A stretch of DNA of 59,814 nt, from contig CAIZGX010000033.1 of the NCBI GenBank assembly GCA_903932685.1, forward strand, positions 1 to 59,814. Reading direction: 5' to 3'. This stretch comes from an uncultured Bacteroidota bacterium (GTDB lineage Bacteria > Bacteroidota > Bacteroidia > Flavobacteriales_D > Sanyastnellaceae). Positions 1 through 59,814 of the stretch are shown here, in pieces (position 1 is the first letter of the stretch; every line of letters starts with the position of its first letter). The translations under genes were made by a program, and so were the position numbers. Under the pieces are notes generated by a model. That model searched no databases, was not told the origin of the DNA, and saw only the letters and a program-made list of their open reading frames with translations.

Positions 1-151
1 CATAAATAAAGGAGTTCATTTTATCACATTGAAATGGGGAAAGGCTGTGAAATTTGATGTTTATGAAGATACTAAAACTGTATCTCATGGTTTAGATGTT
101 CAATTTGAATCAGGTATCAAGGAAGCTAAAGCTCCCAAAATTGAAAGCTAA
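1..151 (+). CDS. C-terminal fragment of a possible NTF2/SnoaL-like protein
   Basis: The last 49 codons of a gene that starts to the left of the window, open from base 2 and ending in TAA at 149-151. The segment HFITLKWGKAVKFDVYEDT looks like the final beta strands of SnoaL/NTF2-like (ketosteroid-isomerase fold) proteins, where a W-x-x-GK turn is followed by a strand and 'E-Y/D-x-D-T'. The family call rests on this short tail only and no active-site residues are visible. It lies 24 bases upstream of a tiny ORF on the same strand. Confidence 0.45.
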   Translation, partial: INKGVHFITLKWGKAVKFDVYEDTKTVSHGLDVQFESGIKEAKAPKIES

Positions 152-175
152 AAATTACATTTTACATAAACAGCT

Positions 176-313
176 ATGGCAGACACATTTGTGGTGAATC
201 CCGATTGCTATTGGGACGCCACCTTCGCCAAGCCCGAAACCATTAGCAATCCTTGTGCGGTGAATAAAGCTTCTAATCACCGCAAAAAATGCGGAGATTA
301 CTGTACAAGTTAG
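176..313 (+). CDS. Small Cys-rich hypothetical protein (45 aa)
   Basis: An ATG at 176 opens a 45-codon frame ending in TAG at 311-313. The product carries four cysteines (residues 11, 27, 39 and 43), the last two in a Lys/Arg-rich tail (NHRKKCGDYC). There is no signal peptide or membrane segment. The spaced cysteines could bind a metal, but no family is recognised. It follows the NTF2-like tail by 24 bases and may share its transcript. No strong Shine-Dalgarno sequence is seen, which is common in Bacteroidota. It may be a non-coding open frame, although the Cys pattern is a point in its favour. Confidence 0.35.
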   Translation: MADTFVVNPDCYWDATFAKPETISNPCAVNKASNHRKKCGDYCTS

Positions 314-395
314 ATAACAGAACTACCCCCTAATATTAATGAGGTTTGTTTAACCCTCTTTTTTCTCTAAATTTACATTCGATCAACTTCACAGC

Positions 396-617
396 ATGTA
401 CACCCCACTCGACATCAATCGCGAAAACCTGACCATCTTGGGAATTGAATTTCCAGATTTGAAGTCGCTTGAAAGCGCAGCTAATGCAATTGGGAGTAAT
501 ATGTTTGAAGGATTTGAACCGACGTCTGAACTTGTTCAATTGTATATCGATCTAAAAAATAACCTCATTTCCGATTCAGACTTTCTAGCCCAATTGTATA
601 GCCTATATGGAAAATAG
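396..617 (+). CDS. Antitoxin of a class I Fic toxin-antitoxin pair (VbhA-like)
   Basis: A 73-residue protein just upstream of, and overlapping by 11 bases, a Fic-domain gene. It contains SNMFEG (about residues 34-39), which fits the inhibitory motif [S/T]xxxE[G/N] of class I Fic antitoxins such as VbhA. There the Glu pairs with the second Arg of the Fic active site and blocks productive ATP binding. The following stretch, FEPTSELVQLYIDLKNN, also fits the antitoxin helix pattern of this group. The overlap suggests translational coupling so that antitoxin is made first. The motif and arrangement are seen directly; inhibition is inferred from the family. Confidence 0.8.
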   Translation: MYTPLDINRENLTILGIEFPDLKSLESAANAIGSNMFEGFEPTSELVQLYIDLKNNLISDSDFLAQLYSLYGK

Positions 618-1215
618 CTATCGCTATATTGACCCTGAAAATCAATACACCGACCCTTCAGGAATTCTTCATAATCTCGCCAACATAAAAGATGAAAGAA
701 TTCTTCTTGCATACGAGAGCTTGAAAGTTTCACAGCGATTGGAAGAGTTGTTTGAAAACCCATTAAAAATTAAAGACTCAAGCGCGCTATTCAAAATACA
801 TTTTCACTTATTTCAAGACATCTACGCCTGGGCCGGAAAAGTTCGCACGGTAAACATAAGTAAAGACGGAAAACCGTTTTTCGATGGAGAACGCTTCCCG
901 TCGGCCTTTCAGTATATCGATTCATTAATTGAGGAATACAGGACCATTAATTCCTCCAATTTCGCAGAGATAGCGAAAGCGTTGGCCTCTATCCTCGATC
1001 ATGTGAATTTTCTTCATCCTTTCAGAGAAGGAAACGGAAGAACACAAAGAGAGTTTATTCGATTGCTCGCTCAGGAAAAAGGGCTTACCCTGAACCTTAA
1101 CCCCGCCGACAACAGAAAAGTGTACAATCAATACATGCAAGGCACCATCAACGGCGATATTGAACTTTTAAGTCAATTGATTTTCGAGCAGATCAATAAC
1201 AGCAATTTGAAATAA
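607..1215 (+). CDS. fic: Fic-domain AMP-transferase toxin
   Basis: A 202-residue Fic protein. The catalytic loop HPFREGNGRTQREF begins at about residue 137 and matches HPFx[D/E]GNGRxxR, with the catalytic His and both Arg of the anion-binding site intact. The flap/target-docking segment DIYAWAGKVRTVNISK lies at about 71-86. Enzymes with this full motif usually transfer AMP from ATP to a hydroxyl side chain of a target protein; in class I systems DNA gyrase and topoisomerase IV are known targets. The start at 607 overlaps the antitoxin gene by 11 bases. The length is typical of small stand-alone Fic toxins. The target here is unknown. Confidence 0.9.
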   Translation: MENSYRYIDPENQYTDPSGILHNLANIKDERILLAYESLKVSQRLEELFENPLKIKDSSALFKIHFHLFQDIYAWAGKVRTVNISKDGKPFFDGERFPSAFQYIDSLIEEYRTINSSNFAEIAKALASILDHVNFLHPFREGNGRTQREFIRLLAQEKGLTLNLNPADNRKVYNQYMQGTINGDIELLSQLIFEQINNSNLK

Positions 1216-1225
1216 TAACAGCAGA

Positions 1226-2527
1226 GTGAATAAAACATACCTTCCATTTTTTCATATTCTGATTATCGCCTTGAGCCTTATTCAAAATCTATCCGCCCAA
1301 ACCAAAATCGAAGGAACGTACGATCGAGCGACGAAGAAATTCATTCCGAAAAACGAAATCTATCGCATTTACGATTTTAGAGACGGGTTGGCGAGTTTTC
1401 GAACAAACGACAAGAAGGGAATTATTGATACGCTGGGAAATGTGATTGTCCCGATGATGTACGACGAGATTGAACCGTTCATGGATGGTGTTGCTCGCGT
1501 TGAAATTTTCGGAGACTACCCTACCCATTACGGATTCATTGACAAGCAAGGAAACGAAGTGCTTCCTGTTATTTATACCGATGCAGACGATTGGTTCTAC
1601 CGCAGTATGCGATTCTCAGATTTGATTGTTGTTGGAATAGATCAGAAATACGGATGCTTCGACAAGAAAGGAAAAAAAATTCTACCGCTGGAATACGGAA
1701 GCATTGGAAATTATTCAAGCGGATTAGCAACCATTTACAAAGACGGAAAAATGGGTTGCATTAACAAAGAAGGTAAAATCGTTATTCCCATTGTTTACGA
1801 TCGAATCAAAGACTTTGGTCCAGAATCATCGATTGCGCAAAAAGACGGGAAGTGGGGTATCATTGACAAAGAAGGAAAAGAAATTCTTCCCATTATTTAC
1901 GAAGCTGAAATTCGTTTCAGCGGTGAGGGCGCCATTACCCAATTGAATGGCAAATTCGGAATCATTGACAAAGCAGGGAAAATTCTCATTCCCTTTCAAT
2001 ACGAAAGCATAGCTTACTACCGCGAAGGATTGGCACACGCCATTCTGAATGGCAAGCACGGATTCATCAATGAAAAAGGTGAGACCATTATTGCTTTCGA
2101 ATACGACTGGGCGGGAAACTTCAACGAAGGATTTGTCATTGCAAAAAAGGATAACCTTTGGGGACACTTGAACAAAGAAGGAAAAATTATCACTCCCTTT
2201 GAATATGAATTAACCGGCGACTTCAACCGTGGACTTTCCAACGTTAAGAAAAATGGGAAGTCAGGAAGAATAAACACTTCTGGAAAAATTGTCCTCCCCT
2301 GCAAATACGACGGCATCAATGGCGTGTTCAATGATGGAAGAATGATAGTCAGTATCAACTTTCCAGAGGGCAGAAAGAAAGGCTTTGTAGATGAAAATGG
2401 GAATGAGATTATTCCCTGCATTTATTACAATGTAAAAGCTTTTTCCGGAGGCAAGGCAGAGGTGCAGAAAGATGCGAATGGTCCTTGGATAACGATTGAT
2501 GTGAATGGGAAGGAAGTGAAACCTTAA
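1226..2527 (+). CDS. Secreted WG-repeat protein
   Basis: A 433-residue protein with an N-terminal signal peptide ending near LSAQ (residue 25), followed by about eight or nine WG (KWG) repeats. Each repeat is roughly 40-48 residues, with the recurring pattern D-G-K-W/x-G-x-I-(D/N)-K-E-G-K-x-I-x-P-x-x-Y-D. Such repeats form beta-rich scaffolds of unknown function and are common in exported Bacteroidota proteins. The start is GTG at 1226, 10 bases after the fic stop; no ATG in frame gives a signal peptide. It may simply lie downstream of the toxin pair rather than belong to it. No catalytic motif is visible. Confidence 0.8.
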   Translation: MNKTYLPFFHILIIALSLIQNLSAQTKIEGTYDRATKKFIPKNEIYRIYDFRDGLASFRTNDKKGIIDTLGNVIVPMMYDEIEPFMDGVARVEIFGDYPTHYGFIDKQGNEVLPVIYTDADDWFYRSMRFSDLIVVGIDQKYGCFDKKGKKILPLEYGSIGNYSSGLATIYKDGKMGCINKEGKIVIPIVYDRIKDFGPESSIAQKDGKWGIIDKEGKEILPIIYEAEIRFSGEGAITQLNGKFGIIDKAGKILIPFQYESIAYYREGLAHAILNGKHGFINEKGETIIAFEYDWAGNFNEGFVIAKKDNLWGHLNKEGKIITPFEYELTGDFNRGLSNVKKNGKSGRINTSGKIVLPCKYDGINGVFNDGRMIVSINFPEGRKKGFVDENGNEIIPCIYYNVKAFSGGKAEVQKDANGPWITIDVNGKEVKP

Positions 2528-2544
2528 TTTCGCTTTTTTTTGAA

Positions 2545-3402
2545 ATGAACCAAACCATATACTCCGACGACAACCGCAATGAAATTCGAGTTTCAGAAAT
2601 AACGAAACTCGAAACTGAAATTGCGTTCACGGGGTTGGGAATAAAATATGTGGCTTCGGGTGAAGAGACTTATTACGCGAATGGAAAAAAGTTCATGGTG
2701 CGTGAAGGAGAATACATCATTGGCAACGACTTCACCAAGTCTATTGTTCAAATAAATCAAGAAAAAGCTGTAGAGGGATTGTGCATTGACATCTCCACTC
2801 AAATCGTTTCCGATGTTGCTGAGTATTACGATCTACAGGCCTCTAATCTCAAAGAGTTCTTGCTCTCCGATCAATTCTTTGTGAACAGATACAACGTGAA
2901 AAACACAAGCATCGGTTATTCACTTTCAGAGATCAACAAGAAAATTAAAAACGGAAGTTTCGCTAACAGTCTTCAGGAACAAGAACTCTTCTACAGTTTG
3001 GCGGAATCGATCATTACCGATCAACGATTCATTTTCGACCACCTGAACAATCTCGACTTCAAGAAGAACATTACCAACGAAGAAGTATTCAGGGCAATTC
3101 TTCAGGCAAAAAATTTCATAGACGAGCACATTACCGAGAATCTATCTCTCGACGAGATTTCATTAAACATTGGTATTTCTAAATACCATTTCATTCGCGT
3201 ATTCAAGCAAGCGTTCGGCGTCTCGCCTTACCAATACCAAAAAAGAATTCGACTCGATCGAGCTAAATTGGACATTACCAAAGGAATCAGCATTCTCGAA
3301 ACAGCCATAAAATATGGCTTTTCAGATGTCCCTACTTTTTCAAAAGCATTTAAACAGCAATTCGGACAGACTCCTGGCGCAACGCGAATTAGCAATTTTT
3401 GA
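2545..3402 (+). CDS. AraC-family transcriptional regulator
   Basis: A 285-residue regulator. The C-terminal 100 residues (about 185-285) hold the two helix-turn-helix motifs of the AraC/XylS family: first IDEHITENLSLDEISLNIGI then FKQAFGVSPYQYQKRIRL, followed by the second HTH ending in FSKAFKQQFGQTPG. The N-terminal part is not a recognised cupin but has a mostly beta pattern and probably senses a ligand. No signal or membrane segment is present. It lies 17 bases after the WG-repeat gene and 46 bases before the PDZ-hydrolase gene on the same strand, so either could be a target. The regulon is unknown. Confidence 0.88.
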   Translation: MNQTIYSDDNRNEIRVSEITKLETEIAFTGLGIKYVASGEETYYANGKKFMVREGEYIIGNDFTKSIVQINQEKAVEGLCIDISTQIVSDVAEYYDLQASNLKEFLLSDQFFVNRYNVKNTSIGYSLSEINKKIKNGSFANSLQEQELFYSLAESIITDQRFIFDHLNNLDFKKNITNEEVFRAILQAKNFIDEHITENLSLDEISLNIGISKYHFIRVFKQAFGVSPYQYQKRIRLDRAKLDITKGISILETAIKYGFSDVPTFSKAFKQQFGQTPGATRISNF

Positions 3403-3448
3403 CAACTCCGTTTTTTAAATAAAACATTTCTTTGGCAAAAATTAGTTT

Positions 3449-5812
3449 ATGCCTCGTTTTATTCTGTCTTTGCTTTTTGGATTTTTATTCTTTCAAACTT
3501 CAGCGCAACTTACTCGCAAACCATTGCTTGGCGCTCGTCTTGAATACGTCAATGAAATCGAAACCCCCGGATGTAAAGTAGTGTCGGTCGTAAGAGGAAC
3601 CAGCGTTGAATTGAAGCTTCAAGAAAACGACATCATACTTAAAATCGGAGACAACGTTTTTAAGTCTTCGGAAGAATTCACGAAACTGTTTCTCGAATAC
3701 ACACCCGGACAAGAAATTCAACTTTCTGTTCTGCGCGGTAAAAAGAAAATCACACTCAAAGCCAAAGTCGTTGCGCGTCCATTCGAAACCGACAACAATG
3801 CCGAAGTGATTTACGACGAAGCCAATTTCAGAGGTGGACAGTTGCGTGTGATCATCAACAAGCCCTTCAAAGAAAATAAAATGCCCGCTATGCTTTTTGT
3901 TCCGGGATACACGTGCAGTAGTATTGACGAGCTGACGAACGACCATCCGTATAAGCGGATTATAGATGCCTACGTAGATGAGGGTTACACTACAATACGC
4001 ATTGAAAAAAGTGGATTAGGCGATAGCAAAAACACGCCTCCATGCGAGTCTTGTGATTTAATGGATGAGATTGAAAATTTCGAAGTCGGATTGAAAAAAC
4101 TGAAAACACTTCCATACGTAGACACCAATCAAATCATCATCGTTGGTCATTCCATGGGAGGAATTATTGTTCCCGCGATTAGCGCTAAAAACAACGTTGC
4201 TGGAGTAGTCGTTTATGGAACCACCGCTAAATCTTGGTTTGAATATCAATTGGAAATGTATCGCATTCAAAACGCATTAGCGGGAATGAATCCCATTGAA
4301 GTGGAGCAATCTGTTGTTGAGCAATATGATTTAAATTACAGGTATTTCGTTCAAAAGGAAAGTCTTGAAGAAATGGCCAAAGATGCAAAAGCAGATTCTG
4401 TTTTAAGAAGCGTTTGGGGGTATGATGGAAAAGGAAAAATCTACGATCGCAACGCTGAATACTGGAGACAAATACAAGACTATCCGCATTTGGAAAATTG
4501 GAAGAACACAACAGCCAAAGTTTTGGTTCAATTTGGAGAATCCGATTTCCAAGCCTTTTCGAAAGCCGACCACCAACAAATCGTGAACACCGTAAACCAC
4601 TTCCACCCCGGAAATGCCACGCTCATCACCTACCCTTCAACAGACCACTACTTCGCGAAATCGGGCACCATGCAGGAAGCGTATGACAAATTTGCGAATG
4701 GAAAAATTCAACAACTGTTCGATGAATACAATACCGAAGTTGGCCTGTCTGCTGTGAGATGGAGTAATGCAGTGCTTTCAAAGAAAGATGCAGCAATACT
4801 TCCGGAAAAAGGATGGGAAAAACTCAACACAGAGCGCTATCCAGGAAAACAAGATGACATTGCTTTCATCAATGAAAAAGAAGGTTGGTATGTTAACGGT
4901 TATGGAAGTATTTATCACACTTCCAACGCCGGTGAAACCTGGGAAAAACAATTGGAAAAGAAAGGAACGTTCTTCCGCTGCATTGCATTTGTAGACAGTT
5001 TACGTGGATTTGCAGGAACAGTTGGGACTGATTATTTTCCGAACGTAACGGACACCATTCCGCTTTATGGAACAAGCGATGGAGGCAAAACCTGGAATCC
5101 GGTTTCGTATTCTGGTCCTTATGTGAAAGGATTGTGTGCTTTGGATATCGTGAGAGAGCAATACATCAATCACGGCAAAACCGATTATAAAATTCACATC
5201 TACGGAGTTGGTCGCGTTGGAAGTCCGGCCAACATGATGGTATCGCACGACGGAGGTGTAACATGGTCATCGAGCAGCATGAACAAAGACTGCAAAATGC
5301 TCTTCGATATTAAAATGTTCGACAAGAACACCGGCTTTGCGTGTGCTGCTTCAGATGAAGACATGGAAAAATCAAATGCACTCATATTAAAAACCATTGA
5401 CGGCGGAAAATCATGGAAAAAAGTTTATCAATCCGAACGTCCATTTGAATGCACCTGGAAGGCCTCGTTTCCAACAAAGGAAGTTGGCTATGTTACAATT
5501 CAATCCTACAATCCTGATCCCAATGTAAAACAACAACGTATTGCGAAAACCACTGACGGGGGAAATACCTGGAATGAAATCAATTTGGTGGAAGATGCTG
5601 GAGCAAGAGAATTTGGCATTGGGTTTATTGACGAAAACCACGGTTTTGTAGGAACGATGAGCAGTGGGTTTGAAACCAAAGACGGTGGAAAAACGTGGAA
5701 TCCAGTGAACCTTGGAAAAGCTTGCAACAAGATCAGAATTTATAAAGATGCCAATGGGAAAATTTATGGCTATGCAATTGGTGTTGAGGTAATGAAAGGT
5801 ATATTCGAGTAA
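3449..5812 (+). CDS. Exported PDZ / alpha-beta hydrolase / Asp-box propeller fusion
   Basis: A 787-residue protein with three parts. A signal peptide (residues 1-19, ending TSAQ) is followed by a PDZ-like domain (about 28-110). An alpha/beta hydrolase domain follows (about 125-430), with the nucleophile elbow GHSMGG at 233-238 (Ser235) and a plausible acid and base at Asp366 (GESD) and His400 (TDHYF). The C-terminal part (about 450-787) has six Asp-box-like turns (for example TSDGGKTW, TIDGGKSW, TTDGGNTW), as in BNR/Ycf48-like propellers. The protein is probably a secreted or periplasmic esterase or peptidase-like enzyme. PDZ-hydrolase fusions and Asp-box proteins are each known; the triple arrangement is worth noting. 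The substrate is unknown. Confidence 0.8.
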   Translation: MPRFILSLLFGFLFFQTSAQLTRKPLLGARLEYVNEIETPGCKVVSVVRGTSVELKLQENDIILKIGDNVFKSSEEFTKLFLEYTPGQEIQLSVLRGKKKITLKAKVVARPFETDNNAEVIYDEANFRGGQLRVIINKPFKENKMPAMLFVPGYTCSSIDELTNDHPYKRIIDAYVDEGYTTIRIEKSGLGDSKNTPPCESCDLMDEIENFEVGLKKLKTLPYVDTNQIIIVGHSMGGIIVPAISAKNNVAGVVVYGTTAKSWFEYQLEMYRIQNALAGMNPIEVEQSVVEQYDLNYRYFVQKESLEEMAKDAKADSVLRSVWGYDGKGKIYDRNAEYWRQIQDYPHLENWKNTTAKVLVQFGESDFQAFSKADHQQIVNTVNHFHPGNATLITYPSTDHYFAKSGTMQEAYDKFANGKIQQLFDEYNTEVGLSAVRWSNAVLSKKDAAILPEKGWEKLNTERYPGKQDDIAFINEKEGWYVNGYGSIYHTSNAGETWEKQLEKKGTFFRCIAFVDSLRGFAGTVGTDYFPNVTDTIPLYGTSDGGKTWNPVSYSGPYVKGLCALDIVREQYINHGKTDYKIHIYGVGRVGSPANMMVSHDGGVTWSSSSMNKDCKMLFDIKMFDKNTGFACAASDEDMEKSNALILKTIDGGKSWKKVYQSERPFECTWKASFPTKEVGYVTIQSYNPDPNVKQQRIAKTTDGGNTWNEINLVEDAGAREFGIGFIDENHGFVGTMSSGFETKDGGKTWNPVNLGKACNKIRIYKDANGKIYGYAIGVEVMKGIFE

Positions 5813-5863
5813 CAAATAAAGAAGTTAATCGTCACTATAAAAAGAACTATTAATTTAAACATT

Positions 5864-7105
5864 ATGAAAATTCGATTTCTACTCATGATTTCGTTGCTGC
5901 TATGCATGCACCAACTCATCGCTCAAACTACTCCATCACAAAAAATGGATGAGTTCTTAGAAAAAAAAGCAGATGGCTTCAATTCCTCTTATGAAAATAA
6001 AGATGTAAAAACCTACAACGACTTACTTTCGGAATATCTCTCGATTTATGAAAAATTATCTGAAGAAGAGAAAAAGCAAAACTCCTACATACTCAATAAC
6101 ATCTATTACACCTTTTCTTGTACATACTCTCTCCTGAATAATAAGCCATTAGCACTTACGTACTTTAAAAAAGCAATTGATGCGGGTTATAATGATTATG
6201 GTCACGTGCAGAATGATGCAGACTTGGACAACATTAGAAACGAAAAGGAATTCGTTGAACTCAATAAAAAACTCAAGAAAACGGGTGACTATCTGAGCAT
6301 ACTAAAAAGAGCCAGTGCTTATAATCTTTCAGACAAAAGAACAATTCCTGAATTTACCTATCAAGCAAGCGATAATCCCAATTTGGTGGAATTGCGTAAA
6401 GGATTCAATCTGGATAGCATAGCAGGAAAGGGAACTGATGTATTGAAAATTTTAAACCTGATGCATTGGATACATGATTTAGTTCCTCACGATGGAATGA
6501 ATGGAAATCCGGAAATGAAAAATGCAATGAGTATGTTGGAGGTCTGCAAAAAAGAAAGTAGAGGATTAAACTGCAGAGGGCTTGCATTGGTTTTGAATGA
6601 ATGCTATTTGTCTTTGGGCATTAAATCGAGAGTTGTTACGTGTTTGCCAAAAGACAGCCTAAAGGTTGACCTAGATTGCCACGTAATTAATTCCGTTTTT
6701 TCTGAATCGCTTAAAAAGTGGATTTGGATTGACCCCACATTCGATGCTTATGTAATGAATGAAAAAGGAGAACTGTTGAGTATTGAAGAGGTTCGAGAGC
6801 GTCTGATCAGTGACAAAACACTAATTCTAAATCCAGATGCCAACTGGAACAACAAGAGCACACAAACCAAAGAAGACTATCTTGAAAATTACATGGCCAA
6901 AAATCTATATATACTCGAGTGTCTATCTACCAGCGAATACAATATGGAAACAAGTGCAGAAGGAAAAACCTTCAATTATATCAAGCTTCTTCCCTTGGAT
7001 TATTTTGAGCAAACCCCTGATAAAACAGAAGAAAAAGGAGAAAAAAGCAATTCGCTTTGGATTACCTACAAAACCAATAACCCGAATTTATTTTGGGAGC
7101 ATTAG
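5864..7105 (+). CDS. Exported transglutaminase-like cysteine protease-fold protein
   Basis: A 413-residue protein with a signal peptide (1-20, ending LIAQ). Residues 30-140 are helical and TPR-like (NKPLALTYFKKAIDAGYND). A transglutaminase-core region follows with the expected triad order: Cys237 in LNCRGLALVLNE, His273 in DCHVINSVF, and Asp290 in WIDPTFDAYV. Bacterial members of this fold usually act as peptidases or amidases rather than cross-linkers. The gene follows the PDZ-hydrolase gene by 51 bases on the same strand. Its natural substrate cannot be told from sequence. Confidence 0.75.
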   Translation: MKIRFLLMISLLLCMHQLIAQTTPSQKMDEFLEKKADGFNSSYENKDVKTYNDLLSEYLSIYEKLSEEEKKQNSYILNNIYYTFSCTYSLLNNKPLALTYFKKAIDAGYNDYGHVQNDADLDNIRNEKEFVELNKKLKKTGDYLSILKRASAYNLSDKRTIPEFTYQASDNPNLVELRKGFNLDSIAGKGTDVLKILNLMHWIHDLVPHDGMNGNPEMKNAMSMLEVCKKESRGLNCRGLALVLNECYLSLGIKSRVVTCLPKDSLKVDLDCHVINSVFSESLKKWIWIDPTFDAYVMNEKGELLSIEEVRERLISDKTLILNPDANWNNKSTQTKEDYLENYMAKNLYILECLSTSEYNMETSAEGKTFNYIKLLPLDYFEQTPDKTEEKGEKSNSLWITYKTNNPNLFWEH

Positions 7106-7139
7106 TGCTTCTCCATCTTGTTAAATAACAATCAATCAA

Positions 7140-7388
7140 ATGAAAAGCAATCAAAAAATCATGCGCTTCCTGTACATTGGATTCACAGCACTTGGAATTT
7201 ATCAGGCGTTTGGTGGTGAATTCAGCCAAGCAGCAATGTCACTGGGAGTGGCACTGGCCTTCGACCCTTTCAACCCAAATCAAACATGGAAGGAACGTCC
7301 ACTTTGGCAAAAGGCAACACTCTTAATTCACCTTGCATTATGCGCAGCATTCTTCGGATATGAAATTGGATTCGCTGATCGCGGTTAA
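7140..7388 (+). CDS. Small membrane protein (82 aa)
   Basis: An 82-residue protein with two or three hydrophobic segments: about 8-22 (LYIGFTALGIYQAFG), about 29-42 (AAMSLGVALAFDPF) and about 60-75 (LLIHLALCAAFFGYEI). The last two are linked by a polar loop containing NPNQTWKERPLWQKA. No family is recognised with certainty. It lies 34 bases after the transglutaminase-like gene and 20 bases before the TraB/GumN gene, so these may be co-transcribed. Confidence 0.65.
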   Translation: MKSNQKIMRFLYIGFTALGIYQAFGGEFSQAAMSLGVALAFDPFNPNQTWKERPLWQKATLLIHLALCAAFFGYEIGFADRG

Positions 7389-7408
7389 TAACAAGACTCA
7401 TCAACATC

Positions 7409-8266
7409 ATGAAAAATTCAATAATGAAAACAAAACTATCCCTCCTTATCCTACTGACTTTTGTATCAATTGGGAGTCAGGCGCAATTACTCTATAAAAT
7501 CGAAGGCAAAGGCCTTCAAAAACCTAGTTATATCTATGGCACGATTCACATCATGCCGAAAAAACAATTTGTAATTTCTGAGTCTATAACTACCGCTTTA
7601 AAGGAATGCGAAACTCTCGTTATGGAAGTGGATATAAACATGGATTTAAAGACACAAATAGATGCAGCACAACGTTCTCTGTTGCCAGATGGAAAAACTA
7701 TTGCGGACATTACCTCTGCTGAAAACGCTCAGAAAATTAGACAATTCTGCATGGACAGTTTGCACTGGAAGGAATCAAAGTATACAAGAATGAGCAGACT
7801 TACTCCGTTCTTTCTAACCTCTGTGATATTGCAAGATTTAATAGGTAAATCAAAAAGCTTTGAGGTAGAGCTGAACAAACTTGCCGAAAAGAATAAGATG
7901 ACAACACTGGGTTTAGAAACTATTCAGTTGCAAATGGATCTTGTTAATGACGTTCCATACGACGAACAAATAAAATTGCTTTTGGAAGGACTCACTACAA
8001 ATAACAGCGAATACAACAACATGGTGGACTGTTATTTAAAAAAGGATATAAATAAATTAGGAGAATTGATGAACGATGCCGAACTCTCCCCTGAATTCTA
8101 TTCTAACTTCCTTGTAAAACGAAATCAAAATTGGCTGCCATTAATTTCCAAACTGACTCAAGAGAAATCCATTTTCATAGCTGTTGGAGCAGGTCATTTA
8201 CCCGGAGAACAAGGTGTTTTGAAGCTGCTTCAGGGGGCGGGTTATACCGTAACGCCAATTAACTAA
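7409..8266 (+). CDS. TraB/GumN family protein
   Basis: A 285-residue exported protein with a signal peptide ending near SQAQ. It shows the family hallmarks: SYIYGTIHIM near the N-terminus, VMEVDIN, a central TLGLETIQLQMDLVNDVPY segment, and the C-terminal IFIAVGAGHLPGEQGVLKLL. The two conserved GTxH and GAGHLPG motifs have been proposed to form a metallopeptidase-like active site (TIKI/TraB/GumN superfamily); activity in bacteria is unproven. An in-frame ATG at 7424 (MKTKLS) is an equally good start and gives a more typical signal peptide. The gene is followed by a stem-loop at 8356. Confidence 0.85.
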   Translation: MKNSIMKTKLSLLILLTFVSIGSQAQLLYKIEGKGLQKPSYIYGTIHIMPKKQFVISESITTALKECETLVMEVDINMDLKTQIDAAQRSLLPDGKTIADITSAENAQKIRQFCMDSLHWKESKYTRMSRLTPFFLTSVILQDLIGKSKSFEVELNKLAEKNKMTTLGLETIQLQMDLVNDVPYDEQIKLLLEGLTTNNSEYNNMVDCYLKKDINKLGELMNDAELSPEFYSNFLVKRNQNWLPLISKLTQEKSIFIAVGAGHLPGEQGVLKLLQGAGYTVTPIN

Positions 8267-8355
8267 AACGACATGAAATTTGGAATGAATGTTTCTAGAG
8301 CGTGGGATAAGTACTTGACTTTTTTGAACTTTAAAGCAACTTAATTGTCTTAAAA

Positions 8356-8379
8356 TTGTCTAACCGCATGGCTAGACAA
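8356..8379. promoter_or_regulatory. 10-bp inverted repeat upstream of the T9SS cargo gene
   Basis: Arms TTGTCTAACC and GGCTAGACAA pair over 10 bp with one mismatch around a GCAT centre. It lies 90 bases after the TraB/GumN stop and 33 bases before the next start. No T-run follows, so it fits an operator or mRNA stem-loop better than an intrinsic terminator. Confidence 0.4.
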
Positions 8380-8411
8380 AAGTACAAACCAACCCATGTT
8401 ACTTCTACGTT

Positions 8412-10811
8412 ATGAGTAGTGCAAAATTTGGCTTTCTCATTCATCAAAGGAAAAAACTTTTTTGCTTATTCCTATCTTTCAGTTTGGGCGCGTTCGCTAC
8501 TCAGTCAAACGCACAGGTCCTTGATTATTACTACATTTTTCAATCGACGGATACCTACACAGAAATTACCAACGATGTAACTCTTTTTTCTGGAACCTTC
8601 GACGACGGAGTGTCTGCCGCAGTTCCAACGCTTCCCGTTACCATGGGCGTGGTGCCGCACACTACATTATATGTCAGCACCAACGGATTCATGACGTTGA
8701 GCACTGCTCCTACTGCTAACAACTACGATCCGCTTTCGCAAGGGATTTCCGCTTCGGTCATTGCGCCTTTCGCAACCAACTTGGAGGGAGTAAATGCCAC
8801 TTCAAAAATCAGCTACTCCATGGACTTTCAAGGCATACGTGTGCAATGGAAAAACGTGCGACGAGTTGGATATCCGGGTGAATCTTTTTCCTTTCAAGCA
8901 CGAATAATAAACCAGGCCTACACAGGATTTGGATTTGGAAGCATCTCCTTCATTTACGGAGATTTTCAAGGTGTGGCAGTACCAAGCACTCCCGTGCATG
9001 TTGGCATACGCGTAGGTTCGGGAAATGCTTCCTCTACCTATTCAACAAGAGCTGTTGACCCAGGAGCGAGTTGGAACGCTGCCCTATTCGGTCCCTCCTC
9101 AGCTTCGACCTGTGCCTTCCCTTCCAGCAATACTACCGATGGCATTCCTGCACCAGGAATGAAACACGAATGGTTTTTGAATACAGGGTACCAAGGAATT
9201 ACGAATACAGACGTTTCCCCTCTCTGCAACGGTTCAGGCAATGTTGTGATATACTCCAATTACGACGGTGGCACACTCAATATAAATGTTGACCAGAATA
9301 TCCCCAACTTGAAAATAGGCATCTGCACCTACGAGCCCGTGCAGGTGAATATTACCGGACCATTTGCAGGTAATGTAACGAACGTCATTTACGCCGGATT
9401 CAATTCTTCTGCAGGCAACAACAACTGCGGGCTGGGCATTCCGACCACATCCATTTCCGGCGTAGCCCCTTCAATAACACAAATACTCACAGCCCCGCAG
9501 GTAGGCTATGAACCCTTACATGCAAATGGTTCAGGCGGCTGGGGCGGCCCTTTCAGCGGTCCAGGTCTCATGGTCGGGGTAAGTGGTCAATGTGATACAC
9601 TTTATGTGGCAGGGGGAGGAAACACTCCCGATGAAGTCGTGTATTATTTTCTCACTGCCTTTAACGACGATCTACTGTTTCACCACACGCAATACCAATG
9701 CTGGCTCTCAGAAACCTACAACATCTCAGATGGGGGTACCTGTTGCATAAATCCCTTGGTGCCTGCATGGTCGATTGAAATGCCCAACGATACCACCTTG
9801 TGTTACGGCGAGTCCTTAACCCTTGGACCAATTGAAAATGTAAACGGACAAGCACCATTTACTTACGAATGGACCTTCAACAACGGTGTAGTTTGCGCAG
9901 ATGCTTCTTGCACTGTTGTAGCAACCGAGGATGGGCAAGCTTGTGTAACTGTGACCGATGCAAATGGTCAAACACTTTCAGATTGTTTTAGCGTATCTGT
10001 AGACCCGCAAGTATTGATAGCCATCAGTGTTTCAGACACAGCACTGTGCATGCCTGCTCAATTCATATTGACAAACGACACAGACCCAAGCACGTTTACT
10101 TCTCAGCAATGGACAATAAACGGAGCACCCTACTCCAATCTGAACACTGTAACCTTTGTGCCTGATCAGCCCGGTGCCTTCGATGTTATGCTAGAAGTAT
10201 CCACCGCCAACGGGTGTGCCTACGATACGCTAATCAACAATTACATAGCATCTTTTCCGCAACCCCAAGCCAATTACACAACCGATCCGCTGATTTTATA
10301 TCCCGACAATACAGACATAACGCTCATTGATTTATCGTCTGGAAACATTGAATCCTGGTTGTGGACAATCTCATTGCCTTCTGAAGAAATTGTTAGCACT
10401 GACCAGAGCCCTGAAGTAAGCCTCCCTGCTAATTTCGAAGGAACATACCCCATACAGTTGGAGGTCACCACTGCAGAAGGTTGTATAGATTCCACCAGCG
10501 GGTTAATCATCATTAACGAGTTGTTTAATCTATATGTACCCAACGCATTCACTCCAAATGACGATGGTCTCAACGACGTTTTTCAGGTGGAAGGAACAGG
10601 GATAAATGCTTCGAACTTTCAACTTGATATTTTTAATCGTTGGGGAGAAACCGTTTTTTCGAGTAGTGATCCGCAACAAGCCTGGACCGGCGGGGCGAAC
10701 GGAAGCAGCTACTACTGTCCCAACGGAGCCTATACCTATTGCATTTCAACCTATTCAATGAAGTCGGGAGAACGATTCGAATACAGAGGGTCTGTTTCAA
10801 TTATACGCTAA
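8412..10811 (+). CDS. Secreted protein with T9SS type B (gliding-motility-associated) C-terminal domain
   Basis: A 799-residue cell-surface or secreted protein. The N-terminus has a hydrophobic signal segment ending near SNAQ (residue 35). The middle is beta-rich and threonine/asparagine-rich, with PKD/Ig-like stretches from about 450 (for example ITVTDANG-type strands and PEVSLPANFEGTYPIQLEV). The last about 90 residues are the CHU_C-type sorting domain: VPNAFTPNDDGLNDVF, IFNRWGETVF and a final strand. This domain directs export through the type IX machinery (T9SS type B, SprB-like). No catalytic motif is visible, so an adhesin or surface role is inferred. It is followed after 9 bases by a second protein of the same class. 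Confidence 0.88.
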   Translation: MSSAKFGFLIHQRKKLFCLFLSFSLGAFATQSNAQVLDYYYIFQSTDTYTEITNDVTLFSGTFDDGVSAAVPTLPVTMGVVPHTTLYVSTNGFMTLSTAPTANNYDPLSQGISASVIAPFATNLEGVNATSKISYSMDFQGIRVQWKNVRRVGYPGESFSFQARIINQAYTGFGFGSISFIYGDFQGVAVPSTPVHVGIRVGSGNASSTYSTRAVDPGASWNAALFGPSSASTCAFPSSNTTDGIPAPGMKHEWFLNTGYQGITNTDVSPLCNGSGNVVIYSNYDGGTLNINVDQNIPNLKIGICTYEPVQVNITGPFAGNVTNVIYAGFNSSAGNNNCGLGIPTTSISGVAPSITQILTAPQVGYEPLHANGSGGWGGPFSGPGLMVGVSGQCDTLYVAGGGNTPDEVVYYFLTAFNDDLLFHHTQYQCWLSETYNISDGGTCCINPLVPAWSIEMPNDTTLCYGESLTLGPIENVNGQAPFTYEWTFNNGVVCADASCTVVATEDGQACVTVTDANGQTLSDCFSVSVDPQVLIAISVSDTALCMPAQFILTNDTDPSTFTSQQWTINGAPYSNLNTVTFVPDQPGAFDVMLEVSTANGCAYDTLINNYIASFPQPQANYTTDPLILYPDNTDITLIDLSSGNIESWLWTISLPSEEIVSTDQSPEVSLPANFEGTYPIQLEVTTAEGCIDSTSGLIIINELFNLYVPNAFTPNDDGLNDVFQVEGTGINASNFQLDIFNRWGETVFSSSDPQQAWTGGANGSSYYCPNGAYTYCISTYSMKSGERFEYRGSVSIIR

Positions 10812-10820
10812 AAGATTCTC

Positions 10821-13800
10821 ATGAAGATTCTCATTACCACGGTCAGCTTCGTGTTTCTTTCACTAGCGCTTGTTGCCCAAAAAGAAGCGAATGTTTGGCA
10901 CTTCGGCTTTGGTTATGGTCTTGACTTCAACTCAGGAGAGGCGGTTCAGATTACGGGCGCCATGTCCACGTTTGAGGGCTGCACGGCTTATTGCGATTCG
11001 GCCGGCAACCTCTTATTCTACTCCAATGGTGGAGGTCGGATACCCGCAAGCGGTCAGGATCCTGGACACATCTGGAACCGAAACCATGAGGTGATGTATG
11101 ATATGCAAGGTCTAGAAGGAGGTGGTATGAGCGCTGCGCAATCGTCGGTAATCATTCCAGCGCCCGGTGAGCCGAATGTATACTACTTGTTTACTATCGA
11201 TGAAATTGAGCATTATGTAGATGCGACCCCCGAGATATTGGCGTTGCAACCCAACGGCAGAGGGTTTCGTTACTTCAAAATAGACATGACCTTAAACAAT
11301 GGCCTTGGCGGCGTGGTGGAAGCGGATGTTCAAGTCTATGATTATTCCCAAGAAGGTTTGTGTGCCATTCGCCATGCTAACGGAACAGATTATTGGATAC
11401 TCATCAATCAAGGCACTGCAGGTATTGGGGTGTACAGTGTAACCTCTGCGGGTGTAGCTCTTTCATCGGTTTTTGAAACCGCAACGCCTTTGACGGGCAC
11501 CATCAAAGCCTCTCCCATTTCGGGTAATCCGGAACCACTAGTTCTCGCAGTTTACAGCAAAGTTGTCACCTCTAGCGGTCTGTTGTTGGAGTTCGATTTA
11601 ACGACAGGCGTTTTGTCTAATCCGGAACAGCTGCCCGCAGTAGGATCTGAGGCGGTCGAATTTTCGCACAGCGGCCAATACCTCTACGCCACCTCCACAG
11701 GTCTTGGAACTGGCACACAGCAATTGGTACGCTACAATTTAGAAAGTGCGTTTGAACAAGGAATTAGTGTTGCCTCAACACAAGAAGTGATTGCACCGGA
11801 AGTCACAGCATATTATATGCAAATGGCACCGGACATGAACATCTATTACAGTTGGTTCGATTTCTCTGGTGTTACCCACCTTGGAGCCATCAACTGTGCA
11901 AACAGCGAATCACCAACGGTTACACCCGAAGTGTTCAGTTACACCGGAGGCTTTGAAAATTTATTTGTTTCGCTTCCCAATTTCCCATCATGGATCTTTT
12001 ACGACCCTTACACAGATTTCATAGAGTTCGGTCCCGACACCGTATACCTTTGTGAAGGTGATTCAATAATTCTCGATGCCGGGGTGGGCGATTATTGGGA
12101 ATGGGGTGGCGATTGCTTCAGCGGTCCGGAAAGCACATGGCCCGACAACAACACGCGGTACTTCACCGTAACACAACCCGGAACCTATGTAGCCTGTGTA
12201 AATGGCCCCTGCTCAAACGGCAGTGGAGCCGGTGGTTGCGTATCTTCCGATCAAATCACTGTATTGCCTTGTGCAACAAATCCAAACATCTCATGCGACC
12301 TATTCAGCTTACCCGATTCGTTGCAAGTATGCGCCGGTGATACCCTGCAACTTGAAGCAGACCTCAGTCAAATAGCTACATACTCGGGACTTCAATGGTT
12401 AGGAGGTGGAACATTCATTCCTTCCAATACGGTTGCACAACCTCTTTATGTTCCTTCGGCACAAGAAATAAATGCAGGTTTTGCGAATTTAACACTACAG
12501 GTTTTCTTACAGGAAACAAATTCCGTAGGCGGAAACTTCCTCGCCTATGATCACAGCGGTGATGATATTATTTTCTATACGAACACCTCAGACGGCAGCG
12601 TAAATATTATTCAAAGCAACACAGGGAACGATTGGACAGCCATGGGATTCCGCACTGCAACCAACACATTGTATGGCATCTCTAATATTGTTACGGCACC
12701 TGCCCTATCGTCTGTAGACATTAACACAGGAGCGGTCACTCCAATATTTTCCTATACCAACAATCAATTTTACGCAGGAGACTACGACAATGTTAACGAC
12801 CTGTTTTACGTCATTGGAATTCCAGAAATAAATAGCGGCGAACCATTGGCTCAAACGCTTTACACCATGGATGTAAATACCGGGGCTCTTAACACCATTG
12901 GTGATTTGAACTTGCTCGCCCTTGACAATTTCTTTGTTGCGGGAGGTGATGGTATAAACGGGCTAGCCTACGACCCTTCACTCAATGTCTTGTGGGCGAC
13001 AACAACGAATGGGGAATTGTTTGAAATTAATACCAGCACAGCTGAAGCGGTTTCAGTAGGTAGTACTGTTGCGGATTTAAGAGGACTCGCTTACGATTAC
13101 AATGCGAATGAATTGTGGGGTATTAGTACAAATGGTACGCTCTTTCATATCGATAAGTTCACTGGTAATTTAATTGAACAAGTGGTGAGTCAAGAACCTT
13201 TGGGTTTTGTAACTACCCTGACCTACGCTCTTCCCACTAATGGATCTGAGACAATATGCGCCGACATTGCAACCGTTGTTATTCATAACGGGAACACGCT
13301 CAACCTTGGCAATGACGCCACTTTGTGCGACGGAGAATCTATCACACTCACAGCAACAGGATTTGACGCCTACACCTGGCAAGATGGAAGCAACGGTGAA
13401 AATTTCACAGTGAATGAAAGTGGGGTTTACACCGTTGATGTCGTTGACGCTTTTGGATGCAGTTACAGCGATTCTATAACAATCACGGTAAATGATTCTC
13501 CGAACGCTGCATTCAATGCCAACCCGCAGCCTGCAACCATTGAGAATACGGAAATCACCTTCACCTCAACAAGTACTGGTAATCCTTCCTCGTATAACTG
13601 GAGTTTTGAATTCGGGACACCCAATACATCTTCAGTAGAAAATCCAGTAATCAATTTCCCGGCAGTACCCGGCAATTATGCAGTCTCGTTAATCGTCGAA
13701 AACCAAAACGGTTGCGTTGATACACTTAGCACTTTCATTCAAATAGATGGAGCAGGAAACTTAACGCTTCCAAATATTTTCACTCCCAACGGCGATGGCG

Positions 13801-14015
13801 AAAATGACAGTTTCCTTCCTTTCGAAGAATTTCCCGGAAGATGGCAACTCACTGTTTTCAATCGCTGGGGCACAGAGGTCTTTCATACGAACAACATAGC
13901 CCTTGGCTGGAACGGAGGAGATTGTATTTCTGGAACCTACTACTGGATCATTGAACCTCTTGAAGGACAGCAGGGTGAAGGCAAGTCAGGTTTCGTGATG
14001 TTACTACGACACTAA
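10821..14015 (+). CDS. Large secreted protein with T9SS type B C-terminal domain
   Basis: A 1064-residue protein with a signal peptide (1-19, ending LVAQ). The first about 390 residues (KEANVWHFGFGYGLDF, followed by repeated beta strands) match the propeller-like N-terminal region often seen in T9SS type B cargo. The middle carries Cys-containing loops and a second propeller-like region (about 560-800). A PKD-like domain (about 900-975) follows, then the CHU_C sorting domain (LPNIFTPNGDGENDSF and VFNRWGTEVF). It probably forms a two-gene unit with the preceding T9SS gene (9-base gap). Role inferred: surface attachment or structural matrix. No enzyme motif is seen. Confidence 0.87.
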   Translation: MKILITTVSFVFLSLALVAQKEANVWHFGFGYGLDFNSGEAVQITGAMSTFEGCTAYCDSAGNLLFYSNGGGRIPASGQDPGHIWNRNHEVMYDMQGLEGGGMSAAQSSVIIPAPGEPNVYYLFTIDEIEHYVDATPEILALQPNGRGFRYFKIDMTLNNGLGGVVEADVQVYDYSQEGLCAIRHANGTDYWILINQGTAGIGVYSVTSAGVALSSVFETATPLTGTIKASPISGNPEPLVLAVYSKVVTSSGLLLEFDLTTGVLSNPEQLPAVGSEAVEFSHSGQYLYATSTGLGTGTQQLVRYNLESAFEQGISVASTQEVIAPEVTAYYMQMAPDMNIYYSWFDFSGVTHLGAINCANSESPTVTPEVFSYTGGFENLFVSLPNFPSWIFYDPYTDFIEFGPDTVYLCEGDSIILDAGVGDYWEWGGDCFSGPESTWPDNNTRYFTVTQPGTYVACVNGPCSNGSGAGGCVSSDQITVLPCATNPNISCDLFSLPDSLQVCAGDTLQLEADLSQIATYSGLQWLGGGTFIPSNTVAQPLYVPSAQEINAGFANLTLQVFLQETNSVGGNFLAYDHSGDDIIFYTNTSDGSVNIIQSNTGNDWTAMGFRTATNTLYGISNIVTAPALSSVDINTGAVTPIFSYTNNQFYAGDYDNVNDLFYVIGIPEINSGEPLAQTLYTMDVNTGALNTIGDLNLLALDNFFVAGGDGINGLAYDPSLNVLWATTTNGELFEINTSTAEAVSVGSTVADLRGLAYDYNANELWGISTNGTLFHIDKFTGNLIEQVVSQEPLGFVTTLTYALPTNGSETICADIATVVIHNGNTLNLGNDATLCDGESITLTATGFDAYTWQDGSNGENFTVNESGVYTVDVVDAFGCSYSDSITITVNDSPNAAFNANPQPATIENTEITFTSTSTGNPSSYNWSFEFGTPNTSSVENPVINFPAVPGNYAVSLIVENQNGCVDTLSTFIQIDGAGNLTLPNIFTPNGDGENDSFLPFEEFPGRWQLTVFNRWGTEVFHTNNIALGWNGGDCISGTYYWIIEPLEGQQGEGKSGFVMLLRH

Positions 14016-14139
14016 TGCCCATCGCCTTTCGCTCCGAGAACCTTTCATTCATGAACCTTTCGAGAATCGAATCTTTCCAACCCAACCTAAGCTCCGCTTT
14101 AGTATCTTCGCTAGCGGTATTTCAAACCATATTTAACAC

Positions 14140-15459
14140 ATGAAAAAAGTAACTCTCTTTGTTGCTCTGCTCTTCTCTTTCGCGGCGCAAGCACAAAACA
14201 TTAAATTCATTGAATACGATTTGCCAAACGGCTTGCACGTAATTCTGCATGAAGATCACAGCACCCCTATCGTAGCCGTTACCGTGCTTTACCACGTGGG
14301 TTCGAAAAACGAGCAAGTAGGTAGAACAGGTATGGCGCACTTCTTCGAGCACTTGTTGTTCGAAGGTTCAGATAACATTGGTCGCGGAGAATACGCGAAA
14401 TATGTTGAGAACGCTGGTGGCGGACTAAACGCAAACACCACACAAGACCGCACTTTCTATTACGATCTTATGCCAAGCAATCAGCTTGAATTAGGCCTTT
14501 GGTTAGAAAGCGAACGCATGCTTCACGCGAAAGTGGAAAACAAAGGAATTGAAACACAACGCGAAGTTGTGAAAGAAGAAAAGCGTATGCGTTACGACAA
14601 CCAACCTTACGGAAGCCTTCTTCCTGAAGCGTTGAAACACGCGTACAAAAAACATCCTTACGCTTGGTCTCCAATCGGAAGCATGGAAGACTTGAACGCT
14701 GCGAAAGACGAAGACTTCGTGAACTTCTACAAAACATTCTACGTTCCAAACAACGCCGTTCTTTCGCTAGCTGGAGATATGAACGTGGAAGAAACGAAGA
14801 AGCTTATCGCGAAATACTTCGGCGATATTCCAAAAGGAACAAACGCTATCCCTCGTCCAACGGTTAAAGAAGACATCAATACCGGCGAAGTTCGTGATAC
14901 CATTTATGGAAAAGACGAATTGGCTATGATTGTTCAAGCCTACCACATTCCTGCGCAAGGAACTCCTGAGTTCTATGCTGTAGACATGTTGAACACCTTG
15001 CTTTCAAACGGAGAGAGCTCTCGCCTGAACAAATCAATGGTAGACGAACAACAACTTTCGTTGTACTGCGGCGCATTTACCTTCAACCTTGAAGATCCGG
15101 GATTGACGCTTGCATTCGGATTAACAAACATGGGCGTTGATCCAAAGACCTTGGAAGACGGAATGAACAAAGAGTTCGACAAGGTGAAAGAAGAATTGAT
15201 TACCGAAAAAGAATTCGAGAAATTGAAAAATCAAATCGAAAGCGCCTTCGTTTCAACTAACAGTACCGTTGCCGGAATTGCTGAAAGCCTTGCGAACTAC
15301 TACACCTACTACGGAAACGCGAATTTGATCAATACTGAAATTGAACGTTACATGAAAGTGACTCGCGAAGACATGATGGCCGCGGCGCGTAAATACTACA
15401 CCGCAGAAAATCGCGTGGTGTTGTATTTCTTAAACGATCCAAAACTTTCTGCTAATTAA
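14140..15459 (+). CDS. M16 family zinc protease, active subunit
   Basis: A 439-residue exported peptidase with a signal peptide (ending AQAQ). It carries the inverted zinc motif HxxEH as HFFEH (His67, Glu70, His71) and the distal zinc ligand Glu147 in VVKEEKRMRYD, the 76-residue spacing usual for the family. The glycine-rich N-AGGGLNANT segment and the C-terminal inactive half are both present. Substrate is unknown; such enzymes degrade peptides in the periplasm. The next gene is an inactive M16 relative 13 bases downstream, so the two probably form a heterodimer. Confidence 0.9.
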   Translation: MKKVTLFVALLFSFAAQAQNIKFIEYDLPNGLHVILHEDHSTPIVAVTVLYHVGSKNEQVGRTGMAHFFEHLLFEGSDNIGRGEYAKYVENAGGGLNANTTQDRTFYYDLMPSNQLELGLWLESERMLHAKVENKGIETQREVVKEEKRMRYDNQPYGSLLPEALKHAYKKHPYAWSPIGSMEDLNAAKDEDFVNFYKTFYVPNNAVLSLAGDMNVEETKKLIAKYFGDIPKGTNAIPRPTVKEDINTGEVRDTIYGKDELAMIVQAYHIPAQGTPEFYAVDMLNTLLSNGESSRLNKSMVDEQQLSLYCGAFTFNLEDPGLTLAFGLTNMGVDPKTLEDGMNKEFDKVKEELITEKEFEKLKNQIESAFVSTNSTVAGIAESLANYYTYYGNANLINTEIERYMKVTREDMMAAARKYYTAENRVVLYFLNDPKLSAN

Positions 15460-15472
15460 GAATCGAACGAAA

Positions 15473-17575
15473 ATGAAATTCATATATACACTTCTTGCCG
15501 CATTGCTTGTTTCTACAGCCATTGCGCAACCCTCAAAGAAAACAACTCCGAAAGCAACTCCGCTCGACAGAAGCATTGTTCCTCAACCCGGTCCTGCTCC
15601 GAAAATTCAAATCGGAAAGGCTACTTCATTCACACTAGAAAACGGAATGAAAGTGATCGTGGTGGAAAACCACAAGCTTCCAAATGTAACCTATTCACTA
15701 TCGTTGAATCTAACGCCGATTGCCGAAGGAAACAAAGCCGGATACATTTCTATTGCAGGAGATTTACTTTCTGCCGGAACAACAACAAAGACAAAAGGAC
15801 AAATAGACGAAGCCATCGATTTCATTGGCGGACAGCTTTCTACTTCGGCTTCAAGCGTTTCGGGTTCTTGCTTAAGCAAACACAGCGAAACCTTGCTTGC
15901 ACTTATGCAAGACATTCTTTTGCATCCAAGTTTTCCAGAAGAAGAATTGGAGAAAACAAGAAAGCAAATGATCTCTGGATTAACCAGCGAAAAGACCGAT
16001 CCGAATGCAGTATCCGATAAAATTGGAAACATGGTGCGTTACGGTGCTCGTCACCCTTACGGAGAATTCGCTACAGAAAACACATTGAATAACATTAAGC
16101 GTGAAGACCTCATGGGTTATTACCAAACCTACTTCTCGCCGTTGGTTGCGACACTTGTTGTAGTTGGAGACGTTACGCCAGAACAAGCCTTGGCTTCTGC
16201 AAAGAAATATTTCGGTGAATGGACCGGCAATGCGGTTCCTGTTAGAACCTACCCCGCTCCTGCTGAGCTGAAAGGCAATCAAGTGGCGTTCGTGGCTATG
16301 CCTGGTGCAGTGCAAAGTGTTATTGACGTGACTTACGCAATGCCTTTGAACATTACCTCTGCAGATTATTTAGCTGCAACGGTATTGAATAATATTTTAG
16401 GTGGAAGCGGATTCCAAACACGCTTAATGCAAAATCTTCGTGAAGACAAAGCGTATACTTACGGTGCTTATTCTTCTATGAGTCCAGATGATGTAATTGG
16501 AAATTTCAGCGCAGGAGCTAGCGTGCGTAACGATGTTAGCGATAGCGCCATTGTGCAATTGTTATTCGAAATGGATCGCTTGTGCACTGAAGCGGTTTCT
16601 GCTGAAACATTGAAATCTGCGAAAAGCATTATGTCTGGAGCGTTCGCTCGTAGACTTGAAAACGCTGGAACTGTTGCGCAATTCGCTTACAACATTTCAA
16701 AATACAACTTGCCTGCAGATTACTACGAAACCTACCTCGAACGTTTGAACGCCATCACTACGGAAGACGTACAGGCTGCTGCTAAGAAATACTTGAAAGC
16801 AAACAACTGTTACATTTCTGTAGTTGGAAATAAAGACATTCTTGAAAAATTAAAACAGTTCAGCAAAAGAGAGGTGATGCAATTCAACACAGACGGAAGT
16901 GTATCGAAAGGAATTATTCCTCCAGCTGCGGGCGTTACCGCTGCTACTGTTGTTGAAGCCTACTACGCTGCGAACGGCGGCAAAGACAAATTCAAGAAAG
17001 TAAAATCAATAAAGCAAGAAGGAAAGATGAGTGTTATGGGAACTTCCATTAACATGGAAACCTTAACCCTCGACAACAAAATGCTTCGCGTGGAAATGAG
17101 CATGGGCCCTATAAAAGTTTCCACTCAGATTTTCGACGGAACGAATTTAGTGGTGAAGTCAATGGGCAAAGATGCACCTGTTGAAGCATCAGATATTTTG
17201 AAAGCGAAAATGGAAGCCGACTTCTTCGTTCGTGATCACATGGCTGATTTCGGACATTCGATAAACCTTGCCGGTAGCATCATGCGCAACGAGAAAGAAG
17301 TATATATACTTGAGACCTTAGACGAGAAAAAGAAAGTGGTTAAGACCGAATATTTCGACAAAGCCTCTGGACAATTGGTTTCAACTTTAGAATCAAAGGA
17401 AACCGAGCAGGGTCCGATGACTTCTGAAACAAACATCAAAGAATTCATGACCGTAGACGGAATGACTTTCCCAAAAAGTATTCAGTTGAATGCAGGCGGA
17501 CAAGTGCTTGACATTGTAATGGAGAAAATTACCATCAACGGAAAAGTAAGCAAGAAAGCCTTCAAGGTAGACTAA
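15473..17575 (+). CDS. M16 family inactive partner fused to a lipoprotein-sorting-like domain
   Basis: A 700-residue protein with a signal peptide (ending AIAQ). The M16-like part (about 45-465) lacks the zinc motif: the place of HxxEH reads SIAGD (about 93-97), so it should be catalytically dead. Residues about 485-700 form a separate beta-rich domain (QEGKMSVMGTSINMETLTL and later MTFPKSIQLNAGGQ) that resembles the LolA/outer-membrane lipoprotein-sorting fold. It lies 13 bases after the active M16 gene. Pairing of an active and an inactive M16 subunit is known in bacteria; the extra C-terminal domain may bind lipids or proteins, which is inference. Confidence 0.8.
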   Translation: MKFIYTLLAALLVSTAIAQPSKKTTPKATPLDRSIVPQPGPAPKIQIGKATSFTLENGMKVIVVENHKLPNVTYSLSLNLTPIAEGNKAGYISIAGDLLSAGTTTKTKGQIDEAIDFIGGQLSTSASSVSGSCLSKHSETLLALMQDILLHPSFPEEELEKTRKQMISGLTSEKTDPNAVSDKIGNMVRYGARHPYGEFATENTLNNIKREDLMGYYQTYFSPLVATLVVVGDVTPEQALASAKKYFGEWTGNAVPVRTYPAPAELKGNQVAFVAMPGAVQSVIDVTYAMPLNITSADYLAATVLNNILGGSGFQTRLMQNLREDKAYTYGAYSSMSPDDVIGNFSAGASVRNDVSDSAIVQLLFEMDRLCTEAVSAETLKSAKSIMSGAFARRLENAGTVAQFAYNISKYNLPADYYETYLERLNAITTEDVQAAAKKYLKANNCYISVVGNKDILEKLKQFSKREVMQFNTDGSVSKGIIPPAAGVTAATVVEAYYAANGGKDKFKKVKSIKQEGKMSVMGTSINMETLTLDNKMLRVEMSMGPIKVSTQIFDGTNLVVKSMGKDAPVEASDILKAKMEADFFVRDHMADFGHSINLAGSIMRNEKEVYILETLDEKKKVVKTEYFDKASGQLVSTLESKETEQGPMTSETNIKEFMTVDGMTFPKSIQLNAGGQVLDIVMEKITINGKVSKKAFKVD

Positions 17576-17584
17576 ATAACTTCA

Positions 17585-18295
17585 ATGAAAGACAACACCA
17601 ATTGCATTGTATCACTCGAACGCGCCTCTATTTTTCAAGGAAAGATATGTGTGTTAGAGGATATTGACTTCGAAGTATTCGACGGTGAATTCGTTTTCCT
17701 CATTGGTAAAACAGGAAGTGGAAAATCGAGTTTGTTGAAAACGCTTTACGCCGACATTCCATTGAAAAATGGAAAGGGAGAAGTGTGCAACGCCGATCTG
17801 CGTAAGCTCACGCTGAAGCGCATTTCAGAGCTTCGTAGAAAATTAGGAATCGTTTTTCAGAATTTCGAATTGCTCACCGACCGTTCGGTTTCTGACAATT
17901 TGGAATTCGTTCTGCGCGCAACAGGATGGAACAAAAGTTCCGCCATTCACAGTCGCATAGACGATGTGTTGGAGCTTGTTGGACTTTCAGAAAAGAAACA
18001 AAAAATGCCATTTGAATTAAGTGGTGGAGAACAACAGCGCTTGGCTATTGCCCGAGCGTTGTTGAACTCGCCGCATTTGATTATTGCCGATGAACCGACT
18101 GGAAACTTAGATCCGTCCACCGCAAAAGGCATTTTAGATTTATTGAAGATGATTAGCGAAGGCGGAACCGCTGTTGTTATGGCTTCGCACGATTATGATG
18201 CTATGCGCAAATACAGCTCACGCATAATATTGTGCAAAGGAAAAAAACTCATCGAGTCTCCGCGTCCAGAAGAAATAGAAGAAGCCATCGCCTAA
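17585..18295 (+). CDS. ftsE: Cell division ATP-binding protein FtsE
   Basis: A 236-residue ABC ATPase with an intact Walker A (GKTGSGKS, 41-48), Q-loop FQNF, signature LSGGEQQR (145-152), Walker B LIIADE (165-170) and H-loop His202. Sequence features such as SLLKTLYADIPL and KLGIVFQNFELLTDR match the FtsE group of Bacteroidota. With FtsX (not in this window) it controls cell-wall hydrolases at the septum through ATP hydrolysis at the inner membrane. It lies 9 bases after the M16 partner gene and 9 bases before a glycosyltransferase gene, so all may share a transcript. Confidence 0.85.
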   Translation: MKDNTNCIVSLERASIFQGKICVLEDIDFEVFDGEFVFLIGKTGSGKSSLLKTLYADIPLKNGKGEVCNADLRKLTLKRISELRRKLGIVFQNFELLTDRSVSDNLEFVLRATGWNKSSAIHSRIDDVLELVGLSEKKQKMPFELSGGEQQRLAIARALLNSPHLIIADEPTGNLDPSTAKGILDLLKMISEGGTAVVMASHDYDAMRKYSSRIILCKGKKLIESPRPEEIEEAIA

Positions 18296-18304
18296 CGCTT
18301 CATT

Positions 18305-19021
18305 ATGCAATGCACCGTTGTTATTCCAACCTTTCGAGACGCGCGCATTGCGCAAGCGCTCGATAGCATTGCAGCACAAAAAAACGTCCAGCTTGAAGTT
18401 ATCGTCGTAGACGGCGCGAATGAACCCGAAGCGTTTCAATCACTACCGACTTATTCCTTCCCCCTAACTTTCATTCACGAAAAAGACAACGGCGTTTTCG
18501 ACGCCATGAACAAAGGTATTGCTGTGGCAAAAGGTGAATGGATTTATCTCTTGGGAAGCGACGACCTTCTAGCAAATGAAAACACTCTTTCGCATTTAAT
18601 TTCTCGCGGCGCACAAGCCGACGTAGTCTTTGGAAAGGTTGAAAACACAGGCCTTTCACATAGCGCTACTACAAAAATTCATATCCCTTCATTTCCAAAT
18701 GGAATGTTCTGGAAGCACACCCTTCACCAACAAGGAGTCATTTACAAGCGATCTCTTTTTCAAGAGCGAACCTTCAACACCGACTACAAAATTTTAGGCG
18801 ATTACGAGTTTCATTTCCACCTGAAAAATAAAAATGTTAAGGTGGAATACGTGAATGAAACCGTGGCGCATTGCGATGCAAACGGACTTTCAAAACGGTA
18901 CGTTTGGAAATTGTATAAGGAAGAAATTTGCTTGAAGAATGAATACTTGAACGCTGTTCAAATGTTTGTTGTAGTTCCGTTTGTTGTTTCGAAATACCTT
19001 TTCAAAAAACTTACGAAGTAA
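18305..19021 (+). CDS. Family 2 glycosyltransferase
   Basis: A 238-residue GT-A fold enzyme. The N-terminal strand CTVVIPTFRDARIAQALDSI and VIVVDGANE are the GT2 nucleotide-binding start. The DxD-like metal site is IYLLGSDDLL (about 81-90). The motif IHEKDNGVFDAMNKGI is typical of WcaA-like glycosyltransferases of surface polysaccharide pathways. It has no strong membrane segment. The stop codon overlaps the end of the convergent exonuclease gene by 11 bases. Donor and acceptor are not predictable. Confidence 0.85.
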   Translation: MQCTVVIPTFRDARIAQALDSIAAQKNVQLEVIVVDGANEPEAFQSLPTYSFPLTFIHEKDNGVFDAMNKGIAVAKGEWIYLLGSDDLLANENTLSHLISRGAQADVVFGKVENTGLSHSATTKIHIPSFPNGMFWKHTLHQQGVIYKRSLFQERTFNTDYKILGDYEFHFHLKNKNVKVEYVNETVAHCDANGLSKRYVWKLYKEEICLKNEYLNAVQMFVVVPFVVSKYLFKKLTK

Positions 19022-20339
19022 GCGACTTCACACGATGTCCTTGCGGCGCATCCATAAAGTGCTGAATGAATCCAGCGCTCAATTCAGATGTGTTCAACGG
19101 AATTAATCGGTCTTTCAAATCGTCTACAGACGAAATGGTATCTATGTGCTCATTTATAAATCCGTATCCTTTCGGAAGTCCATCTTCCACCAAAACAAAA
19201 ACAAATTCGCTGCTGTCTCTTCCGCGGTGCGTAAGAATAGCATGTTGTGGATTGAAGGCCGTTTTCATGGCCGCCACCATGCGTTCGTTGTGTTCTTCAA
19301 GACTCGTCAATTCTTCCTCGCTGAACATGCCAATGGCTTTCAATGAAAAGCCGTGGTAACTGCAAAATTTCACCAACCATTTATTGGCTTGTGGTAAGGT
19401 TGGAAAAATACGCAAAGGCGTTTTTTGTCCGGTCAACTGCGCAGCCATCAACCGCAAATAACCTTGTTGATCCTCGAATTGAAACAGTCCAACTTTCGGA
19501 CGCTTCTTCTTTTGTGCCGCGTTGTATTTCGGAGCATGTAAACGAATCTCTTGGTCTTCCAACAGAAACGCAACCAACTCTGAAGAAGTCTCTATAAAAT
19601 CGATGTGATGCACTTCATTCGAAAACGATACCTTCTTTTCCGGTTCTCCGTTCTGAAAATGCTCTTTGATGCGTTTGCGAATGTTCTTCGATTTGCCAAT
19701 GTATATAGGCGTTCCCTTATTGTCGCGCATGTAATACACGCCCGTTGCCTTGGGAAGCTTGTCTATTGTGTCTTCTGGAAGGTGATGCGGCAGATAAGCT
19801 TCTGCATGTCCTCTTCCCAACATGGAATTCACACCGTCTAAACCAATCTCTTCAATAACCTTATCGAACAGCTCTGCCGTAGCCTTGGTATCACCCATAG
19901 CGCGGTGTGCGCTAGCGTTGGTAATGTTCAGTTCGCGACACAAATTGTCGAGGCCGTAACGCGTCATGTTTGGAAATGCTTTACGCGCCAAACGAATCGT
20001 GCACAAACGTTGGGGTGTCCAGGCATAGCCAATGGCATTGAACTCTTGCTTAATGAAATTGAAATCAAAGTTTACGTTGTGCGCCACGAATACCGCGTCT
20101 TTCAGCAGATCGTAGATTTCATCGGCAACGTCTTCAAAAACCGGAGCCCTCTTAAGCATAGCATCTGTAATACCCGTGAGTTGTACTACGAAAGGAGGAA
20201 GTCTTTTTTCAGGATTGATAAGGGTTTGGTAGGCATCAACGACCTTATGCCCGTCGTGAAGTAGAATAGCAATTTCTGTTATGCTACCTTGCTCAGCCCT
20301 TCCGCCGGTCGTTTCAATATCTGTTATTGCGTACAACAT
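19011..20339 (-). CDS. DEDDh 3'-5' exonuclease fused to a GIY-YIG endonuclease domain
   Basis: A 442-residue two-domain nuclease. The N-terminal part (1-165) is a DnaQ-like exonuclease with Asp7 and Glu9 (TDIETTGG), Asp92 (HNVNFDFNFI), His145 and Asp150 (HRAMGDTKATAELF). Residues about 195-280 form a GIY-YIG domain like that of UvrC/Cho: GVYYMRDNKG then PIYIGKSKNIRKRIKEHF. The rest (about 280-442) is a UvrC-like linker without a recognised helix-hairpin-helix. Such fusions occur in several phyla and are thought to act in DNA repair; they are not the main Pol III proofreading subunit. The 3' end overlaps the convergent glycosyltransferase gene. Confidence 0.87.
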   Translation of the reverse strand: MLYAITDIETTGGRAEQGSITEIAILLHDGHKVVDAYQTLINPEKRLPPFVVQLTGITDAMLKRAPVFEDVADEIYDLLKDAVFVAHNVNFDFNFIKQEFNAIGYAWTPQRLCTIRLARKAFPNMTRYGLDNLCRELNITNASAHRAMGDTKATAELFDKVIEEIGLDGVNSMLGRGHAEAYLPHHLPEDTIDKLPKATGVYYMRDNKGTPIYIGKSKNIRKRIKEHFQNGEPEKKVSFSNEVHHIDFIETSSELVAFLLEDQEIRLHAPKYNAAQKKKRPKVGLFQFEDQQGYLRLMAAQLTGQKTPLRIFPTLPQANKWLVKFCSYHGFSLKAIGMFSEEELTSLEEHNERMVAAMKTAFNPQHAILTHRGRDSSEFVFVLVEDGLPKGYGFINEHIDTISSVDDLKDRLIPLNTSELSAGFIQHFMDAPQGHRVKSLTS

Positions 20340-20367
20340 CTTTTCTCCGTGGCCCCGAATTTCGACC

Positions 20368-20375
20368 TATTTTTG
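20368..20375 (+). promoter_or_regulatory. Possible -7 element (TATTTTTG)
   Basis: A match to the Bacteroidota -7 consensus TAnnTTTG, 20 bases before the ATG at 20395. No good TTTG/TTG element lies 17-23 bases upstream, so the call is weak. Confidence 0.25.
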
Positions 20376-20394
20376 AAGACAATCACCCATTGTT

Positions 20395-21252
20395 ATGAAA
20401 AAAAGTTTCTTGTTCATATCTCTCTACTACTTCACAGTAGTGTTTACCCAGTGTATTGCTCAGAAGCGCGACGAACGCAAAGGCTTTCGTTTCGGACTGA
20501 ACATGGGCATGTGCTTCCCGTCGAAGGTTTCAGCGAACTATTACAACGGAAGCGGTTTCTACAACAACAACATAGATCCGAACGGGGTGCGCGTGTATAG
20601 CATTGAAGATCGTTTGAATCTTACACCACTAGAGACGCAGTATATTACTTCGTACTTCAACGCAACCGGATTTCAGTTTCCATACGACGCTTATCCAACA
20701 GCTATGCGCTACAGCGGAGGCTTCAACATTGGCTTTCAAACGGCGTTTGATTTCAACAATAAGTCTTCTTTGATTTTCGATATGAACGTTTGTAAGGTGA
20801 AGGCGTACGATAGATTCACCATGCAGTTGAATGGCACCTCTGCCCAGCAGAATGGACAAACCGATATTCGCATTTTTAATATTGAAGGAAATGAGCAGCG
20901 TTTGAATTTAGCATTGGGCTATCGCACCGGATGGGCATTGAGCGGAAACGGATTGTATTTCATGCAGTTTGGAGGAAGTATGTTGGGAACGAAGGTGATT
21001 AACAACGTTGCTATTCTAGCAGATCGCAACTACGACTTAATCATTGGCGCAGTAAATCCAGCGCAGATGACAAACTACCAGCCACAAACTGGAGTAGGGT
21101 TCGGATATTACTTCAGCACAGGATTCTTCCTTCCTCTGGGCGAGCACAAAAACGCAGAGCTTTCATTGGCATTCTCCAAAGACAAGATGATTTTAAATAT
21201 GAATGAATTCAAAGGCTGGAACAAAATGCTCACCTTCTGTTTCTCTATTTAA
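20395..21252 (+). CDS. Exported beta-rich protein, possible outer-membrane barrel
   Basis: A 285-residue protein with a signal peptide (1-22, ending CIAQ). The mature part has alternating strands (FRFGLNMGMCFPS, GGFNIGFQTAFDF, LALGYRTGWALSG, GVGFGYYFSTGFFLPL) and ends in MLTFCFSI, which resembles an outer-membrane beta-barrel C-terminal strand. No named family is recognised. The 3' end overlaps the convergent amidase gene by 8 bases. Membrane location is an inference from the strand pattern. Confidence 0.6.
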   Translation: MKKSFLFISLYYFTVVFTQCIAQKRDERKGFRFGLNMGMCFPSKVSANYYNGSGFYNNNIDPNGVRVYSIEDRLNLTPLETQYITSYFNATGFQFPYDAYPTAMRYSGGFNIGFQTAFDFNNKSSLIFDMNVCKVKAYDRFTMQLNGTSAQQNGQTDIRIFNIEGNEQRLNLALGYRTGWALSGNGLYFMQFGGSMLGTKVINNVAILADRNYDLIIGAVNPAQMTNYQPQTGVGFGYYFSTGFFLPLGEHKNAELSLAFSKDKMILNMNEFKGWNKMLTFCFSI

Positions 21253-22006
21253 GTTGAAACGAATCGGCATCGTTTAGCGCAGGAAACTTCTCTCGAAACG
21301 CGTTCAATTCTTCCAACGAAAGTTCTTGGGTATGTTCGCCTCTGAAATTTACAATGGCCGAATCTCCGCTGTAGGCATGCCCGTTTCCATCTTCCCCAAT
21401 GCGATTCACACCAATGACGTAAGCTACGTTTTCTATAGCGCGTGCTTTCAGTAAAGTCTTCCAAACTTCAGCGCGAACGCTTGGCCAATTCGCGACATAT
21501 ATCATCAAATCGAATTTCGGTTGTTCGTTTATCATTTCATTTCGCGTCCATACCGGGAAGCGCAAGTCGTAACAAATGTTCAGCAGAATATTCCATCCGC
21601 GCCACTCCACTAGGCATTGCTCCTGCCCTGCTTCGTAGTGCTTGTGCTCTCCCGCCAAGGAGAACAAATGACGTTTGTTGTACGTTGAAACTTCTCCGCT
21701 TGGACGAACGAAGAACAAACGGTTATAAGCCTGTCCCTCCTCGCGTACAGAGAGACTTCCAACGATAGCGGCGTTCAATCGAGCCGCTTCTTCCTTCAAC
21801 AAAGTAACACTCGGAAACTCGTCGTTGACGAGCTCTTCAGACACGGTGGTATTCATGGTGAAACCGGTAGAAAACATTTCAGGAAGAACAATGAGGTCCC
21901 AATGATTGGGCTGTTGTTCTTGCAGTAACGCTTTGAAGTGTGCGCGGTTCTCTTCTTGATTTTCCCAATGCAGGAACGTTTCCAGTAAAAGTGACTTTAG
22001 TTTCAT
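21245..22006 (-). CDS. Carbon-nitrogen hydrolase, omega-amidase (YafV-like)
   Basis: A nitrilase-superfamily enzyme with the Glu-Lys-Cys triad: Glu in VLPEMFSTGF, Lys in TYNKRHLFSLAGEH and Cys in LNICYDLRFPVW. These flanks match the YafV/NIT2-type omega-amidases, which hydrolyse alpha-ketoglutaramate and the keto acids produced by glutamine transaminases. The open frame extends to 22042, but ATG at 22006 (MKLKSLLLETF) or 22012 is the likelier start because it begins directly at the first strand and lies just behind a promoter-like site. A methionine aminotransferase gene, the usual metabolic partner, lies 3.0 kb away on the same strand (25058-26197). Confidence 0.85.
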   Translation of the reverse strand: MKLKSLLLETFLHWENQEENRAHFKALLQEQQPNHWDLIVLPEMFSTGFTMNTTVSEELVNDEFPSVTLLKEEAARLNAAIVGSLSVREEGQAYNRLFFVRPSGEVSTYNKRHLFSLAGEHKHYEAGQEQCLVEWRGWNILLNICYDLRFPVWTRNEMINEQPKFDLMIYVANWPSVRAEVWKTLLKARAIENVAYVIGVNRIGEDGNGHAYSGDSAIVNFRGEHTQELSLEELNAFREKFPALNDADSFQLK

Positions 22007-22013
22007 TTGCATT

Positions 22014-22042
22014 CGAAGGTAGAAGAAAATGGGATAAATCAA
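22014..22042 (-). promoter_or_regulatory. Promoter-like site of the omega-amidase gene
   Basis: On the minus strand TTG (22042-22040) is followed after 18 bases by TACCTTCG (22021-22014), close to the Bacteroidota consensus TTTG / TAnnTTTG. The predicted transcript would start within a few bases of the ATG, so the mRNA could be leaderless or nearly so. Confidence 0.4.
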
Positions 22043-22055
22043 TTATCTTGGCTTC

Positions 22056-22394
22056 ATGAAAAAATGGATCTTTCTTTCTATTGCAGCTGTAGCTGTTGGA
22101 TGTGCCGCTTCGAAGCAAGTAACAATTACTGAAGCTGATTTAAGTTTAGCGAAAACAGAATTCTCTGGAGTAACCCTAGCTGAATTGCAAACCGGACAAG
22201 TGTTGTACACAGAGCATTGCCAAAGTTGTCACGCGTTAAAAGATCCAGCATCTGAAGGCGTTCGCGGATGGAAGCATCATGTTCCTGAAATGGTAGAAAT
22301 GGCGAACAAAGACAAAGGTGCCGACCTCGACAAAAAAGAAGAGCAAGCGATTCTTCGTTATTTGATTACGATGGGACCGCTAAAAAAATCGTAG
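22056..22394 (+). CDS. Monohaem cytochrome c lipoprotein
   Basis: A 112-residue protein with a lipoprotein signal (AVGC, Cys16). One haem-binding motif CQSCH (Cys55, Cys58, His59) is present, with Met106 in ITMGP as the likely second axial ligand. Size and layout fit a small class I cytochrome c that carries electrons at the periplasmic face of a membrane. The partner oxidase is not in the window. The stop codon TAG (22392-22394) lies inside the first mini-hairpin of the repeat array that follows. Confidence 0.85.
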   Translation: MKKWIFLSIAAVAVGCAASKQVTITEADLSLAKTEFSGVTLAELQTGQVLYTEHCQSCHALKDPASEGVRGWKHHVPEMVEMANKDKGADLDKKEEQAILRYLITMGPLKKS

Positions 22395-22627
22395 ATTTTT
22401 TTTGAACTGCGTTATTGGAAAACCGTAGGTTTTATTCCTATTGCATAATTGGAAAATCGTAGATTTTATACCTATTTCATAATTGGAACTGCGTTGTTAT
22501 TATTGATTGAGAATTACAAAGTAGGAATCACGTAGTAGGAATTACGTAGTAGGAATTACGTAGTAGGAATTACGTAGTAGGAATTACGTAGTAGGAATAA
22601 AACCTTCGGTTTTCCAACAACGTAGTT
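22382..22627. repeat. Mini-hairpin array A (about 15 triloop hairpins, 5-base spacers)
   Basis: The convergent gap between the cytochrome and MuiA-like genes is filled with short palindromes having three-base loops. Examples (stem/loop/stem): AAC/TGC/GTT at 22405-22413, AAAACC/GTA/GGTTTT at 22419-22433, TAT/TGC/ATA at 22439-22447, AAAATC/GTA/GATTTT at 22453-22467, TAT/TTC/ATA at 22473-22481, AAC/TGC/GTT at 22487-22495, TAC/AAA/GTA at 22515-22523, four copies of TAC/GTA/GTA between 22543 and 22593, AAAACC/TTC/GGTTTT at 22599-22613 and AAC/GTA/GTT at 22619-22627. Spacers are ATTGG, ATTCC or ATACC on the left and GGAAT on the right. A first hairpin with a 9-bp A/T-rich stem (22382-22402) ends in a run of T, like a terminator. 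By hand count, 14 of 15 loops are GNA on one strand. Confidence 0.85.
22521..22598. repeat. 14-bp tandem repeat within array A
   Basis: Five full units of GTAGGAATTACGTA (the first has C for T at position 9) starting at 22521, 22535, 22549, 22563 and 22577, then an 8-base partial unit at 22591. Each unit equals one TAC/GTA/GTA hairpin (9 bases) plus the GGAAT spacer (5 bases), so this is a homogenised stretch of the array. Copy number is likely to vary between strains. Confidence 0.95.
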
Positions 22628-24259
22628 CTAGAAGCTCGGACAAGCAATCGTTCTAAACTTCGCCTTAGAAACCTGCATAGACTTCGGAGTCTTGATGCTG
22701 TAGCCGAGGGTGATTGTTTTGCTTTCGCCAGTTGCTAACTTCATGTTCCAAGAAAGCTTGCCAGTGTTCTTTTCCAGCACGGCGCCAGAGATTTCCAACA
22801 TAGCAACTTCAATCTGTCCGTCGGAAGAAATAGGAAGTTGATCTTCCAACAAAACATTGATCTCTTTGTCTCTGTTGTTACGCACTGTTGTTTCGAAATA
22901 GAAAGTTTCTTTTTCGTTATTACCCAACAATTGACGCTTACTTAATTCAGATTGCTTCTTGCGAACCAAGGCTACGCGCTTGTCTCTTCCCAACGAAAGC
23001 GAAAGCGTATCGTCTACTGAAGCGGTGTTAATGAAACTCTGTCCCAAGTAGGCCCCTGCGAAATATACACTCGCCTTTCCACTTACTAAATTCAAGGTGT
23101 TCCAACCAACAACCTTAGCCATTAAAAACGCATCGGCGTCTTGCTTCGGAACAGCATAATGCATGTAGGTTGCAGGCAAGGTGAACGACGTAACGTCTAC
23201 CACATAAGGCTTTCCATCAGATAGAATCGTATAAGGCAATTCAATTTCAAACTCAGCACTCAACTCCTGAACTGCAACTTGCTGAAACGCCACTTCTCCT
23301 TCCCCATCTCTATCTTCCTTCTTCATATATTCACTGCGATTGCTCTTCATGTCCATGACCATCACCGACTCTAAATTCTTCTGAACGCCTGCAACTCTTT
23401 TTGTAGATTCTGCAATATCCCACGTCTCTAATGTTGGCTTCTCTGCACCTTGCAAGGGTTCGCTGGTGCTTAAAATCATGAGCACTTCCGTCCAATCCAA
23501 TCCAGATTTGTTGAACACATTCGCGTGGTAATCCAACTTTACAGGATCAATGGCGTTCTCTGCGCGAACATCGTACTTCGGTGCCCAACCGGCGTTGCGA
23601 ACCAAATATTTTAGGGTGAAGGTGGCGTTGCCACGCACCTTCGCATCCAACACCACAGTTACTTCAGAAGTAGGCGGATTGGTCTTTGCATTCATTTCTA
23701 GCAATTGCGCAGTATAACCGGCTGACTCCTTAATAAGCCTGCGCTCTTCTGCATCTGCCTTCAATAAAAAAGTATTGATCTCGTTGTTACGCTTGCGAAA
23801 AAAATCGGCAGCCTTCTCAATTTCTGCAATAGGAACGTTGTTCGCTGTTCCGCCAATGGCTTCGTTGCGAAACAACATGTCGCGCTCTTTCGCATACACG
23901 CCTTTCTCTGCGCGCAAGGTTGCTAACTTCTCTTCCACCAAAGCCGACTTTTCTTGCAACTCAGCAATCTTCGCATTCGGCGTTTGCTCTTTCAAATAAT
24001 TGTTTCGAATGGAAACACTTTGAAACACCACATTCTTATTTCCACATTCCAACACCACACTCTCGGGCTGCATGTCGGCGCTTAGACCTGTGAACACAAT
24101 AGTCTGCTTTCCTTGCGAAACCTGTGTTTCAGCCGTATGAACCAATTGCGCACCTTGAAGGTACACTGTCACTTGCGTAATCTTCGAATCTACATTCGTC
24201 TGCGCAAATAAGCCAAGGCTTGTCACAATTGAAAGGCAAAGAGCAAATACTTTTTTCAT
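22628..24259 (-). CDS. MuiA-like protein with DUF4140 and DUF4139 domains
   Basis: A 543-residue exported protein with a signal peptide (1-20, ending LFAQ). Residues about 25-120 form the DUF4140 N-terminal domain (KITQVTVYLQGAQLVHTAET), followed by a coiled coil (about 85-195, KIAELQEKSALVEEKLATLR) and the C-terminal DUF4139 beta-rich domain (about 205-540). The family is named after the mucoidy inhibitor MuiA; its biochemical role is unknown. It lies 2 bases after the PorP/SprF-like gene on the minus strand, so the two are one transcript. Its stop codon touches the end of array A. Confidence 0.85.
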   Translation of the reverse strand: MKKVFALCLSIVTSLGLFAQTNVDSKITQVTVYLQGAQLVHTAETQVSQGKQTIVFTGLSADMQPESVVLECGNKNVVFQSVSIRNNYLKEQTPNAKIAELQEKSALVEEKLATLRAEKGVYAKERDMLFRNEAIGGTANNVPIAEIEKAADFFRKRNNEINTFLLKADAEERRLIKESAGYTAQLLEMNAKTNPPTSEVTVVLDAKVRGNATFTLKYLVRNAGWAPKYDVRAENAIDPVKLDYHANVFNKSGLDWTEVLMILSTSEPLQGAEKPTLETWDIAESTKRVAGVQKNLESVMVMDMKSNRSEYMKKEDRDGEGEVAFQQVAVQELSAEFEIELPYTILSDGKPYVVDVTSFTLPATYMHYAVPKQDADAFLMAKVVGWNTLNLVSGKASVYFAGAYLGQSFINTASVDDTLSLSLGRDKRVALVRKKQSELSKRQLLGNNEKETFYFETTVRNNRDKEINVLLEDQLPISSDGQIEVAMLEISGAVLEKNTGKLSWNMKLATGESKTITLGYSIKTPKSMQVSKAKFRTIACPSF

Positions 24260-24261
24260 AA

Positions 24262-25056
24262 TTAGAATTTATATTGAAGAGAAATTTCGTGATTCCATTG
24301 TTGAAGTGAACGGTTCTGGTCATTCGCCAAGCCCGTGTAACCGATGACAAATTTTCGAAAAATATAATAGCCGCGAACGTATGCACCCGCATGCGCATTA
24401 TCCCATGCGCGAACGCCCACACCTAACATGTATTTATTTCTTGCGGTAAAATTCAGTCCGGTCTGAAACTGACGAACTTTCTCTTCGCCTTCAAAACCGC
24501 GCTTGTATATTCCTGAAAAACTCAAATTCGATCTACGCGAAAGACGCGCTACGGCTATTCCAACTTGGGCGCTCATGACTTTCGAAAGTACAGTGACTTC
24601 ATTTTCAAACGGAGTCACCTGCATGTCTTCGTTCTTGTATGAGACTCCCGCTAGAAACCTTCCAGCCGGATTGCTCATGACATTCAAACCGAAGGAATAA
24701 TTAAAATTATGATTTTCATAATTGGTGAATTCAGCGCGTGCACCAAATCCTACGTGAAAATTACTTCTTGAAGTATACGAATGCGTGGCAAACTGCAGAG
24801 CTGCAGCATTGAAAGCGTTTCCATTATTGTACAGATCAATTCCCACCGCAGAATAAATGCGATCTAAATTCAACTGACCTTGAAATCCACCAGCACCGTT
24901 GGTTTGACGATACATACCTGCTTTGTTGTAGTCTAACGGCGAAACCACAAAAGACGGATTCTCTGTACTCAAATAAGCCATGGGATTCAATTGTCTAAAT
25001 TGAGTCCATGCTAGAGAAGCATTCAAAAAAAATATGAAGAACAATATCCGTTTCAC
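24262..25056 (-). CDS. PorP/SprF-like T9SS outer-membrane protein
   Basis: A 264-residue outer-membrane beta-barrel candidate with a signal peptide (1-18, ending WTQ). The N-terminus FRQLNPMAYLSTENPSFV, the alternating strands (for example SNFHVGFGARAEF, FNYSFGLNVMSNPAGRF, YMLGVGVRAWDNAHAG) and the terminal strand HEISLQYKF fit the PorP/SprF family, whose members often pair with T9SS type B cargo. Its first residues deviate from the usual QDPQFSQY pattern, so the assignment is moderate. It sits between the aminotransferase and MuiA-like genes, with gaps of 1 and 2 bases. Confidence 0.65.
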   Translation of the reverse strand: MKRILFFIFFLNASLAWTQFRQLNPMAYLSTENPSFVVSPLDYNKAGMYRQTNGAGGFQGQLNLDRIYSAVGIDLYNNGNAFNAAALQFATHSYTSRSNFHVGFGARAEFTNYENHNFNYSFGLNVMSNPAGRFLAGVSYKNEDMQVTPFENEVTVLSKVMSAQVGIAVARLSRRSNLSFSGIYKRGFEGEEKVRQFQTGLNFTARNKYMLGVGVRAWDNAHAGAYVRGYYIFRKFVIGYTGLANDQNRSLQQWNHEISLQYKF

Positions 25057-25057
25057 T

Positions 25058-26197
25058 TCAACGAATATACTGCGTTAAACGATGAGCGGCTTCAAGAATA
25101 TCGGCATCCTCCTTCGCGAAACAAAAACGCAAACGTCTTGCTTCGCTTCCGTTTTCATAGAATGGAGAAAGCGGAATACTCGTCACCTTCGCTTCCTTGT
25201 TTAATCGAACGGCAAAATCGAAATCCGACTCTTCCGAAATTGCACTGTAATCGAGCACTTGAAAATAAGTTCCTGCGCAAGGCAAGACTTTCCAAGCACT
25301 TCCGTTTAACGCCTCTACAAATAAATTTCTCTTGCGCTCATACATGCGCGATATCTTGGAATAATCAACTGTCTTCATGTATTCAGCAATGGCGATTTGA
25401 AACGGAGCGTTGCAGGTGAAGACGTTAAACTGATGTTGCTTTCGAAACTCTACCATCCACTTCGCATCGCAAACAGCATAGCCCAATTTCCATCCGGTTG
25501 CATGAAAGGTCTTCCCGAAGGAATACACCAACATCATGCGTTCCCGAAGTTCAGGGAATTGCGCCAAACTCTCGTGCTTTCTTCCGTCGAACACAATGTG
25601 TTCATACACTTCATCGGAAATAATAAAAATATCGGTATCGCGAACTACCTCTAAAAGTTTGTGCGCATCGTCTAACGAATTCACAGCACCGGTCGGATTG
25701 TGTGGCGTATTGATGAGCATGAGTTTCGTGCGATCGTTGATTGCAGCTTTCACCTTCTCCCACGGAATGTGAAAATCTTCTCCTTCCAATTCAATCCAGA
25801 CAACCTTACCTCCATTCAGCTCAACAGCCGGCGCATAACAGTCGTATGCCGGAGCAAAAAGAATGACTTCATCTTCAGGGAAGATCAAAGTTGAAATGGC
25901 TGTGAAGATGGCTTGCGAAGCACCCGCAGTGATGTTCACTTCCGAATTCCAATCGTAATTGCATCCGTGCTTGGCGTTTAATTGCTCCGTGATAATCTGA
26001 CGAAGAACAGGCATGCCCGGCATGGGGGCATACTGATTGAATCCGTCTTTCATGGCCTTGGTCACCAAATCAATTAAACGATCGTCTATTGGAAATCCAG
26101 GGAATCCTTGTCCCAAGTTCAAAGCGCCTTCTTGCAAAGCAAGGGCCGACATGGTTGAAAATATGGTTGTGCCTACGTTTGGTAATTTCGATTTCAT
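25058..26197 (-). CDS. Class I aminotransferase, methionine/glutamine type (YbdL-like)
   Basis: A 379-residue PLP enzyme of fold type I. PLP-binding landmarks: Asn167 in NTPHNPTG, Asp195 in IISDEVYEH, and the Schiff-base Lys229 in SFGKTFHATGWK. The N-terminus KLPNVGTTIFSTMSALA and NLGQGFPGF, and the sequence NQYAPMPG, match YbdL-type methionine aminotransferases, which also use glutamine and aromatic amino acids. Such enzymes recycle methionine from 4-methylthio-2-oxobutyrate. The omega-amidase at 21245-22006 would remove the ketoglutaramate by-product. It is the first gene of the minus-strand unit with the PorP/SprF-like and MuiA-like genes. Confidence 0.88.
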   Translation of the reverse strand: MKSKLPNVGTTIFSTMSALALQEGALNLGQGFPGFPIDDRLIDLVTKAMKDGFNQYAPMPGMPVLRQIITEQLNAKHGCNYDWNSEVNITAGASQAIFTAISTLIFPEDEVILFAPAYDCYAPAVELNGGKVVWIELEGEDFHIPWEKVKAAINDRTKLMLINTPHNPTGAVNSLDDAHKLLEVVRDTDIFIISDEVYEHIVFDGRKHESLAQFPELRERMMLVYSFGKTFHATGWKLGYAVCDAKWMVEFRKQHQFNVFTCNAPFQIAIAEYMKTVDYSKISRMYERKRNLFVEALNGSAWKVLPCAGTYFQVLDYSAISEESDFDFAVRLNKEAKVTSIPLSPFYENGSEARRLRFCFAKEDADILEAAHRLTQYIR

Positions 26198-26251
26198 GGA
26201 ACGAAGATAAAGACGACGTGGCGTTGAGCAAGATTTCTTAATTTCACAGGC

Positions 26252-28957
26252 ATGAAGAATTACATTCTGTTTCTCTTTCTGTTTCTAACTTCAACCCTGC
26301 GGGCACAGGACATCCCCACTGCGCCCGGATATGCGAGTAAAATATCCGGAGAGGAGATCAAGTATTTCTCACCCTTGCATGAGTTTGCGAATACCGCATT
26401 GCTCACACGTGCGAATGGCAAATCGCCTATTTCTCTTCAACTTGAAATTGAAGAATATGAAAGTGAACTTCGAACGTTTGAACTTCTTATTGGACATTCA
26501 ACAGGCACGAGCAGCGGCGAGCGTGAATTCATTTTTTCTATTGATGGAAAAGAACTTTTTCATTTCGCTACTTCTCCGAAAGAACCGCTTGGAACCGTTA
26601 AAGCAGGAAGAAGCGATGATGACATTGCCTTTGAATTCCGAACGCACGAGCAAGACATTAACAAAGACGCCTTCGGATTTCTTCGAATAGAAATACCTGA
26701 CAGACTGCTTAACAAAGGAGAACTTACTGTTGTTGGTGTGAACGCTGAAAGTCGAGATTGGTTGATGGTTTTCGAGTACAAGCGAACATTGAAAATTATT
26801 ACAACACCGACGCAATTGGTTCTTCGGAAAAACAACAAATTGCAAATGAACATTGCAGTAGACTATCCCCACTTGCATTTCAAACCGCCAAGTATGAAAG
26901 TGGTTTCGAAGTATTTCGAAAATACGTTTCCTGTTATTACCGGATACAATTCCATTTCCTTGGAAAGTTATCCCGCAAGCTTTTCAGGCATAGACACTCT
27001 TCGGTATTTCTTGGGAAACAAATTGGTGCATACCGAACTCGTAGCCATTCAACCGCGCAAGAATTTCGACTTCCACATTATACATCATTCGCACAACGAC
27101 ATTGGCTATTCGCACCTTCAAACCGAAGTAGAAAAAATTCAAACCGAAAATATTTACAAAGCCATTCGTTGGTCCATTGTTCCTGAAAATGGGGACTGTC
27201 AGCCTATCTGGCACATCGAGAGTTTATGGGCGGTTGACAATTTCATGAAGCAAGCTTCGAAAGAAGAGATTGCACTCTTCATTCAAAAAGTAAAAGAAGG
27301 ACGCATTGTTTTGTCTGCGAACTATGCGAACGTGTTGAACGGATTGTGTCAGCCTGAAGAACTCAACTGGATTGTTGCTTACGCGAAACGCCTGGAAAAA
27401 GAATTCGGCATACGCATTCAAAACGCGATGATCACAGACATTCCCGGCATTACGTACGACGCTTTGAACATGTATGTGCAGAACAACATTCCGTATTTAT
27501 CGTTGGGACCGAATTACGTTGAAACACATGCAGACCATGGCGATCGTGTAGGCAAGGTTATTCGCGAGTGCGGCGATGACATGTTCTACTGGACTCCGAA
27601 AAACGAGCCGAACAAAAAGCTTTTCGTGTGGACCGCAGGGAAAGGATATTCTTATTTCCACAACATTCAAGAGAATGAAAAACAAACAAAATGGGAGAAT
27701 AAAATCTCAGCGTATGTGAATGAACTCGTGGATAAGAAATATCCATATGAATTGGTGCAACTGCGCTACACAAAGAACGCCGACAACGGTCCAGTAGACA
27801 CGTCGCTCTGCACCTTCGTGAACAATTGGAATGCGCGATATTCTTCACCCAAACTCACGCTTTCCAGCGTTGACAAGCTTTTCAGTGAATTTGAAAAACG
27901 ATATGGAGAATCGCTTCGCACTGTAACGGGTGAGATTTCTCCGTATTGGGAAGACGGCGCTTATTCAACAGCAGAAGAGGAAATGCTTAACAGACAACTT
28001 GCGCGATTAACTGTTGCACTGGAAAAGCACATTTCACAACTTCCACCTTCGAAAGAAAATCAAGAGGAGCTTTTCGAACTTCAAAAAAATATTATTCTCT
28101 TTCACGAACATACGTGGGGATCGTGGTGCAGCATTTCCGACCCGGAAATATTTTTCACAACAGAGCAATGGCGCATTAAGAAATCGTTTCTGGATTCAGC
28201 AGTGAATCAATTCCATGATCTCGCAAACCAATTGAAATTCATGTATGCCGAGAATCAACCCATTCGCAAACCCAAGGCTATCTATGATTACACGGTGAAC
28301 GAAAAAACAGGAGCGATTGACCGCATTTATTTCGACAACGATTCATTGGTTTTTTCGGAAAACAATCACCTCTTTGAATTTATTTATTCAAAGGGAATTT
28401 CTCCACAAGAATTTATGTATCCGCAAAAGGTTTCTGTGTATACCATCGTCGATACCCACGACAAAAAATATGTTCAAGTCAACTTTGAGCTTCCTTGTTC
28501 TAAAAACATTTCGGTTTATTATTCTTTGTGGAAGGAAGACGGCATTATTCGCATGAGCAGTTCGTTCGAAAAGCTATTGGAGAAAGACAAAGAGTCTTTG
28601 CACATCTCTGTTGGAACGGGAAAGAACGGAACCTTAACCTACGGAAAAGAAGGAAGCGAATTAGACTTCCTGACCTCTCGCCTACCCGGCTCGAACGCCG
28701 ATTTCATCTGTACCACCAATGCCTTCAACCTAAACAACGGTAAGTACACTGCGTGTGTGTATTCTCCGCAATTGAATTTGGTTGAAGTGGGAAGCATGGT
28801 GAACGAAGAACAGGTAAACGGCGCAAAGGTTTGGAAAGAAAACTCAACCGACCTTTCGAAGATTTACCTCTATTTGTTCAACAACTATTGGCACACGAAT
28901 TACAAAGCTTATCAGGAAGGGAATTTGCTCTACAACATTGACTTTTGGATGGAGTGA
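26252..28957 (+). CDS. Exported GH38-like glycoside hydrolase (possible alpha-mannosidase)
   Basis: A 901-residue protein with a signal peptide (1-18, ending LRAQ). Residues about 30-265 are beta-rich. From about 272 the region resembles the GH38 N-terminal catalytic domain: IIHHSHNDIGYSH (about 276-288) takes the place of the zinc-binding H-x-H-x-D-x-G-W motif, with Tyr in place of Trp. TDIPGITYDALNMY lies where the catalytic Asp segment is expected. FHEHTWGSWCSI (about 630) fits the later GH38 zinc-site region. The C-terminal half is beta-sandwich-like. Function is probably alpha-mannosidase or a related glycosidase; substrate is unproven. The mini-hairpin array D starts directly after the stop. 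Confidence 0.7.
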   Translation: MKNYILFLFLFLTSTLRAQDIPTAPGYASKISGEEIKYFSPLHEFANTALLTRANGKSPISLQLEIEEYESELRTFELLIGHSTGTSSGEREFIFSIDGKELFHFATSPKEPLGTVKAGRSDDDIAFEFRTHEQDINKDAFGFLRIEIPDRLLNKGELTVVGVNAESRDWLMVFEYKRTLKIITTPTQLVLRKNNKLQMNIAVDYPHLHFKPPSMKVVSKYFENTFPVITGYNSISLESYPASFSGIDTLRYFLGNKLVHTELVAIQPRKNFDFHIIHHSHNDIGYSHLQTEVEKIQTENIYKAIRWSIVPENGDCQPIWHIESLWAVDNFMKQASKEEIALFIQKVKEGRIVLSANYANVLNGLCQPEELNWIVAYAKRLEKEFGIRIQNAMITDIPGITYDALNMYVQNNIPYLSLGPNYVETHADHGDRVGKVIRECGDDMFYWTPKNEPNKKLFVWTAGKGYSYFHNIQENEKQTKWENKISAYVNELVDKKYPYELVQLRYTKNADNGPVDTSLCTFVNNWNARYSSPKLTLSSVDKLFSEFEKRYGESLRTVTGEISPYWEDGAYSTAEEEMLNRQLARLTVALEKHISQLPPSKENQEELFELQKNIILFHEHTWGSWCSISDPEIFFTTEQWRIKKSFLDSAVNQFHDLANQLKFMYAENQPIRKPKAIYDYTVNEKTGAIDRIYFDNDSLVFSENNHLFEFIYSKGISPQEFMYPQKVSVYTIVDTHDKKYVQVNFELPCSKNISVYYSLWKEDGIIRMSSSFEKLLEKDKESLHISVGTGKNGTLTYGKEGSELDFLTSRLPGSNADFICTTNAFNLNNGKYTACVYSPQLNLVEVGSMVNEEQVNGAKVWKENSTDLSKIYLYLFNNYWHTNYKAYQEGNLLYNIDFWME

Positions 28958-29002
28958 TTCAACGCAAGATGTTTCACAAGATTCTTCGAAAGATGCTTCG
29001 CA
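28958..29002. repeat. Mini-hairpin array D (12-bp units, AGA spacer)
   Basis: Directly after the GH38-like stop, 9-base hairpin units alternate with AGA: an imperfect unit at 28958-28966, TGT/TTC/ACA at 28970-28978, TTC/TTC/GAA at 28982-28990 and TGC/TTC/GCA at 28994-29002. The last reads TGC/GAA/GCA on the other strand and holds the GCGAAGC core. The 12-base period is a multiple of three, and the same unit recurs inside the next gene at 29198-29236. Confidence 0.7.
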
Positions 29003-29019
29003 ATGTTCAATTTAAAAAG

Positions 29020-29038
29020 TTGTAAAATATTGTTACAA
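29020..29038. promoter_or_regulatory. Inverted repeat TTGTAA-N7-TTACAA
   Basis: Six-base arms at 29020-29025 and 29033-29038 with a 7-base AT-rich centre, 40 bases before the DUF4846 lipoprotein start. It could be an operator. No regulator is identified. Confidence 0.3.
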
Positions 29039-29078
29039 ACTTCACGTTGAGAACAGCACTCAATTATATTTTTCTTTC

Positions 29079-29969
29079 ATGAATAAATCTGCTACTGCTT
29101 TTAAATTCGGAATCATTGCCCTGCTGCTTGCGGCTATTGTTCAGTGCTCTTCTTCTGTAGAACAAGGTTCTTCGAAAGGTCAAATTCACGGAGTGAAAGA
29201 TGTTTCACAAGATGCTTTGCAAGATGTTGCGCAAGAAAATCTCGAAGGGAATACCGTGGCGACGCGGTTTAATGTTGCGAACGGCTATGCCCGAAAATCC
29301 TACCCTGCCGGGACGTTCGGAAATTATTTGCAGCAGTTGCCACTGAAGCCTGCGGGAACGCTAACGAAGCGATACAACGGAGAAACGAAACCGAATAAAG
29401 TTGCAGCAGCCGTCATTGACATTTCAGTTGGAACTTCAGATCTGCAACAGTGTGCCGATGCCATAATGCGACTGCGCGCAGAGTGGCTGTTTGCAGAGAA
29501 GCGATTCGATGAAATTTCATTCAACCTTACAAACGGTTTCAATATGAAATATTCCGAATGGAAAAAAGGAAAGCGATTGAATTCCGCATGCAACGGATGG
29601 ACAGCCGGAGGCACCGCTTCAGAGACGCACGACGATTTCATGAATTACATGAAGAAGATCTTTACTTATGCAGGAACGCTTTCCCTTTCGAATGAACTTC
29701 AATCCAAGAACATTGCAAACTTGGAAGCCGGCGATGTCTTCATTAAAGGCGGATCTCCCGGACACGCCGTTATTGTTGTTGATGTGGCCGAAGGAAGTGA
29801 AGGGAAGTTATTCTTGCTAGCACAAAGCTACATGCCCGCGCAAGACATTGAAATTCTAAAGAATCCGAACAACACGGGAATGTCTCCCTGGTTCAAGGCC
29901 AGCGAAATGGGCTTACTCGAAACTCCCGAGTGGGATTTCGATTGGAGTCAATTAAAAACTTGGCCTTGA
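29079..29969 (+). CDS. DUF4846 lipoprotein
   Basis: A 296-residue protein with a lipoprotein signal (IVQC, Cys23). Residues about 25-62 are a polar linker with a repetitive stretch, VKDVSQDALQDVAQE, encoded by the AGA-type mini-hairpin repeat. The rest (about 62-296) matches DUF4846: YPAGTFGNYLQQLPLKP, then VAAAVIDISVGTSDLQQCAD, and the Gly/His-containing GDVFIKGGSPGHAVIVVDVAE near the C-terminus. Function of the family is unknown; it is outer-membrane or surface anchored. It lies between two glycoside-hydrolase genes, 18 bases before the fucosidase start. Confidence 0.85.
   Translation: MNKSATAFKFGIIALLLAAIVQCSSSVEQGSSKGQIHGVKDVSQDALQDVAQENLEGNTVATRFNVANGYARKSYPAGTFGNYLQQLPLKPAGTLTKRYNGETKPNKVAAAVIDISVGTSDLQQCADAIMRLRAEWLFAEKRFDEISFNLTNGFNMKYSEWKKGKRLNSACNGWTAGGTASETHDDFMNYMKKIFTYAGTLSLSNELQSKNIANLEAGDVFIKGGSPGHAVIVVDVAEGSEGKLFLLAQSYMPAQDIEILKNPNNTGMSPWFKASEMGLLETPEWDFDWSQLKTWP
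29198..29236. repeat. AGA-spaced mini-hairpin repeat inside the DUF4846 gene
   Basis: Units TGT/TTC/ACA (29201-29209), TGC/TTT/GCA (29213-29221) and TGT/TGC/GCA (29225-29233, one G-T wobble) are separated by AGA, with AGA also at both ends. A further TTC/TTC/GAA lies at 29168-29176. The units are in frame and encode repeats of the type D-V-x-Q in the linker after the lipobox. Confidence 0.7.
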
Positions 29970-29987
29970 CTCTGATTATATTTGAAA

Positions 29988-31334
29988 ATGAAATTTAAGA
30001 TCTTCACACTGCTTGCATTCCTTCAAGCAGGACAGGCTTTTGCGCAGACCTCAGACAATTGGTTTCAAGATGCGAAATTTGGAATTTTCATTCACTGGGG
30101 AATTTATTCGGTGAAAGGAATCGATGAGTCGTGGTCTTTTCACAACAAGAAAATTCAGCATAGCGATTACATGGCGCAAGCCAAGGGGTTCACCGCGAAA
30201 AATTACAATCCAACAGACTGGGCAAACCTAATAGAACTTTCGGGTGCGAAATACGCCGTTGTCACTTCCAAACATCATGACGGGGTTGCCTTGTGGGACA
30301 CGAAAGTTCCTTATTTGAACACCCCTGCCAATCAAAAAAGAAAAACGCCTTTCATCAACAGCATTCCGAAAACTTCTCCGGCGGGGCGCGATGTCTATTC
30401 TCCCTTGATTGCTTCCCTTCAACATAAAAAAATAAAAATCGGAATCTATTATTCACTCATCGACTGGAGCCATCCGTGCTATCCCGGCTTTTTAAAAGAC
30501 AGCACGCGTTATAAATTTACCGACGACGCCGAGCGTTGGAATGTCTTCAGAACATACAACGAAGCGCAAATTTTGGAACTGCGCAATGCGTACAATCCAG
30601 ATTTATGGTGGTTCGACGGAGGATGGGAACATTCGGCCGAAGAGTGGAATGCCTTCGCCATTCGCGACAGTCTTGTGGCGAAAAACAAAAGCGTGCTCAT
30701 CAACAATCGCCTTCCGGAATGTGGAAATTATGAGACTCCCGAGAACTCCTTCCCCATTCACAGAAACGAAAAACCATGGGAGCTGTGCCTTACCCTCAAT
30801 AAAAACTGGGGCTGGCAGCCGCAAGACACTGCCTTCAAAACTCCCGAGCAGATTATTCACATTCTTACCGACGTGGTTTCCTTGGGTGGGAATTTATTGC
30901 TCGACATTGGTCCGAAGGAAGATGGCACCTTTCCCATGCAAGTGAACCAAGTATTGGAAGAGACCGGCAACTGGCTGAATCACTACGGCGCTGCGATTTA
31001 CGGAACACGCGCAGGTTTGCCTCGCGAGTACTGCGAATTCCCGACGACCGTGAGCGCAAACGGACATACGCTCTTCGTTTTCGTTCCGAATGGAATGGAA
31101 ACGGTGTACTTGAAAGGCCTTCTTCCAAAAATAAAATCGGCCTTTTATCTCGACAACGATGCTCGTTTGAACTACGAAATCATTGGTAAGATTTCCTGGA
31201 GTTCACATCCCGGACTTGTTTCGTTGAAAACTTCCGGAAACGGCCCAACTCCCTATACCCGTGTAATAGCGATCGACCTAGAGGAAAGCCTTTGGAACGA
31301 CGAGGGAAAAATGAAGTTAGACGACTTGAAATAA
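29988..31334 (+). CDS. Exported alpha-L-fucosidase, GH29
   Basis: A GH29 enzyme of about 448 residues with a signal peptide (1-20, ending AFAQ). Family marks: WFQDAKFGIFIHWGIYS (about 25-41), SKHHDGVALWD (about 94-104), and the nucleophile segment LWWFDGGWEHS with Asp210. It should hydrolyse terminal alpha-L-fucosyl bonds in glycans, in the periplasm or at the surface. The frame also opens at a TTG (29982), but ATG at 29988 is the likelier start. It lies 18 bases after the DUF4846 lipoprotein gene; with the GH38-like enzyme upstream it suggests use of fucose- and mannose-containing glycans. Confidence 0.9.
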   Translation: MKFKIFTLLAFLQAGQAFAQTSDNWFQDAKFGIFIHWGIYSVKGIDESWSFHNKKIQHSDYMAQAKGFTAKNYNPTDWANLIELSGAKYAVVTSKHHDGVALWDTKVPYLNTPANQKRKTPFINSIPKTSPAGRDVYSPLIASLQHKKIKIGIYYSLIDWSHPCYPGFLKDSTRYKFTDDAERWNVFRTYNEAQILELRNAYNPDLWWFDGGWEHSAEEWNAFAIRDSLVAKNKSVLINNRLPECGNYETPENSFPIHRNEKPWELCLTLNKNWGWQPQDTAFKTPEQIIHILTDVVSLGGNLLLDIGPKEDGTFPMQVNQVLEETGNWLNHYGAAIYGTRAGLPREYCEFPTTVSANGHTLFVFVPNGMETVYLKGLLPKIKSAFYLDNDARLNYEIIGKISWSSHPGLVSLKTSGNGPTPYTRVIAIDLEESLWNDEGKMKLDDLK

Positions 31335-31336
31335 GT

Positions 31337-31344
31337 TATCTTCG
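31337..31344 (+). promoter_or_regulatory. Possible -7 element of purL (TATCTTCG)
   Basis: Matches TAnnTTTG at seven of eight positions, 23 bases before the purL ATG. No clear TTG lies at the right distance upstream. Confidence 0.25.
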
Positions 31345-31367
31345 CATCAGTTTTTTAAACGTACTAC

Positions 31368-33608
31368 ATGTCGAACGCATCTACGCAAATTGCAACGCTT
31401 GAACAAGCACAAGAAATGGGACTTCGTCCCGAAGAATTTGATCAAATCAAAACCATCTTAGGCCGCACACCGAATTTCACGGAAATGTGCGTGTACTCTG
31501 TGATGTGGAGCGAACACTGCTCTTACAAAAACAGTATCAAGTGGTTGAAAACCCTTCCGAAAGACGGACCACACATGTTGGTGAAGGCCGGAGAAGAGAA
31601 CGCAGGTTTGGTTGATATCGGCGACGGCTTGGGCTGCGCCTTCAAAATAGAATCGCATAACCACCCGAGTGCGCTTGAGCCATACCAAGGCGCGGCTACC
31701 GGTGTTGGTGGAATTAATCGCGACATCTTCACTATGGGTGCGCGTCCGATTGCGCAATTGAATTCATTGCGTTTCGGTAAATTAGACAATCCGAAAACCA
31801 AGTGGTTGTTGGAAGGTGTGGTGAAAGGAATTGGTAATTACGGAAACGCCTTCGGTATTCCTACTGTTGGTGGTGAAGTGTTTTTCGACGAGAGCTACCA
31901 AGTGAATCCTCTGGTAAACGCCATGTCTGTGGGCTTGGTTGAAAACGGAAAGATGATTAGCGCGAAAGCGAAAGGAGTTGGCAACCCGGTTTACATTGTT
32001 GGTTCTGCCACTGGAAAAGATGGAATAAAAGGAGCGTCGTTCGCTTCGAAAGATATTACCGCAGAATCTGCGAAAGATTTGCCTTCAGTTCAAGTGGGCG
32101 ATCCTTTTCAAGAAAAATTATTGTTGGAAGCGACCATGGAATTGGCGGAAACCGATGCTATTGCAGGAATGCAAGACATGGGTGCTGCAGGTATCACCTG
32201 CTCAACCTCTGAAATGAGCGCGGGTGGTGGCGTTGGAATGGATATTTATTTAGATAAGGTTCCAACCAGACAAGAAGGCATGCAGCCGTTCGAAATTTTA
32301 CTTTCTGAATCGCAAGAGCGTATGCTTATCGTTATTAAGAAAGGACACGAAGCAGAAGTGGAAGAAATATTCGATAAGTGGGATTTGCATGCGAAAGAGA
32401 TTGGTGTAGTGACTGAAGGACCTATGGTTCGTTATTACATGAACGGCGAAGTTGTTGGAGAAATTCCTGCAGAGAGCTTGGTGCTTGGCGGTGGTGCTCC
32501 CGTATACGAGAGAGAATACAGCGAGCCTGCTTATTATGGGGAGAACAAGAAGTTCAACATGGATAACGTGCCTGAACCGAAAGATTATGTTGTGACTGCA
32601 AGACAGTTGATTGCTTTGCCGAACATTGCAAGCAAGCGTTGGGTGTATGAGCAATACGACAGCATGGTGGGTACTGTAAACATGAGTACCAATCGCAAAA
32701 GCGATGCGGCTGTTGTGAACATAAAAGGAACGAATAAAGCAATTGTTTTAACTGTCGATTGTAACGCGCGTTACGTGAACAACGATCCTGAAATTGGAAC
32801 ACAAATCGCAGTTGCGGAAGCAGCGCGTAACATTGTATGTTCAGGCGGTGAGCCTTCTGCAATTACCAACTGTTTGAACTTCGGCAATCCTTATAACCCT
32901 GAGGTGTACTGGCAATTCGTAGGCGCTATAAAAGGGATGAGCGCAGCTTGCACGAAATTCCAAACCCCCGTAACTGGCGGAAACGTGAGCTTCTACAATC
33001 AGACGGCGAAAGCCGACGGATCAGCTGCACCGGTCTTCCCTACTCCTACTATTGGTATGTTAGGTGTAATGAAAGACAAGAGCTTACAAATGACCTTGGA
33101 TTTCAAATACAAAGGCGATTTGATTTTCCTTTTGGGAACTACACAGAACGAAATTAATTCGAGCGAATACTTAGCGAACATTGTCGGAACCCTTGGTTCT
33201 CCTGCTCCTTCTTTCAACATGGAAGAAGAATATCAACTTCAGCATTGCATTAAAGGACTTATCAAAAATAGTTTCATTAACGCAGCGCACGATGTGAGCG
33301 ACGGAGGCTTATTTACGACCTTGGTTGAAATGTGTTTACCGAACGATCTTGGGTTTGATGTAGTTACCGACAGTGAAATTCGCAAAGATGCATTCTTGTT
33401 TGGCGAATCGCAGAGCCGTGTAGTTGTTTCAGTGGTGGAAGACGACGAAGATAAATTCTTAGATTACGTTGCTGAAATGAATATACCTTGCTTGCTATTG
33501 GGACACGTGACCAAAGGAAGATGTACGGTTGACGAACAAAATTTTGGGCTGATTGCAGATTATAAAGAACTTTACGACAATGCAATTGGAAAAGAAATGG
33601 CGAACTAA
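31368..33608 (+). CDS. purL: Phosphoribosylformylglycinamidine synthase subunit PurL (short form)
   Basis: A 746-residue FGAM synthetase of the small, separate-subunit type. The N-terminus MCVYSVMWSEHCSYKNSIKW is the PurL signature with the catalytic His. GVGGINRDIFTMGARPIAQ and MQDMGAAGITCSTSEMSAGG are ATP- and substrate-binding segments. The enzyme makes FGAM from FGAR, ATP and ammonia in purine synthesis; the glutaminase (PurQ) and PurS must be encoded elsewhere. The length fits the short class rather than the fused form of about 1,200-1,300 residues. It starts 33 bases after the fucosidase gene and is probably transcribed separately. Confidence 0.95.
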   Translation: MSNASTQIATLEQAQEMGLRPEEFDQIKTILGRTPNFTEMCVYSVMWSEHCSYKNSIKWLKTLPKDGPHMLVKAGEENAGLVDIGDGLGCAFKIESHNHPSALEPYQGAATGVGGINRDIFTMGARPIAQLNSLRFGKLDNPKTKWLLEGVVKGIGNYGNAFGIPTVGGEVFFDESYQVNPLVNAMSVGLVENGKMISAKAKGVGNPVYIVGSATGKDGIKGASFASKDITAESAKDLPSVQVGDPFQEKLLLEATMELAETDAIAGMQDMGAAGITCSTSEMSAGGGVGMDIYLDKVPTRQEGMQPFEILLSESQERMLIVIKKGHEAEVEEIFDKWDLHAKEIGVVTEGPMVRYYMNGEVVGEIPAESLVLGGGAPVYEREYSEPAYYGENKKFNMDNVPEPKDYVVTARQLIALPNIASKRWVYEQYDSMVGTVNMSTNRKSDAAVVNIKGTNKAIVLTVDCNARYVNNDPEIGTQIAVAEAARNIVCSGGEPSAITNCLNFGNPYNPEVYWQFVGAIKGMSAACTKFQTPVTGGNVSFYNQTAKADGSAAPVFPTPTIGMLGVMKDKSLQMTLDFKYKGDLIFLLGTTQNEINSSEYLANIVGTLGSPAPSFNMEEEYQLQHCIKGLIKNSFINAAHDVSDGGLFTTLVEMCLPNDLGFDVVTDSEIRKDAFLFGESQSRVVVSVVEDDEDKFLDYVAEMNIPCLLLGHVTKGRCTVDEQNFGLIADYKELYDNAIGKEMAN

Positions 33609-33625
33609 ACCATCGAAATGAAACT

Positions 33626-34453
33626 ATGTCGTTTGTAAAATTCATTAAATCGAAATACGGAAAGAAACAAATGCTCATCATTTTGGGCTTGAATTTGTTC
33701 TTGTTCCTTGCTGTTGTTTGCTTTTTGAAATTTTACACGCGTCACGATGAAGCCATTCAGATTCCAGATTTAAAAGGAAAAACCGAAGCGGAGGCAAGAG
33801 CCATTTTAGAAGACCTCGATTTGGAAATGGTTATTACCGATAGCTTATTCGTTGCGACAGCTGTCCCTGGCTCTATTCGAGACCAAAGCCCCAAGGCTGG
33901 AAGTATGGTGAAAGATGGTCGCGTAGTTTTCATTAGCATTTTCAAGCGCACACCACCCATGGTTCCGATTAATGTAAAAGAAGGCGATCACATTCAGATT
34001 GCCTCGCTGCGCCTGACTAATAAAGGAATCAAATTTCAAATTAAATACTCCCCGAACAACAGTATGATTGGAGTTGTAATTAAGGCGGAGTACAACGGTC
34101 GATCTCTGAAATACGGAGAGCTATTGGAGCACGGTCAAACGGTAGTGCTAACGGTCGGAGAAGGTGCGAAAACAACAGTCCCTGTCCCGAATCTTTTCGG
34201 ATTGTCTTACTTCGATGCTATTCAATTGTTGAACAGCATGAATTTATCTGGGCAAGGCTTCTTCGAGCCTGTTGCATACAGCACTTCCGATTCAGCAGCT
34301 TATCACGTCTGCAGACAAGACCCGAAATATTCTTCCCAAGCTATACCTATGGCCGCTGGAAGATTCATAGACTTTTGGTTGAGCAAAGAGCCCTGCACAA
34401 TAGATACGTTAATCAATCCGTTTGAGCAGCAACAAGACCTATTCGTACCTTAA
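33626..34453 (+). CDS. Membrane-anchored PASTA-domain protein
   Basis: A 275-residue protein with a short cytosolic N-terminus, one membrane segment (about 16-37, LIILGLNLFLFLAVVCFL) and PASTA-type repeats outside: one at about 45-115 (QIPDLKGKTEAEARAILED then GSIRDQSPKAGSMV) and a second at about 185-255 (VPVPNLFGLSYFDAIQLLNS). PASTA domains bind peptidoglycan or cell-wall fragments. There is no kinase or transpeptidase domain. Its TAA stop overlaps the next ATG by one base. In Bacteroidota PASTA genes are found next to RluD-type genes, as here. Confidence 0.85.
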   Translation: MSFVKFIKSKYGKKQMLIILGLNLFLFLAVVCFLKFYTRHDEAIQIPDLKGKTEAEARAILEDLDLEMVITDSLFVATAVPGSIRDQSPKAGSMVKDGRVVFISIFKRTPPMVPINVKEGDHIQIASLRLTNKGIKFQIKYSPNNSMIGVVIKAEYNGRSLKYGELLEHGQTVVLTVGEGAKTTVPVPNLFGLSYFDAIQLLNSMNLSGQGFFEPVAYSTSDSAAYHVCRQDPKYSSQAIPMAAGRFIDFWLSKEPCTIDTLINPFEQQQDLFVP

Positions 34454-36327
34454 TGAAAAATCTTCTTTCCATCGTTTTCTTGTTTGCATTTTCGTCAAGC
34501 TTCTCGCAAGAAACCGAGACTGTTATTCGATTCGATGCACAGCGCAATGCGCAATCTAAAAAAGAATTTATTTGGAAACTGCAAGGCGAAACCCGCGGCG
34601 GAACTGCCAGTTTAACGCTTCCCTTTTTCGATGATTTTTCAAGATACTCCTTGCCCACAAATGACCCTGCGATCTCTAATACATGGCAGCGTTGGTCTGA
34701 CACCTGTGCATTTATAAATTCCGGATTCCCAATTGCTCCTCCTTCTATAGGCGTAGCAACCTTAGACGGATTGCGAGCAGATGGTTATCCATACAATTTC
34801 GCCGATGAGTTTTCATATGGAAGTGCAGACACGTTAACTTCTCTTCCAATTGACCTTTCTACTTTAACCGCTGGAGATCAAGTTTTTCTTTCTTTCTTCT
34901 ACCAAGGTGGAGGAATGGGTAACAATCCTGATTTAGGTGACAGTTTAATTGTTGAATTCTACTCGCCTTTCGGCGCTGGTCAATGGGCGCAAGTATGGAC
35001 CAGTCCAGAAGTTTTTCCAACAGACACCTTCGAACAAATATTTATAGCAGTAGGTGCTCCCGAGTATTTGCTCGATGGGTTTCAATTTAGATTCAGAAAT
35101 TTCGGAACGTTAAGTGGTGCTTTCGATCATTGGCACATTGACTATGTTCAGCTCGATGCTGGAGTAGATTCAAGCAATGTTATTTTCGATGAAGTGTGCA
35201 TGCAATATCCACTGCGCTCATTACTGAACGAGTACACTGCTATGCCTTTGACTCACTTCGCGGCGAATGCAGGCAACAGCATGGCTTCGAGCATTGGCGT
35301 TCAAGAACGCAACTTAGGTAACGACGAAAATATTGTAACCAGTTACAGTGTAACGAAGCAAGACGGAACATCGCAGACGTTCAACGCGGTTGATTTCAAC
35401 ACAGCTTTGAATGCGAATTCTTCCTTCACAAGAACGATTAACCTGAACGGATTTACTTACAACGTCACCCCAGACGACACGTGCTCTTACTTCGATGTAA
35501 AAACTTACATCAATCCAACAGATGCGCGTCTTCAAAACGACACAGCAACTTTGCGTCAGTATTTGTATAACTATTACTCCTACGATGATGGCACCGCAGA
35601 GCGCGGCTATTCAAACGCTGCGGCAGGTGGAATGATTGCTATGAAGTTTCGTGCTGAAGTTACAGATTCACTTTTAGGCTTGTTCGTGCACTGGTTACCT
35701 TCAGGGGTTAATGTTACCGCTGAAACATTCTTACTTCGTGCATGGAGCGACGGAGGCACGCAACCGGGTGCAGAATTAGATGAGAATTTCAATTATCAGC
35801 ATCCCGCTTTTTATACTCACGGAGAAAATTACTTCTCGTATTACTCATACGACAACCCTATTGCAGTAACTGGAAACTTTTACGTGGGTTGGGTTCAAAG
35901 CGGATCCGTTGGTCTTCCAATTGGAAATGATAAAAGCGGAACGGTTAACGCAACCAAGGTATTTTACAACAGTGGATTTCAGCAGCCGTGGCAGCAGTCT
36001 AGCATTAATGGCGCCTTGATGATTCGTCCTGTCTTTAAATCTGGAAAATCTTCGGTTTGGAATTCAGTAAGTGAGACACAAACCATCAGTCCTTCCGTTT
36101 ACCCGAATCCGTTCATCGAAAGCTTTACCGTTCAAGGATTGAATGAAAATTCAACCTATACGATTTCGGTTATTTCATCCACAGGACAATTGATTTCATC
36201 TTCCATTCAATCACATGTTACGCGTGTTGAAATGGAAAACAGCCACTTGTCGAACGGCATTTATTTCATTCAAATCATAAACAATTCAACACAAGAAATC
36301 ATTCGCTTAAAAGCAATGAAAAAATAA
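34453..36327 (+). CDS. Secreted protein with T9SS type A sorting domain
   Basis: A 624-residue exported protein with a signal peptide (1-18, ending SFSQ). The body is beta-rich without a recognised catalytic motif. The last about 75 residues are the T9SS type A (Por) C-terminal sorting domain, VYPNPFIESFTVQGLNE, then LSNGIYFIQIINNSTQE and a basic end (LKAMKK). It should be exported by the type IX machinery and attached to the surface. It is translationally coupled to the PASTA gene (ATGA-like one-base overlap) and 1 base from the pseudouridine synthase gene. Confidence 0.85.
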   Translation: MKNLLSIVFLFAFSSSFSQETETVIRFDAQRNAQSKKEFIWKLQGETRGGTASLTLPFFDDFSRYSLPTNDPAISNTWQRWSDTCAFINSGFPIAPPSIGVATLDGLRADGYPYNFADEFSYGSADTLTSLPIDLSTLTAGDQVFLSFFYQGGGMGNNPDLGDSLIVEFYSPFGAGQWAQVWTSPEVFPTDTFEQIFIAVGAPEYLLDGFQFRFRNFGTLSGAFDHWHIDYVQLDAGVDSSNVIFDEVCMQYPLRSLLNEYTAMPLTHFAANAGNSMASSIGVQERNLGNDENIVTSYSVTKQDGTSQTFNAVDFNTALNANSSFTRTINLNGFTYNVTPDDTCSYFDVKTYINPTDARLQNDTATLRQYLYNYYSYDDGTAERGYSNAAAGGMIAMKFRAEVTDSLLGLFVHWLPSGVNVTAETFLLRAWSDGGTQPGAELDENFNYQHPAFYTHGENYFSYYSYDNPIAVTGNFYVGWVQSGSVGLPIGNDKSGTVNATKVFYNSGFQQPWQQSSINGALMIRPVFKSGKSSVWNSVSETQTISPSVYPNPFIESFTVQGLNENSTYTISVISSTGQLISSSIQSHVTRVEMENSHLSNGIYFIQIINNSTQEIIRLKAMKK

Positions 36328-36328
36328 G

Positions 36329-37357
36329 ATGGAAGAAAACGAAATTCTAGACGAACAGGAAGAAGGGTTTTTCGAGCATCATCGAATTGTATCAGACAAA
36401 GGCCAAAAGCTTATGCGCCTGGACAAGTTCTTGGTAGATCGCCTGGAACGCACTTCCCGGAATCGCATTCAGAATGCTGCCGAGGACGGTTATGTAAAAG
36501 CAAATGGTGTAGCTGTTAAAAGCAGTTACAAGGTAAAGCCGAACGATGTTATAACCATTGAAATGCCTTATCCCGTGAGGGATATGGAGCTTATTGCTGA
36601 GGACATACCTATTGAAATTGTGTATGAAGACGATGCGTTGGTTATACTCATGAAGCCTAAAAACATGGTTGTTCATCCAGGCTTCGGAAATTTCTCGGGC
36701 ACCTTGCTTAACGCTATGCTCTTTCACTTTCAGAACTTACCCATGAATCCCGATGCTCGTCCGGGCTTAGTTCACAGACTCGACAAGAATACGACGGGAC
36801 TTATGGTTATAGCGAAGACCGAAGAGGCGCTTACGCATTTGGGTAAGCAGTTTTTTGACAGAACGCTTGACCGACGATATGTGGCGCTTGTTTGGGGCGA
36901 TGTGAAGGAAGACGGAACCGTGATTGGAAATACAGGACGAAGTTTAAAAGACAGAAAAGTGTTCACGGTATTTCCTGAAGGCGATCACGGCAAACATGCG
37001 GTTACGCATTACAAAGTGTTGAAGCGTTACGGATATGTGACTTTGGTGGAATGTAAACTGGAAACCGGAAGAACACATCAGATTCGTGTTCACATGAAGC
37101 ACATTGGGCACACCCTCTTCGGCGACTTCGAATACGGCGGCGATCGAGTACTGAAAGGAACTACGTTTACGAAGTACAAACAATTCGTACAAAACTGCTT
37201 AGATTTATTACCAAGACAAGCCCTTCATGCAAGAACACTTTCTTTCACCCACCCAACCACTGGAGAATGGATGAGTTTTGAAAGTGAACTTCCTGCGGAT
37301 ATGCAAGCTGTTCTTGACAAATGGCAGAACTATTCTGAAAATAGTATGAAAGGATAG
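36329..37357 (+). CDS. rluD: 23S rRNA pseudouridine synthase, RluA/RluD type
   Basis: A 342-residue enzyme. An S4 RNA-binding domain occupies about 28-85 (RLDKFLVDRLERTSRNRIQNA). The RluA catalytic motif is GLVHRLDKNTTGL with Asp152, followed by a Tyr-containing segment and ETGRTHQIRVHMKHIGHTL. RluD-type enzymes convert U1911, U1915 and U1917 of 23S rRNA to pseudouridine; the RluD assignment is by domain layout and length. It is the third gene of a unit with the PASTA and T9SS type A genes. Confidence 0.88.
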   Translation: MEENEILDEQEEGFFEHHRIVSDKGQKLMRLDKFLVDRLERTSRNRIQNAAEDGYVKANGVAVKSSYKVKPNDVITIEMPYPVRDMELIAEDIPIEIVYEDDALVILMKPKNMVVHPGFGNFSGTLLNAMLFHFQNLPMNPDARPGLVHRLDKNTTGLMVIAKTEEALTHLGKQFFDRTLDRRYVALVWGDVKEDGTVIGNTGRSLKDRKVFTVFPEGDHGKHAVTHYKVLKRYGYVTLVECKLETGRTHQIRVHMKHIGHTLFGDFEYGGDRVLKGTTFTKYKQFVQNCLDLLPRQALHARTLSFTHPTTGEWMSFESELPADMQAVLDKWQNYSENSMKG

Positions 37358-37427
37358 TGCTCGTATTACAATTCTTGACTTAAATTGGCGCTTTGAATTA
37401 CATGGCAAACGTCATTTTTCAAAAACT

Positions 37428-38999
37428 ATGGCTGAATCTACTGGCTCTATTTACAAGACGTTAAGCGATTTGCTTCGACTTGAAAAGTATTTTATCCGAA
37501 AGGTTATTCTTCTCTCATCGCTTGCTGGTCTTTTCTCATTGGCCATTCCTGTGGGTGTTCAATTACTTTTAACGTTCGTTACTGCGCAAGAAGTTCGTCC
37601 GGGCATGTATGCCATACTTATTCTTATTTTGTTCTTTGTTTGGCTGAACGGGCGCGTGCAGATTCGATTAATGAAGGAAGGTGAAAATGTTGAGCAGCGT
37701 TTGTTCGTGCAATTGGCTTTTACCTATCTCGGCCGTATTTTAAATCAAAATCCAAAATCGAATGACCGCTCATTCGCGAAGTATTTTATTGAAATTAGTT
37801 ATTTGCAGAAGGGTTTTAGTAAATTATTCATTGACTTGCTCTTCGCCTCTCTTCAGCTCATATTCGGATTGTTACTTATCTCGTTCTATCACCCCATGTT
37901 TTTTCTTTTCGGGCTTTCATTTGTTCTCTTGTTCATTGCGCTTCTTCGCTGGAAATTCAATTTGGCCGTGATATCGAGTTACGAAGAATCACGCGCTAAA
38001 TATGAAATGGTCAATTGGCTTTCGCTTGCTGAATTGTTCCGCAAAAAATTCAACCGACCAAACTCAGATTTCGCCTTTCAGGAAGCGAATAAAATTTCTG
38101 AAGATTACTTGCTATCCAAACGTTTTCACTTCAAGCTTCTCATTCAAAAACAGAATGGGTTCTTGGCCTTCAAAATAATAACCGTAGGTGGAATGCTTTT
38201 GTTGGGAAGCTTGCTTGCTGTGCAGCAAAAGATTAGCATTGGCCAGTTTCTTGGCGCCGAAATCGTGATTGTTTTGGTAATAGCGAGCATAGAGAAAATT
38301 TTATTTTCATTGAGTACCATTTTCGATACACTCACCAGTATGCAGAAGGCATTGTCCTTCCAAGAAAACAAGCAGTCGGAATTCACTTCCGACGAAGAAA
38401 ATAAAATTCAAATTGAATCCATTGATTACATTGAAACGTCAGAGCCAATCAACGTTTTAATGGAACGAGGAAGAATTTACAACCTCAACGGGAATCCTAT
38501 TCATTGTAAAAATCTTCTGCAGGCGCTCGATTTGAGATCTGAGAACACTTATGGCTTGAAGTGTAATGGACACGACATTAAGCACGTTTCTGTTTACAGT
38601 TTCAAAAGCAAAGTAGCCTGGTGCGACCATTTGCCTGTTCTCTTGCAAGACTCTTTTTTCGCCAATGTAAAATGGAATTCCAACGCTAGCAATGAAGAAA
38701 TTGTTGAAGCTGCTGATTTAGTTGGATTAAATCAATTCTACTGCAACGCACCAAAAGGGATTTATTCGAATACTCATCACCGCGATCCTATTTGGACCTT
38801 AGAAAACAGAGCCTTATTAGAATTGGCCAGAGCCATTGTTAGCAAGCCTGATTTATTGGTGCTCCGCAATCAGTACATTTTGAAAAGCCCGAAAGGACTC
38901 GAAATTATTCAATCGCAATTCAAGTCGTCCATTGTACTCATACACAACATTACCGATTTGCCAATTCCAGGAGCACAAAACATTCAAATCACTCATTGA
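37428..38999 (+). CDS. ABC transporter half-molecule with a degenerate nucleotide-binding domain
   Basis: A 523-residue protein. Residues about 20-315 hold six membrane segments of an ABC export fold. The C-terminal part (about 335-523) aligns with an ABC ATPase but has lost its motifs. The Walker A place reads GNPIHCKN (only the Lys is kept), the signature place reads IWTLENRAL instead of LSGGQ, and Walker B reads PDLLVLRNQ without acidic residues; the H-loop His (VLIHN) is kept. It should bind no or little ATP on its own. The next two genes encode HlyD and TolC proteins, so it may serve a type I-like export channel, perhaps with an ATPase from elsewhere. There is no peptidase C39 domain. 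Confidence 0.8.
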   Translation: MAESTGSIYKTLSDLLRLEKYFIRKVILLSSLAGLFSLAIPVGVQLLLTFVTAQEVRPGMYAILILILFFVWLNGRVQIRLMKEGENVEQRLFVQLAFTYLGRILNQNPKSNDRSFAKYFIEISYLQKGFSKLFIDLLFASLQLIFGLLLISFYHPMFFLFGLSFVLLFIALLRWKFNLAVISSYEESRAKYEMVNWLSLAELFRKKFNRPNSDFAFQEANKISEDYLLSKRFHFKLLIQKQNGFLAFKIITVGGMLLLGSLLAVQQKISIGQFLGAEIVIVLVIASIEKILFSLSTIFDTLTSMQKALSFQENKQSEFTSDEENKIQIESIDYIETSEPINVLMERGRIYNLNGNPIHCKNLLQALDLRSENTYGLKCNGHDIKHVSVYSFKSKVAWCDHLPVLLQDSFFANVKWNSNASNEEIVEAADLVGLNQFYCNAPKGIYSNTHHRDPIWTLENRALLELARAIVSKPDLLVLRNQYILKSPKGLEIIQSQFKSSIVLIHNITDLPIPGAQNIQITH

Positions 39000-40354
39000 T
39001 GGAAAAGACTAATCGCAATCTTTTAGACGAAGTAGATTCTTCCATGCACTTTACATCATGGAAAAAAACTGAACCCCGCTCGAAAAATTTACGCACGGCC
39101 AAAATACTGCTGATTGCTGCTGGAATAATCACCGCAATACTTTTAATTCCTTGGACGCAGAACATTACGAGCTCGGGCAGTGTGCTTTCCCTGAACCCAG
39201 ATTCACGTCCACAGTCCATTGAAACCATCATTGGTGGTCGCGTGGAGAAGTGGTTTGTTCAAGAAGGAGACAGCGTTAAAAAAGGAGACACCATTTTGTT
39301 TCTTTCGGAAATTAAAGTGGATTATTTCGACCCGAACTTATTAGAAAACACCGAATCGCAATTGCAGTCTAAGGAAAGTGCGTTGGAAGGATATCTGTCG
39401 AAGGTTGCGTCTCTTGATTTGCAAATCAATGCCTTGATTAGCGGCAAGGATGTTAAGAAAGATCAAGCTCGCGCAAAAATTGAACAGTCGCAATTCAAAA
39501 TAAAAACAGACAGCACCGATTTACTGAATGCAGAGCGCAACGCAACAATTAATGAAGAGCAGTTTATCCGATACGAGCAATTGTACAAACAAGATCTTAT
39601 TTCAAAAACAGAACTGGAATCGCGCAGAATGTCTTCACAAAACGCATCGACAAAAGTTCAAGAGCACAGAAACAAATTAGCTATCTCAAAGAATGAATTG
39701 CTCAATGCAAGACGTGAGCTGCGGGCCATAGATGCTGAATACAGCGATAAAATCTCGAAAGCAGAAAGCGAAAAATACGCTTCAACGTCAGCGCTGTACA
39801 CCGCTGAAGGAGAACTCACCAAACTCCAGAATCTCTTCAACAATTACGACCGAAGAAATGGATTGTATTACATTCTTGCACCACAATCTGGATTCATAAG
39901 TAAAACTACAAAATCGGGAATTGGAGAGACCGTTAAAGAGGGAGAAGAAATTGCGCGAATCAGTCCTTTCCAATTTTCACATGCCGTTGAAATATTCATT
40001 CAGCCTGTTGACTTACCCTTGGTTCATCCTGGAGAGCATGTGCGTCTCATCTTCGATGGTTTTCCAGCTTTCGTAATTAGCGGCTGGCAGGACATTTCAA
40101 AAGGTGTATATAACGGTACTATCTTAATTGTGGATCCTGCCATCCACGAATCAGGGAAATTCAGAGTACTTGTTACACCATCAGAGGGCGAGCAATGGCC
40201 AAATGGACTGAGACAAGGCGGAGGTGTTCAGACCATTATGCTTCTGAACGACGTGCCTGTTGGATATGAGCTGTGGAGGAATTTCAATGGTTTCCCTCCT
40301 GATTTTTACTCTCCAGAAAACGCAAAAAAGAAATCCGAAGAAAAGTACAAATGA
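38999..40354 (+). CDS. HlyD-family periplasmic adaptor protein
   Basis: A 451-residue membrane-fusion protein. A membrane segment lies at about 32-51 (KILLIAAGIITAILLIPW), then a lipoyl half (GRVEKWFVQEGDSVKKGDTI), a long coiled coil (about 110-285) and the second lipoyl/beta-barrel part (IGETVKEGEEIARISP). The frame opens at TTG 38996, but ATG at 38999 overlaps the ABC stop (TGATG) and is the likely start. It should link the inner-membrane ABC protein to the TolC-type channel, whose gene overlaps this one by 4 bases. Confidence 0.88.
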   Translation: MEKTNRNLLDEVDSSMHFTSWKKTEPRSKNLRTAKILLIAAGIITAILLIPWTQNITSSGSVLSLNPDSRPQSIETIIGGRVEKWFVQEGDSVKKGDTILFLSEIKVDYFDPNLLENTESQLQSKESALEGYLSKVASLDLQINALISGKDVKKDQARAKIEQSQFKIKTDSTDLLNAERNATINEEQFIRYEQLYKQDLISKTELESRRMSSQNASTKVQEHRNKLAISKNELLNARRELRAIDAEYSDKISKAESEKYASTSALYTAEGELTKLQNLFNNYDRRNGLYYILAPQSGFISKTTKSGIGETVKEGEEIARISPFQFSHAVEIFIQPVDLPLVHPGEHVRLIFDGFPAFVISGWQDISKGVYNGTILIVDPAIHESGKFRVLVTPSEGEQWPNGLRQGGGVQTIMLLNDVPVGYELWRNFNGFPPDFYSPENAKKKSEEKYK

Positions 40355-41742
40355 AAAAAGTAGCGTGCCTCTTCATGGTTTTCTTTTTTCTAAGCACGGG
40401 CTCATACTCGCAAGAGTTAACGCTTACTGAGTATTTAAATTGGGTGTTGCAAGAGCATCCCCTTGCTGAAAAAGCAAGATTAAATCCGCAAATGCGCAAT
40501 GCGCAATATTTGCAAGTCAAAGGATTGTTCGACCCTGTTTTGGAAAGCAAATTCAAAAATAAGTTTCTCAAAGGCAAAGAATATTATTCAACATCGAATA
40601 CTACACTCACCTACAATACGCCTTACGCGATAGGGCTTGTAGGACATTTCGACGTGAATTCGGGAAGCTATGTTAATCCGACCGATTACACTTCCAATGC
40701 AGGACTTCTTGCCCTAGGCGTTTCTGTTCCGTTGTTGAAAGGACTTGTCATTGACGAGCGAAGAATGGCAAAGAAACGCGCTGAAGTTTTATTGGAAGCG
40801 GGAAATCTTGAGCAGCAGTTGGCCATTAACGAACTGCTTGCGCAAAGTGTTCAATTGTATTCAGATTGGTACTATGCCGTTCAAAAAAACAACATCATAG
40901 ACTCGCTAGTTTCAACTAGCGAACGAAGATTTTTCGCGGTTCGATCGAGATATCTAGGCGGTGATCGTTCCGCTATAGATACCCTTGAGGCCTATGTTCA
41001 AAATCAAAACCGACTGCTTCAATTTCAAGAATCAAAACTTGAAGTAATCAAATCGCGCATTGCATTGGTGGCCTTCTTAGAGTTTAACAATGAAAACAGA
41101 GTGGCTATTTTAAACGAAACGATTTCACCGTCATTGAATTTCAAGAGTGAATTGGCCCCTTTCAGATATGGAAGTTCGCTTCTCTCCTTACTAGAAACAC
41201 ATCCAGAGTTGGCGCTCTATGCTAACAAAGGAGCATCGCTTCGCATTGAAGAAAAATGGAAGACAGAGAAACTTAAACCGAAACTGAATGTGGAATACCA
41301 CTTTTTGAACAAAGATTTCAGCGAAGGACTTCCCTCCTATTTTTCCACCAACAACTACAAATGGGGCGCTGAGTTTTCAATGCCTTTATTCTTAAGGGAA
41401 GCGCGTGGTGATTTAAAAGTTCAACGCATTAAAATCGAAGAAAACAACTTGAATACCGAGTGGAAAAGAAATCAACTTGAACAGAAAACACTCGCCCTCG
41501 AAGTCGCTTATACCAATACCCTTTCGCAGCAGGAACTTGCAGCATCTAACGCCACTCTTTACCAACGATTGCTTGAAGCAGAAAACACGAAGCTGTTCAA
41601 CGGAGAAAGCTCATTATTCTTGGTGAACCAGCGTGAAAACACCTATTTCGAAAATGCCATAAAAGCCATGGAATTAGATCGAAAAGTACAACAGGTGAAA
41701 ATAGATCAGAGCGCATTGTGGGTCCTGAACTATCTGAATTAA
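40351..41742 (+). CDS. TolC-family outer-membrane channel protein
   Basis: A 463-residue protein with a signal peptide (1-20, ending SYSQ). It shows the two helical repeats of TolC/OEP proteins: LTEYLNWVLQEHPLAEKARL near the N-terminus and, in the second half, SLLETHPELALYANKG followed by long coiled-coil helices. It should form the outer-membrane tunnel of the preceding ABC-HlyD pair, with which it overlaps by 4 bases (ATGA). Substrate unknown. Confidence 0.87.
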   Translation: MKKVACLFMVFFFLSTGSYSQELTLTEYLNWVLQEHPLAEKARLNPQMRNAQYLQVKGLFDPVLESKFKNKFLKGKEYYSTSNTTLTYNTPYAIGLVGHFDVNSGSYVNPTDYTSNAGLLALGVSVPLLKGLVIDERRMAKKRAEVLLEAGNLEQQLAINELLAQSVQLYSDWYYAVQKNNIIDSLVSTSERRFFAVRSRYLGGDRSAIDTLEAYVQNQNRLLQFQESKLEVIKSRIALVAFLEFNNENRVAILNETISPSLNFKSELAPFRYGSSLLSLLETHPELALYANKGASLRIEEKWKTEKLKPKLNVEYHFLNKDFSEGLPSYFSTNNYKWGAEFSMPLFLREARGDLKVQRIKIEENNLNTEWKRNQLEQKTLALEVAYTNTLSQQELAASNATLYQRLLEAENTKLFNGESSLFLVNQRENTYFENAIKAMELDRKVQQVKIDQSALWVLNYLN

Positions 41743-41782
41743 GCTCAACTGAACAATCACCCTTTCCAAAGGTTTTATTAAT

Positions 41783-42382
41783 ATGAAACGCAAAAAACTT
41801 ATGGCATACATCCTACTTGCAGTTGCCATTTTATTCATTCTATTTCAATCGTTCGTATACATGTCGACCAACAAAACCAAAGAACAGCCTTACACCGTGC
41901 TTGAGAAGGATGGCGATATTGAAATACGTCTTTATCCTTCCGCTACATTGGCCACAGTGCAGTCGAAGGCCAAGTCATACAGCGAAATGGCGAGTCCCGG
42001 CTTTCGAACCTTGGCTGGATATATTTTTGGTGGAAATGAAAGTGAGACGCAAATTGCTATGACTTCTCCGGTTCAAATGGACATTAACGACAGCTTATCT
42101 TCTATGAGTTTTGTTATGCCTGAAGGCTACGACATGAACAATCTTCCGAAGCCGAATAACAGCCAAGTTATCTTGTCACAGACTGAAGAGCAAGTGATGG
42201 CTGCCATTCGATTCAGTGGATTCGCCGACGATGAGTCTCGCGAGAAACACAAACAAGAACTTCTGAATTACCTAAACTCAAAAGGTATTCAGACCAAAGG
42301 CAATTTCAAATTTTTAGGATACAACCCTCCCTACCAGCTTGTCGGAAGACGCAACGAAGTGGTGATTGAAATTGTTCGATAA
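41783..42382 (+). CDS. SOUL haem-binding family protein
   Basis: A 199-residue protein with an N-terminal hydrophobic segment (about 6-27) that anchors or exports it. The SOUL domain follows (about 35-199): YTVLEKDGDIEIRLYPSATL, then FRTLAGYIFGGNESETQIAM, TSPVQM and the C-terminal YNPPYQLVGRRNEVVIEI. SOUL proteins bind haem in eukaryotes; the bacterial role is not established. It follows the TolC gene by 40 bases. Confidence 0.88.
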   Translation: MKRKKLMAYILLAVAILFILFQSFVYMSTNKTKEQPYTVLEKDGDIEIRLYPSATLATVQSKAKSYSEMASPGFRTLAGYIFGGNESETQIAMTSPVQMDINDSLSSMSFVMPEGYDMNNLPKPNNSQVILSQTEEQVMAAIRFSGFADDESREKHKQELLNYLNSKGIQTKGNFKFLGYNPPYQLVGRRNEVVIEIVR

Positions 42383-42506
42383 TCTGCTCTGAAGGGCAAA
42401 AAAAGATATTTTGCTAGTTCGTTGGGATAATTTAAATTAGTTAAAGATTTGCAACTAACTTACCTTATCACCTTTTAGCTAAAAAGAATACATTTTTGTC
42501 CTAATC

Positions 42507-43895
42507 ATGAAAAACATTTCTAGAATCGTCCTTTTCACAACTATTTGTTTGAGCGCTGTCTCTGCATTTAGTCAAATTGTCATTGGCGAAGCCAATTTCT
42601 CTGCAGAAACATTAGGCAACAACTATATCTTGCCCGACAATAAGTTACTCATGCTTAACGTCACTCGCAACGACGTTAACATATCTGCCAAATTTGAAAT
42701 CTACGACTCGCAGTTAAATTTAATTTCAAATAGTGAGATTGGAATTGGAGAAGTTGGACCGCAGATTTTAGGCCAACTTTCGGCCGACTCATCGAAATTC
42801 TTTTTCATCAAGTTTCCTTTTAATCTCTCCAAGATTGAAGTTGTAACTGTAGAGCTTAAAGACCATTCAAAAGAAACAGTATTTTATAAGCGTAATGAGA
42901 ATTTTAAAATTCCGACAGAATTTGGGGCTAAACCTGCAATCATTGTGAATGACCGACTCTATGTACCGGGTGTATTGAAGTCGAATAGCATTGCGTCTTT
43001 GTGGCAAATAGATTTAAATTCTGAAAGTTCAATATTTGAGGAAATTCCAGGGCTGAAAAAAGATGAAACATATAACACTTTTGACACTTGGGAAAACAAT
43101 TCACCAATGGCCTGTTACGCAATCAAAAACAAGAAAGAAAAAAGTAAGACTTTTCACTTTTTAGACTTACAACAAGGAGGCCCAATGAAAGATATGCATT
43201 TCACCGCGCCCGCTGACTACGAGGGATTCACAACGAGCATGAAGATTTACAAAACGGGCAAGTCTGAATATGTCGCTACAGGCAGTTGCGGCCCTACATA
43301 CTCGAACGCGATATTCTTCGTGCCTATTCAAAATCATCAGGCAAGTGAAATGCGACGTCTTTATTTATGCGACATTCCGAAATTTGAAAGCGCCGTCAAA
43401 TACATTCCGATAGAGAAGAATGAAAAAAACTTCCCTGGAACCATGAAAGAATACAAAACGATTGCATCTCCTTCTGCTATGCTAAAAACGAAAGATGGTT
43501 ATTTCCTTGGTTACAGAATGCTTCAAGTCATTTCTCAAACATCGGGTATTTATTTCACCCACGACCAATTGCTGAAAGTAGATTCCGATTTCGAATTGTT
43601 AGATGCGCAGTTCATTCAATACCAAAAAGGCGACGCAATAAACCTTAAATGTGTTGAATACAGTTACAAAAAAGATGGCAGCGTTACGTATTCCATTTGC
43701 GACAGTCAATCGGCTTATGTTTATTCATACAAAAACAAGGAACTTTCGCAGCCCAAAATATTAGATTTCGCGGCACTGGAAACCAAACAAAATATCTTGG
43801 CTCGATTCAGTATGATGCACTGGCATGAAGATAATTTTCTAATTTTCAAAGAGAACAGAGACAAAAGCAAATTGTACTCTGTCGAATTCGAATAA
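42507..43895 (+). CDS. Exported protein of unknown function (462 aa)
   Basis: A 462-residue protein with a signal peptide (1-22, ending AFSQ). The rest is mostly short beta strands with periodic aromatic and polar residues (for example NKLLMLNVTRNDVNISAKF and YVPGVLKSNSIASLWQIDL), which suggests a propeller or other beta fold. No family or catalytic motif is recognised. The 124 bases before it are AT-rich, with no clear promoter or hairpin. The gene itself looks somewhat richer in A and T than its neighbours, by eye. Confidence 0.65.
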   Translation: MKNISRIVLFTTICLSAVSAFSQIVIGEANFSAETLGNNYILPDNKLLMLNVTRNDVNISAKFEIYDSQLNLISNSEIGIGEVGPQILGQLSADSSKFFFIKFPFNLSKIEVVTVELKDHSKETVFYKRNENFKIPTEFGAKPAIIVNDRLYVPGVLKSNSIASLWQIDLNSESSIFEEIPGLKKDETYNTFDTWENNSPMACYAIKNKKEKSKTFHFLDLQQGGPMKDMHFTAPADYEGFTTSMKIYKTGKSEYVATGSCGPTYSNAIFFVPIQNHQASEMRRLYLCDIPKFESAVKYIPIEKNEKNFPGTMKEYKTIASPSAMLKTKDGYFLGYRMLQVISQTSGIYFTHDQLLKVDSDFELLDAQFIQYQKGDAINLKCVEYSYKKDGSVTYSICDSQSAYVYSYKNKELSQPKILDFAALETKQNILARFSMMHWHEDNFLIFKENRDKSKLYSVEFE

Positions 43896-43924
43896 CTCTA
43901 ACCGCATTATCACACTTCCTGCTG

Positions 43925-43932
43925 TAACTTTG
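43925..43932 (+). promoter_or_regulatory. Possible -7 element (TAACTTTG)
   Basis: An exact match to TAnnTTTG, 8 bases before the ATG at 43941, so the transcript would be nearly leaderless. No matching TTTG is found at the expected distance. Confidence 0.3.
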
Positions 43933-43940
43933 GTAACAGC

Positions 43941-44747
43941 ATGCAGATGATTTGTAAAACTCATTTTCTTTCCTTTCAAAATAAATCGTTCAAAGTTGTT
44001 GAATGGCGTAAATCCGACAACCCAACAGAACTGATTTTATGCTTGCACGGGTTCGGAAGAAATCCGGAAGACTTTGAAAACTTTGCGCATGATTTGAAAG
44101 ATCATGAGCGAATGGTTGCCATTGGATTTTGGTCTCACAAAGACAGCGATTCATTTACCACAGAAGAATTAAAAGAAGGATTATCCGTTGAGTCTTGGGT
44201 GGAACAATTTCATTTCTTGTTGAATCATTATCAAGTTGAAAAATGCAGGCTCATTGCTTACAGCATGGGAGGTAGGCTTGGACTGATGCTCCTTCAACAT
44301 GCTGGAGAAAAAATATCATCTGCAAAATTCTTAGCCAGTGATGGGCTTACTCGAAATAAGTTGTACGCCTTTACCGTAGGCACTTGGGTAGGAAGGAAAA
44401 TCTCACACGGACTGAAGAAAAACGCAAGCGTTGTTATTCACTTAGCGCGTCTCTTAAAAAATCTGAAATTACTACCCGTTAAATTATTTCGTTTTGTGGA
44501 ATTCTACATGCACGAGCGTGCAATGCGCCAGCAGGTTTTCGATGTTTGGATGGGCTACAGGCACTGCTATCCTCAATTGAGAGCCGTTGCGCAAGCCATT
44601 GAGCAGAATAAAATTCCCACTGAATTTATTTTCGGGAAGTATGATGTGATTATTCCCTGGAAACATGGGGATAAATTGCGAAGACTTACTTCGAATCTAA
44701 CCTTTGTGCGGTGGGAGATGGTTGAGAAGGGACATAGACTTATGTAA
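43941..44747 (+). CDS. Alpha/beta hydrolase
   Basis: A 268-residue cytosolic hydrolase. CLHGFGRNPEDF marks the oxyanion-hole loop, AYSMGGRLGLMLL (about 111-123) the nucleophile elbow with Ser, FGKYDVIIP (about 234-242) the Asp region, and the C-terminal VEKGHRLM holds the likely catalytic His. It is near the usual length but ends 2 residues after the His. The substrate is not known; it resembles MenH-like and other small-substrate hydrolases only in a general way. Confidence 0.8.
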   Translation: MQMICKTHFLSFQNKSFKVVEWRKSDNPTELILCLHGFGRNPEDFENFAHDLKDHERMVAIGFWSHKDSDSFTTEELKEGLSVESWVEQFHFLLNHYQVEKCRLIAYSMGGRLGLMLLQHAGEKISSAKFLASDGLTRNKLYAFTVGTWVGRKISHGLKKNASVVIHLARLLKNLKLLPVKLFRFVEFYMHERAMRQQVFDVWMGYRHCYPQLRAVAQAIEQNKIPTEFIFGKYDVIIPWKHGDKLRRLTSNLTFVRWEMVEKGHRLM

Positions 44748-44775
44748 CGTTGTCAACAACTGTTAAAATCTCTAC

Positions 44776-44807
44776 TTGCACCATAACGGTTTAAGGTTGT
44801 AATTTCG
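44776..44807 (+). promoter_or_regulatory. Promoter-like site of carB
   Basis: TTG at 44776-44778, 21 bases, then TAATTTCG at 44800-44807 (one mismatch to TAnnTTTG). It lies about 57 bases before the carB ATG. Confidence 0.4.
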
Positions 44808-44863
44808 CCGACGTATTAGAAAAACGCACCTTACTTCATCCTACGAAGTGAGATAAAAAAAAA

Positions 44864-47680
44864 ATGCCCAAAGACAAAAGCATTAAGTCGGTCCTTATTA
44901 TCGGTTCAGGACCTATCGTTATCGGACAAGCATGTGAATTTGATTACTCTGGAAGCCAGGCTGCGCGCTCGTTGCGTGAAGAAGGCATTGAAGTAACCCT
45001 CATCAATAGCAACCCCGCAACCATCATGACAGACAAGGTGGTTGCCGATAACATTTACTTGCTTCCTTTAGAACCTGCAAGCATTGAGACCATTCTTAAA
45101 AATCATAAGATCGACGTAGTTCTTCCAACCATGGGTGGACAAACCGCCTTGAACCTCGCGATTCAATGCGAAGAAAGCGGCATGTGGGAACAATACGGTG
45201 TTCGCATGGTGGGAGTAGACACTAAGGCCATTGAAATTACTGAAAACCGCGAGGCGTTTCGCGATTTAATGATTGAAATAGGCGTGCCTATGGCTCCGCA
45301 ATTAACCGCAAAATCTTTCCTTGAAGGAAAAGAAATTGCCCAACAATTCGGATTCCCTCTTTGTATTCGTCCTTCATATACCTTAGGCGGCTCAGGCGCT
45401 AGCTTGGTTTACAACCAGTCAGACTTCGATCGTTTGCTTACACGCGGACTGCACCTTTCCCCTATTCATGAAGTCATGATAGACAAAGCCCTTATGGGTT
45501 GGAAAGAATACGAGTTGGAATTGCTTCGAGATGCCAACGATAACGTGGTGATCATTTGTAGCATTGAAAACTTCGATCCAATTGGAATTCATACCGGAGA
45601 TAGCATTACGGTTGCGCCGGCCATGACCTTAAGCGATACGACTTTCCAAAAGATGCGCGACATGGCCATTATGATGATGCGTGCCATTGGAAATTTCGCT
45701 GGCGGATGTAACGTTCAATTTGCGGTTTCTCCCGATGCGAACGAAGACATTATTGCCATTGAAATTAATCCGCGTGTTTCGCGCTCTTCCGCTTTGGCAT
45801 CTAAAGCAACGGGGTATCCGATTGCGAAAATTGCTGCGAAGTTGGCCATTGGTTATCACCTCGACGAACTTCAAAACCAAATTACCAAGAGCACTTCGGC
45901 TTTGTTCGAGCCGACGTTAGACTACGTGATTGTGAAAATCCCACGTTGGAATTTCGATAAATTCCCTGGATGCAACCGCGAGTTAGGTTTGCAAATGAAG
46001 AGTGTTGGTGAAGTAATGGGAATTGGAAGAACCTTCCAAGAAGCGCTTCAAAAGGCTTGTCAGTCCTTAGAGATCAACAGAAACGGATTAGGTGCCGACG
46101 GGAAAGAACTTCGCGATCAGCAAGAAATATTAAACTCGTTGGAGCATCCAAGTTGGAATCGTATTTTCCATATTTACGACGCCATTAAATTGGGAATACC
46201 CTTCAAAACCATTCAAGAAAAAACACGCATCGATTTGTGGTTCTTGAAACAAATTGAAGAGTTGCTTCAGTTGGAACGCGTGATTGAAAAGCACACCCTC
46301 GCTTCCATTCCGAAAGAATTGTTGTTCGAAGCGAAGCAAAAAGGTTATGCCGACAGACAAATCGCTCACCTGCTGAAATGCTTGGAAAGCGAAGTGTATA
46401 CCAAGCGCGACGAGATGGGCATTCAGCGTGTATACAAGTTGGTAGATACGTGCGCTGCTGAGTTCGAAGCGAAGACTCCATATTACTATAGCACATTCGA
46501 ATTCGAGAACGAAAGTGTTCGTTCCGAAAACAAAAAAGTAATTGTATTGGGAAGCGGCCCGAACCGCATTGGTCAAGGTATCGAGTTCGACTACTCGTGT
46601 GTGCACGGCGTGCTTGCTGCGAAGGAATGCGGATATGAAACCATCATGATCAACTGCAATCCGGAAACCGTATCAACCGATTTCGATACAGCAGACAAGT
46701 TGTATTTCGAACCGGTTTTCTGGGAACATATTTACGACATCATTCGTCATGAAAACCCCGTGGGAGTAATTGTTCAGCTTGGCGGACAAACAGCTTTGAA
46801 GCTAGCCGCAAAACTTCAGCGCTACGGAATAAAAATATTAGGAACCTCTTTTGACGCCTTAGACTTGGCCGAAGACAGAGGCCGTTTTTCAAATTGTTTG
46901 AAGGACAATAACATTCCTTATCCGGATTTCGGTGTAGTTGAAAACGCAGAGCAAGCCATAGAATTATCGAAAAATTTAGGCTTCCCGTTGTTGGTTCGTC
47001 CGAGCTACGTGCTAGGTGGACAAAAGATGAAGATTGTGATTAACGAGCACGAATTAGAGCAGCACGTGGTGAATATTCTTCGCGACATGCCCGACAATCA
47101 GATTTTGTTAGACCACTTCTTGGAAGGCGCTATTGAAGCGGAAGCCGATGCTATTTGCGACGGAACAGATGTTTACATCATTGGCATTATGCAACACATT
47201 GAGCCTGCTGGAATTCACAGCGGCGATTCTTACGGTGTTTTGCCTCCATACAACTTGGGAGACCTAGTAATGACGCAAATTGAAGAGCACACGAAGAAGA
47301 TTGCCTTGGCGCTTGGAACGGTGGGGTTGATTAACATTCAGTTCGCCATTAAAGACGACGTTGTATACATTATTGAAGCGAATCCACGTGCATCGCGCAC
47401 AGTGCCTTTCATAGCGAAAGCCTACGACGAACCGTATGTTAACTACGCCACGAAAGTTATGTTGGGTGAATTGAAGGTGAAGGACATTAACTTCCAACCC
47501 AAACGCAACGGCTACGCAATTAAAATTCCTGTATTCAGCTACGAGAAATTCCCTGAGGTAAACAAAGAACTCGGTCCAGAAATGAAATCAACTGGCGAAG
47601 CCATTCGATTCATCAAAGACTTGAAGGACCCGTTTTTCAGGCAGATTTTTTCGGAGCGGAATTTATACCTTTCGAAGTAA
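44864..47680 (+). CDS. carB: Carbamoyl-phosphate synthase large subunit CarB
   Basis: A 938-residue enzyme with two ATP-grasp halves. The first starts with SVLIIGSGPIVIGQACEFDY, the second with VIVLGSGPNRIGQGIEFDY at about 560. ATP-binding segments such as FPLCIRPSYTLGGSG and FPLLVRPSYVLGGQ are intact. It makes carbamoyl phosphate from bicarbonate, ATP and ammonia (delivered by CarA). The protein ends near 938, so the C-terminal allosteric MGS-like domain of about 130 residues found in E. coli CarB is absent, as appears usual in Bacteroidota. carA is not adjacent. The stop is followed at once by array B. Confidence 0.95.
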   Translation: MPKDKSIKSVLIIGSGPIVIGQACEFDYSGSQAARSLREEGIEVTLINSNPATIMTDKVVADNIYLLPLEPASIETILKNHKIDVVLPTMGGQTALNLAIQCEESGMWEQYGVRMVGVDTKAIEITENREAFRDLMIEIGVPMAPQLTAKSFLEGKEIAQQFGFPLCIRPSYTLGGSGASLVYNQSDFDRLLTRGLHLSPIHEVMIDKALMGWKEYELELLRDANDNVVIICSIENFDPIGIHTGDSITVAPAMTLSDTTFQKMRDMAIMMMRAIGNFAGGCNVQFAVSPDANEDIIAIEINPRVSRSSALASKATGYPIAKIAAKLAIGYHLDELQNQITKSTSALFEPTLDYVIVKIPRWNFDKFPGCNRELGLQMKSVGEVMGIGRTFQEALQKACQSLEINRNGLGADGKELRDQQEILNSLEHPSWNRIFHIYDAIKLGIPFKTIQEKTRIDLWFLKQIEELLQLERVIEKHTLASIPKELLFEAKQKGYADRQIAHLLKCLESEVYTKRDEMGIQRVYKLVDTCAAEFEAKTPYYYSTFEFENESVRSENKKVIVLGSGPNRIGQGIEFDYSCVHGVLAAKECGYETIMINCNPETVSTDFDTADKLYFEPVFWEHIYDIIRHENPVGVIVQLGGQTALKLAAKLQRYGIKILGTSFDALDLAEDRGRFSNCLKDNNIPYPDFGVVENAEQAIELSKNLGFPLLVRPSYVLGGQKMKIVINEHELEQHVVNILRDMPDNQILLDHFLEGAIEAEADAICDGTDVYIIGIMQHIEPAGIHSGDSYGVLPPYNLGDLVMTQIEEHTKKIALALGTVGLINIQFAIKDDVVYIIEANPRASRTVPFIAKAYDEPYVNYATKVMLGELKVKDINFQPKRNGYAIKIPVFSYEKFPEVNKELGPEMKSTGEAIRFIKDLKDPFFRQIFSERNLYLSK

Positions 47681-47682
47681 TT

Positions 47683-47791
47683 CCGCAGAGCGGTCATCAA
47701 CGAAGTTGTCATCCTTCGAAGAAGGTCATCCGGAACGGTCATCACACAAAGTGTGTCATCGCAACTGCGTTGCGCCATCCTTCGAAGAAGG
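47683..47791. repeat. Mini-hairpin array B (seven hairpins, TCAT spacer)
   Basis: The convergent gap between carB and the AAA+ gene is fully filled. Hairpins (stem/loop/stem): CCGC/AGA/GCGG at 47683-47693, CAAC/GAA/GTTG at 47698-47708, CCTTC/GAA/GAAGG at 47713-47725, CCG/GAA/CGG at 47730-47738, CACAC/AAA/GTGTG at 47743-47755, CGCAAC/TGC/GTTGCG at 47760-47774, CCTTC/GAA/GAAGG at 47779-47791. The spacer is TCAT five times and CCAT once; the last hairpin abuts the reverse-strand stop. All stems are perfect, and all begin with C and end with G. Confidence 0.9.
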
Positions 47792-49252
47792 TTATAAACC
47801 TTTGATATAGTTGTTAAACGAATCATTAAACGCCGTCCCTCCCGCTGTGCGGTGTTTGGAAAGTTGTTTGAATTCCACCAACGCCCACAACACGAATTCC
47901 ATGAGGAAAGGAACGTCAATGGTTGCCACCTTCGGTTGATACTTGTTTAACAAAATCACAAGCGGTTCAACGGAAAGAAGTGCCTTTACGTAGGTCTCTT
48001 CATTCGATTCGTCGGTGAGTTCAAAGGCATCGGCTTCGAAAAACCAGTTGATGATTTCATCGTACGGAGTTTCTTGGTCTTGCTTTTTCAGTTTTTCAAT
48101 CTTCGGGAAGTATTGAACGAACAAGGTTTTGGTGGCCTCTGCTATCAAGTGATTTGCAACGAATGCCGTTCCTTCTTGTTCGCCTTCGTAAACCAATTCC
48201 ACCTTCCCGGTTATGGAAGGAATCATGCCCATGAGATCGCTGAAGCGAACAGAGGTTTTTGTTTCACCGTTCATGAGCGCACGACGTTCAGCAGTGCTGA
48301 TTAAATTTTCAAATGCCGTAATACTCATACGTGCACTCACACCGCTCTTGTGATCGATGTATTCACTTTGTCTGGCTTCGAAAGCAATTTGCTCGAGAAT
48401 GTCGCGAGCCAATTCAGGAACATGAACAGCGCACAAACGATCTTCCAACTTCTCGGACTCTTGCTTCGTAATCTTCTTCGCAGTTTGAATATCGGCTGAG
48501 TAATGCGTCAAAATCTGAGAACCAATGCGGTCTTTCAGCGGAGTGACAATGCTTCCGCGATTGGTGTAGTCTTCCGGATTCGCGGTGAAGACAAATTGCA
48601 AATCCAACGGAAGTCTCAATTTAAATCCGCGAATCTGCACATCTCCTTCTTCCAAAATATTGAAAAGCGCCACTTGAATACGCGCTTGCAAATCGGGCAA
48701 TTCGTTAATCACGAAAAGACAGCGGTTCGCTCTAGGTATCATTCCGAAATGAATCACGCGCTCATCTGCATAACTCAATTTCAAGTTGGCAGCTTTAATC
48801 GGATCAATGTCTCCAATTAAATCGGCGATGGTCACGTCTGGTGTTGCTAACTTTTCGAAGAAACGACCCGAGCGATGAAGCCAGGTAATCGGCGTTTCAT
48901 CTCCTTTCTCTTCCATGAGATCACGCGCATAGCGACTGATCGGATGAAAAGGATCGTCGTTCATTTCACTTCCAGCTACAACAGGAATATACTCGTCGAG
49001 CAAGTTGATCATCAAGCGCGCAATGCGCGTCTTCCCTTGTCCGCGAAGACCCAACAAGTTAATGTTGTGCTTCGACAAAATGGCGCGTTCCAATTGCGGA
49101 ATCACCGTTTGCTCATATCCGTGCATCCCCGGGAAGGTTTCCTTTCCAGCTTGAATAGATACAATGAGGTTGTCGCGCAACTCGTTCTTAATGCTTTTTG
49201 AAATATATCCCGACGCTTTCAATGCGCCAAATGTGTTGATCGAAGTATTCAT
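47792..49252 (-). CDS. AAA+ ATPase of the magnesium-chelatase (BchI/MoxR-like) type
   Basis: A 486-residue ATPase with Walker A GLRGQGKT (68-75), Walker B-like VINE (181-184, Asn in place of the first Asp, as in this family), then LPDLQARIQVALFNILEEGD and the sensor-like LQFVFTANPEDYTNRG. The family is often labelled sigma-54-interacting or magnesium-chelatase-like, but there is no sigma-54 or DNA-binding domain here. It works with VWA-domain partners. The adjacent upstream gene (4 bases away) is such a VWA protein, so they probably form one complex, possibly remodelling a target. The true substrate is unknown. Confidence 0.82.
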   Translation of the reverse strand: MNTSINTFGALKASGYISKSIKNELRDNLIVSIQAGKETFPGMHGYEQTVIPQLERAILSKHNINLLGLRGQGKTRIARLMINLLDEYIPVVAGSEMNDDPFHPISRYARDLMEEKGDETPITWLHRSGRFFEKLATPDVTIADLIGDIDPIKAANLKLSYADERVIHFGMIPRANRCLFVINELPDLQARIQVALFNILEEGDVQIRGFKLRLPLDLQFVFTANPEDYTNRGSIVTPLKDRIGSQILTHYSADIQTAKKITKQESEKLEDRLCAVHVPELARDILEQIAFEARQSEYIDHKSGVSARMSITAFENLISTAERRALMNGETKTSVRFSDLMGMIPSITGKVELVYEGEQEGTAFVANHLIAEATKTLFVQYFPKIEKLKKQDQETPYDEIINWFFEADAFELTDESNEETYVKALLSVEPLVILLNKYQPKVATIDVPFLMEFVLWALVEFKQLSKHRTAGGTAFNDSFNNYIKGL

Positions 49253-49256
49253 TCGT

Positions 49257-50366
49257 TTAGTTAATTCGTTTTTTTCTATTCGTTTCGTAATCGTGAAAGA
49301 TCATTTCACCCAATCCTTTCAACCCAGTATAAAATGCTTTGCCTTTGTTCGACTGTGTAAACTGTTCTACGAAAGCTTGCAGATAAGGATCTTGCGCAAT
49401 CATGAAAGTAGTAATTGGAATGTGCATCTTGCGCGCTTGCGCCGCCATGGTGTAGCAGCGTTCAACAATATGCTCATCCAATCCATTGCTGTTCTTATAG
49501 TATTGTCCGTCAGGCAAGCGAAGGCAACTAGGCTTTCCATCGGTAATCATGAAGATTTGTTTGTTCGTGTTCTTCTTTCTTCGAAGAATGTCCATTGCCA
49601 ACTCGAGACCGGCAACGGTGTTCGTGTGATAAGGACCCACATTCAAATAAGGTAGGTCTGCAATTTTGATAGGCCAGGCATCGTCACCGAAGACAATCAC
49701 ATCGAGGGTGTCTTTCGGATAGGAAGTCGTGATGAGCTCTGCCAACGCCATCGCCACTTTCTTTGCGGGAGTGATTCGATCTTCTCCGTATAGAATCATG
49801 CTGTGGCTAATGTCAATCATAAGCACGGTGCTCATCTGCGACTTATGATGGGTGTCTTCCACCACCAAATCTTGTTCGGTTAGTTTGAAGTCGCCGACGC
49901 CGTTGTTGATTTGCGCGTTCTTCAAACTTTCAGTCACTGAAATATTTTCGAATGAATCTCCGAATTGAAAACTTCGAAATTCTCCCGTTGCTTCATCGCC
50001 TTGTCCGCTTTTCTTGCTCTTGTGATTTCCCGCTCCGCTCTTCCGAATCTTTCCGAAGATTTGATCCATGGCATTTTTCCGAAGCACACGTTCCGTCTTG
50101 GCCGTAATAGCCATCTGTCCTTGTCCGTCTGGTAGAATTTCTTCCTTCAAATATCCCATCTTCTTCAGGTCTTCAATAAAATCTTCCATTCCGTAATCAT
50201 CGGTGGTAAGCTTGTATTCCTTATCAATTTCTTTTAACCACTCTAGCGCCTCGTCTACATCTCCGGAAGTATGCGTAATGAGTTCACTGAACACATCGAA
50301 CAGTCTCTCGAACGGAGAAAGATTGGGTTCTTCAAACGGCTTAAAAACATAACCAGACTTTTGCAT
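49257..50366 (-). CDS. VWA-domain protein, partner of the AAA+ ATPase
   Basis: A 369-residue protein. Residues about 178-360 form a von Willebrand A domain with an intact MIDAS: DISHS (Asp185, Ser187, Ser189) and ITDGKPS with Asp276. The N-terminal half is polar and helical. No signal peptide is seen. It pairs with the downstream AAA+ gene as in BchD/BchI or MoxR-VWA systems. The start codon lies inside a 16-base palindrome (50358-50373). Confidence 0.82.
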   Translation of the reverse strand: MQKSGYVFKPFEEPNLSPFERLFDVFSELITHTSGDVDEALEWLKEIDKEYKLTTDDYGMEDFIEDLKKMGYLKEEILPDGQGQMAITAKTERVLRKNAMDQIFGKIRKSGAGNHKSKKSGQGDEATGEFRSFQFGDSFENISVTESLKNAQINNGVGDFKLTEQDLVVEDTHHKSQMSTVLMIDISHSMILYGEDRITPAKKVAMALAELITTSYPKDTLDVIVFGDDAWPIKIADLPYLNVGPYHTNTVAGLELAMDILRRKKNTNKQIFMITDGKPSCLRLPDGQYYKNSNGLDEHIVERCYTMAAQARKMHIPITTFMIAQDPYLQAFVEQFTQSNKGKAFYTGLKGLGEMIFHDYETNRKKRIN

Positions 50367-50373
50367 GCAAAAG
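50358..50373. promoter_or_regulatory. 16-bp perfect palindrome over the VWA start codon
   Basis: CTTTTGCATGCAAAAG is its own reverse complement, and the start codon of the VWA gene (CAT on this strand, 50364-50366) lies in its centre. It could be an operator or could fold in the mRNA and affect translation. Confidence 0.4.
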
Positions 50374-50420
50374 GAATTTAAGGAATAACATTGCTTGTGA
50401 GGAAAGGTTCAAAGATAGAG

Positions 50421-50594
50421 GGAACTGCGTTTCGCAATCCTACGGATCAATCACTTTGTGATCAATCTGATTGCATCAGATCAATTGCTGCGCAATCAAT
50501 CACCTTTGGTGATCAATCCTTCGGATTTATCGTAACGATTGATCTGAAAGATTGATTCGAAGAATTGATCACGAAGTGATTGATCGCTTCGCGA
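50421..50594. repeat. Mini-hairpin array C (12 hairpins, TCAA spacer switching to TTGA)
   Basis: Between the VWA start and the recG stop. Hairpins: GGAAC/TGC/GTTTC at 50421-50433 (one G-T wobble), TCC/TAC/GGA at 50438-50446, TCAC/TTT/GTGA at 50451-50461, TCTGAT/TGC/ATCAGA at 50466-50480, TTGC/TGC/GCAA at 50485-50495, TCACC/TTT/GGTGA at 50500-50512, TCC/TTC/GGA at 50517-50525, TCG/TAA/CGA at 50530-50538, TCT/GAA/AGA at 50543-50551, TTC/GAA/GAA at 50556-50564, TCAC/GAA/GTGA at 50569-50579, TCGC/TTC/GCGA at 50584-50594. The spacer is TCAA (first copy GCAA) up to 50516, TTTA once, then TTGA, its reverse complement. All but the first begin with T and end with A. The last one abuts the recG stop. 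Confidence 0.9.
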
Positions 50595-52694
50595 TCAAGA
50601 AATCCCACTCCAATCACTCTTCTTCTTCTTCAAACGCAACAGTTCTTCGCGGATAGGGGTGCTGCTTTCGCTAGATAAATTCGGATCTTCCGTGAGCCAT
50701 TCGTTCGCTATGTTGCGGGCGGCGGCCATCATCTGTTGGTCCTTCACCATGTCTGCTATGCGCAGTTGCAAAACACCACTCTGAGCTGTACCGGCCAAAT
50801 CGCCCGGACCACGCAAGCGCAAATCCACTTCTGCTATTTCAAATCCGTCCGTCGTGCGAACCATCGTCTCCATGCGCAACTTCGTGTCGTCGCTTAACTT
50901 ATGTCCGGTCATAAGAACGCAATAACTCTGATCGGCCCCTCGCCCTACCCTGCCGCGCAACTGGTGCAATTGAGATAAGCCAAAACGCTCGGCACTCTCT
51001 ATCACCATCACACTCGCATTCGGAACGTTCACCCCGACTTCAATAACCGTAGTAGCCACCATGATCTGCGTCTTCTTCTCAATGAACTGCTTCATCTCGA
51101 AATCGCGATCTTCAGCCTTCATTCTTCCATGTACAATTGAAATGAAATACTTCGGAGATGGAAACGCACGCGACATACTTTCGTATCCGTCGAACAAATC
51201 CTTGTAATCCATCTTCTCGCTCTCTTCAATCATCGGATAAACAATATAGACCTGACGGCCTAACGCTATTTCCTGACGAATAAATTCAAACAACATCAAC
51301 CGATAAGCATCGGTGTGCCACTGGGTATTCACCGGCTTTCTTCCTGGAGGAAGCTCATCAATTATACTCACATCTAAATCGCCATACACCGTCATGGCCA
51401 ACGTACGCGGAATGGGCGTTGCGGTCATGACTAAAATATGCGGAGGCAAGGCGGCCTTCTTCCACAAGGCCGCGCGTTGCGCAACACCAAACCGATGTTG
51501 CTCATCGATCACTACCAATCCTAAATTCGCAAATTCAACAACAGGTTCTATCAACGCGTGCGTTCCAATAATGAACTTCAATTCACCACTCTTCAAATCT
51601 TCCATCAACGGAACACGACTCTTCTTCTTCACCGAACCGGTGAGCAATTCAACGCGAACTCCCAAGGGCTCTAACAATTGCGAAATGCCTTCGTAATGCT
51701 GATTCGCTAAAATCTCTGTAGGCGCCATGAGACATGCTTGATAGCCGTTGTCTATGGCCAACAAAATTGCCATGAGCGCTACAATGGTCTTTCCACTTCC
51801 TACATCTCCCTGAACCAAACGGTTCATGTGAAAGCCCTTCACCACATCGGTGCGAATCTCTTTCACCACTCGCTTCTGCGCCCCCGTTAATTCAAACGGC
51901 AAATGCTTTTTATAAAACGAATTGAATAATTCTCCAACCTTCTCGAACACCACTCCGCGCTGCTCTACCGTACCCGCCAACTTCGTTTGCAACACTTGCA
52001 ACTGAAGGAAAAACAATTCTTCAAACTTTAATCTTCTTCTCGCTTGCTCCAACTTCTCTGCATTCGCAGGCGCATGCAATTGCACCAAGGCTTCCGCGCG
52101 AGAAATTAATTTGTATTGCTGAATCAATTCCTGCGGCAACACTTCCGGAATTTCATGTCGAACTTCTTCACACAACTGCAGCGTTAATTTTCCAATCACG
52201 TTGCTGTTCAATCCTCTGTTCGACATCTTCTCAGTTGTGCTGTACACAGGCTTCAAACCCACGCCAGCCGCCATGCGTGAAGATTCAATCTCTTCCACTT
52301 CCGGATGAGCCATGTTGAACTTGCCTTTGAACTCGGTTGGTTTTCCGTACACCAAACAAGGCTTGTTCAAAGGCAAACTGCTCTTGAGCCAACGCGCTCC
52401 CTTGAACCACACCAACTCCATAGTACCCGTCTCGTCTTGGAAGATTCCAACCAAACGTTTGGCGCGCGCTTCGCCCACTTCAGTTAACCGAACGATTGTG
52501 CCTTGCAACTGCACCGCCACGGCGTCTGACTTCACGTCGCGCACTTTCTGAACCTGACTCTTGTCTACATGCCGAAACGGATAATGCATGAGCAAATCTT
52601 CCCACGTGCGAATGCCCAATTCCATGCGAAATTGATCAGCCCGCGCAGGTCCAACTCCTTTTAAAAAAGAAATATCATTTTCCAGTTTCGACAT
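50595..52694 (-). CDS. recG: ATP-dependent DNA helicase RecG
   Basis: A 699-residue superfamily 2 helicase. An N-terminal OB/wedge domain (about 1-180) is followed by the motor: Walker A GDVGSGKT (296-303), DEQH box (397-400) in VVIDEQHRFGV, MTATPIPRTL, and the second motor with RGRVGRGADQSYCVL. The TRG-like C-terminus is present. RecG remodels stalled replication forks and Holliday junctions. Its 3' end touches array C, and its start is divergent from the next gene. Confidence 0.95.
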   Translation of the reverse strand: MSKLENDISFLKGVGPARADQFRMELGIRTWEDLLMHYPFRHVDKSQVQKVRDVKSDAVAVQLQGTIVRLTEVGEARAKRLVGIFQDETGTMELVWFKGARWLKSSLPLNKPCLVYGKPTEFKGKFNMAHPEVEEIESSRMAAGVGLKPVYSTTEKMSNRGLNSNVIGKLTLQLCEEVRHEIPEVLPQELIQQYKLISRAEALVQLHAPANAEKLEQARRRLKFEELFFLQLQVLQTKLAGTVEQRGVVFEKVGELFNSFYKKHLPFELTGAQKRVVKEIRTDVVKGFHMNRLVQGDVGSGKTIVALMAILLAIDNGYQACLMAPTEILANQHYEGISQLLEPLGVRVELLTGSVKKKSRVPLMEDLKSGELKFIIGTHALIEPVVEFANLGLVVIDEQHRFGVAQRAALWKKAALPPHILVMTATPIPRTLAMTVYGDLDVSIIDELPPGRKPVNTQWHTDAYRLMLFEFIRQEIALGRQVYIVYPMIEESEKMDYKDLFDGYESMSRAFPSPKYFISIVHGRMKAEDRDFEMKQFIEKKTQIMVATTVIEVGVNVPNASVMVIESAERFGLSQLHQLRGRVGRGADQSYCVLMTGHKLSDDTKLRMETMVRTTDGFEIAEVDLRLRGPGDLAGTAQSGVLQLRIADMVKDQQMMAAARNIANEWLTEDPNLSSESSTPIREELLRLKKKKSDWSGIS

Positions 52695-52750
52695 TCCTCA
52701 CGAAAATATAATAACTTGTGCAAGCATTCATCCTTTGTGGACATTTAACC

Positions 52751-54274
52751 ATGAATCAACAGCAATACAACAGACTCTTTTACGTGCTTTCGGCCTTCGT
52801 GCTCGTTGAAAAAATGCTGGTGTATTTCTTCTTTTCTATTCAATACACAGACAGCGATCAAACGCTTTTGTGGCAAGTGGCTACGGACCTTTCGAACGGT
52901 GTTTTTCACGGACCGTGCTTTTACGGACAAAGTTACGGCCCTAACATAGAACCCTTGTTGGCCTTGCCTTTCATGAAAATTGGATTTCCCGTTTATGCGG
53001 CGCTTCCGCTTGCAACGTTAATCCTTTCTACCACGCCATTTTTTCTTTTAGCGTTTTATTTCAAACATAAACTTTCAGCGCAATCCGCCCTTATTCCACT
53101 TATCGTATGCCTCTTGCTTCCGTTGGAATACAGTCTACTTACTGCCATACCACGCGGATTCGTGGGCGGAATCTTTTCTGTAAGTCTCGGATTATTCTGT
53201 TGGAAATATTTCCGAACGAACCTCTCGTTGGTATTCGCTGGAATTTTTATTGGATGGGGTCTCTATGGAAATTTGAACAGCGCCTTGCTTCTTCCACTTA
53301 TTATTCCAAGCATTCATTGGAACAAGAAATTCATTTTACGTGCAGTGCTTTTCTTCGGACTTGGATTTATACTGGGACTACTTCCCTTCTACTTCAACTT
53401 TCACTATTACCGAGCGCATCCGGAATTGCTCATTCACGTAGCACCCAGCGTAAAACTCAGCTGGTCCAGTTTCCTTGAAACCATTTATCGATTCAACAAT
53501 TATTTCGATCAGGTTTCACCCCTGTTTTGGCGTTTCGGATTTGTTAGCGTGCTCTTACTTCCAGCTGCAATAATTTTATTGTGGAAGAGAAATAAACGCC
53601 TTGAAGCGTGGACGATTGCGTTCGTCTTATTGGCTATTCTCGGATCGCTCTTCATGGAAAAAACAAAGGAAAGCGGCTATTCACTTTTCTTTTCAGGTGG
53701 AAGATTTTTCCTCGCACTTCCGTTCGTGTTCATCTTCCTTTCATTGTACTTCTATGCCTTTCTGTCTTCGAAAAATAAATTGAAATTCAATCGCATTGCG
53801 TTGTTGCTCGTTGCTGCTTCCTTCGGAATAAAAGTTTTCTTCTTTTCACCCCTCCTCGAGAACGCCATTGACAAAGAGAAAGCCTGGTACGTGCATGTGG
53901 TGCGCATTGATGAATTGAAAAAGCAATGTCAGGAAATGAATGAATTCGGAAATCATCCAACGCTAGTTATTGCTGTAACCGGAGACACGCCTGAACAGCC
54001 TGTAACCTACGGTTGTCAGTGCCTTCAAGCCGACTTCCCTTCCACCTATATTCCACATTACGAAAGAAGAAGATGGCTTATTTCGGAATACAACAAGACG
54101 GTTTTCCCGACCATTCTTTTGCATGGAAAGGACACCACGCGTTGGGACAGAAGCAAGTTTCATCACTTGCATATTTTGAAGCACGACAAAGAAAAGGGTT
54201 GGATGCTGGTTCAGAATTCAGAAGCCACCGATGTCTTTCTTTTTGAAAGCGGGATATTAACTCCGAATAAATAA
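52751..54274 (+). CDS. Polytopic membrane protein, possible GT-C glycosyltransferase
   Basis: About 507 residues from the ATG at 52751; the open frame also extends to GTG 52718, but the extra residues are unlikely. There are about ten hydrophobic segments up to residue 380, and a soluble C-terminal part of about 125 residues. After the first segment, YTDSDQTLLWQVATDLSNG resembles the acidic loop of GT-C (PMT/ArnT-like) glycosyltransferases, and the DSD could be the metal/lipid-sugar site. No clear family motif beyond that. It lies 4 bases before dtd. Confidence 0.6.
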   Translation: MNQQQYNRLFYVLSAFVLVEKMLVYFFFSIQYTDSDQTLLWQVATDLSNGVFHGPCFYGQSYGPNIEPLLALPFMKIGFPVYAALPLATLILSTTPFFLLAFYFKHKLSAQSALIPLIVCLLLPLEYSLLTAIPRGFVGGIFSVSLGLFCWKYFRTNLSLVFAGIFIGWGLYGNLNSALLLPLIIPSIHWNKKFILRAVLFFGLGFILGLLPFYFNFHYYRAHPELLIHVAPSVKLSWSSFLETIYRFNNYFDQVSPLFWRFGFVSVLLLPAAIILLWKRNKRLEAWTIAFVLLAILGSLFMEKTKESGYSLFFSGGRFFLALPFVFIFLSLYFYAFLSSKNKLKFNRIALLLVAASFGIKVFFFSPLLENAIDKEKAWYVHVVRIDELKKQCQEMNEFGNHPTLVIAVTGDTPEQPVTYGCQCLQADFPSTYIPHYERRRWLISEYNKTVFPTILLHGKDTTRWDRSKFHHLHILKHDKEKGWMLVQNSEATDVFLFESGILTPNK

Positions 54275-54278
54275 ATTC

Positions 54279-54713
54279 ATGAAAATCGTTCTTCAACGCG
54301 TGTCGAGTGCCTCTGTAAAAGTTGATTCCAAAACTGTTGGAAGTATAGAACACGGGCTCTTGCTGCTCATTGGTTTTTCTTCGGCAGACACGGAGGAAAG
54401 TATTCTTCCAACGATAGAAAAAATTGTGAAGCTTCGCGTTTTTTCAGACGAAGAAGGAAAGATGAACAAGAGTGTTTTAGATGTAGATGGAAGTGCATTG
54501 CTCGTGAGTCAATTCACGCTGTACGCCGACACGAAGAAAGGCAACAGACCTAGCTTTATTGAAGCTGCCAGACCTGAACAAGCGATTCCGCTTTATGAAT
54601 TTTTCATTGCTGAAATGAAAAAGCGAATCGCGAAAGTTGAAACTGGAATCTTCGGTGCAGATATGAAAGTTGAATTGGTCAACGACGGACCGGTTACAAT
54701 TGTCTTCGACTAG
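54279..54713 (+). CDS. dtd: D-aminoacyl-tRNA deacylase Dtd
   Basis: A 144-residue enzyme of full length. Conserved marks: MKIVLQRVSSASVKVD, the SQFTLYAD motif with the catalytic Thr, GNRPSFIEAARPEQA, and the C-terminal VETGIFGADMKVELVNDGPV holding the Gly-Pro motif that selects D-amino acids. It removes D-amino acids and glycine from mischarged tRNAs. It overlaps the convergent DUF4924 gene by 4 bases. Confidence 0.95.
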   Translation: MKIVLQRVSSASVKVDSKTVGSIEHGLLLLIGFSSADTEESILPTIEKIVKLRVFSDEEGKMNKSVLDVDGSALLVSQFTLYADTKKGNRPSFIEAARPEQAIPLYEFFIAEMKKRIAKVETGIFGADMKVELVNDGPVTIVFD

Positions 54714-55258
54714 TTCAAATGCTGAACAGATTCTCCCTTCTTCATTTTGTTGTATTGAAGGGCCAACAGAATCATTACATCTGAAAAAGTCTTCATAGCA
54801 TCTTTGGTTTCTTCAGAGATCTCTTGCTTACGCAGACGAAGAACCATTAATCCGTATAACGCCGTTAAATAGGCTTCCACTTCACTCAATGCTTTTCCAT
54901 TTGCACGCTCGCGATAGGCATCTAGATTTTCCTTTGCGCGTTCGTTTGCTGCAATGTATTCATCGTCGCGAAGCAACGTGTTCAATGTTGTGTGAAGCAA
55001 ATTCAATTCAGAAATAACCTCTTGCACTTCTTCCACATTGCCCTTCTCTTCAGCGCTGCTGCGCTTCATGCTTTTCGCTAATCCTTCGAACCACGTTTTC
55101 TCTTCCTGAATTTTTTCTTCGGATGGAAGGAACGAACGCAGAAAACTGTCGAGCGATTCAACATCCATGTTCACCGCACGAAGTAAGTCTTGCATCTGCC
55201 ACATGTAAATAATATACTCGGCTATGTTCTCGGCGTATTTGCGTTCGGCTATGGTCAT
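54710..55258 (-). CDS. DUF4924 family protein
   Basis: A 182-residue, mostly helical, charged protein. The N-terminus RKYAENIAEYIIYMWQMQDL and later YLTALYGLMVLRLRKQEIS fit the Bacteroidota family DUF4924, of unknown function. No signal peptide or catalytic motif. Its start shares one base with the stop of the OmpH-like gene, which suggests coupled translation. Confidence 0.8.
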   Translation of the reverse strand: MTIAERKYAENIAEYIIYMWQMQDLLRAVNMDVESLDSFLRSFLPSEEKIQEEKTWFEGLAKSMKRSSAEEKGNVEEVQEVISELNLLHTTLNTLLRDDEYIAANERAKENLDAYRERANGKALSEVEAYLTALYGLMVLRLRKQEISEETKDAMKTFSDVMILLALQYNKMKKGESVQHLN

Positions 55259-55911
55259 TAGTTCCCTTGCTTTTCAGTTTCGTATTCGGCATTTAATCCC
55301 TTCACTATCTCAGTTGTTAAATCGTAAATCGGATTTGCAAATAAAATAAGTGGCGCAGTGCTTTGGTATGAGAAGATGTAATCCCAGCCGTTTGCTTTCG
55401 CATAATTAGCCGTGTATACTTCCAACTTCTTTCTTAGATTTTCTTGAAGGGCAGATTCGTTTTGCATAAGAATTTGCTCTTCTTGTTGCTGAATTTGCGC
55501 CAATTCATTTTCCAATTGACTCAACCTGTTTTGTACGGTTGCTTGCTCATCGGCAGGAAGATTTCCTTTTTGAGCGTATGCCACCAATTCATTCACTTCT
55601 TTTTGACGCTTAGCTGCTTCTGCTTTCACCTTTGCCTCTGCCGCTGTTGCGCTTTGCTCCAATTCTGCAGACTTTTCAGTAATGAATAAATACTGTGCGT
55701 TCAATGAATCTAAATTCACGTAAGCAATCTTCATTTGACCCGGGCTAATGGTATCTACCACCTTCGACTTCTCTGCCAACTCCATTGCGGTGTTCAACTT
55801 ACTCCAAATAACCAACAAAGCCACAAACGTTATGGCGAAGAGAATAACTAGAATTAAGTTAAAAGCGAACGGCTTTTTCACGGGTTGGTTTTCTGAAAGT
55901 TGATGCTCCAT
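55258..55911 (-). CDS. OmpH/Skp-like protein with a membrane anchor
   Basis: A 217-residue protein. After about 13 polar residues it has one uncleaved-looking membrane segment (about 16-38, FNLILVILFAITFVALLVIW), then an OmpH/Skp-like part: IAYVNLDSLNAQYLF, a long coiled coil (about 80-165) and a C-terminal beta region (WDYIFSYQSTAPLI). Skp/OmpH proteins are periplasmic chaperones for outer-membrane proteins and normally have a cleaved signal; here the anchor is likely retained. The start overlaps the upstream small gene by 34 bases. Confidence 0.75.
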   Translation of the reverse strand: MEHQLSENQPVKKPFAFNLILVILFAITFVALLVIWSKLNTAMELAEKSKVVDTISPGQMKIAYVNLDSLNAQYLFITEKSAELEQSATAAEAKVKAEAAKRQKEVNELVAYAQKGNLPADEQATVQNRLSQLENELAQIQQQEEQILMQNESALQENLRKKLEVYTANYAKANGWDYIFSYQSTAPLILFANPIYDLTTEIVKGLNAEYETEKQGN

Positions 55912-56123
55912 GCTTTATGTAAATTTTGAAATTGGTTTTCAATCTCGGTTAGAAATTCGTCATTCAATAATAGCCTTACCGCCTCAATGGTTTTCACCGC
56001 TTCTTGATCAATCTTTATGGCTTGCTTGTATGATGCTGCTTCGAACTCCACAATCCACTTGCCGTTCCACGAATGGACAACAATGCGCATACGTGAATGT
56101 GGAATGGTTTCAATGGCTCTCAT
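55878..56123 (-). CDS. Small conserved-looking protein (81 aa)
   Basis: An 81-residue protein with the start MRAIETIPHSRMRIVVHSWN, two strands (GKWIVEFEAASYKQAIKI) and a helical end. It has the look of a small Bacteroidota protein of unknown function. It overlaps the OmpH-like gene by 34 bases in another frame, so the two are probably co-translated, which argues that the ORF is real. No motif gives a role. Confidence 0.6.
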   Translation of the reverse strand: MRAIETIPHSRMRIVVHSWNGKWIVEFEAASYKQAIKIDQEAVKTIEAVRLLLNDEFLTEIENQFQNLHKAWSINFQKTNP

Positions 56124-56135
56124 AGTCCTGCGAAT

Positions 56136-57386
56136 TTAATTGTTTTCTTCAACTTTTTTAGCCAAGTTTTTCAAACGAAGCATAATGAAGAAAGCCATGA
56201 GGGTGAAGCACATGGCCACATAACCAACAACATGATAGTTTTCTAAAGGCGCATTGGCGTTGGCTTGCGTAATAATACTTCCAGCCAATGCTGCGCTAAT
56301 ACCAGATGCCGTGCTCTGTGCGGCAGAGTTCAAACTCATGAATCCTGCTCTATGCTTGGGATTCACCACACCGCTAACAATGGTGTTCGCCGGAATCATT
56401 CTTCCCGTTACCATCACAAAGAAAAATCCAGCAATGGTTAAGACAATCCACAAATCGGTTTCAGGCAGATTCGTGTTTATGAAAATAGGAATGAGCGAAA
56501 GCAAGGCGAAGAATCCAAACACCTTAAATCTTCCAATTTTATCTACTGCTCTTCCAATTAAAATACTGCTGATTACCGTGCAGAATCCTCCAACCAAATA
56601 GATGTACTTAACTTCGTGTTGTTCCAATTTCACATTGGAAATCATGTACGGAGTCAAGAACGAAATAATGGTGAACTGCCCAAGCACCAGAAGAACTGTA
56701 AATAGCAAAGCGTTTCGCTGCGCCACATTCGAGAAGGAGGCCTTGAACGTTTCCATGGGCTCGAACTTGTGCGTTCTTCGATCCAAGTGATCGCGCAAAG
56801 GTGGAAGGGTTTTCCAAGCCATGAACCAAAACGGCAGACTGAGTGCACTCACCATATAAAAAGGCACGTGCCAATTTCCATCAAAAAAATCGACCATGGT
56901 TAGCGCCATGGGAACTCCCAAAATAGAGGCTAACGAAAAAGCAAGCGTAATGGCCGCCATCGCTTTCCCTCTTCGTTCCATAGGTATAACGTCGGCCACA
57001 ATAGACATAACCAATCCGCCAAGTAATCCGCCAGTAATTCCAGTTAAAATGCGCGTTCCAACAAACAAGTAGTAATTCAATTCGTTGTTATCGGTAGTTG
57101 GAACAAGCGCGCTGCTTAGGGTTCCGAGCATGAATCCTAAGTAAGCAAGCAATAACGCTTTCTTTCTTGGAAGATTATCGAGATAGAACACCCCCAAGAA
57201 CGAAGTCAATCCTGCTGCCAATCCGTAAGAACTCACTAGCCAACCGAATCCTGTTGGACCCACACCCAAGTCGCGCTTCAAGATGTCGCCCATGGGCATC
57301 ATAATCATGAAGTCTACGATATTGGTAAACTGAATGGCTGCTAAAGCAATTAAGATCCAACGTTCTTTGCTTATTGAATTAGCCAT
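56136..57386 (-). CDS. Major facilitator superfamily transporter
   Basis: A 416-residue protein with 12 membrane segments. It shows the MFS loop 2-3 region (FYLDNLPRKKALLLAYLGFM) and the central loop (about 195-215). It resembles AraJ-like drug/sugar efflux permeases. The substrate cannot be named. The start overlaps the end of the GNAT-like gene by 8 bases, so the two form one unit on the minus strand. Confidence 0.85.
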   Translation of the reverse strand: MANSISKERWILIALAAIQFTNIVDFMIMMPMGDILKRDLGVGPTGFGWLVSSYGLAAGLTSFLGVFYLDNLPRKKALLLAYLGFMLGTLSSALVPTTDNNELNYYLFVGTRILTGITGGLLGGLVMSIVADVIPMERRGKAMAAITLAFSLASILGVPMALTMVDFFDGNWHVPFYMVSALSLPFWFMAWKTLPPLRDHLDRRTHKFEPMETFKASFSNVAQRNALLFTVLLVLGQFTIISFLTPYMISNVKLEQHEVKYIYLVGGFCTVISSILIGRAVDKIGRFKVFGFFALLSLIPIFINTNLPETDLWIVLTIAGFFFVMVTGRMIPANTIVSGVVNPKHRAGFMSLNSAAQSTASGISAALAGSIITQANANAPLENYHVVGYVAMCFTLMAFFIMLRLKNLAKKVEENN

Positions 57387-58641
57387 TGTATTGGGAATTC
57401 CATTCCCTCTGTTTAGTATCTAAAACATTTTGCCATTCTTGTTTGAACGGAAAACGTTGAGGCTCATTTCCTGGGTGAACTTTCGTAAAAAACAACTTCA
57501 ACAAAGCATTGCGAAGTCTTCCCGGATGACGCAGTGCTATGCGCATTTCCACCGGAACCGCGCCGAAGGTAGATTTTATTTCTCCAGCCGTTCTTCCAAA
57601 GGCAATCTCTTCGCATTGGGCCTCAATGGCCATTTTCACGAAGGAGAGCAACATGTTTGAATACAGCCCGTAAGTTGAATTAGCGTCGTAGTCTATTCCA
57701 ACTAAAAACGCTTCCAATTCTTTGTGATTGATTAAGGCAATCTGATATCCGATGATTTCGTTCGAAACATAAAAGGCTTGTATAACCATTTTATCTTGAA
57801 GCGAATTCTTCAATTCAATCAAGAATTCGGTCGTTAATGGCTCCATAGCGAACTCAGCGCGATCGTATACGTTTCTGTACAATGCCTGAACAACCGTTGA
57901 ATTCGTTGCCAAGTCTTCGGCGCTCCAGACGCGTGTTTCCAGGTCTTCGAATTTCTTCAATGCGGCTTTCGCCTTGGTTCTGAACTTCGTGTTCAGCGCG
58001 TTCAGATAATCATCAAAGGTTTTCCAATTACTATCAAAAGGCATCTTCAACAAATGATCCACCGCGAAAGTGTGAAACCCGCATTCCTTCAACTCGTTCA
58101 ACGCGTTGTAATCTTTCGGATAAAAGTCTTTCACCACTACCGCTTGCGTATCTCTGTTGCTCTTCCGCAAAAAATGAATAACGTCTGTAAGGGCATAACA
58201 TAAAGCCGTTGTGGCTTCTTCCACCTGAATTTCCTTCTGAAAAATGTATCCGTGCGGACCCGTGCAAAACGGACTTCCGCAGACTACTATGGGATATTGT
58301 CGCGACTGTCTGCCGAAGACGCGCGCCACAAATCCGGCTCCGCCTTCCACGTCTACGTGCGATTTCAATTCTCCTGAAACGAAGTAAGTGTATTGCAAAA
58401 CCGCAATACCAATGGGCATTTCATTCTTGAAAAACAAAATGTAAAACAGGTTTCCTTCCCAACCTTTCGAAAGAGCCGATAAATAATCTGAAGAGAGAAA
58501 AACGTTTTGCTCGTGATTCAGAGAATCCCATGTCTCTATTGGCACATCGGCAAACTTATCGGTTACGGTATAACTAAGCTCTGAAGAGCCCAGTGACCAT
58601 CGCACCTTCTTTCGTTCACCAAACACGCTGCAGTTTACCAT
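57379..58641 (-). CDS. GNAT/FemAB-like acyl- or peptidyl-transferase
   Basis: A 420-residue protein. The middle and C-terminal parts resemble two GNAT folds as in the FemAB/BioF2-like (Acetyltransf_6) group: LNTKFRTKAKAALKKFEDLE, then AFYVSNEIIGYQIALINHKE and LYSNMLLSFVKMAIEAQCEE. Such enzymes add amino acids or acyl groups, often in envelope synthesis. The specific reaction is unknown. Its gene overlaps the MFS gene by 8 bases; this may point to a product that is made and then exported, which is a guess. Confidence 0.7.
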   Translation of the reverse strand: MVNCSVFGERKKVRWSLGSSELSYTVTDKFADVPIETWDSLNHEQNVFLSSDYLSALSKGWEGNLFYILFFKNEMPIGIAVLQYTYFVSGELKSHVDVEGGAGFVARVFGRQSRQYPIVVCGSPFCTGPHGYIFQKEIQVEEATTALCYALTDVIHFLRKSNRDTQAVVVKDFYPKDYNALNELKECGFHTFAVDHLLKMPFDSNWKTFDDYLNALNTKFRTKAKAALKKFEDLETRVWSAEDLATNSTVVQALYRNVYDRAEFAMEPLTTEFLIELKNSLQDKMVIQAFYVSNEIIGYQIALINHKELEAFLVGIDYDANSTYGLYSNMLLSFVKMAIEAQCEEIAFGRTAGEIKSTFGAVPVEMRIALRHPGRLRNALLKLFFTKVHPGNEPQRFPFKQEWQNVLDTKQREWNSQYNG

Positions 58642-58654
58642 AATTCTCTAGAGA

Positions 58655-58689
58655 TTTGCAAAGGTAAAGACACTTCAAGGTTAACTTTG
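58655..58689 (+). promoter_or_regulatory. Promoter of the DCC protein gene
   Basis: TTTG at 58655-58658, 23 bases, then TAACTTTG at 58682-58689, both exact matches to the Bacteroidota consensus. The predicted start site is about 10 bases before the ATG at 58705. Confidence 0.5.
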
Positions 58690-58704
58690 TTTAATTCAGC
58701 AAGA

Positions 58705-59100
58705 ATGTTAAACCCCAAAAAGATACTTTTTTTCGACAGCGACTGCCTCTTCTGCAACCGCTGGGTGCAATGCATTCACAGCCATGCGCTTCACTCCGAC
58801 TTGTATTTTTCTGGATTGAAAGGAAACGAAGCTGAAAACCATCTTTCTGAAGAAGAACGCGCCTCACTTTCCGGAATTATTTTGGTTGTAAATGGAAAGA
58901 AATACCACAAAGGCCTTGCGCTCCGTCGGTTGTTTCACGAAGTGAAGGCACCCCTCTCGCTCTTGTTAATCCTGACCTTCGTCTGTCCGCTGTTTTTATT
59001 GAATGGAATTTATAATTTTATTGCGCGAAACAGACATCGCATAAGCGGAAAAACCACCTGTGATTTTGACCCTACCTTGCAATCGAAAATACTTCTTTAA
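58705..59100 (+). CDS. DCC-family thiol-disulfide oxidoreductase-like protein (DUF393)
   Basis: About 131 residues from the ATG at 58705; the TTG at 58687 lies within the promoter and is not the start. The DxxCxxC motif that names the family is intact (ILFFDSDCLFC, Asp11, Cys14, Cys17). A hydrophobic segment (about 85-105, SLLLILTFVCPLFLL) suggests membrane association. The redox role is inferred from the family. It ends 2 bases before the next ATG. Confidence 0.85.
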   Translation: MLNPKKILFFDSDCLFCNRWVQCIHSHALHSDLYFSGLKGNEAENHLSEEERASLSGIILVVNGKKYHKGLALRRLFHEVKAPLSLLLILTFVCPLFLLNGIYNFIARNRHRISGKTTCDFDPTLQSKILL

Positions 59101-59102
59101 TC

Positions 59103-59814
59103 ATGATTGAAAACCTACCTTTTTCGTTAGTTCTTGTCACCTGCATTCTCACATTGCTTGCTGGAATTATGATGACGTATGCGTTTGTTCGAGGACATTT
59201 CCGTGCACAGCAGAGAGCGCACATGTTCGCATTGGCTTTGTTGGGATGGACAATCTTTCAGTCAACGCTTGCGCTGAATCGTTGGTACATGGATAAAAAT
59301 ACGGGGACGGGTCACTTGCTTTTCCCCATTTTATTTTCCTCTGTGCTTATTCTCTTGTTGGCCTTCACCCCGCGAGGAGCAAGATTCTTGAGAGCGCTGC
59401 GTCCCTCATGGCTGTATAGTTTGCAATATCTTAGAATTCCTATCGCTTCTATGTTTTACATTTTGGCAACTTGGAAACAAACGCCGTGGGAAATGACTTT
59501 TTACGGAATGAATTTCGACATTGCATTTGGAGTGATTGCCTTGCTTTGCATGCCTATTTTCCCTAAGAAAAAAAGCAAGTATAAACTTGCTTTTAGTGTC
59601 TTCAATGTTGTTGGAATTGCCTCTATTGTGTGGCAATATATTTTGGTGTTAGGAAGCGTACCGAGTGATTCACAGTGGCTTGGACTAACGCAACCGAATT
59701 ACGCAGCGACTCACTTTCCTTACGGATGGATGGTCACTGTTATCTTCCCGCTCATATTGGCTTCCAATGTTGCGTTGTTGGTTCAGAATCTCACGCATCA
59801 CGAGAAACCCGTTA
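59103..59814 (+). CDS. Integral membrane protein, truncated by the window end
   Basis: An ATG at 59103 opens a frame that runs off the right edge (237 codons seen). It has about seven hydrophobic segments, the first at about 8-28 (LVLVTCILTLLAGIMMTYAF), and basic loops. No family is recognised. It lies 2 bases after the DCC protein gene and is probably co-transcribed. Confidence 0.75.
   Translation, partial: MIENLPFSLVLVTCILTLLAGIMMTYAFVRGHFRAQQRAHMFALALLGWTIFQSTLALNRWYMDKNTGTGHLLFPILFSSVLILLLAFTPRGARFLRALRPSWLYSLQYLRIPIASMFYILATWKQTPWEMTFYGMNFDIAFGVIALLCMPIFPKKKSKYKLAFSVFNVVGIASIVWQYILVLGSVPSDSQWLGLTQPNYAATHFPYGWMVTVIFPLILASNVALLVQNLTHHEKPV

Follow-up and report, generated by a model that had tools for sequence, protein, structure and literature searches.

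NEMIS and RUP are intergenic palindromic repeats that form longer inverted-repeat elements of fixed sequence, and C-GNA-G DNA mini-hairpins are known to be stable. The Stenotrophomonas TnpAREP cleaves REPs whose 8-bp stem is perfect and whose loop has 3 nt; as described for that enzyme, the G at loop position 1 and the loop orientation are critical, a stem mismatch is harmful, many stem changes are tolerated, and cleavage requires a GTAG foot (PMC8266576). Among the Y1 transposases, subclass 1.2 TnpA_Y1 proteins are marked by the motifs DH[IV]H, WQ, and YIKNQKEHH (Quentin et al. 2018, PMC6006769), and the table in that study gives no REP for the subclass. The TnpAREP proteins of subclass 2.5 carry Y---NP (PMC6006769).

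The window, that is, the whole stretch of DNA that was analyzed, comprises 59,814 nt as contig C33 of an 84-contig, 2.37-Mb assembly, and four stretches in it are built from perfect palindromes with three loop bases (Table 1). A recount of the four gave 37 perfect hairpins with 3-nt loops and stems of 3 to 9 bp, in agreement with the one shared design that a first-pass annotation had proposed for them. The preference for GNA loops and C-G closing pairs claimed there also held, but its figures did not: in place of 31 GAA, GTA, or GCA loops among 38, with 25 closed by C-G, the recount yielded 28 of 37, with 22 closed by C-G. The left part of the ATCA-type array has mostly CA spacers and TNC (or TTT) loops, the right part has TG spacers and GNA loops with TTC as the final loop, and the recG stop codon abuts the array. 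The TCAT-type array fills the gap between its convergent neighbors, the first hairpin of the GGAAT/ATTGG-type array extends over the stop codon of the gene to its left, and the AGA-type array lies immediately 3' of a stop codon. DNA folding of the TCAT array gave a minimum with all seven mini-hairpins formed (z -3.2); for the ATCA array, a longer fold between the array halves was preferred (z -5.4).

Table 1 Arrays of the window and the genes next to them
Feature	Coordinates	Strand	Details
GGAAT/ATTGG-type array	22382..22627	.	15 triloop hairpins; between convergent genes
Gene left of GGAAT/ATTGG-type array	22056-22394	+	
Gene right of GGAAT/ATTGG-type array	22628-24259	-	
AGA-type short array	28958..29002	.	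about 3 hairpins
Gene preceding AGA-type array	26252-28957		
TCAT-type array	47683..47791	.	7 triloop hairpins
Gene left of TCAT-type array	44864-47680	+	
Gene right of TCAT-type array	47792-49252	-	
ATCA-type array	50426..50598	.	12 triloop hairpins; chain score 37.2
recG	50595-52694	-	assigned by NCBIfam

Hairpin numbers were compared with dinucleotide shuffles, and an array was defined as a hairpin chain with a score of at least 8, the score being calibrated on the shuffles. In 505 intergenic gaps of the window's own genome (G000) and two close relatives (G004 and G001; about 1.24 Mb from the three), 36 chains reached this score versus 0.4 in shuffles, which bears out the earlier judgment that the pattern is hard to get by chance. 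Dispersed intergenic palindromes in many copies, a feature of REPs in the wide sense, are present here as these 36 arrays. The intergenic DNA of the window held 15 triloop hairpins with stems of at least 5 bp (3 expected) and 3 arrays (0.0 expected); the corresponding numbers for 400 kb of the own genome were 87 versus 34 hairpins and 9 versus 0.4 arrays, and for 400 kb of G004 they were 68 versus 32 hairpins. Other loop lengths were close to expectation, with 4-nt loops slightly raised (58/38 in G000 and 42/32 in G004). A chain scan for 5-nt loops returned 20 chains and is unusable as a control because triloop hairpins with an opened closing pair were left in. No arrays were found in samples of 20 to 140 kb from each of eight relatives (G007, G009-G012, G014, G015, and G018), where the hairpin excess was slight at most. 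The ATCGTAGAT pattern matched 24 times in the own genome and its reversed control 14 times, so that enrichment is not clear. We conclude that the arrays are real, and the initial observation is confirmed.

About seven spacer types were distinguished by eye from the array listing: CA/TG, ATGA/TCAT, GAAT/GAGG, AGA/TCT, GGAAT/CCAAT, TACA/AAG, and CCT. As the first-pass annotation had stated for the window, the spacer is constant inside an array and different from type to type. The AGA-spaced type of the window has similar counterparts at G000 C64:21997-22193 and G004 C1:154760-154873. The units stand head to tail, mostly 0 to 5 nt apart, and their stems are mostly 3 to 6 bp. The 284 hairpins of the 36 arrays include 186 with GNA-type loops and 145 with C-GNA-G, and 202 are closed by C-G and 52 by T-A (together 254 of 284). 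When only GNA and TNC loops are counted, TG spacers adjoin 63 GNA and 6 TNC loops, CA spacers 1 and 48, TCAT spacers 17 and 1, and ATGA spacers 5 and 34, respectively. The array units are directional, the spacer and the orientation of the GNA loop being coupled. From the first to the last classified loop, the order is TNC to GNA in 10 of the 36 arrays and the reverse in 5, the end loops are the same in 20, and one array is unclassifiable.

The arrays sit at gene 3' ends. Convergent gaps contained 16 arrays in 10.9 kb, tandem gaps 13 in 41.4 kb, and divergent gaps 7 in 19.5 kb; 15 of the 16 arrays in convergent gaps lay no more than about 20 nt from a stop codon, and most of those in tandem gaps (11 of 13) were closer to the 3' end of the upstream gene. 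Genes were called as longest open reading frames, a crude procedure from which the arrays in divergent gaps may partly come. In positions 40000-59814, which include two of the four window arrays, 13 terminator-like sites were found versus 21.2 in shuffles, and a GC-rich hairpin followed by a T-run occurred at the arrays of this segment at one site only (50422-50440, at an array edge). The window gave 0 matches to Rfam structured RNAs at the gathering score.

The same intergenic slots were compared between genomes of the genus. Behind recG, an ATCA array is present in G000, G001, G003, and G006 and an ATGAC array in G004. The slot behind gene 47792-49252 is occupied by ATGA arrays in G000, G002, G004, and G005 and by ATCA arrays in G001, G006, and G008 (this is where the G003 contig stops, and nothing matched in G007), and that behind gene 22628-24259 by GGAAT arrays in G000 and G004 and ATCA arrays in G001 and G006, with no array in the more distant G007. 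Proteins flanking the compared slots are 92-100% identical, except in G007 (69%). Among 132 comparisons between a G000 slot and its counterpart in G004 or G001, 122 were without an array on both sides, 7 (from five slots) had arrays on both sides, and 3 had an array on one side (scores 9.2, 8.1, and 7.3). The type differed by eye in 3 of the 7 both-sided cases, and a fourth slot has both types in G001. One slot behind proteins that are 92-100% identical can carry different array types. A single clean empty/filled site was found, at which G001 is 106 nt longer directly 3' of a stop codon and G000 and G004 are empty; no target duplication was visible at the insert. This insert contains 12 triloop hairpins with stems of at least 3 bp versus 2.3 in shuffles, a number equaled by 0 of 2000 shuffles, and its chain score of 5.5, reached by 31 of 2000 shuffles, is below the array threshold. 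The site is a single case, and its direction may be gain or loss.

In 87 aligned orthologous units (those with more than three stem changes excluded), changes were seen at 22 of 812 stem bases, 22 of 229 spacer bases, and 44 of 255 loop bases, in keeping with the earlier statement that pairing persists although the stem sequence varies. Where the stems were identical, 12 of 17 single-base loop events affected the middle base (one-sided binomial 0.002), some of the events possibly counted twice (two start positions, 47792 slot). Two loops were inverted on identical stems at recG, GAA/TTC and AAA/TTT, of which the latter may be a misaligned duplicate, and a C84 array shows another flip, TGC/GCA. 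Whole array units were gained, lost, and duplicated between genomes; as had also been claimed, the arrays are not the product of simple tandem duplication. When orthologous stem pairs were counted in both directions, 29 of 830 were broken and 10 were changed on both sides. In the aligned units, 17 mismatched pairs, 2 of them G-T and 6 A-C, are too few to tell RNA from DNA. Three features were absent from the first-pass annotation, namely, the start of arrays at stop codons, the coupling of spacer and loop orientation, and the replacement of types within slots.

Matches to PF01797 (Y1_Tnp) were found in four of the nine genus genomes, one each in G000 and G001 and two each in G004 and G006, and there was no match in G002, G003, G005, G007, and G008. 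Arrays are present without a Y1_Tnp match in G002, G003, G005, and G008, whose assemblies are 71-96% complete. The single match of the own genome is on C64, the window being C33, and the window arrays do not show the tnpA between left and right ends that characterizes an IS200/IS605 element. DHVH, WQ, and YI[QK]NQKxHH are found in all six Y1 proteins of the genus, and with three proteins of the order (nine aligned proteins hand-picked from 21 Y1_Tnp matches) the motifs DH[VI]H, WQ, and YIxNQ[KE]xHH are present in 9 of 9. The genus Y1 proteins match the subclass 1.2 TnpA_Y1 motifs of Quentin et al. 2018. A genus Y1 protein was predicted to fold with a pLDDT of 80.8; the best PDB matches of the model were IS608 and ISDra2 TnpA (E 1e-8, TM about 0.55), and a RAYT with its REP hairpin appeared at rank 30. 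An ATCA array lies close to each of the two copies of the protein type Y1-a, one scoring 24.7 at a distance of 70 nt and the other scoring 7.1 at 267 nt, so that a typed array is no more than 400 nt away from 2 of the 6 genus copies; the copy L036 has an untyped chain scoring 7.5 at 215 nt, and none was found for the three remaining copies. As background, 4.8% of positions are near a chain scoring at least 7. The pairing of a given Y1 enzyme with a given spacer is putative. Subclass 1.2-type Y1 genes, identified as model matches, are present in 15 of the 61 family genomes, 12 of the 15 outside the genus, and the ATCA array pattern occurs in 4 of the 61, all four in the genus; a Y1 gene therefore does not imply ATCA arrays. 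Among 119 class genomes, GCCCTGAAAGGGC was found in 16, 13 of which also match the Y1 model; with at least three copies it was found in 8, all of which match the model, versus 75 of 119 overall. This co-occurrence is suggestive only.

Triloop hairpins were also counted around subclass 1.2-type Y1 genes in general. In the largest set, consisting of 80 named loci of at least 565 confirmed by motif patterns plus tblastn, the intergenic DNA within 500 nt of Y1 contained 333 triloop hairpins versus 45.9, part of them low-complexity repeats such as the ATTAA runs at L191. In the same 80 of at least 565 loci, loops of 2, 4, 5, 6, 7, and 8 nt gave 52/47, 70/44, 66/33, 43/35, 30/34, and 47/34, and triloops in flanks more than 1200 nt away gave 49/31. 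In an independent, class-wide set of 29 loci (the own locus having been removed from 30), triloops numbered 115 versus 19.8, with other loop lengths near expectation, and in 15 family loci (the genus copies and a fragment having been removed from 20) they numbered 33 versus 6.5, with 4-nt loops at 12/6.0; the loci of these two sets were selected by model score and not motif by motif. Control loci at recG had 2 triloops versus 1.7 (nine loci, only 927 nt), and class 2 Y1 loci had 7 versus 2.1 (six loci, too small a number to call triloops special to subclass 1.2). The triloop excess at subclass 1.2-type genes is strong and specific for loop length, other lengths being near expectation or at most doubled.

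These hairpins share further features of the arrays. C-G or T-A closes 299 of 333 hairpins of the largest set (80 of at least 565 loci), 105 of 115 of the class-wide set, and 29 of 33 of the family set. Loops of the GNA type account for 149 of 333 in the largest set, where GTT/AAC (53) and AAA/TTT (35) are also common (80 of at least 565 loci), and for 73 of 115 in the class-wide set; GTA is the leading loop in the family set. A strand bias of the loops was seen in the largest set (80 of at least 565 loci) and was absent in the class-wide set. Combining these two sets (the former again 80 of at least 565 loci), at least three GNA hairpins were present at 67 of 109 loci, and one 3' flank was common to different stems in 30 of the 67; different stems had the same 3' flank in 435 of 1671 sampled pairs within a locus and 5203 of 176339 sampled pairs between loci. 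A GATATAATTATAG-like tail recurs as a flank of Y1-locus hairpins. The shared flank and the variable, perfectly paired stem, often with a GNA triloop, indicate that the array design recurs at Y1 genes in spaced form. Dense chains with a score of at least 10 numbered 7 in 5 loci of the largest set (80 of at least 565), with no typed spacers by eye. As to the same hairpin flanking the transposase, triloops are found at subclass 1.2-type loci generally and typed arrays at 2 of 6 genus copies.

On balance, we lean toward the arrays being compact tandem REP-like elements of subclass 1.2 Y1/HUH transposases, and we infer that a Y1 enzyme of the genus is their maker. The arrays would then be strings of single-strand DNA hairpins, the substrate type of these relatives of IS200/IS605 TnpA and RAYT/TnpAREP. 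The enzyme would recognize a GNA-type triloop and the perfect stem below it, with nearly every stem sequence allowed, the constant spacer would be its guide or cleavage signal, and the units would be copied or moved as single strands. Slots 3' of stop codons would tolerate inserts, so that arrays could accumulate there and displace one another, and the arrays may secondarily serve the host at transcript 3' ends; we favor the settlement of arrays behind genes being either tolerated or useful. The requirements of the Stenotrophomonas TnpAREP are close to the features that the arrays conserve, and by this analogy single-strand DNA recognition by a subclass 1.2 Y1 enzyme is favored as the array source. 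By the same analogy, the inverted loops inside arrays would hurt a Stenotrophomonas-like enzyme. Also counting against the enzyme are the minority of GNA loops (149/333) in the largest Y1 set (80 of at least 565 loci), the strand bias that did not recur, the arrays of four genomes without a Y1_Tnp match, and the small share of genus copies (2 of 6) with a typed array nearby. A more detailed version is possible, although we regard it as tentative: structure-coded repeats, each a free-sequence perfect stem with a GNA-type triloop and a directional spacer, would be read by the subclass 1.2 Y1 enzyme and written as tandem arrays behind genes, in this genus, with units swapped, gained, and lost and types replaced in fixed slots.

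Three other origins were weighed against REP-like elements of a Y1 transposase. Selection could act on RNA-level 3'-end elements, either clustered-hairpin terminators or mRNA stabilizers, with types passing between strains through homologous recombination of the genes on either side and only an indirect link to Y1. We consider this rather unlikely, although it would fit the position of arrays at 3' ends (15/16 convergent and 11/13 tandem), their highest density in convergent gaps, slots that keep an array while its type changes, and the proposal of short-hairpin clusters 3' of stop codons as terminators (PMC8355165). RNA function predicts neither exact 3-nt loops, constant directional spacers, nor a Y1-gene signature; there is no regular T-run, with one terminator-like site touching the arrays in 40000-59814, and the gene calls, crude as they are, put 7 of 36 arrays into divergent gaps. 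The mismatches (2 G-T and 6 A-C of 17) are too few to decide. Arrays that write themselves are a weaker candidate still, and an improbable one: replication fold-back with template switching would perfect palindromes and flip loops, and slippage would multiply units, with no dedicated enzyme. The inverted loops on identical stems at recG and C84 and the gain, loss, and duplication of units are what such a process would produce, and stable C-GNA-G hairpins would promote fold-back. It leaves unexplained, however, the spacers constant across genomes and their coupling to the loops, the dispersed arrays of the same type and the different types per slot, and the concentration of hairpins at Y1 genes of many genomes; moreover, fold-back is universal, yet the samples of eight relatives (20-140 kb) are without arrays. 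Chance palindromes in AT-rich intergenic DNA can be dismissed almost entirely. The short array 28958-29002, the weakest of the four, is below the chain threshold alone (score 0.0, not significant) and is what this origin could claim, but the dinucleotide shuffles refute a chance origin (36 chains versus 0.4), and the stems are the least changed part between orthologous arrays.

If the structure-coded version is true, it would supply the REP class that subclass 1.2 lacks, with shape in place of sequence as the definition of the repeat family. With a transposase origin of the arrays, a widespread HUH group (75/119 class genomes match the protein model) that has been reported as REP-less would gain a substrate class whose rules are clear and testable. 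The arrays would offer a natural case of hairpins that keep their shape and vary in sequence, of value to studies of single-strand DNA recognition and of the way in which the spaces 3' of genes fill and refill. Among open-licence papers, none that describes these arrays or the hairpins of subclass 1.2 was found, a text search of the open-licence literature for the hairpin letters returned no paper, and in passages of PMC12306157 neither triloop nor RAYT was found. The link between the design of the arrays and the hairpins of Y1 genes appears undescribed. Within that literature, the view of the first-pass annotation that the repeat is undescribed is supported, and its standing as a repeat without relatives is not, as it belongs with Y1/HUH REP-like hairpins; this kinship follows from the 3-nt, mostly GNA loop, the pyrimidine-purine closing pair, the shared flank, and the variable stem at subclass 1.2-type genes. 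Overall, the earlier interpretation is partly supported.

Compared with known systems, the arrays resemble the short REPs of group 3/subclass 2.5, as these are described, in the perfect stem, the 3-nt G-first loop, the directional constant foot motif, the intergenic location, and the Y1 transposase (PMC8266576, PMC6006769). They differ from the Stenotrophomonas REP, with its GTAG and 8-bp stem, in their type-specific non-GTAG spacers and stems of mostly 3-6 bp; the GT[AG]G at the hairpin foot that goes with class 2 TnpAREP is not seen in the array spacers. The genus Y1 proteins have Y-NQ-HH, unlike the Y---NP described for subclass 2.5, and none has this class 2 TnpAREP feature, 6 of 6 carrying YI[QK]NQKxHH. 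Unlike subclass 1.2 as published, where its table is REP-less (PMC6006769), such genes are here surrounded by dense triloop hairpins. BIMEs and REPINs likewise combine units of opposite orientation in one element, as do the 10 of 36 arrays with TNC to GNA ends, but the arrays have far more and much shorter units per element and varied stems, and the end orientation is reversed in 5 of 36 and does not differ between the two ends in 20. With NEMIS and RUP the arrays share being intergenic palindromes and are set apart by the descriptions of those elements. Like the hairpin-cluster terminators, they consist of short hairpins less than 15 nt apart located 3' of stop codons, and, unlike these clusters, whose loop length is described as variable (PMC8355165), they have exactly 3-nt, mostly GNA loops and constant directional spacers.

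The longest array that we saw contains 29 hairpins, which the listing reported as two chains, and lies on the contig that carries the one Y1_Tnp match of the genome of the window (G000). Its spacers are mostly ATGA, and its stems consist mainly of a few words (CCAC, CCC, CCG, and CCGC). In a close relative from the same genus (G001), two slots, one downstream of recG and one downstream of the ortholog of the 47792-49252 gene, contain extra coding-like DNA between two arrays. The two bounding arrays differ in type in some cases, and the pairs look as if they were flanks of cargo. Within the window, the carbamoyl-phosphate synthase match, which stops shortly before the TCAT array, spans model positions 1-926 of 1058 and seems to lack the C-terminal part.

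Locations of the features
Feature	Location	Loci
Carbamoyl-phosphate synthase large subunit	window 44864-47680 (+)
Longest array	G000 C64:19232-19647
Array-bounded coding-like DNA	G001 C67:32417-33204, 35934-37262	L155/L156
Second, longer triloop hairpin		L167, L172, L182, L191, and others

By eye, the hairpin pair CCCCCAGC-nnn-GCTGGGGG, with GCTCGC-nnn-GCGAGC nearby, was seen on the flanks of one type of Y1 transposase gene in the genus (L034), of which this pair is perhaps the true partner repeat. The same pair was noted by eye in recG slots (L004/L015). Two further Y1 copies (L036 and L043) are preceded by units of GAAT-spaced hairpins, also recognized by eye, that the chain scan missed.

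Around distant subclass 1.2-type genes (L248, L249, L254, L255, and L262), a tail like GATATAATTATAG recurs directly after the ACCCC/AGCCC/ATCCC-GAA- hairpins; this tail is a candidate for the sequence that is cleaved or serves as a guide. At several of the loci in the last table row, GCCCT/GCCCC triloop hairpins are accompanied by the second, longer triloop hairpin, for example CATAGGGC-nnn-GCCCTATG.
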